This document shows positions 1 to 39,364 of a stretch of 39,364 bases of DNA, one piece after another. The DNA lies in NCBI GenBank assembly GCA_002104895.1, contig MCFG01000511.1, positions 1-39,364 of the forward strand, given 5' to 3'. Below the pieces are notes generated by a model. It was not told where the DNA came from. It did not search any database and saw only the letters and a list, made by a program, of their open reading frames with translations. The stretch comes from Anaeromyces robustus (Eukaryota > Neocallimastigomycota > Neocallimastigomycetes > Neocallimastigales > Neocallimastigaceae). The translations under genes were made by a program, and so were the position numbers. Numbering within the stretch: position 1 is the stretch's first letter; every line of letters starts with the position of its first letter.

Positions 1-960
1 AAAAAAATTACAAGGAGCCACCAACGAGAGGGGCCTTTTAGAAAATTTTAAGGAAGAAAAAATCACTATGAGTTGTGCCAACAATTCTACCTGCGTCTTT
101 GAAGGTTATGGTACATTTCGTGGGAAAATTAACGGTTACGAGATAGTCCTGGATAAAGTCCTCTACTCAAAGGACATTAATAAAAACTTAATCAGCGGTA
201 TTAAACTGGCATATTTTCAAATATTAAAAGTGTCAACAATAAGACTTACCTAAATTTAACCAATGAAAATAACACCATCATTGCCCAAATTGTACCAGAC
301 AATTACAATATAGCCAGAATAAAACTCACTAGTTCAAACTCCAACATTAATTCTACAGAGACCGGTGACAACCTAAAGATCTGGCACAACCGATTAGGAC
401 ATTTCTATTTTAAGGATATCAATAATTACCTAGAATTACATGAAGATAAAGAAACAAATTGCAAGGAATGTGATATCTCCAAAATGAAGAGACATCCACA
501 TAACAAAACCACCCCGAAGGCATCTAGAGTCCTAGAAACCATTCACTCAGATATCATGGGACCAATTAAACCAGCCTCAATAGATGGAATGAAATATATC
601 ATTACATTTATTGATGAGTTTAGCAGAAAATCATGGGTCTTTTTATTAAAGGAAAAATCAGAAGCCACTAATACTATTTTATATTTTCTCAAGTACTTAG
701 ATAACCACTACAACAATAAAGTGAAATTTTTCAAAAGCGACAATGGTAGAGAGTTCAACAACTCAAAAATCAAGAAGTATTGTAGGAGAAATGGGATCAA
801 GAAAATATTCTCTCCACCCTACAATCCAGAAAATAATGGGATAGCCGAAAGATTCAACCAGACAATAGTCAACTCCGCCAAGACACTGCTATATTGGGCA
901 AAACTCAGTTTAGACTTCTGGTCTTTCGCTATTATCTATGCCAACCATCTATACAATATT

Positions 961-2252
961 TGTAACGAACTTAGTGAGAAATTCACTAGGTTGTTGTAGT
1001 ATTTCAATAATTAAAATAAAATAAACAAACAAAATAAACAACACAATATTAAAACATAATATTTATGGATTTATTTTGTATTTTATTTAATATTTAAATA
1101 TTTAATATTTTTCTTATTAATAATGACTCCAAGAGTAAAAATAATATTAATACATTTCTTTTATATTCAAGACTTATTCTAAATCATTACGTGATTGGTT
1201 TACTTATTTAAATAACAAATGTAACGAATCTCTCAATTAGTAAAACAGTAACCATGGTCTAGTGGTTAGTAACTATGACCATCTGGGCGAACACTCTGGG
1301 TTCGACTCACACCTTGTTCCAAATTTTATAAAAATTTTATTTTAAATTTATTTATTATAAATTTCTGTATTTTATTCTGTATTTGTTTCTGTATTTTATT
1401 TCTGTATTTCTTTATAGAATTACATGGAATAAAATTAGAAACTTTAAGAAAAAATTATATAATATTTCTTTATTTTTCTATGAGATTCATTTTATAACAA
1501 AATATCTTAGTTTCTAGCAATTTTTATTATTTTTTATGAACTTTTATTTTTAAAACTATTTTTCCGCAAAAAGTATAAATAGGTGTAAAACTTTTAGTTA
1601 AAATATTTTTCTTTGTGCTTTTATTCTTTTATAACTTTATATATATTAGTAATAATTAATTCATAAGTAGTTTGAAATACTACAAAGATTAGTTATTATT
1701 AATTTTTAATAATTAATAAAACTAAATTCTAATAAAACATATTTTAAATAAAAATAAAATAAAACTTAAAACTAAATCTTACTAATATATATATCTCGAC
1801 ACCGACCTTTCAGGTTAACAAAGGAAAGGTGTTCTGATATTGCAATAAGTATCTTTTATTTTAAATTTTATTTTGTTTGTGTTTACTTCAGATTTTGGTG
1901 TCAATTGTAATATTGGAACTACCGTTCCGTTACAACAAAATATTTAATTATTTAACTATTACTATAATTAAGTGAATACATAATTAGTATCTAAATAAAA
2001 TCGTATTTATATCTAAGTGAACGAATAACTAATATCTAAATAAATCTAACTAAGTGAATGAATAATTATAGACTAAATAATTCTATTAATAAAATAAGTA
2101 AATGAACAAATGTATTAATAACTAAATAAATGAATAATTTTCCAAATCAAAAAGGTAAAAGTAGGATTCGAACCAGTGATATCTATGATAAAGGTAGAAG
2201 TAGTTACCGTTGAGCCACGAAGTTCCTTAATGTCGTTGTTGATACCGTTACA
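961..2252 (-). repeat. LTR-B, 3' LTR of the TRIM-like element, split by a solo LTR
   Basis: On the minus strand it begins TGTAACGGTATC and ends GTTCGTTACA. It is split at 1219/1940 by the solo LTR-A. Removing 1220-1939 leaves 572 bp, the same length as its partner at 2766-3337, and near-identical where compared (for example one A/G difference near 1063). It carries a tRNA-like module (B box 2164-2174, A box 2207-2217, both on the minus strand). Confidence 0.85.
1220..1934 (+). repeat. Solo LTR-A nested in LTR-B, TSD ACAAA
   Basis: A 715-bp LTR starting TGTAACGAATC and ending CCGTTCCGTTACA, matching the LTR pair at 7240-7956 and 11772-12486. ACAAA occurs at 1215-1219 and 1935-1939, so this is an insertion reduced to one LTR by recombination. 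A TATAAATAG box lies near 1575. The tRNA-like module has an A box at 1255-1265 and a B box at 1299-1309. Confidence 0.9.
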
Positions 2253-2765
2253 ATACCCCCCTTCGAAGATCGGATTCCAGACGATCAATAGAATAGAAAA
2301 CCTTGTCTAAAATGGAAATCAGAATCTGTAAGTTGCGAATAACCGAAAACTATAACGAAAACTAAAGAAAACTAAGAAAAAACAAAAATATTATTCACAC
2401 TAAGAGCTGTCCAATGCAAGCGAGTTGTATGCTAAGAAGTAGTTTCCAAAATCTAAAAAAGGTAGTTTCTAGCGATTCAAGAGCGATATCAGAGAGTTTA
2501 ATAGTCCAAAAAGTAGCTAACATCCTCCTCTTGATAGAAATGCACTTATTTTGATGACTTTTTCCTTAATTCTTGATGGATGAGTGCATTCAAAACCTTT
2601 AGGTCCAAAGCTCGATGGATGCATTATCGTTCAGAAAAATTTTCATAATTATTGAAATTTCTAAATTTTAATATTAAATAATAAAATTAATAATGTTAAC
2701 AATGGTTACGTTGACAAAGGGATACTACAACAAGGTAGTGAATGTTTTGCAACGGGAGTCATTAT
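2253..2765 (-). other. Internal region of the TRIM-like element, non-coding
   Basis: 513 bp between the two LTR-B copies. It has no ORF of note on either strand. The minus strand starts with the candidate primer-binding bases (2765-2755) and ends with a G-rich purine tract against the 3' LTR. Moderately structured short repeats of TAGTTTC/TAGCTA type are present. No protein homology is recognisable. Confidence 0.6.
2755..2765 (-). promoter_or_regulatory. Self-primer binding site of the TRIM-like element
   Basis: The first 11 bases inside the 5' LTR (minus strand ATAATGACTCC) are the exact complement of LTR bases 2935-2925. In Tf1-type elements the 5' end of the RNA folds back to such a site and primes reverse transcription. 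No tRNA-type TGG start is present at this position. Confidence 0.6.
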
Positions 2766-3337
2766 TGTAACGAACTTAGTGAGAAATTCACTAGGTTGTT
2801 GTAGTATTTCAATAATTAAAATAAAATAAACAAACAAAATAAACAACACAATATTAAAACATAATGTTTATGGATTTATTTTGTATTTTATTTAATATTT
2901 AAATATTTAATATTTTTCTTATTAATAATGACTCCAAGAGTAAAAATAATATTAATACATTTCTTTTATATTCAAGACTTATTCTAAATCATTACGTGAT
3001 TGGTTTACTTATTTAAATAACAAAATATTTAATTATTTAACTATTACTATAATTAAGTGAATACATAATTAGTATCTAAATAAAATCGTATTTATATCTA
3101 AGTGAACGAATAACTAATATCTAAATAAATCTAACTAAGTGAATGAATAATTATAGACTAAATAATTCTATTAATAAAATAAGTAAATGAACAAATGTAT
3201 TAATAACTAAATAAATGAATAATTTTCCAAATCAAAAAGGTAAAAGTAGGATTCGAACCAGTGATATCTATGATAAAGGTAGAAGTAGTTACCGTTGAGC
3301 CACGAAGTTCCTTAATGTCGTTGTTGATACCGTTACA
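2766..3337 (-). repeat. LTR-B, 5' LTR of the TRIM-like element
   Basis: 572 bp, starting TGTAACGGTATC on the minus strand. The tRNA-like module has its A box at 3292-3302 and B box at 3249-3259 (minus strand). TATAAAAG on the minus strand (2966-2959) lies 31 bp before 2935, the proposed RNA start. The 11 bases 2935-2925 are complementary to the primer site just inside the LTR. Confidence 0.85.
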
Positions 3338-3339
3338 AT

Positions 3340-4557
3340 ATTACTCCCAGAAGTAGCATATCAAACCTAATTCCGAACGAGATATTTTATAACAAAAAAG
3401 TCGATCTATCTAAAATCAAAGTTTTCGGTTGTAAATCATTTTATAATAACATCCAAAATAAAAAATCAAAATTCGATATCAATTCTGCAGAAGGGATTTT
3501 CTTGGGTATTCAATTCAATACAGATTGCTATATTATTATGGATATCAATAACCAAAATCTTCACCTAGTTAGAGAGGCAAAATTTCTTGAAAATACTCCC
3601 GGAGAATACTCATTTAAATACGAAAATGACCATCACAATATTGATTCAAATATAATTAAAAATAACTGTTTCGATTCAAATCCAATCAACACTGAACCAA
3701 GAAATCAAACAAACAACAAAGAAATCCCAAATAAAGATAATAATTTAAATAATCAAACTGATAATAATAAAATTTATTCAATTATTCAAAATTCTTCTTT
3801 TCACCATATTAACTCAATCTCATCTGATATCCCATTCAGCTTTAAACAGGCTATTAACAGCGAAAATAGCGAAAAATGGATCAAATCCATATCAGACGAA
3901 TTAGATAATTTATACAACAACAATGTAGTGACTTTTGTCAAAAAAATTCCCAAGGGAAGGAAAATTATTTCAACAAAATGGGTATTTTCCATTAAAAGAG
4001 ATGAAAATAACCAAATCGTTAAGTTCAAGGCTAGACTCGTTGCTAGGGGATTTACACAAGAATTCGGAATCGACTTTGACCTAACCTATTCACCTACCCT
4101 TAATTCTGACAGCTTAAAATTGTTAATTGCTATTGCTGCTAAAATGTGTTGGAATGTTTTCCAACTAGATATTAAAGCTGCTTATTTAAACGCCAACTTA
4201 GATAAAACTATTTTTGTTAAAATTCCACCAGGTGATGCCAATTATAACAAAGGATATTGGAAACTTAATAAAGCCTTGTATGGGTTAAGACAATCCGGAA
4301 GACAATGGTTCGAAACAATCTCTACTTTCTTAATTGACATTAATTTCATTCAACTTAAATCTGACTCTTGTATTTTTCGCAAATATAATAATAAAAATGA
4401 AATTATCTGCATCATCGGACTTTATGTTGATGATATGCTTATTTGTGGAATTGACTCTGAAATTAAAGCTACAATTAACAAAATCAAATCAAAATTCAAT
4501 ATTTCTAATTGTGAACCTATCAAATATCTATTAGGTATTACTGTTGAGCAAGACTAG
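3340..4557 (+). pseudogene. Copia-1 integrase C-terminus and reverse transcriptase
   Basis: This is the right half of Copia-1 after the miniature element. The frame is open from 3340, well upstream of any ATG, because it is the continuation of the integrase ORF at 484-960. It reads through an FLGI-type segment and an Asn-rich linker (about 3600-3790) into a copia reverse transcriptase (Pfam RVT_2 type). Visible motifs are the WVF and FKARLVARGFTQ blocks, QLDIKAAYLNA, and the catalytic YVDDMLICG near 4423-4449. TAG at 4555 ends the ORF while recognisable protein sequence continues beyond it. Confidence 0.85.
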
Positions 4558-4653
4558 TTTAATTATTATATTCATCAAAGGAATTTTATTGAGAATCTAT
4601 TAATTAACTTCAAAATTCCTAATAATTCTAAAAACAATACACCTGTAATAAAT

Positions 4654-5219
4654 TGTAAAAAATAAGTAAATTATTTTACACAATTATTTTGATTGACCCA
4701 ACAGGTCTACACAGAAAGTAAATCAGAAAAGAAAATTGGTTTTATAAGAACTTGTTTTATTAGATTTATTAAAAGTAAAAATTTATTTATTTATTAATTA
4801 ATTTTGTAATATTCTGAATTACTTATAATTAATTAATAAAATCGCGAAGAATTAATCATTAAAAAATTTTACACCTATTTATACTTTTTACGGAAAAATA
4901 GTTTTCTTCGTAAAAAGTTATTTAAAATTTCTAGAAACTTTTGATTAAAATCTTATAGAAAAATTTAGAAAAATTTAATATAAAAGTTGTCTTAATATAA
5001 AAGTTGTCTTAAATTTTTGATTGTATTCTATTAATTTCTACGTAAAATACAGAAATAAAAATACAGAAATAAAATACAGAAATTTATAATAAAAAATTTA
5101 AAAAATAAAATTTTAATAAAGTTTATAACAAGTGTGAGTCGAACCCAGAGTGTTCGCCCAGATGGTCATAGTGACTAACCACTAGACCATTGTTACTATT
5201 TTATTAATTGTGTGATACA
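4654..5219 (-). repeat. Diverged LTR-A relative, minus strand
   Basis: The segment 4850-5219 is a diverged reverse complement of LTR-A. It shares the TATA region (complement of TACACCTATTTATAC near 4868), the Gln/Glu-tRNA-like module (A box 5179-5189, B box 5135-5145, minus strand) and the terminal TGTATCACA. The inner edge at 4654 is only a guess from a TGTAA start. I find no target duplication, and the 4654-4850 half does not resemble LTR-A. Confidence 0.5.
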
Positions 5220-5263
5220 ATATTCCCTTATATACACATTATTTCTAAACCCATATTTTTAAA

Positions 5264-5856
5264 TGTAATGATATGGATCCATTATGGCTACTAATTAGGC
5301 TCAGTTCTACCTGCTTCTATTATTATGTTGGTTGTCTCTGGTTCGAACCTTACTCTTTACCTTTCGGAATAATATTATTTATTTAATTAATAATAAATAT
5401 ATTCACTCAATTATTAGATAATAATTTACTTAAATTAATAATATGTATTCATTGAAATAAATTTATTTAAATATTAATTTATTATTCACTTAATTAATAT
5501 AATAATTTATCTAGTTCTTAATATTATATTTATTTAATTAAAATAATAATTAAATAATTATATAATTCTTATTTTAAATAATTTGCCCAATCATGTAATA
5601 ATTTAGAATAGATTTTTGAATATATAAATTCATGTATTTTATTTTATTTGACTCTTTGAGTCGATATTAACAATCAATTAATAATAAATAAAATATAAAT
5701 ATCAACCATAAATAAATGAACAAATATATATTATATAAATGAATCTACTAATTAATTAAGTGAATAATCAATAGTGTTATAAATAATTTAATATATTATA
5801 TTATTATTTATTATTAATTTCCTACAATAACCTAGTGGTCACTCCAAATCTTTACA
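5264..5856 (+). repeat. Diverged solo LTR-B relative, TSD TTAAA
   Basis: 593 bp starting TGTAATGATATGG and ending CTTTACA, flanked by TTAAA at 5259-5263 and 5857-5861. Blocks shared with LTR-B include the CCAATCATGTAAT block, TTGACTCTTTGAGTC, and the terminal AACCTAGTG block. The B box (5340-5350, GGTTCGAACCT) is intact; the A box is degraded. It is an older member of the family than the copies at 961-3337 and 18628. Confidence 0.75.
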
Positions 5857-6049
5857 TTAAACCTTTTATCCCATATAAACTAACATTTAATAAAACTTCT
5901 TTATAATATTATTAATATCTTAAAACATAATAATTTTATCTATATTAAAAATTATTTTTATATTATCAATATTTTATTAATATCTTAAAATAAATTATAA
6001 ATATTTTATTAATATCAAATAAATTTTATCAATACTTTATAATTAATAT
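5857..6049. other. A/T-rich stretch with no recognised gene
   Basis: Mostly TAT/ATT runs continuing from the target of the solo LTR at 5264. I see no ORF and no repeat partner elsewhere in the window. Confidence 0.5.
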
Positions 6050-7025
6050 TCTTATAATAAATTTTATCAATATTCTTATAATAAATAAATATTATTAATA
6101 TTTTATATTAAATAAATCCTATTAATATCTTATAATAAATTCTATATCTTTATTAATATTTTAAATAAATCTTATTAATATTTTATAATAAACTTTATAT
6201 ATAATAAATAATATTTTAAATAATATTTTATCAATATCAAATATTTTATAACACTTTATTAATACATTTTATTTATATTCTTATAACAATAATTATTAAT
6301 ATTTCTAATTCTAACCTTTAATAAATTTAATACTTCAATATAATTATAATAATAAATATTTATAATAATAAATATATAAATAATTATAATTAAATAATAC
6401 TATCCACTCTTTTCCTTTTTTTCCCTTATCCTTTCCCTCCAACTTAAAAACCCTGGACAAATACAGAAAATAAATATTCTGTATATTATTAAAATAAAAT
6501 AAAATAAATAAAATAATAAAAATTAATTATAAAATAAATGAATTATTTATAAAATGTATAATACAGAAGTTAAATGTATTTCTGTATAAAAGTATAATAT
6601 TTATTTTTAATTTTTATTTAAAACACTAAATAGATTAATAAAATATTTAATAATTAGAATAGAAAATATTAATAAATAATAATAACAATAATAATTAATA
6701 TTAAAATAAATCTTAGAAAATAATGTTTAGAATAGAGAATTATATTATAAAATAAATAATAATAATTAGATTAATTAAATAAATAATAATAATAATAGTC
6801 GAAAGACTATAATAATAAAATTCATGTATTATAAAAGGAGGATAATTTTTCTTTCTTTTATAAAACGATCAATAATTTGTATTTAAAAATAAGAATAATA
6901 AAAATAAAAGAAGAGTTAAACAAAAGATTATTTTATTTTTAATTTTATTGATTCATTAGTAATAATTATTTAGTATATAAGTTAATTATATTTATTGTTT
7001 ATGAATATACATGTTTCCTGCATCA
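6050..7025 (+). repeat. Long A/T-rich repeat, copy 1, probable LTR (LTR-D)
   Basis: About 1 kb shared with 17222-18275. Landmarks are ATTAATATCTTATAATAAAT runs, AAAAACCCTGGACAAATACAG, GACTATAATAATAAAATTC, and TATTATAAAAGGAGGATAAT as a promoter-like block. Both copies end TTTCCTGCATCA. Ten bases after this end comes TGGTGGAGAATCCGGG, which looks like a tRNA primer site, so a 5' LTR is the best reading. The left edge is not defined. Confidence 0.6.
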
Positions 7026-7034
7026 AGAAAAATT

Positions 7035-7055
7035 TGGTGGAGAATCCGGGCGGGA
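7035..7055 (+). promoter_or_regulatory. Candidate tRNA-type primer-binding site downstream of LTR-D
   Basis: TGGTGGAGAATCCGGG lies 9 bases after the CA end of the repeat and is strikingly G+C-rich for its surroundings. Its complement ends in CCA and could form a tRNA acceptor plus T-stem 3' strand. This contrasts with the self-primed families in the same window. The tRNA species is not identified. Confidence 0.45.
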
Positions 7056-7239
7056 ACAAAAAGTATGAAAAATAAACAATAAATTAACATAAGTAAAAAT
7101 AATTATTACTAAATTTGAGATATTGGTTTTAAATTTTTTTTTTGAGATATATTTTTTTATTTGATAATAATAAAAGAATTTTATAATAAAACATATTTAT
7201 TTAAAGAATTAATTATTTAAAAGAATTTTATAATAAAAC
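7056..7239. other. A/T-rich leader remnant, no ORF
   Basis: Probably the start of the internal region of the LTR-D element, cut off at 7240 by the LTR-A element. Nothing coding is visible. Confidence 0.4.
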
Positions 7240-7956
7240 TGTAACGAATCCCTCAATTAGTAAAATAGTAACCATGGTCTAGTGGTTAGTAACTATGACC
7301 ATCTGGGCGAACACTCTGGGTTCGACTCACACCTTGTTCCAAATTTTATAAAAATTTTATTTTAAATTTATTTATTATAAATTTCTGTATTTTATTCTGT
7401 ATTTGTTTCTGTATTTTATTTCTGTATTTCTTTATAGAATTAAATGGAATAAAATTAGAAACTTTAAGAAAAAATTATATAATATTTCTTTATTTTTCTA
7501 TGAGATTCATTTTATATCAAAATATCTTAGTTTCTAGCAATTTTTTATTATTTTTATGAACTTTTATTTTTAAAAAACTATGTTTCCGCAAAAAGTATAA
7601 ATAGGTGTAAAACTTTTAGTTAAAATATTTTTCTTTGTGCTTTTATTCTTTTATAACTTTATATATATTAGTAATAATTAATTCATAAGTAGTTTGAAAT
7701 ACTACAAAGATTAGTTATTATTAATTTTTAATAATTAATAAAACTAAATTCTAATAAAACATATTTTAAATAAAAATAAAATAAAACTTAAAACTAAATC
7801 TTACTAATATATATATCTCGACACCGACCTTTCAGGTTAACAAAGGAAAGGTGTTCTGATATTGCAATAAGTATCTTTTATTTTAAATTTTATTTTGTTT
7901 GTGTTTACCTCAGATTTTGGTGTCAATTGTAATATTGGAACTACCGTTCCGTTACA
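7240..7956 (+). repeat. LTR-A, 5' LTR
   Basis: TGTAACGAATCCC to CCGTTACA. The tRNA-like module is near the start (A box 7275-7285, B box 7319-7329). TATAAATAG at 7596-7604 lies about 41 bp before GTGCTTTTAT (7637-7646), the proposed RNA start. Confidence 0.9.
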
Positions 7957-7966
7957 ATAAAAGCAC
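7957..7966 (+). promoter_or_regulatory. Self-primer binding site of the LTR-A element
   Basis: The first ten bases inside the 5' LTR (ATAAAAGCAC) are the exact complement of LTR bases 7637-7646. A close second copy of the motif (AAAGCACCCA) occurs at about 8352 in the leader. This fits Tf1-type self-priming and not a tRNA primer. Confidence 0.55.
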
Positions 7967-8773
7967 CCAACAAAAGAAACACCGCCTGGAACCTTAGTGT
8001 CGAAAATTTTGGAATCTGCTACCAATTTTTAGTTTCTACCTTTTATTGGATTCTACCGCCTTTTAGAACTACCTTTGGATATTACTTCCTTTAGTCTTAA
8101 TCTTAGAATATTACTTTTCTTAGTCTCTGGATACTACCTGTTCTAGTAATAATCTCCTAATCCCTTGAATACTTCTATCCTAGTTTTTGATTACCAGTTA
8201 TCTACCTTGTATAATCCTTAGTTTTTAGTCTTGTCTTAGTCTTGTCTACTTCTTGTTTACCCTTTGTCTACTTTTCTTGAATAATTCTAGTATCCATCCT
8301 ATCAAGTATCCTTCTCGAATAAAAATTTTTCTTGATAAAGTAAAAAAAATAAAGCACCCAGATTCCACCCGTCCTTAGTTTAACCAAGTTCTTAGAACTA
8401 CCGCCTAGTTTCTCTCCTTAGTCTTGGCCACTTTACTTTGAATTGCCTTTGAACTACTTAGAAACCTTAGTTATTGGAAATTTTGTACCACTCTAGAATA
8501 GTTAAAAAATTTTCCTTGTGTAACATTTTGAAAAATTTTCCTTGTACTACCCGAAGATAAAAATAGTGTACCCCATAGCATTTGAAAAAGATTTTGTACT
8601 ACCTTGCCAGTGATATTTTCGGAAAATTAATAAAATTAAATTAAAAAAATTAAATAAATTAAATTAAGTGAATGAATATTAATAAATTAAATAAATTAAT
8701 ATAAAAAAATAAGTGAATGAATAAATTATAGAATAGATAAATTAAATTATTTTTCAAAAAAATTTTTTCTAGT

Positions 8774-8812
<39 letters not shown>

Positions 8813-9551
8813 TATTTATAAACTTAATAAAATTTTTAATAAGGAGAATCATTCTGAGGATCCTTATTTTTATACTGTCTTTTTTCTTTTATAATTAAAT
8901 TTCAAGTTTCACATTGGCCCTCGCTGGTAGGCTCAGACGTAAGTCCTACATTCAGCTCGAGTAAGTTGATAAACTGAAAGAACAGCAGTGTGAAATAGAA
9001 AAAATTATTAAAAGAAAAACATCTTTGTAAACTTCTGTGTAATTAAATATCTATTAAACTCTTAAGGTAAATTATTTGTAAAATATACTAGGAGCGTTTA
9101 GAGCTCATATACAGAGTGTTTGGCGTAAGTAACTAGTTTCTAGTAGGTTAAGAAACTATAGTCAATTAGTTACTTAGGTATTGATAAAAGTGGGTAGTGT
9201 GAAAAGCACGCTTTCTTGGGGGAAGGAATTGTTGTGTGATAAAAAGCACTGCAATATCGGACGTTCAAGTTCAATACCTTCGTAAGCTCTGGCAAATAAG
9301 GAACTTCAGTCACCGAAGGCTGGAGGTTGGTCGTGAAGGTGAAGCGACTTTAATTATATAGTTTTAATATTTATTTCGAGGTCTAGTATATACCTCTAGT
9401 TAGTAGCTTTTGCCGGTTTATTTTTAAAGTTGTAAGGCATAAAAAGCGAAATTAAAATTTAAATTTACCTTAATAAACAATTTGAATTCCAAGTCGAGAC
9501 CAATAATAAACTAATCAAACAAAAATGAACGAAGATAATTTCTTAATTTAA
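7967..9551 (+). other. Long structured 5' leader of the LTR-A element
   Basis: There is no ORF of note over 1.5 kb. The first part (about 8030-8600) is rich in degenerate CTACC/CTTAG pyrimidine repeats. A 34-A tract occupies 8775-8808. From about 8915 the sequence is less A/T-rich and forms hairpins, for example GTAGG/CCTAC near 8930-8952 and the conserved block at 9290-9440 that recurs at 19250-19410. A short ORF, ATG at 9525, stops at TAA 9549-9551 immediately before the gag ATG and in the same frame. Confidence 0.6.
9290..9440 (+). ncRNA. Conserved leader RNA structure, copy 1
   Basis: Three hairpins are shared with 19250-19410: 9304-9309/9320-9325 (loop TCACCGAAGG), 9330-9334/9344-9348 and 9378-9382/9392-9396. 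Several base differences between copies keep pairing. It is probably a packaging or translation element of the retrotransposon RNA; the function is inferred only from position and structure. Confidence 0.5.
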
Positions 9552-11476
9552 ATGTTACTGTACAAAGATGGATTCGCTGGAGACCGTCGTTTCTTTAAAG
9601 GCTTCCTTGCAAAAATGAACCTTGTCTTCATGTTGCAACCAGAAAAATTTTCTGAAGATCCAGTTAAGGTTGCATACATCATTTCCAGACTTTACGGTTC
9701 TGCTATGAATTGGGCCGCAACTTTAATTGAAAATGTAGACCCATGTTTAGACGACTATGAAGCGTTTATATCCAAGTTTAAAGCTACCTTTGGAAATTAT
9801 GATTCAACCTTCATAGCAAACCAAAAGCTCAGAACCATTAAACAGAGACGTCTTGGAGATGTAAGAAGCTACATCCTGGAGTTCAATAAATACGCAGATG
9901 ACTCTTCTTGGAATGAAGCTGCTAAAATGGATGCTTTTCTCGCAGGATTAAACGACAATATTGCAACCAGAATCTTAGAAATGTTTCCTGGACCACAATC
10001 CTTATTCTCTCTTCAAACCATAGCTTCTCGTATAGATTTAAGACTTTCTACGCATAATCAATATTTTAAATCAAATAATTCAAGTAATCATTCTTTTGGC
10101 CGTCATGCTAACTCTTTTCAATTTTCCTCAAGTAAATCTAATGAAACAATAACTCGTGAAGAAAAAGAAAGAAGAAGAAAAGAACATCTTTGTTTCTACT
10201 GTGGATCAAAAAATCATCAAGTTAATAATTGCCCTTTAAAGAATAAAGTGAATGAAGATGACAATAAACCCTCTTCCAGCAATGCTTTTATTTCCAATCC
10301 AGAATCCAAACCAAAACCAAGACCTAGACTTTCTGATGATCCATCTTTGAATGCTCCAGTTGCCGAATTCAATCTACAAACTTTAAACTCTTCTTGCAAT
10401 GCTAAACTACTCATAGATTCAGGTTCTCAATTAAATCTTATGGATATACACTTTGCTAAAGAAAACAATATTCCTTTCGACTCAGATTCCACTTTTCCTG
10501 CCGTTTCTGGAGTAGCCGGAAATCAAACAATTTTTGGTAAAACTTATCCCATCTCGTTGAAATATAAAAATCACCTTTGTAAAACAGAATTCTATATTGT
10601 GGATCTACCTTCGTATTGTGGTATTCTTGGAATAGATTGGCTCGTAACTCACAATCCCACTATCAATTTTACAACTAAAGAAATAACTTTCAATTCAAAT
10701 TACTGTCTTTCAAATTGTTTAATACTCCCAAATTCATTCGTGACGAATTCTCAAAATACAAAATCTGATAAATCTTGTAAACCTCATTCTAAAAATAATA
10801 ATAATCTTGATAATCACTCTGGCAATAAATCTTTCTGTAATACTTCTTGTTTCCACTCAGAACGTACAAAATCAATTAATTCACAACCTTTGAAAAATAA
10901 TAATAAACCAACTTATGTTTCTAACTCTTGTGTACTTCCTAGAAAAAATTCTTGTAATAATCCTGTTAATCTTAGTACAAATTCTTGTAATCCTGTTAAC
11001 TCTAGTAATTCTCCTTGTAACTCTGTTAATCTTAGTAACGATTCTTTTAATAATAATTCTTGTAATAATCTGAAATCTGGTAATCAATCTGTTTCCTCGG
11101 CAATCCTAATTCTTGCTCAAAATCAAATTCTTCAAATCAACCTATTCAAAATATTAATTTTTCAAAACCCAATAATCCAATCTTTTCGAAGGAGAGTGTG
11201 AATGATAAAAATAAATCAAATTCATATTTTTATTCAAAATCAAATAAATATTCTACATGTCAAAATTTTTTCTTAGCAAATTCAAAAGAAATTATTAACA
11301 ACTCTTCATACTTTGTAATCTGTAATTCAAAATCAATTAAATACAAAAGAAAACAAAACAACAAATTTAAAGAATTTAAACTTGATGCATACCTCCCTTA
11401 TGAAGATAAACCACCTGAAAATTACTTTGTTACTTTGTTAAAAATAAATCAAAATGAAAAAGAAAAACTTAAATAA
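9552..11476 (+). pseudogene. Ty3-type Gag-protease, one frameshift
   Basis: The ORF opens at ATG 9552 and runs to TGA at 11199-11201 (549 residues). The upstream ATG at 9525 is in the same frame but separated by one TAA, which may be a nonsense change in the original N-terminus. Gag (about residues 10-170) resembles the Gag of the complete element at 20710. A CCHC knuckle lies at about 213-227 (CFYCGSKNHQVNNC). A retropepsin-like domain has LLIDSGSQLNL near residue 286 and GILGIDWL near 357. The tail is a low-complexity Asn/Ser/Cys-rich repeat. A one-base shift near 11097 moves the reading into another frame that stays open to TAA 11474-11476, so the original protein was about 640 residues. 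No Pol domains follow. Confidence 0.8.
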
Positions 11477-11771
11477 TGAATCTCAACTATTAATCTTATT
11501 TTATCAATATTTTATTAATATCAAACTTATTATTATTATTAGTTTAAATCTTAGTTTAGTTTAGCTTAGTTTAGCTTATTATTATTATTAATATCATGTA
11601 AACTTTATTAATATTCATGTATTTTATTAATATTCATGTATTTTTATTAATATCAAATTATATTATTTTTACACCTATATAGTATAGTTTAAAATTTAGT
11701 TAAAATTTTTCTTAGTATAGTTTAGCCTAGTTTTAAGATTCGTCTGGTATCCGAATCCTGAAGGAGGACCA
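11477..11771 (+). other. Non-coding 3' end of the LTR-A element
   Basis: Short TTAGTTTAGCTTAG-type direct repeats and A/T runs end in the purine tract GAAGGAGGA directly before the 3' LTR. Confidence 0.5.
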
Positions 11772-12486
11772 TGTAACGAATCCCTCAATTAGTAAAATAG
11801 TAACCATGGTCTAGTGGTTAGTAACTATGACCATCTGGGCGAACACTCTGGGTTCGACTCACACCTTGTTCCAAATTTTATAAAAATTTTATTTTAAATT
11901 TATTTATTATAAATTTCTGTATTTTATTCTGTATTTGTTTCTGTATTTTATTTCTGTATTTCTTTATAGAATTACATGGAATAAAATTAGAAACTTTAAG
12001 AAAAAATTATATAATATTTCTTTATTTTTCTATGAGATTCATTTTATATCAAAATATCTTAGTCTCTAGCAATTTTTTATTATTTTTATGAACTTTTATT
12101 TTTAAAACTATTTTTCCGCAAAAAGTATAAATAGGTGTAAAATCTTTAGTTAAAATATTTTTCTTTGTGCTTTTATTCTTTTATAACTTTATATATATTA
12201 GTAATAATTAATTCATAAGTAGTTTGAAATACTACAAAGATTAGTTATTATTAATTTTTAATAATTAATAAAACTAAATTCTAATAAAACATATTTTAAA
12301 TAAAAATAAAATAAAACTTAAAACTAAATCTTACTAATATATATATCTCGACACCGACCTTTCAGGTTAACAAAGGAAAGGTGTTCTGATATTGCAATAA
12401 GTATCTTTTATTTTAAATTTTATTTTGTTTGTGTTTACTTCAGATTTTGGTGTCAATTGTAATATTGGAACTACCGTTCCGTTACA
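11772..12486 (+). repeat. LTR-A, 3' LTR
   Basis: 715 bp, TGTAACGAATCCC to CCGTTACA. A box 11807-11817, B box 11851-11861. Its last base is adjacent to the open frame of the Rep-associated ORF at 12487. Confidence 0.9.
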
Positions 12487-13005
12487 GTGATAAGTATTCC
12501 TAGTAGTTTTAGTGTTAACACGGATGATATTGGTCGTATTGATGATGATCAATATTTTGAAAATATAAGAAGACGAAGAGTTGTAGAGTATAATAGAAGA
12601 TACGGGAATATTAAAAATATTAAAGTTAACGAAGAGGATGTATTGTTTGATTTGTATAGATATAAAAATAGAAATTCTGTTACTATAAATAAATTTGTGT
12701 TATATTATGATAAAAAGAAGAATTCAATTGGAATAAAATATAATAGAAGAATACAGACAAATAGTTTTATTAGAGCTATAATGCAGTATAATAATATAGA
12801 GCCAGTGTTTGAAAAACGAAGATATTTTGTTTTAAATGTTTTTGAAGATCCACCGTTTAATTTTAGAAATTGGGATGTTAAGATATATAATGATAGTAAT
12901 AATATAATAAATAGTTTTGACTATAATTATAATGATGCTAATGATAGAAGGGATAAATATGTAGTTATACCGGATATAAGAATACCAAGAAGATTTAGAG
13001 AATAG
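12487..13005 (+). CDS. Unrecognised ORF of the CRESS block, 5'-truncated; capsid position
   Basis: About 172 codons ending in TAG at 13003-13005. The frame is open from within the LTR (stop near 12460) but has no ATG before about codon 93, so the authentic start was lost at the LTR junction. The protein is rich in Asn, Asp, Arg and aromatic residues, with an Arg cluster (ENIRRRRVVEYNRR) near residues 25-38 and a basic C-terminus (IRIPRRFRE). It is divergent in position and strand to Rep, where ambisense CRESS genomes carry the capsid gene. I see no motif that proves a capsid; this is inference from layout only. Confidence 0.5.
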   Translation: MISIPSSFSVNTDDIGRIDDDQYFENIRRRRVVEYNRRYGNIKNIKVNEEDVLFDLYRYKNRNSVTINKFVLYYDKKKNSIGIKYNRRIQTNSFIRAIMQYNNIEPVFEKRRYFVLNVFEDPPFNFRNWDVKIYNDSNNIINSFDYNYNDANDRRDKYVVIPDIRIPRRFRE

Positions 13006-13285
13006 TAAAAATTAGTGTTTGATTAGAATTTATGTGTTTAAATTCGCTAGTCATGATAATAAACCTATTGCATGACAGCCTACTATAATAAACTAAAGTG
13101 TCAATCTTGAGATCCAACGTGATGTTGGATTGATAGTGAAGACAAATTATCATCAAACCCCCTAATTAAACAACACAAAAATTGAAAAAAAATAAATGTA
13201 AATAATTAATTATGTATAATAGAAAAATTTATTAATTTTTAAATAAAAATTACAAGATTAAAAACTATTAATACATGTGTTATAT
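13006..13285. other. Convergent intergenic region of the CRESS block
   Basis: Two hairpins lie downstream of the plus ORF: GTCATG/CATGAC (13050-13055/13071-13076) and ATCCAAC/GTTGGAT (13112-13118/13124-13130, loop GTGAT). These could be terminators for converging transcripts. I found no standard nonanucleotide in a stem-loop here. Confidence 0.45.
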
Positions 13286-13590
13286 TTAGTTAATATTATT
13301 ATCAATATTTCTATCTATTTTATCTATTAAGTGTTTAATTTTTTTATTATTTTGAACAATTAAATGTTCAATTTTATTATTATAATTTTCTATTTGTACT
13401 AAATAATTATTTTTTTTATTAGTTAAATGAACAACTTCGTGATTATTTATTTCCCTTTGTTCTAAAACTTCTGATATTTGGATAATAATATCAGTTAAGC
13501 TGTCGAACTTTTCTTTATTGTTTGAGAAAATTTCATCTTTTCCACAGACAATAGTAGAAATAAAATTATAAGCTTCGTTTAAAATTGTAG
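13286..13590 (-). pseudogene. Displaced C-terminus of the second minus-strand CRESS ORF
   Basis: A minus frame runs open from about 13590 to TAA at 13286-13288 (about 98 codons, no useful ATG). It overlaps the end of the ORF at 13579 in another frame, and together they read as one protein broken by a one-base shift near 13580-13595. This part is rich in Asn, Lys, Ile and Glu with heptad-like spacing, a likely coiled coil continuing that of the upstream part. Confidence 0.5.
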
Positions 13591-14019
13591 CTTTAAAGTT
13601 AATTTAGAATTATCAATATTCAAATTGTTAATTCTTTTATTTTGTAAATCAATTAATTGATTTAAACCAGTAATAATTTTTTTGAAGAGAATGTAATTAT
13701 CAAAATCGATTTTATTTTCAAAATCGAAATGAAATTCACAATAGTTAACTTGTATATTTTCATCAGAAGTAGTAGTTTCTTGACTATAATTATTTATAAT
13801 ATTGTCGAAATATTCAGGAGTTTTAAGTTCAAAATCTTCAGTATAAATAAACTGCGGGCTAACAGGAGGAGAATCAATTAATCGAATAGAAGAAGTGTCC
13901 TCAACAGTAAGAGAAGAATTAGAGTTTTTTAATTTTTCAAAGTTTCTTTCATCGATTAAAGCTAAGAGTTTTGTTCTTCGTTCTTTTTTTTGAGTGAGTC
14001 TTTGAGTTAACTTGTTCAT
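13579..14019 (-). CDS. Unrecognised CRESS-block protein with coiled-coil C-terminus
   Basis: The ATG start is at 14019 (the frame also extends to a TTG at 14028, not used by eukaryotes); the stop is TAA at 13579-13581, giving 146 residues. The N-terminus is basic (TQRLTQKKERR); the middle is Ser/Thr/Asp-rich with a PPVSP stretch; the last about 35 residues look like a coiled coil. It starts 72 bases after the Rep stop, on the same strand, with a strong hairpin between them. The stop is probably premature: coding-like sequence continues in another frame to 13286. No family is recognised. Confidence 0.55.
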   Translation of the reverse strand: MNKLTQRLTQKKERRTKLLALIDERNFEKLKNSNSSLTVEDTSSIRLIDSPPVSPQFIYTEDFELKTPEYFDNIINNYSQETTTSDENIQVNYCEFHFDFENKIDFDNYILFKKIITGLNQLIDLQNKRINNLNIDNSKLTLKLQF

Positions 14020-14062
14020 ACGTATCAAAGTATTTTGTTAATCTATCTTCTCTGGGCCATTC

Positions 14063-14114
14063 AAAGAAAGAACCAAAATGACTAAGCTGGGTTAGTCATT
14101 TTGGTTCTTTCTTT
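14063..14114. terminator. Perfect 23-bp hairpin at the 3' end of Rep
   Basis: Arms 14063-14085 and 14092-14114 are perfect inverted complements around the 6-base loop GCTGGG. The right arm contains the last codons and stop of Rep; the left arm repeats them in inverted orientation. It could act as a transcription terminator or nicking structure, or mark an inverted-duplication junction. The role is not known. Confidence 0.6.
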
Positions 14115-15027
14115 TGAGAGGTTGGTAAGTTTCTTCTATAATAGAGCCATCGTCTTTAGAGAATAATTTTTTTAGTGAGTAATTACTAGTCATAATTACC
14201 CACCAGGGGCGTATATTATTAATTGTGGCACCTTTTACCTCTACTGGAAAAGGGTACTGATCACATAATTGTTTTAATAAATTACCAGAATGGCAAACCC
14301 AAGATAGTTCAAGTTCTTCAATTACAACAATCTTTTCTCCATTATAAGAATCCCACCATTTGTTACATTTTTTGTTATAAACTAATAGTGGTGAGTATTC
14401 AATATTTTTTTGAGAACAGTATTGGAACCAAAATTGTTGTAGATGGTAGACAAGATCTTCGATACAGTAGGATTTGCCAGTACCAGTAGGACCCCAAATA
14501 AGAATAAAAAAATCTTGAAAAAAGTTTCCGAATTGGTTGTTTAATAGCATATTTTCAGTTTTCAGGTTTTCGACGTGTATTTTTTTTAATTTGTTGTCGT
14601 ATTTTAGATAGATTTCTGGATCAATTTGATTGAACAAACCCTTTTTAGCTAATGCTACGGCATCCAAATATTTTTTGTTATTAGTGTTAGTGATTGGACT
14701 ACCATCAGTGTTAAAATTGGCTTCTCTGGAAGGCCAGAACCAACAATTGTCGGATTTTGAACAATATCTGGCATTAGCTAAATATTGTTTTTTTTGGCAT
14801 TCTAAATGAATGCCAGGGATATTAATTTTATTTTTGATAGTAGTGAGTCTTATTCTATTTCTGGTTTGGAAACAACTTTGCAGATGTTGAGTTCCAGATT
14901 CACCAATTTCGTAACCGAACATTAAACGGGAATATTCAGTTTCAGCAAACTGTTTAATTTGTTTAACGTTGGATTCGGTGTAATTATTTAAAGTAAATGT
15001 GAAATAAGTTGTTTGATAATGGTGCAT
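14092..15027 (-). CDS. rep: CRESS-DNA Rep (HUH endonuclease plus superfamily 3 helicase)
   Basis: 311 residues, uninterrupted. In this family Rep nicks the origin, joins covalently to DNA through a tyrosine and unwinds it for rolling-circle replication. HUH motifs: I FTLNNY (11-16), II HLQ (48-50), III YCSK with the catalytic Tyr at 88. Helicase motifs: Walker A GPTGTGKS (179-186), Walker B VVIEEL (234-239), motif C IMTSN (278-282). The motif set is circovirus-like rather than geminivirus-like, and the length is normal for such Reps. ATG at 15027 is directly preceded in frame by TAA, which supports this start. The first few codons overlap sequence that reads as copia on the other strand, so the extreme N-terminus may be foreign. 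Residues needed for activity appear present; expression is unknown. Confidence 0.92.
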   Translation of the reverse strand: MHHYQTTYFTFTLNNYTESNVKQIKQFAETEYSRLMFGYEIGESGTQHLQSCFQTRNRIRLTTIKNKINIPGIHLECQKKQYLANARYCSKSDNCWFWPSREANFNTDGSPITNTNNKKYLDAVALAKKGLFNQIDPEIYLKYDNKLKKIHVENLKTENMLLNNQFGNFFQDFFILIWGPTGTGKSYCIEDLVYHLQQFWFQYCSQKNIEYSPLLVYNKKCNKWWDSYNGEKIVVIEELELSWVCHSGNLLKQLCDQYPFPVEVKGATINNIRPWWVIMTSNYSLKKLFSKDDGSIIEETYQPLKRKNQND

Positions 15028-15690
15028 TTACCACAGGAATCAATTCACAAGGAAAAGAATATACACTTCACTCAAATAAGTCCAAAGTTTACAAAGTATG
15101 GACTTCAAAATATAATATAAATTTTAAAAATAAAAACTCCAACATAGTGTGCGACAGTCTGGATAAGGCAACAAAGGATTCAGACATGGACTTGTGGCAA
15201 AGAAGACTTGGTCACTTCAACATTGACCATCTTAGAGAAAAATTAAAAAACATTTAAGTCACAAATGTAAAATATGTGCCTGTTCTAAATTAAGGAATCT
15301 ACCGTTCTACCTAGCCAAAAACAAGACAAAAGAAACGTTCGAATTAATACATATGGATCTCGTTTCTGCACCGGATATCTCTATCTATTGGAACAAATAT
15401 TTTTTAACTATAATGGATGATTACTCTCGTTACGGGTGGATATATTTCATTAAATCAAAAGTAGATGTTTACAATACTTTTATCATATGGTTTAATAAAA
15501 TTAGAAATATATATATTAAAAATATCAAGTTTATAAAAAACGGACAACGGTACCGAATTTTTCAATAATAAATTTAACAAATTTTACGAAGAAAATGGAA
15601 TAGTACATGAAAGCACTGTTCCATACAACACTCAACAAAACGGAAGAATTGAAAGGCTCCAGGGTACACTCATAGCGAACACCGATGCCA
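15009..15690 (+). pseudogene. Copia-2 fragment: pre-integrase and integrase core
   Basis: Reads GAG-pre-integrase (LWQRRLGHFN near 15193-15222), then a CKICAC zinc pair in a shifted frame. The integrase core follows: HMDLVSAPD (about 15350), IMDDYSRYGWIYF, a frame-shifted DNGTEF at about 15540, and QQNGRIERLQ near 15635-15664. At least two frameshifts (about 15255, about 15540) are present. The left end abuts the Rep start, the right end stops near 15690; protease, reverse transcriptase and LTRs are missing. Confidence 0.8.
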
Positions 15691-15991
15691 AATAATTATA
15701 CTAGTAAAAATAAAAAAAAAATTTAAAAATATAAAATATTAAAATAATTAATTAAAAAGATTTTAATTAAAAATAAAAAAAGTAATAATAAAAAGTACAC
15801 AAATAAATAAATAATAAACCTAACAAAAACAAAATTAAGTAAAATAATTTACAAACAACAAAACAAGACAAAACAAAACATAAATAAAAAATAAGAATAA
15901 ACAAAAAAAAATATAAACAAAAAAAATAATAATAAACAAAAAAAATATAAACAAAAAAAAAAAAAAAAAAAAAGAAATAATATAAATAAAA
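15691..15991. other. A-rich leader upstream of a gag ORF
   Basis: Almost pure A with scattered T, C and G and several A8-A21 runs (the longest is 15953-15973). It directly precedes the gag ATG at 15992, as poly-A tracts do in the other Ty3-type leaders of the window. There is no coding capacity on the plus strand; the minus frame is only Phe/Tyr low complexity. Confidence 0.5.
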
Positions 15992-17216
15992 ATGGATTAT
16001 AATATTATAAATGTTCTTCCACATATTAAAGATGTGGACAAAAGGACAAATGAGAAATGGTTTGAAGACTTCCAAAACCTCATGGAGCTAGAGAATATTA
16101 AAGATTCCGAAAAACAGTTCAGACTTTGCTTCTGAAGGTGAGGCAAGGGAAATACTAAGTAACATTATGGGTGATAGTTTAGAGTTCCCATCCTTAGTTG
16201 AAGTTAAAGAATCCCTACTTAATGCGCATTCCTTAACTAGGATGGAGACTTATGACAAACTTAAGGCGATGGTGTAAAGATATTATGCGCCACATTATAA
16301 TATCTTTAATTGCGAATTCAGCCACTTTACAAGTAACTGAATTACAAAAAATATTTCTGTAAAATTATTGTGAAACAATAATTTAAATCAATTAAATAAA
16401 GTTCAAAACAAAATAAATTATTAATTTATTTTGTGAAATATTAATTTTTTCACTTTTAGTTTATGAAATTTTCCATTGTTTTTAAATTCAAAATATATAA
16501 TAAATATAGTATTAATATTAAAATAATAAATAAATAATAAAGAGAATAAATTCAAATAAAATAGTATTTAGTTTAAATTAGTAATTTTAGTTTACTAAAT
16601 TTAGTTATAGTTTATATTTTATTAATAAATAAAATTTATTAAAATAGTTTTATATAGAAATATATTATAAATAAATAGGAAAAATATATTATATTATAAA
16701 TAATAAAAAATATAAATAGTCAAGAAAATTTTATGTAATTTGGAAAAAATGTAATTGTTATTAATTTATATTTTTTAATTCTTAAAAAAAATTAATAAAA
16801 CATATATTTTAATAAAACAAATTTTTATTAGCGTATATTTTTAATTTTTGTGTTAGTGTTTCTTATTTGTTGTTGTAATCTATTTTCATCAATCTTTTAC
16901 AGATGGTGATACAAGAGGACCAGAATATCACCGATTTCAACAAGGCCTATTAGAGTTATATGAAGATGTTAGTTCCGACTTAAAGGAGGAAATAAGAGTT
17001 AGTGACTACCTGAAAGCTATAGAGCCCAGAAGAGAAGCTTGCCATGCCGTTCTATATGATGAAGCTACCACCATCAAAGATGCTTGCAAGTCTGCCGAAA
17101 AAATTCAGAGACTTATGGAATTCGAGAAGGAATGCTATAATAATGAAAATATTCTTCACAGACTGCCGCCCTTTATTTCTGGCCATAAATCTTATAACGA
17201 CGGCCACCGACTATAA
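15992..17216 (+). pseudogene. Retrotransposon Gag, frameshifted and split by a solo LTR
   Basis: ATG 15992 opens a Gag-like frame (MDYNIINVLPHIKD). It runs into TGA near 16132 and continues in another frame after a one-base shift near 16125. The solo LTR at 16273-16901 interrupts it, and coding resumes after it (EDQNITDFNKAYLELYEDV, then a Lys/Glu-rich helical stretch) to TAA 17214-17216. It looks like the Retrotrans_gag type of capsid domain. No knuckle, protease or Pol is seen. It could be the gag of the LTR-D element, whose copies lie on both sides (6050-7025 and 17222-18275). Confidence 0.65.
16273..16901 (+). repeat. Solo LTR-C, TSD GATGG
   Basis: 629 bp from TGTAAAGATATTATGCGCC to CTTTTACA, flanked by GATGG at 16268-16272 and 16902-16906. 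It is clearly related to, but more diverged than, the 639-bp LTRs of the complete Ty3 element. It keeps the GTAATTGTTAT self-priming site near 16750. Confidence 0.9.
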
Positions 17217-17221
17217 GAACA

Positions 17222-18275
17222 ATATATTCTTATAATAAATAAATTTTATTAATATCTTATATAAATTCAATATTAAATAAATCTTATTAATATCTTATAA
17301 TAAATAAATTTTATTAATATCTTATATAAATTCAATATTAAATAAATCTTATTAATATCTTATAATAAATTCTATATCTTTATTAATATTTTAAATAAAT
17401 CTTATTAATATTTTATAATAAACTTTATATATATAATAAATAATATTTTAAATAATTTTACTAATATTTTATAATAATTATTTTTATCAATATCAAATAT
17501 TTTATAATACTTTATTAATATATCTTATTTATATTCTTATAACAATAATTGTTAATATTTCTATTATTAATCTTTAATAAATTTAATACTTTAATATAAT
17601 TATAATAATAAATATTTATAATAATAAATATAAATAATTATAATTAAATAATAATATTATCTATTCTTTTCCATTTTTCCCTTATTCTTTCATTCCAACT
17701 TAAAAACCCTAGACAAATACAGAAATAAATATTCTGTATATTATTTTAAATAAAATAAAATAAATTAGAATAATAAAAATTAATTATAAAATAAATGAAT
17801 TAAATATAAAATGTTTAATACAGAAGTTAAATGTATTTCTGTATAAAAGTATAATATTTATTTTTAATTTTATTTAAAACACTAAATAGATTAATAAAAT
17901 ATTTAATAATTAGAATAAAATCAATAAATAATAACAATAATAATTAATATTAAAATAAATCTTAGAAAATAATATTAAAAATAGTGAATTATATTATAAA
18001 ATAAATAATAATAATTAGATTAATTAATTAAATAAATAAGAATAATAATAGTCAAAAGACTATAATAATAAAAATTCATGTATTATAAAAGGAGGATAAT
18101 TTTTCTTTCTTTTATATAACAATCAATAATTTATATTTAAAAATAAGAATAATAAATAAAGATAATATTAAAAGCAAAGATTATTTTATTTTTAATCTTA
18201 TTGTATCCTTGTAATAATTATTTTATTATAAAATTTATATAATTATTGTTTATGAATATACTATTTCCTGCATCA
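17222..18275 (+). repeat. Long A/T-rich repeat, copy 2 (LTR-D)
   Basis: Partner of 6050-7025. Same landmarks and same CTGCATCA end at 18275. The left part contains an extra internal duplication of about 100 bp (TTAATATCTTATATAAATTC block). Possibly the right LTR of the same element as copy 1. Confidence 0.6.
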
Positions 18276-18627
18276 TTTTTAATAAAAAATGAACAATTAA
18301 TCTTAATTTCATTAAAATTACTAGATTCTTTGTGGCTTGTAGAACTTTCCTACATTCTATATTAAAATGAAAATTTCCAATATATATTATAAATATAAAT
18401 TTATTAATATTAAATTATATTATTAATATAAATATTCCATATATATTACTAAAAATCAATATAACCATTATTAATATCAATTTAAATATATATATTATTA
18501 TTAATACCAAATATTTTATTATTAATATCAAAACAAAAATTATTAATTTCAATATAAAAATTATTAAAAATTATAAATTTATTGTTAATATCAAGCCAAC
18601 TTTTATTAATATCACTTATAATATTAT
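18276..18627. other. A/T-rich spacer, nothing recognised
   Basis: TAT/ATT-rich sequence, no ORF over 30 codons and no repeat partner noticed. It ends in the target of the solo LTR-B (ATTAT at 18623-18627). Confidence 0.4.
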
Positions 18628-19196
18628 TGTAACGGTATCAACAACGACATTAAGGAACTTCGTGGCTTAACGGTAACTACTTCTGCCTTTATCATAGATA
18701 TCACTGGTTCGAATCCTACTTTTACCTTTTTGATTTGGAAAATTATTCATTTATTTAGTTATTAATACATTTGTTCATTTACTTATTTTATTAATAGAAT
18801 TATTTAGTCTATAATTATTCATTCACTTAGTTAGATTTATTTAGATATTAGTTATTCGTTCACTTAGATATAAATACGATTTTATTTAGATACTAATTAT
18901 GTATTCACTTAATTATAGTAATAGTTAAATAATTAAATATTTTGTTATTCAAATAAGTAAACCAATCATGTAATGATTTAGAATAAGTCTTGAATATAAA
19001 AGAAATGTATTAATATTATTTTTACTCTTTGAGTCATTATTAATAAGAAAAATATTAAATATTTAAATATTAAATAAAATACAAAATAAATCCATAAACA
19101 TTATGTTTTAATATTGTGTTATTTATTTTGTTTGTTTATTTTATTTTAATTATTGAAATACAACAACCTAGTGAATTTCTCACTAAGTTCGTTACA
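18628..19196 (+). repeat. Solo LTR-B, TSD ATTAT
   Basis: 569 bp, TGTAACGGTATC to GTTCGTTACA, the same family as the TRIM LTRs but on the plus strand. ATTAT at 18623-18627 and 19197-19201. tRNA-like module: A box TGGCTTAACGG (18663-18673), B box GGTTCGAATCC (18706-18716). Confidence 0.9.
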
Positions 19197-19201
19197 ATTA
19201 T

Positions 19202-19628
19202 TAATAAAACGCACACGATACTCTTTGGAAGGTTATTACTTCGATAATACTCTGACGAATAACGAACTACAGTCACCGAAGGCTGTAGGTCGGTCGTGAA
19301 GGTAAAACGACTTAAAATTATTTTTTTTATTTTCTTGCGAGGTCTCGTATATGTCTCTTGTTAGTAGCTTTTGCCAGTTTATTTTTTTTTGTTGTAAGGC
19401 TATAAAAACGAACTTTTATTATATTTACTAAAAAAAAAAAAAAAAAAAAAAAGAAGTATTAATTCTAATTATATATAAATTAAAATTTTTTTTGGGTAAT
19501 TAATTCAAAAAAAATTTTTTTTTATTAAGATTTCCGGGTTAAGTTTAACTTGCATAGTAATTGGGCTAGCAAGCTCTGTACTGCTATATTTTAAATCGAA
19601 TATAATAACCGTGGCGCAAGAATGGAAT
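19202..19628 (+). other. Leader remnant of another Ty3-type element
   Basis: Contains the conserved structured block (19250-19410) and a 23-A tract (19430-19452), the layout of the LTR-A leader. A short open frame reaches 19628 and resumes at 26114 after the complete Ty3 element (TVAQEWNDIIQEI), so the target of that insertion was itself a retroelement leader or gag start. Confidence 0.5.
19250..19410 (+). ncRNA. Conserved leader RNA structure, copy 2
   Basis: The hairpins match those of copy 1: 19267-19272/19283-19288, 19293-19297/19307-19311 and 19339-19343/19353-19357. In the first stem a U-G pair of copy 1 is an A-U pair here, with both bases changed. In the second a U-G pair is a U-A pair. 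Confidence 0.5.
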
Positions 19629-20267
19629 TGGAAAGATATTATACGCCACATTATAATATCTTTAATTTTAAATTCAGCCACTTTTCAAGTAACTGAATTA
19701 CAAAAAATATTTCTGTAAAATTATTGTGAAACAATAATTTAAATCAATTAAATAAAGTTCAAAACAAAATAAATTATTAATTTATTTTGTGAAATATTAA
19801 TTTTTTCACTTTTAATTTATAAAATTTTTCATTGTTTTTAAATTTAAAATATATAATAAAATATATTATTAATATTAGAATAATAAATAAATAATAAATG
19901 AACTCAATTGAAATTATTTAGTCTTAGTTTAAATAGTTAATTTAAAATTTCCATTTTTAGAAATAATAAATAAATTTATTAAATAATAAAGTTTAGTTAG
20001 TTAGATAGCCCGTAAATAAATAGAAATTAAATATAAATAAATTAGTATAATATATAATAAATATAATTATAAAAAAAATATAAAAATACTTCAAAATTTC
20101 TTAAATTTTGAAAGGTGTAATTGTTATTATTTTAAATTTTTTAATTTTCAGAAAATTAATAAAACATATATTTTAACAAAATATATTTTTATTAGAATAT
20201 TTTTTTTAATTTTCGTGTTAGTGTTTTTAAATTGTTGTTGTAATCTATTTTTTAACAATCCTTTACA
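19629..20267 (+). repeat. LTR-C, 5' LTR
   Basis: 639 bp, TGGAAAGATATT (TGT in the 3' copy) to CCTTTACA. TATAAAAAT at 20079-20087 lies 38 bp before GTAATTGTTAT (20117-20127), the proposed RNA start, giving a U3 of about 488 bp and an R-U5 of 151 bp. Confidence 0.95.
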
Positions 20268-20278
20268 ATAACAATTAC
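20268..20278 (+). promoter_or_regulatory. Self-primer binding site of the complete Ty3 element
   Basis: ATAACAATTAC, the first 11 bases inside the LTR, is the exact complement of LTR bases 20117-20127. Eleven bases is the length described for Tf1 of fission yeast, where the 5' end of the RNA primes its own reverse transcription. Confidence 0.7.
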
Positions 20279-20483
20279 CTTTGATTTTAAAAAAAAAAAT
20301 ACGTTACAACAACCAGTCCAGAAGCTACTAGTTAGAATACTACCAGTTAGAAAACTACCAGTTAGAAAACTACCAGTTAGAAAACTACCAGTTAGAAAGC
20401 TACCAGTCCAGAAGCTGCCAGTTAGAATATAACTTGTTCAAGAAACTGCCTTGCTACTAGTAAAAGTACGTGGTTTGGAAGAC

Positions 20484-20529
<46 letters not shown>

Positions 20530-20709
20530 TTTTTATTTATTTATTATTTAAGAAAACTCGACCGACACCCATTGCAATCGGGATAGCGTCCTGGTCGACT
20601 TTTCATAAAATATAATAAATAAGTTAGTTAAGTCAATTCATACAAAGTGTCAGACTTAATTATTATTAATAGTATTTTGGAGAATCTCTCATTAGAAGAA
20701 CGAAGCAAT
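20279..20709 (+). other. 5' leader of the complete Ty3 element
   Basis: Tandem 15-base repeats (ACTACCAGTTAGAAA and variants, about 20330-20440) are followed by a 40-A tract (20487-20526). A hairpin with CGACC/GGTCG ends (about 20558-20600) follows, then the gag start. The frame is open from 20647 but the first ATG is at 20710. Confidence 0.6.
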
Positions 20710-23700
20710 ATGGGAGAACAACACAATCAACATTTCAAATTAGTAAACGAACCCCCTATTTTCACAGGGAAGCACGGAGATTTAGATGGATTCCTAACTC
20801 GAGCAGAATTAACAATGGAATCCAATCCAGAACGGTTCAGGGAAGATGAAAATAAAATCAGATTCCTCATGTCGTATATGTTTGGAAAAGCTTTAGAATG
20901 GGCCTCAGTGTTAAGAAGAAACAACAGCCCATTGCTTAACGACTACCATGAATTTGTTAGGGAACTCCGATCAAATTTCGGAGACTACACTACAGAAGCA
21001 GTGGTAGCGAATGAGAGATTATGCAACCTCAGACAAAAGCGCTTCGGATATGTTTTTGAGTATATAACCGAATTTCAGAGAATCGGTCAGAGCTCAAATT
21101 TTAATGAAAGCGCTAAAATTCATATGTTTATTAGAGGTTTAAAACAGCAATTGAGGGAAAAGATTGCTGTAGTAGATCCAAATCCCAATTCCCTAGAAAG
21201 ACTGTTTAGAACTGTTGTAACAGTCGAAAATTTGATTAAAAGAAATGATACGTTGGAAACGTATTATCAACATCAAACAGGTAATGATCCTATGGACATT
21301 GACCTGTATCGAATAAGAAAAAATCCAAGGACCTCCCAGTATTATCAGCCGTATAAAAATCCATACAGAGAAGAGACTAAAACTTTTGAAGAAGAAAGGA
21401 AGAAAGGAGTTTGTTTCTACTGTAAACAAAAAGGACACATGAGGTTCAACTGCCCGAATAAGAAAAGACCGAAACAAATGAAAATAATTAAGAGAACCTT
21501 ACGCGAGAAAGGAATTGAACCTGGTGCTACCGTGGGTTTACATAAATCAAACTTAAAAAAGGCTACTGTAGAAGAAGAAAGGAATAACGTGATTGACTTT
21601 TATATTAGTACTAATGAGGTGAACGAACACAAAGCTAGGGTACTCATTGATTCTGGGGCAGACCTTAATTTTATTCACCCAGAATTTGCTAAATTAATCG
21701 GTATTAATATAAATCAAATAAAGGAACCTTTTGGAGTGTCTGGGTTAGGCTATGGAATTTCCAAGGTTAAAAAAGAAACAGAAAAATGTATTTTAAGAAA
21801 AAGAAACCACTATGAACTTATTAAATTTTATGTCCTTCGAATCCCTGATGTCGATATCATTTTAGGTTTACCTTGGATCGAAAAGCACTGCCCCTCAAAC
21901 TACCACGATAATAAGAAATTAGCTTTCAGTTCTGGTTTCTGTGCACGTTTCTGCAATTATGGAAAGAGAAAAAGAAACTCAAAGAAAGAAAAGAAACCAG
22001 TTATCAAAATTATATCAAGAAAAGGAAAAGAACCTGCTGAAGATGAAGGTGAGAGGAATGAGGTTAAGAAGACGTTTAAGGAAGAACCCTCTATTTCAAA
22101 AGCTAACTGGTCTATTGAAGACGAAGAAGAGAGAGAAGAATATTTCAAAGGAAGATTAGTTCGTACAATCAATGATAGTGATGTTGACTATGAAAGTGAT
22201 GTTAATGATAGTTTTATGTTTGATAGTAATAGCGATAGTACTAGTGATATTGATAGCATTAATGATAGTATTAGTGACAGTAAAATTAGTGAAGAAATTA
22301 GTGATAGTAATAATAACGATTTTAGTAATAAAAAAGATAAAAATAAATGTAATAATGATTCTTGTAATGAAAATTCATGTATTAAAAAAGAAAGTAAAAT
22401 ATCTTATGCATGTAGAGTTATTAAAAAATTAAATATTATAAATAAAGATGAAAAAATGGTCACTGTACCATCACAATATATTGATTTTATTGATGTGTTT
22501 AATGAACAAAATTGTAAGAAATTGCCTCCACATCGTGATTACGATTGTGAAATAAAATTAAAAGAAAATAGTAGTTTGTTTTACGGACCACTATATTCTT
22601 TAAATGAAATTGAAAGAGAGGAATTAAAAAGATATTTAAAAGAGAATTTAGAAAAAGGGTTTATTAGAAAATCTACTTCTCCTGCTGGAGCACCTATTCT
22701 TTTCGTTAAAAAAAAGGATGGTTCTTTACGTTTGTGTGTTGATTATAGAAAACTTAATGAAATGACCATCCGCAATTCATATCCTCTTCCTTTAATCAGT
22801 GACTTATTAGATAGAGTCAAAGGAGCCAAAATATTTACTAAATTAGACTTAAAATCTGCATATAATTTAGTAAGAATCAAAGAAGGAGATGAATTCAAAA
22901 CTGCATTTCGTACTCGTTATGGTCATTATGAATATTTAGTAATGCCTTTCGGGTTAAAAAATGCTCCAGCTACATTTCAACATTTTATAAATGATGTTTT
23001 AAGTGATTATCTTGATGAATTCGTAATCTCTTATATTGATGATATCCTCATATACTCTAAGAATATTAAAGAACATCATACTCATGTAACAAAGGTATTA
23101 ATTAAATTGTTAGAAAATAATTTATACTTAAACTTGGAAAAGTGTGAATTTGATGTAGAAGAAACAACCTTTCTTGGATATGTAATTTCTAGACGTGGTT
23201 TAGAAATGGATAAAGAAAAGGTAAAAGCAGTTTTAGATTGGCCTGTTCCAAAAAATGTCAAAGAGATACAATCATTTATTGGATTATGCAATTACTACCG
23301 TATTTTTATTAAAGACTTTGCAAAAATTGCTAATCCATTACACAAACTTACAAGAAAAAATGTTCCTTATAATTGGAGTGATGAACAACAAAATGCTTTT
23401 GATACTTTAAAAAATCTCTTTACCTCTGCTCCAATTTTAAAACACCCTGATAGTAATCAACAATTCATTGTTGAAACCGATGCAAGTAATTTTGCTGTTG
23501 GAGCAATTCTTTCTCAAGAATTCGATGGAAAGTTACATCCCATTGCATTTCTTTCGAAAAGCCTCAATCAAGCTCAAAGAAACTACCCAATTTATGATAA
23601 AGAATTACTTGCTATCAAGACTGCTTTAGAAGAATGGCGTCATTACTTAGAAGGCGCTCGACAACGGTTTATTATTTATACTGATCACAAAAATCTCACA

Positions 23701-25437
23701 TTCCCAAGAAAACCTGAGATGCTTTCGCAAAGACAAATTAGATGGAATGAATTCTTGTCACGATTTGATTTCGAACTTATTTATCGTGCAGGAAAGAAAT
23801 CAGGTAAACCCGATATTTTATCTCGTAGAAGTGATCATCTTTTTAATGTTTACAGAATTACTTCTTGTTGTGTTATTCGTGTTTGCAACATTGAAGATAA
23901 AACTATTGTCAGTTCTATACTTAAAAACTTAAAATCAGACGAATTTTATAATAAAGCTAGAGAATTCATATTAGAAGGAAGGAACGGGAATGCTCCCTTT
24001 AAAAAGATGGATTGTTTAAAATTAGACGGAGATGGTTTCTTGTTATTTAATAATCTCATTTACGTTCCGTATAATCTTCGTGGCAAAATTCTTGAAATTC
24101 ATCATGATTCGATAACAGCAGGTCATTTTGGTGTTTTGAAAACATTCGAATTAATCTCTAGAAATTTTTGGTGGCCTAAAATGAGAAAAGATATTAAAAA
24201 ATTTATTAAGTCTTGTTTTATTTGTTGCAAGTCAAAAGTTCCAAAACATAAACCTTATGGATTACTCTCCCCATTGTCCACTCCAGAAAGACCTTGGAAG
24301 GAAATTTCAATGGACTTCATAGTTGAACTTCCTAAATCAAGAGAAATGACTACTATTATGGTTGTAGTCGATAGGTTAACTAAGATGGCTCATTTTATTC
24401 CTTTACGTTGTCTGCCTACTGCTTCAATCGCAGCTGATTCATTCATTAACAATATATTCCGTCTTCATGGTTTTCCAGATTCCATTATTTCTGATAGAGG
24501 CTCCCAATTTACTTCTGAATTTTGGAATAGAATGTGTAAGTTACTTGATATTAATCATTCTCTTTCCACTGCTAATCATCCTCAGACTGACGGTCAAACG
24601 GAGAGGGTGAATGGAATCTTGGAACAATATCTTCGATGCTTTATTAACGAAAGACAAAATAATTGGGTGGATATTTTACCTTTTGCTGAATTTTCTTATA
24701 ATAATACTATCCACCAATCTACTAAACAATCACCTTTCTTTTCCAATTATGGATTTAATCCTAAATTCTCTCCAGAAATTCCATCCTTTGATAATCCAAA
24801 TAGCGCTGAAAAAAGAGTCATTGATATTGAAAATAATATTAAACTCCTTAAAGAAAACTTGAATAATGCTAAGAAAACCTATAAAAAGTATGCAGACAAA
24901 AGAAGATTGAATGCTCCTAGTTTTGAAGTGGGTCAACAAGTGTGGTTATACAAAGGTCTCAATATAAAAAATAGCAAGAAAAAATTAGCAGATCAAATGA
25001 TGGGTCCTTTTACTATTACTAAAAAAGTTAGTCCTCTCGCTTTCGAATTAGATCTTCCTAGTGATATGCGTTGTCATCCTGTCTTTCATGTTTCTCTTTT
25101 AGAACCATATCACGAAAATGAATTTAAAGGTAGATCTTTGAGACCTAGAAGAAATACACATCTAACTGTTGACTCAATCGATAAAAGTCCGGATAAGATA
25201 ATCGATATGAAGACCTATAAAGGTGAAACTTATTATCTTATGTCCTGGAAAGGTAACGATCCAGTAGATCAATCGTGGATCAAAGAAGACCAAGTAACAG
25301 ACAAACAATTAATTCAGCAATACCTTAGAAGATCTAGAAAAGGTAAGAGTTCTGAAGAGGATGACTTTAATAATGACTATTATATTAGACATAAGCCTCG
25401 ACCTGTTTTTATTAACATTGAACCAAGAAAATTGTAA
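20710..25437 (+). CDS. Ty3 Gag-Pol polyprotein with chromodomain
   Basis: 1575 residues from ATG 20710 (the frame extends to a GTG at 20647, not a eukaryotic start). Gag capsid about 1-200; CCHC knuckle CFYCKQKGHMRFNC at about 235-248; protease LIDSGADLNFI near 311. A linker (about 485-570) is dominated by Asp-Ser repeats and Asn. Reverse transcriptase has FVKKKDGSLRLCVDYRKLN and YIDDILIYS (about 774); RNase H has ETDAS (about 922) and YTDHKNL. The integrase has an H-H-C-C zinc site (about 1130-1175) and D, D, E at about 1200, 1260 and 1296 (TDGQTERVNG), then a GPF/Y module (about 1428, HPVFHVSLLEPY). A C-terminal chromodomain (about 1495-1540, YLMSWKGND) should direct integration to marked chromatin. 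Gag and Pol share one frame, as in Tf1, so no frameshift is needed for Pol. All key residues appear intact. Confidence 0.95.
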   Translation: MGEQHNQHFKLVNEPPIFTGKHGDLDGFLTRAELTMESNPERFREDENKIRFLMSYMFGKALEWASVLRRNNSPLLNDYHEFVRELRSNFGDYTTEAVVANERLCNLRQKRFGYVFEYITEFQRIGQSSNFNESAKIHMFIRGLKQQLREKIAVVDPNPNSLERLFRTVVTVENLIKRNDTLETYYQHQTGNDPMDIDLYRIRKNPRTSQYYQPYKNPYREETKTFEEERKKGVCFYCKQKGHMRFNCPNKKRPKQMKIIKRTLREKGIEPGATVGLHKSNLKKATVEEERNNVIDFYISTNEVNEHKARVLIDSGADLNFIHPEFAKLIGININQIKEPFGVSGLGYGISKVKKETEKCILRKRNHYELIKFYVLRIPDVDIILGLPWIEKHCPSNYHDNKKLAFSSGFCARFCNYGKRKRNSKKEKKPVIKIISRKGKEPAEDEGERNEVKKTFKEEPSISKANWSIEDEEEREEYFKGRLVRTINDSDVDYESDVNDSFMFDSNSDSTSDIDSINDSISDSKISEEISDSNNNDFSNKKDKNKCNNDSCNENSCIKKESKISYACRVIKKLNIINKDEKMVTVPSQYIDFIDVFNEQNCKKLPPHRDYDCEIKLKENSSLFYGPLYSLNEIEREELKRYLKENLEKGFIRKSTSPAGAPILFVKKKDGSLRLCVDYRKLNEMTIRNSYPLPLISDLLDRVKGAKIFTKLDLKSAYNLVRIKEGDEFKTAFRTRYGHYEYLVMPFGLKNAPATFQHFINDVLSDYLDEFVISYIDDILIYSKNIKEHHTHVTKVLIKLLENNLYLNLEKCEFDVEETTFLGYVISRRGLEMDKEKVKAVLDWPVPKNVKEIQSFIGLCNYYRIFIKDFAKIANPLHKLTRKNVPYNWSDEQQNAFDTLKNLFTSAPILKHPDSNQQFIVETDASNFAVGAILSQEFDGKLHPIAFLSKSLNQAQRNYPIYDKELLAIKTALEEWRHYLEGARQRFIIYTDHKNLTFPRKPEMLSQRQIRWNEFLSRFDFELIYRAGKKSGKPDILSRRSDHLFNVYRITSCCVIRVCNIEDKTIVSSILKNLKSDEFYNKAREFILEGRNGNAPFKKMDCLKLDGDGFLLFNNLIYVPYNLRGKILEIHHDSITAGHFGVLKTFELISRNFWWPKMRKDIKKFIKSCFICCKSKVPKHKPYGLLSPLSTPERPWKEISMDFIVELPKSREMTTIMVVVDRLTKMAHFIPLRCLPTASIAADSFINNIFRLHGFPDSIISDRGSQFTSEFWNRMCKLLDINHSLSTANHPQTDGQTERVNGILEQYLRCFINERQNNWVDILPFAEFSYNNTIHQSTKQSPFFSNYGFNPKFSPEIPSFDNPNSAEKRVIDIENNIKLLKENLNNAKKTYKKYADKRRLNAPSFEVGQQVWLYKGLNIKNSKKKLADQMMGPFTITKKVSPLAFELDLPSDMRCHPVFHVSLLEPYHENEFKGRSLRPRRNTHLTVDSIDKSPDKIIDMKTYKGETYYLMSWKGNDPVDQSWIKEDQVTDKQLIQQYLRRSRKGKSSEEDDFNNDYYIRHKPRPVFINIEPRKL

Positions 25438-25469
25438 TCTCGCAGGAGCTCGACTTTAAAGAGAGAGAT

Positions 25470-26108
25470 TGTAAAGATATTATACGCCACATTATAATAT
25501 CTTTAATTTTAAATTCAGCCACTTTTCAAGTAACTGAATTACAAAAAATATTTCTGTAAAATTATTGTGAAACAATAATTTAAATCAATTAAATAAAGTT
25601 CAAAACAAAATAAATTATTAATTTATTTTGTGAAATATTAATTTTTTCACTTTTAATTTATAAAATTTTTCATTGTTTTTAAATTTAAAATATATAATAA
25701 AATATATTATTAATATTAGAATAATAAATAAATAATAAATGAACTCAATTGAAATTATTTAGTCTTAGTTTAAATAGTTAATTTAAAATTTCCATTTTTA
25801 GAAATAATAAATAAATTTATTAAATAATAAAGTTTAGTTAGTTAGATAGCCCGTAAATAAATAGAAATTAAATATAAATAAATTAGTATAATATATAATA
25901 AATATAATTATAAAAAAAATATAAAAATACTTCAAAATTTCTTAAATTTTGAAAGGTGTAATTGTTATTATTTTAAATTTTTTAATTTTCAGAAAATTAA
26001 TAAAACATATATTTTAACAAAATATATTTTTATTAGAATATTTTTTTTAATTTTCGTGTTAGTGTTTTTAAATTGTTGTTGTAATCTATTTTTTAACAAT
26101 CCTTTACA
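25470..26108 (+). repeat. LTR-C, 3' LTR
   Basis: 639 bp, TGTAAAGATATT to CCTTTACA, preceded by the purine tract AAAGAGAGAGA. Followed by the target duplication GGAAT. Confidence 0.95.
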
Positions 26109-26113
26109 GGAAT

Positions 26114-26456
26114 GACATCATACAAGAGATAAGCTGCACGTCAGACATTGCGTACTATCTTAATAAAGAATTTTTTTTTTTTTGTTTTAATACCATTAAT
26201 ATTTTTTTTTATATACTATTAAGCAATATTTTTTTTTAGGTGAATGTATCAATTATAAATAAATCAATAATTAATTATATAAGTGAATGTATCAATTATA
26301 AATAAATAAATCAATAATTAATTATATAAGTGAATAAATAAATAGATAATTAAATAAATAATAAATTTTCCATAAATAAATATACAATTGTAAGTTAAAA
26401 ATTAAAATTTAATAATTAATCCTTGATTATGTAAACAAACTTCAGCATCTAATATT
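26114..26456. other. Flank of the Ty3 insertion, then A/T repeats
   Basis: The first about 50 bases continue an open frame from 19628. Then come T-rich runs and a twofold repeat of GTGAATGTATCAATTATAAATAAAT (about 26240-26330), reminiscent of LTR-B-type A/T tracts but with no defined ends. Confidence 0.4.
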
Positions 26457-27309
26457 ATGAAGAAATTAAGAAATTTATTTGAAAAAAAGAAATTCGCTAA
26501 TGTAAACTATTGGGTAAGAAGGCTATACTCCTTGAAAGATAAGAATCTATCAGAATGTAAAGATATCCTTAACCAAATCAATGAAATATTTGAAATAATG
26601 GTTAACAATGATATAAAACTTAGTACCTTGGAAAAGTTTAGGATTATTTACTTTTTATTTCCCAGGTACTGAAACTGTAGAAGATTTTCTAAAGGAAGCC
26701 ATGAACAAGATTAACTACCAAATTTATTTACATAGTACTTTTGATTACAATAGAAGTATTTCTGATAACAAGGACTTAATAGAACTCGATAATATTGAAA
26801 CGAAAAGAAAAAATAATTACAATTATAAGTTCAATAACGCTCCAAATCCAACACCAAATTATTGCTATATATGCAAAGTATTTGGCCATATTACCGACAA
26901 CTGTATACATAATCCATTTAAGAAAAATACAAAAATTAAGAAGAATAAAAATACCAAGAATTTAAAATGAAATAAAGAATATAAACAATTAAAGAATAAT
27001 ATAAATAATGAAAAACAAAAAAAAAAGCATTTCAAATGTTGAATATGTCGAACATTCTTCTGACGATGAGATCTCCTTTGATGATTTAAAAGCCATGTAT
27101 GATAAAGAAATATATAATATTGAACCAATTAAAGAAACAAAGCCCAATAATCAAGAAAATGCAAGTGAAGAGATTACAAAGTCTTTTGTAATTTTAATGA
27201 TCAACCCATCAAATGATCACACAATTTGGACATTTGATACCGGTGCATCAGAGTATATCACCAATAATAAAGATATCCTTACTGAATTCAGAGAAGAAAA
27301 AATAACAAT
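26457..27309 (+). pseudogene. Copia-3 fragment: Gag, CCHC knuckle, start of protease
   Basis: Three consecutive open pieces: central Gag (26457-26672); Gag C-terminus with knuckle CYICKVFGHITDNC (about 26863-26904); and 27008-27309 with an acidic linker and the protease active site TFDTGASEYIT (about 27230). Frameshifts or stops separate them (about 26672, 26970). The reading is cut at 27310 by a truncated LTR-C just after EEKIT, close to the point where Copia-1 enters this window. Confidence 0.75.
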
Positions 27310-27423
27310 TGTAAAGATATTTAACGCCACTATACATAGTGATTAAATTACATAAAATAATTCTGTAAAATTATTGTTTCACAGTAATATAAATCAATTA
27401 AATAAAGTTCGAAACAAAATAAT
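27310..27423 (+). repeat. Truncated LTR-C fragment
   Basis: About 114 bp matching the first part of LTR-C (TGTAAAGATATTTAACGCC, then AATCAATTAAATAAAGTTCGAAACAAAATAA in diverged form). It ends abruptly against an inverted copia gag. Confidence 0.7.
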
Positions 27424-27425
27424 AA

Positions 27426-27668
27426 TTAAATTTTCTCAGCATCTTCTAATTTTGTTTCCAAATCCTCAATAAGCTTAAGAGTTTCTGAGTCTTTTAAGAA
27501 TTTATTTCTTTCTTCTTGAAGTCTTTTCTTAAATTTACTACTTATGTCAATATTGACATATTGTAATTTTCCCTTGGATTTGAGAATATGGTTGATAAGG
27601 AATTCCCATTTTTCAAAGTTATCCTTAGTAAGGCGTTCTTCAATTTGTAATTTAACTTGTTCAGACAT
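27426..27668 (-). pseudogene. Inverted copia Gag N-terminus
   Basis: 80 codons from ATG 27668 to TAA 27426-27428. It starts like a copia Gag (IEERLTKDNFEKWEFLINHIL) and ends in a charged helix. It faces the Gag remainder at 26457-27309, which lacks exactly this N-terminal part, so the two probably come from related copies joined by an inversion around the LTR fragment. Confidence 0.6.
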
Positions 27669-28080
27669 GTCGAGGTTTTAGTATTGAGACTCTTAATCTA
27701 ATATTTTATTTAGGTTTTAATAAGTTTTATTTATTAATAATTGTTTTTTTTTTAAAGTAATTACTTGAATTACAAAAATTTTAAGAAAAATTATTACGTA
27801 TTTATAATAGAGTTTCATAAATACAATATGCTATCACATTATGCTTTTTAATTTAAATTTAGTATTTTCTATATTAGAATTTCGTGTTTTTCATTATTTA
27901 ATAATAAAATATTATTCATTTTATCATCTATAATATACAATTTTCTTCATAATTAATTACATAATCTTTTCTTTTACATAATTTATATATTCTTTATTTA
28001 ATTCTTTTAATTTATTATTAATTTTATCTAGATAATTATAATTATCATGTAAAAAACTACTGTATAAATCTGTTTATCAA
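27669..28080. other. A/T-rich region with a short minus frame
   Basis: A minus-strand frame of about 32 codons near 27960-28060 encodes a charged helical stretch (LDKINNKLKELNKEY). It lies in line with the decayed coding-like region at 28081-28460. No family is recognised. Confidence 0.3.
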
Positions 28081-28460
28081 TCCCAAAGAGATTAGTCTGT
28101 AAGATTGACAAAACTCCCATTACCATTTTCTCTTTCTGAAGGACCGCTGTGATTAGAAGTATAGGACTAAGTTAAAGGATTGAAGGTAGGAGTAAGGGTC
28201 AGTCAGGGTAGGACTGGTGGATGGTTCAACTAAAGTACTAGAAACCATGTCTTGAGATATCAATCTTTCCAAAATAAACCTGTTAGAGTATCAGTTGGTG
28301 AAGTGTTTTTACCTAAAAGATCATAATCACCTAATTCCACAATAACCATATTTTTTTTTTAATATAATCACACGTAGCTTTATCAGTTACCTGTTCTTCA
28401 AACCTCAAGTTTGAGCATCAGATTGTAGGTTTATTATTTTTAACAGTTCGTTTGAATTTA
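28081..28460 (-). pseudogene. Possible decayed gene, minus strand, unrecognised
   Basis: G+C is higher than in the flanks. Minus-strand pieces look coding but change frame and contain stops: one near 28350-28260 (VELGDYDLLGKNTSPTD), one near 28250-28160 (Ser/Thr/Pro-rich) and one near 28140-28095 (PSERENGNGSFVNL). It could be a decayed host gene or an unannotated gene with introns. I cannot assign a family. Confidence 0.3.
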
Positions 28461-29314
28461 TACTTGTTTGTTAGAGTCATCACATCTTGATTACATATTA
28501 TTTAATTATTGAATAATTAATATTTATATAATATATAATTATTATTTTTAACAATAAAATAATAATTAATAAAAAAAAATAACAAATACACTTTTCAAAA
28601 TATTATGAAAATTTTTTAATTTCATTTAATATAAATTAATATTAATATATTAATGTTTACTCATATTCTTTTTAAAGAGATATAAAATTAGATTCTTGAT
28701 ATAAATCAATTATTAAATTCTTTTCAATATAATGAAATATGTAACAACAACCAAAACTAGTAAAATGTAGAAAATTTTATTTTATAACTTTCATTTTCAT
28801 TTTCTACATTATATTAAATTTATAACAATGAAACAAAAGTTATAAAATAAAAGCTATATAATAATTAGTAATCTATAATATAAAAATTAATATTATACTG
28901 TCATTTTAATAATAATAATATATATATATATATATTTTTCAAGGGATATAAATTAGTTGTTCATATATAAAATATTACAAAATAGTTATTAATATAAAAA
29001 TAAAAAAATATTTAATTATAAATTTCAAAAAATTTAAATTATTATTTATTAATACATATATATTTGTATATTTTATATACATTCAGAACATAATTTTGAA
29101 TTTAGTTTATATACATTCAGAACATAATTTTGAATTTAGTAATAATATACATATATTAAGACTTTTTTAAAAAATATACATAATTTATAAATTTCAAACA
29201 ATTTATATTATTATTTATTAATACATATATATTTGTATATTTTATATACATTCAGAACATAATTTTGAATTTAGTAATATACATATATATTAAGATTTTA
29301 AAAATATTTATTTA

Positions 29315-29348
<34 letters not shown>

Positions 29349-29631
29349 TATTTTCAATATTTTATGTTTAATACTATTTATATTATCAATTTATTATTGT
29401 ATATTTATTATTGCTAATTAACAAGATATAATTTTTTAATATTTACTATTATTACTTATTTTATTATAACGTATTTTTTTTTTTTTTTTTTTTTTAAAAA
29501 AAAAATTAATTTTTAAATAATTTATTAAATAAATATTGTATTGGTTTATTTTTTATATTAATTTTTAATTTATATATATTACATTGAATAGAATATATTG
29601 ATAGTTTAGAAATAATTGTAAATGATATTAT
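28461..29631. other. Long A/T-rich intergenic region with repeats
   Basis: Contains inverted repeats (28764-28775 with 28799-28810; 28775-28791 with 28836-28852), an (AT)n run near 28918-28935, an imperfect tandem repeat (29041-29290) and T-tracts of 20 or more (29313-29341, 29466-29495). No gene is seen. Confidence 0.5.
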
Positions 29632-30303
29632 TTATTGAGAAATATCCATATCGTTTGAATTATTTGAATTTGAATTTATTTTATCTTCATTTTGGTCATT
29701 TTCATTTATTTCCATTTCATTATCATTTTTTATATCAGTTGTACCTCCATATGACATTTGGGTATCTTTATTTAAAGAATCATCATTGGATGCTTTTGTA
29801 TTAGAAAAAATTGTATCTAAATCAGGGTTTTCAATTTTTACCTTCAATGGATCAATAAGATTTTTTGATTTTATATTACTTTCGAAATGAGTCATCATAT
29901 CTACAGGCAAATTATTATCCACACCATTAGTTGAAACACATGAAGTAACTAATAATACCTTTTCTATAGCACGTAGATATTTCCATACACTTTTGTGTTG
30001 ATCCTTTGATACTGTTGTAAGTTCACATAATCTTTGAATTGTGAAAGGTGGTTCATCAAATGAGTCTAATATTGACCATATACGTTGTTGAAAATCTTCT
30101 ACTGATTCACCATTAATAATTTGATTACTTGAATTATCATTTAATTTTTGTTCACATAATTGTTTAATTTTAAACCTCAAAATTTCACGTAATAAATTCC
30201 AATTGCAAACAATTTCCGCCGTAGTTGAAGTTTTAAGTAAATAATCTTCATAAATTTGATTCCATTGCTTAATATCTATTTCTTGTAAATTTTCTTCTGT
30301 CAT
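29632..30303 (-). CDS. Protein phosphatase 4 regulatory subunit 2 (PPP4R2-like)
   Basis: 223 residues, single exon, ATG at 30303 and TAA at 29632-29634. The PPP4R2 family binds the PP4 catalytic subunit and, with subunit 3, directs it to targets in DNA-damage recovery and centrosome or spindle functions. The family signature is the N-terminal helical region: WNLLREILRFKIKQL (about 35-49), PPFTIQRLCEL (about 80-90) and VWKYLRAIEKVLLVTS (about 100-116). The last about 80 residues are acidic and Asn/Asp-rich low complexity, usual for this family. The gene is divergent from PRL across 1.2 kb of A/T-rich DNA. The family call is by pattern, without a search. Confidence 0.8.
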   Translation of the reverse strand: MTEENLQEIDIKQWNQIYEDYLLKTSTTAEIVCNWNLLREILRFKIKQLCEQKLNDNSSNQIINGESVEDFQQRIWSILDSFDEPPFTIQRLCELTTVSKDQHKSVWKYLRAIEKVLLVTSCVSTNGVDNNLPVDMMTHFESNIKSKNLIDPLKVKIENPDLDTIFSNTKASNDDSLNKDTQMSYGGTTDIKNDNEMEINENDQNEDKINSNSNNSNDMDISQ

Positions 30304-31512
30304 TTTTATTTTTACTATTATACTTGTTTACTTAATTATTTATTTAACAAATTATATATTGAATATATATTATATAATTTTTTTTTCTGCTGTTTTTTAA
30401 TTAAAATAATGAATATTTTGAAATATATACTTATTACACTATAGTAATTATAGAAATTAATACGAACAATATATTAATAAAAATCTAATTTAAATAGCTT
30501 GTTTATTTATTTTTACTTTTATTTTTTATTTTTTTATTTTTTTTTTTTTTTTTTAATAAAAAATTAATATATATTAAAGATTATTTAATACATATTAAAA
30601 AAATTAAAATAAATATACAGTAAATGCTTATATTATATAATATTAAATACAGTTTCATTGAAATATTAATGGTTACACCATTTGTAATAAAAAAAATTTC
30701 AAAATGGAAAAAATATTTTATATAATATATGAGAGAAATTTCATATCATTATCTATTCTTATTTATTATTATATAACAAGAATATTCATATTATTAATGT
30801 ACAATTAATTATTTAGCAAATTATTAATAACAATTAAACAATAAAAATTAATAATTATATTAACCTATTTATTTATTTTATTTATTTAATTTATTAATAA
30901 TTCTATTATTTATTAAAAAGCATTTTATAAAAATCGTTTATTTCAACAAAAGACTACTATTTTAAGTTGAAAAGTAATTAATCACAAGGAATATATCCAA
31001 AGAAATATTATATAAAAAGAAATACAAAAAATAGTATATTAGATATATTCCTTCCAGCCACTTTTTTATAAAAAACTATCATTATAATATATAATTTAGA
31101 ATGAACTATAAAACAATATATTTGGATTAAAAGAATCAGGAATAATATTTTGATTTATATACACATACATATATTATCAAAAATTGTATATAATATATGT
31201 AGAGTATTTTGTAATATATTGTATAGTATTATTTAATTATATATTCATATAATTTAAATTATTATTAAAAAAAAAGAAAATTTTTTTTCTAATATGAATT
31301 ATACATAAAAAAACAATAAAATATTCATGAGTTTATTTAAATTTAATAAAACAACAAATAAATAAAGTCACATAGATTATTATTATATTAATCTTTTTTT
31401 TTTATAAATATTTTTTACATAATATTATTATTACTTTAATTATATAATATAATATAATATAATATAATATAAAATAAAATAAATATATATTTTTTCATTA
31501 TTAAATTCGATC
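30304..31512. other. Divergent intergenic region
   Basis: A/T-rich, with a T-tract (30536-30555) and a (TATAA)n run (about 31441-31470) shortly before the PRL start. It probably holds both promoters; no conserved element is recognised. Confidence 0.5.
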
Positions 31513-32034
31513 ATGGAACATTCAGCTTATTCACATAAATGTTCAATTATTGTACATAAGAAAGTACCAATAAAGTTAGTAATATTGGATTGTCCTTCTG
31601 ATGAACATATTGATGAATATATAAATATTCTAAAAGACAATAATGTACATACAGTAGTGAGAATTTGTGAAAAACGATTTTATAACGCTGCTTCATTTGA
31701 AAAAGAAGGAATTAGAGTAATAGATGACATAAAATTTGAAGATGGTACAACACCCGATAGCAAACAAGTTAAATTATGGCGTGAAATTATAGAAAAAGAA
31801 ATAAAAGAATATCCTTCAGGTGAAACTCCGGCAATTGCTGTACATTGTGTTTCAGGTATCGGCAGAGCACCTGTAATGGTAGCTATAACATTAATTGACT
31901 ATGGAATAGACTCTTTAGATGCTGTTGAATTCATACGAAAATATAGAAGAGGTGCTATAAATAAAAAACAATTAAATTGGTTATCTGACAGTTTGAAAAA
32001 GAAAAAGAAATCATTCTTTAAAAAATTATTCTAA
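31513..32034 (+). CDS. PRL-type protein tyrosine phosphatase (PTP4A family), no CAAX box
   Basis: 173 residues, single exon. The PRL signature loop HCVSGIGRAP is at 111-120, with catalytic Cys112 and Arg118 and the Ala after Arg that marks PRLs. The general-acid Asp is in FEDGTTP (about 77). The regulatory Cys that forms a disulphide in PRLs corresponds to Cys52 (RICEKRF). The downstream block RKYRRGAINKKQLNWL matches the family. Animal PRLs end in a polybasic stretch and a CAAX prenylation box; here the polybasic stretch (KKKKKSFFKKLF) is present but no Cys follows, so membrane contact would be electrostatic only. Roles in the family include magnesium transporter (CNNM) binding and growth control. 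Confidence 0.88.
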   Translation: MEHSAYSHKCSIIVHKKVPIKLVILDCPSDEHIDEYINILKDNNVHTVVRICEKRFYNAASFEKEGIRVIDDIKFEDGTTPDSKQVKLWREIIEKEIKEYPSGETPAIAVHCVSGIGRAPVMVAITLIDYGIDSLDAVEFIRKYRRGAINKKQLNWLSDSLKKKKKSFFKKLF

Positions 32035-32570
32035 AACAATTTCATTAATAGTATCATTATTTATTTCTTTCTTTGTTTATAAATAAAAATAAAAGATTAA
32101 TAATTTAATTGAGAAAAAAAAATGTATACATGAAGATAAAAAATTGAGGAAAAAATCAACAATAATACAAAACATAAAATTTTAAAATATACTATCTTTT
32201 AATAAAACATATTAAAATTTACAATTTTTTTATTTATATAATTTTTAATGTAATGTTTTTTTTTTTTTAAATTATTTTTCTAAAATTTTGTAAATCAAGT
32301 AATTATTATATTAATATAAGTAAACTTAAAATATATTTATAAAAAATATATAAAGTTCGTTTATTGGGCTTATATCAAATACTATAAGAAAATTTATACA
32401 ATGTTCATAATTGCAATACATTAAATAATTCATTTTTAAAAAACAATATAATATAAAAAGTAACAATTATTTAATTTATTTGATACAAAATTAATTTATT
32501 CATTATATTCTAGCATTATTCTTTAGTCTAGAATATTTGCTTGTCAAAATAGTTGGTTAATAATTATTTC
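32035..32570. other. A/T-rich intergenic region
   Basis: Nothing coding is seen. Probable polyadenylation region for PRL just after 32034 (AATAAA-like at about 32081). Confidence 0.4.
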
Positions 32571-32574
32571 CTCA

Positions 32575-32812
32575 TGGATTCATTGAATTTTATATTCAAG
32601 AGAAATAATCTTGTTTATAATATGTCATAATTATTGTTGAGTTCTCCGTTTTTGATTGTTATTTTACAAGCTAAATTGTCTGTGTATATTTTAATAGATT
32701 TATTGTAATTAAATAATTCTTTTAAAATGTTTTTGATATTTGAAATTATTTTAACACATTAAGTTATAGCAATATATTCTACTTCAGCAATAGATGTGAT
32801 TATTTTATTTAA
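32575..32812 (-). pseudogene. Copia RNase H remnant
   Basis: On the minus strand the block reads ITSIAEVEYIAIT, then ILKELFNYNKSIKIYTDNLACKI, the SxAExEY and DN motifs of copia RNase H. Stops interrupt it. It is a small isolated fragment between host genes. Confidence 0.65.
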
Positions 32813-32900
32813 TTATACGCCACTAATAATTTATAATCACATGATTTAATTCTTATTTAATATTAATTAGTATAAATTTATGTAGTTAAATATTTTTATT

Positions 32901-33010
32901 GGGAGGGAGTGTTGAATTTCGACATAATACATCCATTTTAATTAATTTTTAATTCATTCTTATTTATATTTATTAGAATTTATAGTATTAACATGTAAAT
33001 ATTATGTGGC
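32901..33010 (+). repeat. Possible purine tract and copia LTR start
   Basis: GGGAGGGAG (32901-32909) is followed by TGTTGAATTTCGACATAA, the form of a copia polypurine tract plus LTR. The RNase H remnant next to it is on the other strand, so this is a separate or inverted piece. The right edge is unknown. Confidence 0.35.
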
Positions 33011-33117
33011 GCATATACATACCATTTACGTATTGTTAAAAAAAATATTTTATTTAAATTATTAAAATAAATATTTTTATATTTTTTTACCTTTGATAAA
33101 AAAATATAGAATAAAAA

Positions 33118-33473
33118 ATGATAGAAATAATAGTAAATGATCGTCTTGGTAAAAAAGGTATGTAGCATGAATTCAAATATATAAATAAATCTGTTAATTG
33201 TTTTTTTTTTTTTTTTTATTTCTTTTTTATTTTTTAATAATATTAATTTTTATTATTTCATATAATATATATATATATTAATGAATAATAGTTCGTGTAA
33301 AATGCATGCCAGAAGATACTATTGGTGATTTAAAAAAGTTAATCGCTGCTCAAACTGGAACGAAACCAGAAAAAATTATTTTAAAGAAATGGTACAGTAC
33401 TTATAAAGATCACATCACATTAGATGATTATGAAATTCACGATGGTATGAATCTTGAAATGTATTACTGTTGA
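33118..33473 (+). CDS. Hub1/UBL5 ubiquitin-like splicing modifier, two exons
   Basis: Exon 1 is 33118-33157, intron 33158-33291 (GTATGT...ATAG, 134 bp), exon 2 33292-33473 including TGA. The protein has 73 residues, the usual Hub1/UBL5 length: start [13 protein letters not shown], then [48 protein letters not shown]. Hub1 binds HIND peptides in spliceosomal proteins (Snu66, Prp38) and modulates 5' splice-site choice; it is not conjugated because it lacks a C-terminal Gly-Gly. The residues after the family's double Tyr vary; here it is Cys. The call rests on near-complete similarity to the conserved family pattern. Confidence 0.93.
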
Positions 33474-34140
33474 AAAAATTGAATTTTTTTTTTTTTCAAT
33501 TTTTTTTAATAAGGATAAAATATCAAACAAAAAAGAAAAAAAAGAAAATATCAAAAAAAAAAAAAAAAAAAAAAAGTAAAAAAAGAAAAAAAAATAAATA
33601 CATATATAAATAAAATAAGTAATTACTCCATAAATTACAAAAATCTATTATTAATATAACTTTATTTTTTTGTTAATAAATGATATTTTATATTATTTTA
33701 TTAAATAATGTTAATAATATAAAAGTTAATAAAAAATAATATCATTATTACGGTAAAACGGTTGTGTAATTGAATTTTTTTTTTTTTTTTTTTAAATGCA
33801 AATGTCATAATTTTTATTTATTTTTTTTATTATTTAAAAATATTGTACATTAGTATTATTTATTATTTATTTTTTATTATTACTTTGTAACAATAAATAT
33901 TTTTTATATTTTTTGTTTTTTCTTTTTTATTATTATTATATATATATATATATATTTAATTATTTATTTTTTTGATTCTTTTTAATTTTTATTTATTTTT
34001 TTATTTAAATAAATCAATTGTGATAAAAATTTGCTTTTTTTTTTCTTTTAATTAAGTATATTAATTAGGCTTATAACAGAACAAAAGTTTAAAATTAATA
34101 TTTTAAATATTATATATTTAATAATCCTTGAAATATTTTC
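33474..34140. other. Convergent intergenic region, A/T homopolymers
   Basis: Poly-A runs (33552-33574) and T-tracts (33776-33794), plus an (AT)n run near 33938-33955. It lies between the 3' ends of Hub1 and calcineurin B; no gene. Confidence 0.5.
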
Positions 34141-35050
34141 TTAAAACATTGAACTTTGTAAAGTCATTTGTCTAACGATATCCGTATCTTTAATCATATC
34201 TAGAAATTCCTCATAACTTAATCTACCATCTCCATCTTTATCAGCTTCCATTATAGTTTTATCTACAATTTGTTGAAGTTGATCTTCTTTTAAATTTGTA
34301 CCAACCATCATTTGTAATACAATGAATAATTCTCCATTAGAAATATATCCATCACGATCCATATCATAAACTCTAAAAGCAACTTATATTATTTTGAAAT
34401 AAAATAATAGTAATATATATGAATACAAAAAATAAAATAAATTAAAATAAAATAAAATAAATTAAAATTAAATAAAATAAAATAAATTTATACAATTATA
34501 AATTGTTAATTATATATGACATAATACTATTATACAATTGATATTTTCAATCTATACATTTTAATTTTTCTTCTTCATTCCCCTTTTCACTAAAAGCTGA
34601 CAATCCTTTAATAAATTCAACAAAATCAACATCACCACCACCATCTTCATCAAGAATATCAATTAAACGATGTGCTAAAGGATTAGATGATAATTGTGGT
34701 AACATAAGAAATTCATCTTTGTCAATAGTACCATTTCCATCTTTATCAAGCTTGACAAAACGTTTATATATACGACGAATTTCTTCAGCTGTAACTATTT
34801 TTTTGTTCAATTTTAATGTTTTTTTAGATATAATATTTTATTTATTATTTTACAATTAAATATATTAAAGTAAAAAAAAAAATTAAATATTTTAAAATTC
34901 GTTAAAACAAAAATTAATAAATAAATAAATATAAAATTTAATCCGAAATCTTGATTGTTAAATTGGTGTTATATTCTATATAAATAAAATTTAATAATTA
35001 CAATTTGTATTTTTTTCTAAATCCTCTAAAACTGATTGATTTTGACCCAT
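34141..35050 (-). CDS. CNB1: Calcineurin regulatory subunit B, three exons
   Basis: Exons (minus): 35002-35050, 34558-34794, 34141-34382; introns 34795-35001 (GTAATT...TAG) and 34383-34557 (GTATAG...AAG). The joined length is 528 bases, 175 residues plus stop, normal for the family. The N-terminus MGQNQSV keeps the Gly2 myristoylation site. Four EF-hands: [13 protein letters not shown], an acidic [26 protein letters not shown] and [13 protein letters not shown]. Calcineurin B binds Ca2+ and the catalytic A subunit and activates the phosphatase that dephosphorylates Crz1/NFAT-like factors. All splice sites keep the frame, and the junction residues (TNFTAEEIRR; LKFAFRVYD) agree with the family. 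Confidence 0.95.
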
Positions 35051-35145
35051 GATTTTTATATTTTTTATATTAAAATATTATATATATATATATATTTTTT
35101 TGAATTTTATTTAATTACTAACTTGTTTAATTCTTTTTTTTATCT

Positions 35146-35181
<36 letters not shown>

Positions 35182-35444
35182 TTTCTTCTTTTTTTTTTTT
35201 TTTTAATTTTTCAGTATAGAAAAATCATAATTCATGTAATAATTCATATAATCCATACTAAATTAGTTTATTTATGTATACATTTTAATACATATTGTAA
35301 ATATGAAAAAAAAAATTAATTTATTGTATATTTTACTAGAAAAATTAATTAATATAAAAAAAATTTTTTTTTGATATATTTTACGAATTATAATGAAATA
35401 AAAAGAATATAGTTTATTAAAGTATATTAAAATTATATATAAAT
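35051..35444. other. Divergent promoter region, A/T homopolymers
   Basis: Long T-tract (35149-35179, then 35192-35204). It separates the calcineurin B and RBM42-like starts and probably holds both promoters. Confidence 0.45.
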
Positions 35445-36661
35445 ATGTCTTATTATAGACCAAAAACTATATCAAAAGATACCACCACATCACAAAATTC
35501 ATATTATAATCAATATTATACACCACAATATTCCACTCTTCCTACAGTAGGAACAACACCAATTCCTCCAAATCCTTATAATGTTCCATCATATAACTAT
35601 CCAATTACACCTTCTGTACCAACAGTACCTACAGTACCTACGGTACAGTCTACTTATTATGCATCTTCTTCAACAGTTCTAGCTCGCCCAGCTGTAGTAA
35701 GACCAACAACAGTTAGACCTCCATTAGTAACAGATTCTACAATTAAAGCAAGACCAACTACCATATCTCCAGCAACAATAACTTATCCAATTAAAACTTC
35801 ATACTCTTCTGCTACAATTACAGCAAAAACTTCATCTGATCCATCAGTACGACCAACAGCAAAAGTTAGTCATGCAGAAAAAAAAACAAAAAAAAAGACA
35901 GTTATAAGATCTGCTGGTGGACAAACTTGGGAAGATGATTCATTATTAACTTGGGATCCAAGTAATTATAATACATTTAATAAAAAAAAAAATTATTATT
36001 ATTATATTTTATTGTTATAATTTATTATTGTAATTTATTATTTCTTTTTTCATTAATTTATTATCATAATTTTTATAATAATGTATAATGGAATATATTT
36101 ATTAATGAAAAATGAATATATAAATATATATTAATGATTTCAATTAATTATTTAATTTGCTTAATAACAGATGATTTTAGAATCTTTTGTGGAGATTTAG
36201 GTAATGAAGTAACTGATGATTTATTAGGAAAAGCTTTTCAAAAATATAAATCTTTTCTTAAAGCACATGTTGTTCGTGACAAGCGTTCTCAGAAAACAAA
36301 AGGATATGGCTTTGTAAGTTTTAAAGATCCAAATGATTTTGTTAAAGCAATGAAGGAAATGAATGGTATTATTAATATATTTTTATATATTTATTTATCA
36401 ATTAAATGTAAAAATTTTTTATAAATAATTTTTTTTTTATTTATTTTTATTGTTATTGTAATTTAACCATTATTACCATGTTTATTATGATTATATATGA
36501 TTATATAAGTTTTTTGAATAGTTAAATTTTTATTAATTAAATAATCCTATATATAATAATATCTCCTTTTAGGTAAATATATTGGTAATAGACCAGTAAA
36601 ACTTCGTAAATCGACATGGAAGGATCGTAATGTAGATGTCAGAAGAAAAAAGCCATATTGA
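35445..36661 (+). CDS. RBM42-like RRM protein, three exons
   Basis: Exons 35445-35961, 36171-36365, 36573-36661; introns 35962-36170 (GTAATT...CAG) and 36366-36572 (GTATTA...TAG). The joined length is 801 bases, 266 residues. The N-terminal about 140 residues are Pro/Thr/Tyr/Val-rich low complexity with VPTVPTVPTVQ repeats. Then come a basic patch (EKKTKKKTVIR), the family block AGGQTWEDDSLLTWDP, and one C-terminal RRM with RNP2 IFCGDL and RNP1 KGYGFVSF, followed by IGNRPVKLRKSTWKDRN and a basic end. RBM42 proteins bind RNA and associate with hnRNP K and the spliceosome. Splice sites were chosen because they restore continuous RRM sequence (WDPNDFRIFCG; EMNGKYIGNRP). Confidence 0.9.
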
Positions 36662-37920
36662 ATTTAGTAATTTAATAATTAAACAGTAAATTTTTATAAT
36701 ATATACCTCTTGTTATGTTTTTATAAATTAAAATACAAAACTTAATAATATTTAGACGTTATAAATTTCATATTAAAAAAAAAGCATATACTAAGATTTA
36801 AAAATTAAGATAAGATAATAAATTATGCAATTCTTATATTTTTTTTTATACAAGAAATATATACTAAAATATAAAATTTAAGTAAGATATCAATTAATAA
36901 ATTATTATATATTTCTAAATATGATTGTATTATATCATTGTTTTTATTACTTTATTTTTCTTTTTCTTTTATTATTATTATAATTATTATTATTATTATT
37001 TAATTTATTAATACAAAGTGAATATAACTAGCATAGTTAACAGAGAAATACAAAATAAATTATACATTATTATATAATTATATAAAAAATGTTATAATAA
37101 ATAGATATATGATTTAAATTTAGGATATTTTTTACATCTTTTTAAAATTGTATTTACATAATGAATATAAATTTGTACATTAGTACAATTTGTTAAATTA
37201 TCAAGTAACATATTATTATTATTTATATCTGTATATTATAATTTATTATTATAAAAAATACCAAAAGCAAAATATATTTTTTATAGATGTTTAGTTGTAA
37301 TTAACTCAATTCACAACCCATTCTGTTATTTTTTAGCACTCAGAATTATCTGTAATTAGTATAGGTTAATTATAATTTTTAATTTTATAATATGGTAGTT
37401 CTTTTATTCCTTATTTAATTGTTAATTTAAAAAAGATTCTAAAATTAAATATTTCAGTATTTTTTTTTTTTTTATATATAAATATCAGTAAGATTAAAAT
37501 ATTTCAAAAAGTTATTGTGTTACTGCATAATATAAATTTATTTATAAAATGAAAAAGAATCTCATACAACATTAATATTTATATTTTTGGAACCGATTCA
37601 AACCTAAAAATATTATCTCCTTTTTAGAAAATTTTCAAAATGTTTTAATTCATATTTTCACTTGTCCTGATGAATCCTATGACTAATATTTATATAGTTG
37701 CTAATTTTTTAAATAAATTTATGAATTAATTGGAAAAATCTAAATTTTTTTTAACTATTTCAGTTTTTTAGAAATATCATTCCTTTATTTTTATAGGTTT
37801 TTGTATAACATATATCGTTTTATTTTATATTATCATTAATTATTTAAAATAATATTATATTACGTATATTAAGATTTATACATTTAATATAAAAAGTTAA
37901 TTATAATAAAAATTTAATAT
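36662..37920. other. A/T-rich intergenic region
   Basis: No ORF of interest. A T-tract (37460-37472) and a slightly less A/T-rich patch near 37570-37690 that might be decayed coding sequence of unknown kind. Confidence 0.4.
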
Positions 37921-37929
37921 ATTTTTAAA

Positions 37930-38055
37930 AATTGATAGCTTATATTGCCAGGCTCCTTATTAATCTGTTCTATCGCATGTTCATGCTCTATCATCGCTAT
38001 TCTCCACTTGAACCAGGTTTTGAACACATTAATGTTCATTCCAACGTTCTGATAA
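37930..38055 (-). pseudogene. Short coding remnant, unrecognised
   Basis: A minus frame of about 40 codons (VFKTWFKWRIAMIEHEHAIEQINK) in a locally G+C-richer stretch. The Trp/His-rich helical look is compatible with a retrotransposon Gag piece, but I cannot assign it. Confidence 0.3.
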
Positions 38056-38249
38056 AATATAGCTCTTTTTCAGTGTGAACAGAATTATATTAATAAAAGA
38101 TTTAATTATTTTAAACAATAATTTTAAGGAATATTTAATTACTTGTAAGTAATTAACAATAATGGTACAGGGAAACTATAGTTTGAGAATTTTTCTTTAA
38201 TAAAAATTAAATTCTCTGTATCAGTGAAGTCGAGAATTACGTAAATATT

Positions 38250-38759
38250 TCGTCCTATAATTATTCAACAGATTTTGGAGACTCTAAATTAAATCTCTAT
38301 CATCAGATCATTAACGATAGGAAGTACTTTAAACATTCATGAAGTTTTGATTCCTATGTTAGTCATATAAATTCTTATCTTCAAGAAGGAAGCCTACCAG
38401 AATCCGCTAGAGTTTCAGCTTTAATAGATTATAGACTGCGTAAAGCTTCAACTAGATTGAGTATAAGTAAAACTGAAGCTCTGTTTGGCACTTTAGAGAA
38501 CACTGAAATGCAACAAGGAAATACTCCACAGAAGATGAACTTTAAAGGAAAAGAAAATGAAAAGGAAACCTCATAATAAACCAACTCCAAAGGCAATGGA
38601 TAATTTAGAATTATCCATTCAGATATTATTGGTCCTATTAATGACTCATATAATAGTATGAGGTATATCATAACTTTCATAGATGAATATACTCATAAAA
38701 GTTGGATATATTTAATGAAAAGAAAAAGTGAGGCAATAGAAAAGATATTAATGTCTTAA
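38250..38759 (+). pseudogene. Copia-4 fragment: possible Gag piece and integrase start
   Basis: From about 38250 an open frame reads like Gag or linker (SYLQEGSLPESARVSALIDYRLRKAS), then KMKRKPHNKPTPKA, as in Copia-1. After a frame change at 38613-38759 comes IHSDIIGPIND, RYIITFIDEYTHKSW and KRKSEAIEK, the first third of a copia integrase very close to Copia-1 (484-700). It stops at TAA 38757-38759. Only the first catalytic Asp is present. Confidence 0.7.
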
Positions 38760-39040
38760 CATATTGAATAATTTTGTGTTGATTTTTCTAATAAAACATT
38801 TTTAAAAAATTAAATATTTTAAATAATAATTATTAATTAATTCACTGCCTAAATTGATTATTTTTTATATTAAAAATTCTAACCATCATTAATTTATTTT
38901 CTGACTTGTTTAAACCCTAATCTTTTACTTAGTATTTTTTATTTTTGTGTAAATAATTATTTTATCAATATCAAATATTTTATAATACTTTATTTTTTTT
39001 TTTTTTTTATAGACTTATCATGTGATTTTTCACATGAATG
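38760..39040. other. A/T-rich spacer
   Basis: No coding. Ends with an inverted repeat CATGTGA/TCACATG (about 39019-39036). Confidence 0.4.
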
Positions 39041-39364
39041 TATCGGAATTAAATTCCCTGCCTTACCTTTTCGGCGTCGACGCCCTTGGTATATTCATAT
39101 ATTTTACATTTGTACTTAAACCCTAACGCTAACTTAATAACGGGTCCAGTCTACAAGCCCCACATATGAATAGTAGTCACCAAGGAAACCGCCCAATAAT
39201 TTAGAGCCGCACCCCACATTATTAGACTTAAAGATCTACTCATATACTTATATTATTTAATGAGGCGTGAGTAGCTACGCCTCAAATACTATACCTGTGC
39301 ACTACCTTGCCACAGTGTAAAACCCGTGAAGGAGAAAACCACTTGTGCTTGGGGTAGATGCGGT
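39041..39364. other. G+C-richer structured stretch at the window end
   Basis: Compared with everything around it, this stretch is rich in C and G, with TTCGGCGTCGACGCCC (39069-39084) and a perfect 8-bp hairpin TGAGGCGT/ACGCCTCA (39261-39268/39277-39284). I see no ORF. It could be the leader or LTR of an element that continues outside the window, or a non-coding RNA. Not identified. Confidence 0.35.

What the first reader, a model, noticed from the sequence alone, without database searches (positions are those of the whole stretch)
14092..15027. Intact CRESS-DNA Rep gene inside a retrotransposon nest of a fungus-like genome
Seen: 311 uninterrupted codons with all HUH motifs (FTLNNY, HLQ, YCSK) and the SF3 helicase motifs (GPTGTGKS, VVIEEL, IMTSN). 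Almost every neighbouring element is frameshifted. Known: endogenous CRESS Reps occur in several eukaryotes, including Entamoeba and Giardia lineages. Inference: the integration is recent, or the gene is kept by selection, or it belongs to a replicon still active in this host. The circovirus-like motif set with two unrecognised partner ORFs suggests an undescribed lineage.
Basis: partly seen in the sequence, partly recalled or inferred. Interest (0 to 1): 0.88.

Follow-up and report, generated by a model that had tools for sequence, protein, structure and literature searches.

The report
Broken viral relic in gut fungus
A gut-dwelling fungus carries scrambled leftovers of small circular DNA viruses in its genome, including this replication gene that looks whole but is damaged at both ends, and together they point to an apparently undescribed group of viruses of such fungi.

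Summary
The 311-codon CRESS Rep ORF is real (minus strand) with the motifs claimed, in a contig of Anaeromyces robustus, an anaerobic gut fungus. It is not an intact gene. Its ATG comes from the antisense of a fused capsid-gene scrap (15020-15057), and a palindrome with 23-bp arms (14063-14114) puts a stop after the helicase core. The two 'partner ORFs' are broken virus pieces: 13579-14028 is Rep's own severed C-terminal region; 12487-13005 is the C-terminal half of a viral protein that elsewhere has PPxY motifs. The block has no origin nonamer and ends in an LTR on one side and a Copia fragment on the other.

The genome holds seven further Rep copies and a weak eighth. Three have a circovirus-type origin (TAGTATTAC in a stem-loop upstream of Rep); one keeps Rep and a circovirus-like Cap divergent. 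The seven Reps in the tree fall with 14 unnamed metagenomic Reps in a strongly supported group, marked by a roughly 20-residue helicase insertion. On C130, Cap lies beside a fibre-like repeat protein and the PPxY protein. Best reading: repeated endogenisation of an apparently undescribed circovirus-like lineage of gut fungi; this copy is a rearranged fossil, not an active replicon, and its open frame does not require selection.

The parts
11771..12486 (+). 3' LTR of a Ty3-type element (5' LTR 7240-7956, gag ORF 9552-11201) whose end is the left border of the viral block
   Evidence: Window self-BLAST; 6 mismatches in 715 aligned bases between the two LTRs, flanks AAAAC / GTGAT, no target-site duplication
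12487..13005 (+). C-terminal part (from about residue 140 of a 314-aa ORF) of a viral protein that in relatives has PPRY and PPPY motifs; N-terminal part missing
   Evidence: tblastn with the C130 ORF, 70% identity; alignment A3; PPxY motifs in relatives
13006..13240 (.). Non-coding region between the two convergent genes; its first 120-150 bases are 95-100% identical (per 60-nt bin) to three C130 copies
   Evidence: DNA fold of 13006-13180 z = -3.1
13319..13582 (-). End of Rep's C-terminal extension, in another reading frame
   Evidence: tblastn with the C130 Rep C-terminal ORF, 69% identity
13588..14062 (-).
   Evidence: tblastn with the C249 ORF, in which helicase and extension are one open frame: window 14550-13588, 53% identity
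14063..14114 (.). Perfect palindrome, arms of 23 bp with a 6-base loop; the Rep ORF's stop codon lies in it
14092..15027 (-). Open Rep fragment: HUH nuclease and SF3 helicase core through motif C, 28 residues after TSNY
15020..15057 (+). Scrap of the Cap gene (reads GAFTTGINSQGK) fused to the Rep 5' end; its antisense supplies Rep's ATG and nearly all of the next two codons
   Evidence: 38-bp block with 2 mismatches to the C130 Cap DNA
15053..15690 (+). Copia retrotransposon fragment, right border of the block
   Evidence: 83-84% identity to copies on C645 and C94, match begins at 15053

Best explanation
The block 12487 to about 15055 is a rearranged endogenous fragment of a circovirus-like CRESS DNA virus that infected an ancestor of Anaeromyces robustus. 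Shown: it carries part of a PPxY-protein gene, an intergenic region, Rep in convergent orientation and a scrap of Cap; the Rep ORF lacks its own start and its C-terminal region; other loci of the genome hold pieces of related viruses, some with Cap and origin. Inferred: the living virus nicked its TAGTATTAC origin with Rep, replicated by rolling circle and packaged with a circovirus-like Cap; its DNA was captured by host end joining in several fragments, and a retrotransposon later landed in it. The ORF is open because the virus kept it under purifying selection beforehand and too few mutations have hit it since, not because the fungus uses it.
For: Rep domains. Nine further Rep hits in the genome: eight on C625 (three), C222, C249, C388 (two) and C130, a weak ninth on C632. 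Cap scrap at the Rep start. Palindrome at the stop. After TSNY, 15 of 18 group members counted have 89-264 residues; the other three are this ORF (28), C222 (29) and C388b (36); three further Anaeromyces Reps were not in that count. Origin stem-loop with TAGTATTAC upstream of Rep at C222, C388 and C130; no nonamer in the 39-kb window. Cap and Rep divergent in C222. Group of 21 of 61 Reps, support 100/99, in which the 7 Anaeromyces rows need at least 4 changes. Purifying pattern between copies: C222 vs C625b 37 synonymous and 7 non-synonymous differences, dN/dS 0.04; window vs C625a 0.14. Named A. robustus proteins lie on contigs with the lengths of five contigs here.
Against: No exogenous relative could be fetched: scans of IMG/VR and of GTDB genomes confirmed none, so the living virus is inferred; the metagenomic Reps may themselves come from fungal genomes. 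No reads were available to test the junctions. The database model P0002 (419 aa) seems to bridge the break by a predicted intron; if that splicing is real, a fusion protein without motif C could be made. The missing TSD leaves the order of events at the left border unsettled. One C130 stretch has Rep and Cap in the same orientation, which does not fit the inferred ambisense order.
Confidence: 0.87

Rival explanations
1. The Rep ORF is a domesticated host gene, kept by selection after integration.
For: Open over 311 codons; low dN/dS against other copies (0.14 vs C625a, 0.18 vs C222); annotated as a gene; if the insertion is old (5% divergence) an open frame is unlikely under neutrality (0.02-0.06).
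Against: Low dN/dS is as expected if the copies diverged as viruses; the start codon is a capsid scrap and the C-terminal region is cut off; at 0.55-1.1% divergence an open frame has probability 0.42-0.73 under neutrality.
Confidence: 0.06
2. It is part of a replicon still active as an episome or a transposon.
For: Several copies in the genome; nuclease and helicase motifs present.
Against: No origin nonamer in the window; among the 25 longest of 71 inverted pairs in 8000-20000 no arms frame the block; the copies are 44-78% identical to the query rather than near-identical as in a recent burst; the borders are the end of an LTR and the inside of a Copia element.
Confidence: 0.03
3. Assembly chimera of contaminating viral DNA.
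For: Virus-like DNA at several places; no reads examined; window and C249 both adjoin members of one Ty3-type family (94% identical).
Against: Related pieces lie in contigs of 17-123 kb, with different ends and different breaks, and the Rep copies are only 44-78% identical to this one; a contaminating virus would be expected as intact, near-identical contigs.
Confidence: 0.04

Closest known systems
Circoviridae (circovirus, cyclovirus)
   Same: HUH plus SF3 Rep; TAGTATTAC origin hairpin; Rep and Cap divergent (C222); Cap with arginine-rich N-terminus and a weak Circo_capsid match
   Different: Rep of 370-540 aa in 15 group members, with a roughly 20-residue insertion between Walker A and the KWW motif; C-terminal extension; extra genes beside Cap (fibre-like, PPxY); gene total well above 1.7-2.1 kb if all lie on one circle; fungal host
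Endogenous CRESS elements of Entamoeba and Giardia (Naryaviridae, Nenyaviridae, Vilyaviridae; PMC7493932, passages seen)
   Same: CRESS virus DNA integrated in the genome of a gut eukaryote, with metagenomic relatives
Fungal endogenous geminivirus-like Reps (Liu 2011, PMC3198968, passages seen) and Genomoviridae mycoviruses
   Same: CRESS-derived DNA in fungal genomes
   Different: That survey reported geminivirus-like Rep domains in ascomycetes and one basidiomycete; here the Rep is circovirus-type, with Cap and origin, in an anaerobic gut fungus
Lake Sarah-associated circular virus-38 (nearest named virus among the 120 listed hits)
   Same: Rep homologous over 95% of the query
   Different: Only 32% identity; outside the group in the tree

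Membership tests
CRESS DNA virus Rep | HUH endonuclease plus SF3 helicase domains in one protein | tested here: met
   Pfam PF02407 and PF00910 over cut-off; PDB Rep profile match
Endogenous viral element | Viral DNA flanked by host DNA on both sides | tested here: met
   LTR left, Copia right, host-type genes (PPP4R2-like, a phosphatase) further along the contig; no reads available
Circoviridae | TAGTATTAC at a stem-loop between divergent rep and cap | tested here: met
   Met in full only at C222; the hairpin is also upstream of Rep at C388 and C130. Not met in the window itself, which has no nonamer
Circoviridae | Circovirus capsid family match over the curated cut-off | tested here: not met
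   C222 Cap 23.1 bits against a cut-off of 36.2, E 1e-4; best PDB sequence hit E 0.6
Circoviridae | Genome of about 1.7-2.1 kb with two main genes | tested here: inconclusive
   Rep, Cap, fibre-like and PPxY genes sum to about 5 kb, but one circle was not seen; size range from a passage of PMC12819777
Circoviridae | Rep inside the family's clade | not tested
   No reference Reps of the family were placed; the tree holds only hits of the Rep search
Genomoviridae / geminivirus-like fungal Reps | Gemini_AL1-type Rep catalytic domain | tested here: not met
   Window Rep matches PF02407, not PF00799; the genome's single PF00799 match is another element on C130
Naryaviridae, Nenyaviridae, Vilyaviridae | Rep within those clades | not tested
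   No reference sequences of these families among the proteins in hand
CRESS-like or Helitron-like transposon | Terminal inverted repeats or constant ends across copies | tested here: not met
   No arms framing the block among the 25 longest of 71 inverted pairs; copies have different ends

The most novel reading that the evidence does not exclude
A family of unusually large (about 5-7 kb), multi-gene, circovirus-like DNA viruses infects anaerobic gut fungi. Besides Rep and Cap it codes for a fibre-like protein made of repeats otherwise seen in metagenomic, bacterial-looking proteins, and for a PPxY protein, which would mean a eukaryotic ssDNA virus that borrowed a bacterial-style adhesin in the gut.
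Probability: 0.45. Interest if true: 0.82.

Novelty: new variant of a known kind. Interest (0 to 1): 0.6.

Why it matters
No DNA virus of anaerobic gut fungi turned up in the listings of my paper searches (open-access library only). A 2021 review of ruminal phages knew of one study of rumen mycoviruses, mostly Partitiviridae, Alphaflexiviridae and Betaflexiviridae (PMC8692978, passages seen). These fungi are important breakers of plant fibre in herbivores, so a DNA virus group that infects them would be a missing part of rumen ecology. The fossils suggest a host for hostless metagenomic CRESS Reps, and the fibre-like and PPxY genes next to Cap would extend what CRESS viruses are known to encode.

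Tried and rejected
IMG/VR scans with the Rep and with the 19-member Rep alignment: 4 and 137 pattern matches, none confirmed. GTDB genome scan: 590 pattern matches, none confirmed. Phage collection with the Rep and with two fibre proteins: no match, so the phage-fibre resemblance that I recalled is not shown. PHROGs: only weak matches. Structure models of the 172-aa ORF and of the fibre protein were poor (mean pLDDT 37.4 and 36.9) and were not searched. Linking Rep P0019 and fibre P0154 by equal contig length (7350): with 18 Rep and 116 fibre contig lengths (of 120 listed fibre hits; 4 fungal ones left out) shifted lengths gave at least one match in 18% of 600 offsets, so it is only a hint. 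The tandem Rep pair on C388 (period 1768, equal to the contig length of P0008) was considered as a Rep-only circle and set aside, because the origin hairpin is absent between the two copies and their synonymous sites are saturated. That MULE transposases near three Rep loci carry them was not tested.

Full report
What the window is. The window is contig C459 of a 70.17-Mb, 769-contig genome. Named proteins of Anaeromyces robustus sit on contigs of the same lengths as five contigs here (39364, 87362, 17666, 51216, 82281), so the organism is that anaerobic gut fungus. One mismatch: the proteins of the C130 loci are listed on a contig of 117802 bases, while C130 here has 112500; I have no explanation beyond another assembly version. 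The contig has host-type genes (PPP4R2-like 29632-30303, a protein phosphatase 31513-32034) and many retroelements, one with an open 1596-aa Ty3 polyprotein.

Observation. The ORF 14092-15027 is on the minus strand, 311 codons, with the claimed motifs and the Viral_Rep and SF3 helicase domains. It is a CRESS Rep.

It is not an intact gene. (a) Start: the + strand at 15020-15057 is a scrap of the Cap gene, 38 bp with 2 mismatches to the Cap on C130, reading GAFTTGINSQGK. The Rep ORF's ATG (15025-15027) and nearly all of the next two codons are the antisense of that scrap. DNA similarity to the C625 Rep ends at 15014. (b) End: the stop lies in a perfect palindrome of 23-bp arms, 14063-14114. Beyond it the same frame continues with sequence that in C249 is one open frame with the helicase (window 14550-13588, 53% identity); a second break follows near 13585, after which 13582-13319 continues in another frame. 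Residues after TSNY: window 28, C222 29, C388b 36; the other 15 of the 18 group members counted 89-264, median 161 (C625a, C625b and C130 were not in that count); of 40 Reps outside the group 29 could be measured, median 31, range 24-161, so the extension is typical of the group but not unique to it. (c) The 172-aa ORF 12487-13005 is the C-terminal part of a protein on C130 (70% identity from residue 140 of a 314-aa ORF), which has PPRY and PPPY motifs in the part missing here.

Borders. Left: the block starts at the base after an LTR (11771-12486) of a Ty3-type element whose two LTRs differ at 6 of 715 sites. That element has no target-site duplication, whereas a solo copy at 1219-1934 has one (ACAAA), so the left side has been rearranged. 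The Rep fragment on C249 adjoins a member of the same element family (94% over 1183 columns). Right: a Copia fragment from 15053; with the C645 copy and the 1.5 kb upstream of it as query, the other half of that Copia was not found in the window (only low-complexity matches).

Other copies. Nine further Rep hits in the genome: C625 (three pieces of two copies), C222, C249, C388 (two in tandem), C130, C632 (weak). The Viral_Rep family search gives 7 matches, all over cut-off. Cap relatives: 7 hits including the query, on C222, C114, C233, C130 (two), C146 (two). C222 keeps Cap (330 aa) and Rep (310 aa) divergent, 695 bases apart; no fibre, PPxY or Rep-C-terminal match was found in the C222 stretches beside them that I searched. 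On C130 one stretch has broken Rep, broken Cap, a 480-aa fibre-like protein and the PPxY protein in one orientation; a second has broken Cap, fibre and PPxY; a third has fibre and PPxY. In C249 the fibre gene adjoins the Rep C-terminal region. From C222 (Rep and Cap divergent) and the window (PPxY gene and Rep convergent) I infer an ambisense virus with Rep on one strand and Cap, fibre and PPxY genes on the other. The C130 stretch with Rep and Cap in the same orientation does not fit this and may be a composite.

Origin. Of 12 stretches scanned (some overlapping, about 140 kb in all), TAGTATTAC occurs once each in L011, L013, L014 and L033 and nowhere else, the window included. That number is what chance gives (0.33 expected per 10 kb). 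The evidence is the place: in the first three it lies in the loop of a 13-16-bp stem with at most one mismatch, 200-230 bases upstream of Rep, with CCGTAGCA words nearby (1, 2 and 2; the window has one such word, reversed, inside the Rep ORF). The L033 copy is not in such a hairpin. In C625 the viral DNA begins, by eye, at the loop of this hairpin, as one would expect if Rep-nicked linear DNA was captured; one case only.

Relatives. Of 239 protein hits, 120 were listed. In a tree of 61 Reps (7 Anaeromyces, 54 hits; midpoint root) 21 rows, all 7 Anaeromyces and 14 metagenomic, form one side of a branch with support 100/99; the Anaeromyces rows need at least 4 changes, so several virus lineages were probably captured, unless the metagenomic rows are fungal fossils too. 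The spacing from Walker A to the KWW motif is 36-40 in 18 of 18 group members counted and 16-22 in the 35 of 40 others where it could be measured. Contigs behind the 14 metagenomic members: 11 are 4.2-7.4 kb, 3 are 1.7-2.0 kb; whether they are circular or pieces of fungal genomes is unknown. The nearest named virus is Lake Sarah-associated circular virus-38, 32%. The tree contains no reference members of named families, so family-level placement is open.

Selection and age. Ten comparisons between copies: C222 vs C625b 37 synonymous and 7 non-synonymous differences over 302 codons (0.04); window vs C625a 0.14; window vs C222 0.18; C388a vs C130 0.11; C388a vs C388b and both comparisons with C249 saturated at synonymous sites; PPxY gene window vs C130a 0.47, window vs C130b 0.27, C130a vs C130b 0.28. 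Low ratios between deeply diverged copies mean, most simply, that they evolved as working viruses before capture. 6-8% of single substitutions in this ORF make a stop; with 0.55% divergence the chance of none is 0.65-0.73, with 1.1% 0.42-0.53, with 5% 0.02-0.06. The LTR pair gives only a lower bound on age. So the open frame speaks against great age under neutrality, and does not by itself speak for selection.

The extra genes. The fibre-like protein has repeats of the kind LTVTSNGTQTI..GYDGLSSV. 447 proteins matched among the 8000 candidates scored, 120 listed; apart from A. robustus the only named organism is Orpinomyces (P0131). Of the 120, 36 carry Pfam accessions, 18 of them PF03382 and 8 PF13306 (bacterial-type domains as I recall them). 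P0132, on a 6053-base contig, also resembles its N-terminal part, by eye. No phage record matched. The PPxY protein had three hits: two in A. robustus and one unnamed copy on a 1945-base contig, identical to C130. Structure models were too poor to use.

Unexplained. The 120-150 non-coding bases after the PPxY gene are 95-100% identical per 60-nt bin between the window and three C130 copies, while the coding bins up to 12966 are 68-95%; window 13006-13180 folds better than all 200 shuffles (z -3.1). A shared cis element kept by selection or by exchange between viruses would explain it.

Literature. Liu 2011 (PMC3198968; passages seen) reported fungal endogenous Reps as geminivirus-like, in ascomycetes and a basidiomycete. 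Kinsella 2020 (PMC7493932; passages seen) tied three CRESS families to Entamoeba and Giardia by the same kind of fossil. A yak faecal survey (PMC12819777; passages seen) gives 1.7-2.1 kb and TAGTATTAC for circoviruses. A review of ruminal phages (PMC8692978; passages seen) knew of one rumen mycovirus study. Searches that paired gut-fungus names with CRESS terms, endogenous viral elements or mycoviruses listed nothing on DNA viruses of these fungi (listings, with passages of two papers opened); CRESS viruses and rumen gave 4 papers, none on gut fungi by title. The library is open-access only, so absence from print is not shown. UniProt already labels several of these proteins as Rep-like.

Verdict. 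A real but broken relic; the wider set of relics points to an apparently undescribed circovirus-like lineage that infected gut fungi repeatedly.

Noticed in passing
L032:3427-6837 (C130:37427-40837): A second CRESS-type element: a Gemini_AL1-type Rep (410 aa, E 7.9e-10) with three neighbouring ORFs of 172, 170 and 176 aa without Pfam matches; the only PF00799 match found in the genome.
   Followed up: partly
window 13006-13160: Non-coding stretch nearly identical in four loci although the neighbouring coding DNA has diverged; folds well as single-stranded DNA.
   Followed up: partly
L058:1053-4173 (C114:112553-115673): Open 339-aa Cap followed in the same orientation by ORFs of 320, 88 and 174 aa: another relic with extra genes beside Cap; none of the Rep hits lies on C114.
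   Followed up: partly
L010 near 3005-3010 (C625): Viral DNA starts, by eye, within the loop of the origin hairpin, joined to an AT-rich ORF that reads like a retroelement.
   Followed up: no
L009:5769-7217, L011:798-1316, L013:2132-3558: Transposase-like ORFs (FLYWCH and MULE domains in the L009 one; the other two similar by eye) lie within a few kb of three Rep loci; chance or not was not tested.
   Followed up: no
window 19627-26108: Ty3-type element with LTRs 99.8% identical and an open 1596-aa polyprotein with chromodomain: a young element.
   Followed up: no
protein P0131 (Orpinomyces): A fibre-like repeat protein of the same kind in a second anaerobic gut fungus.
   Followed up: no
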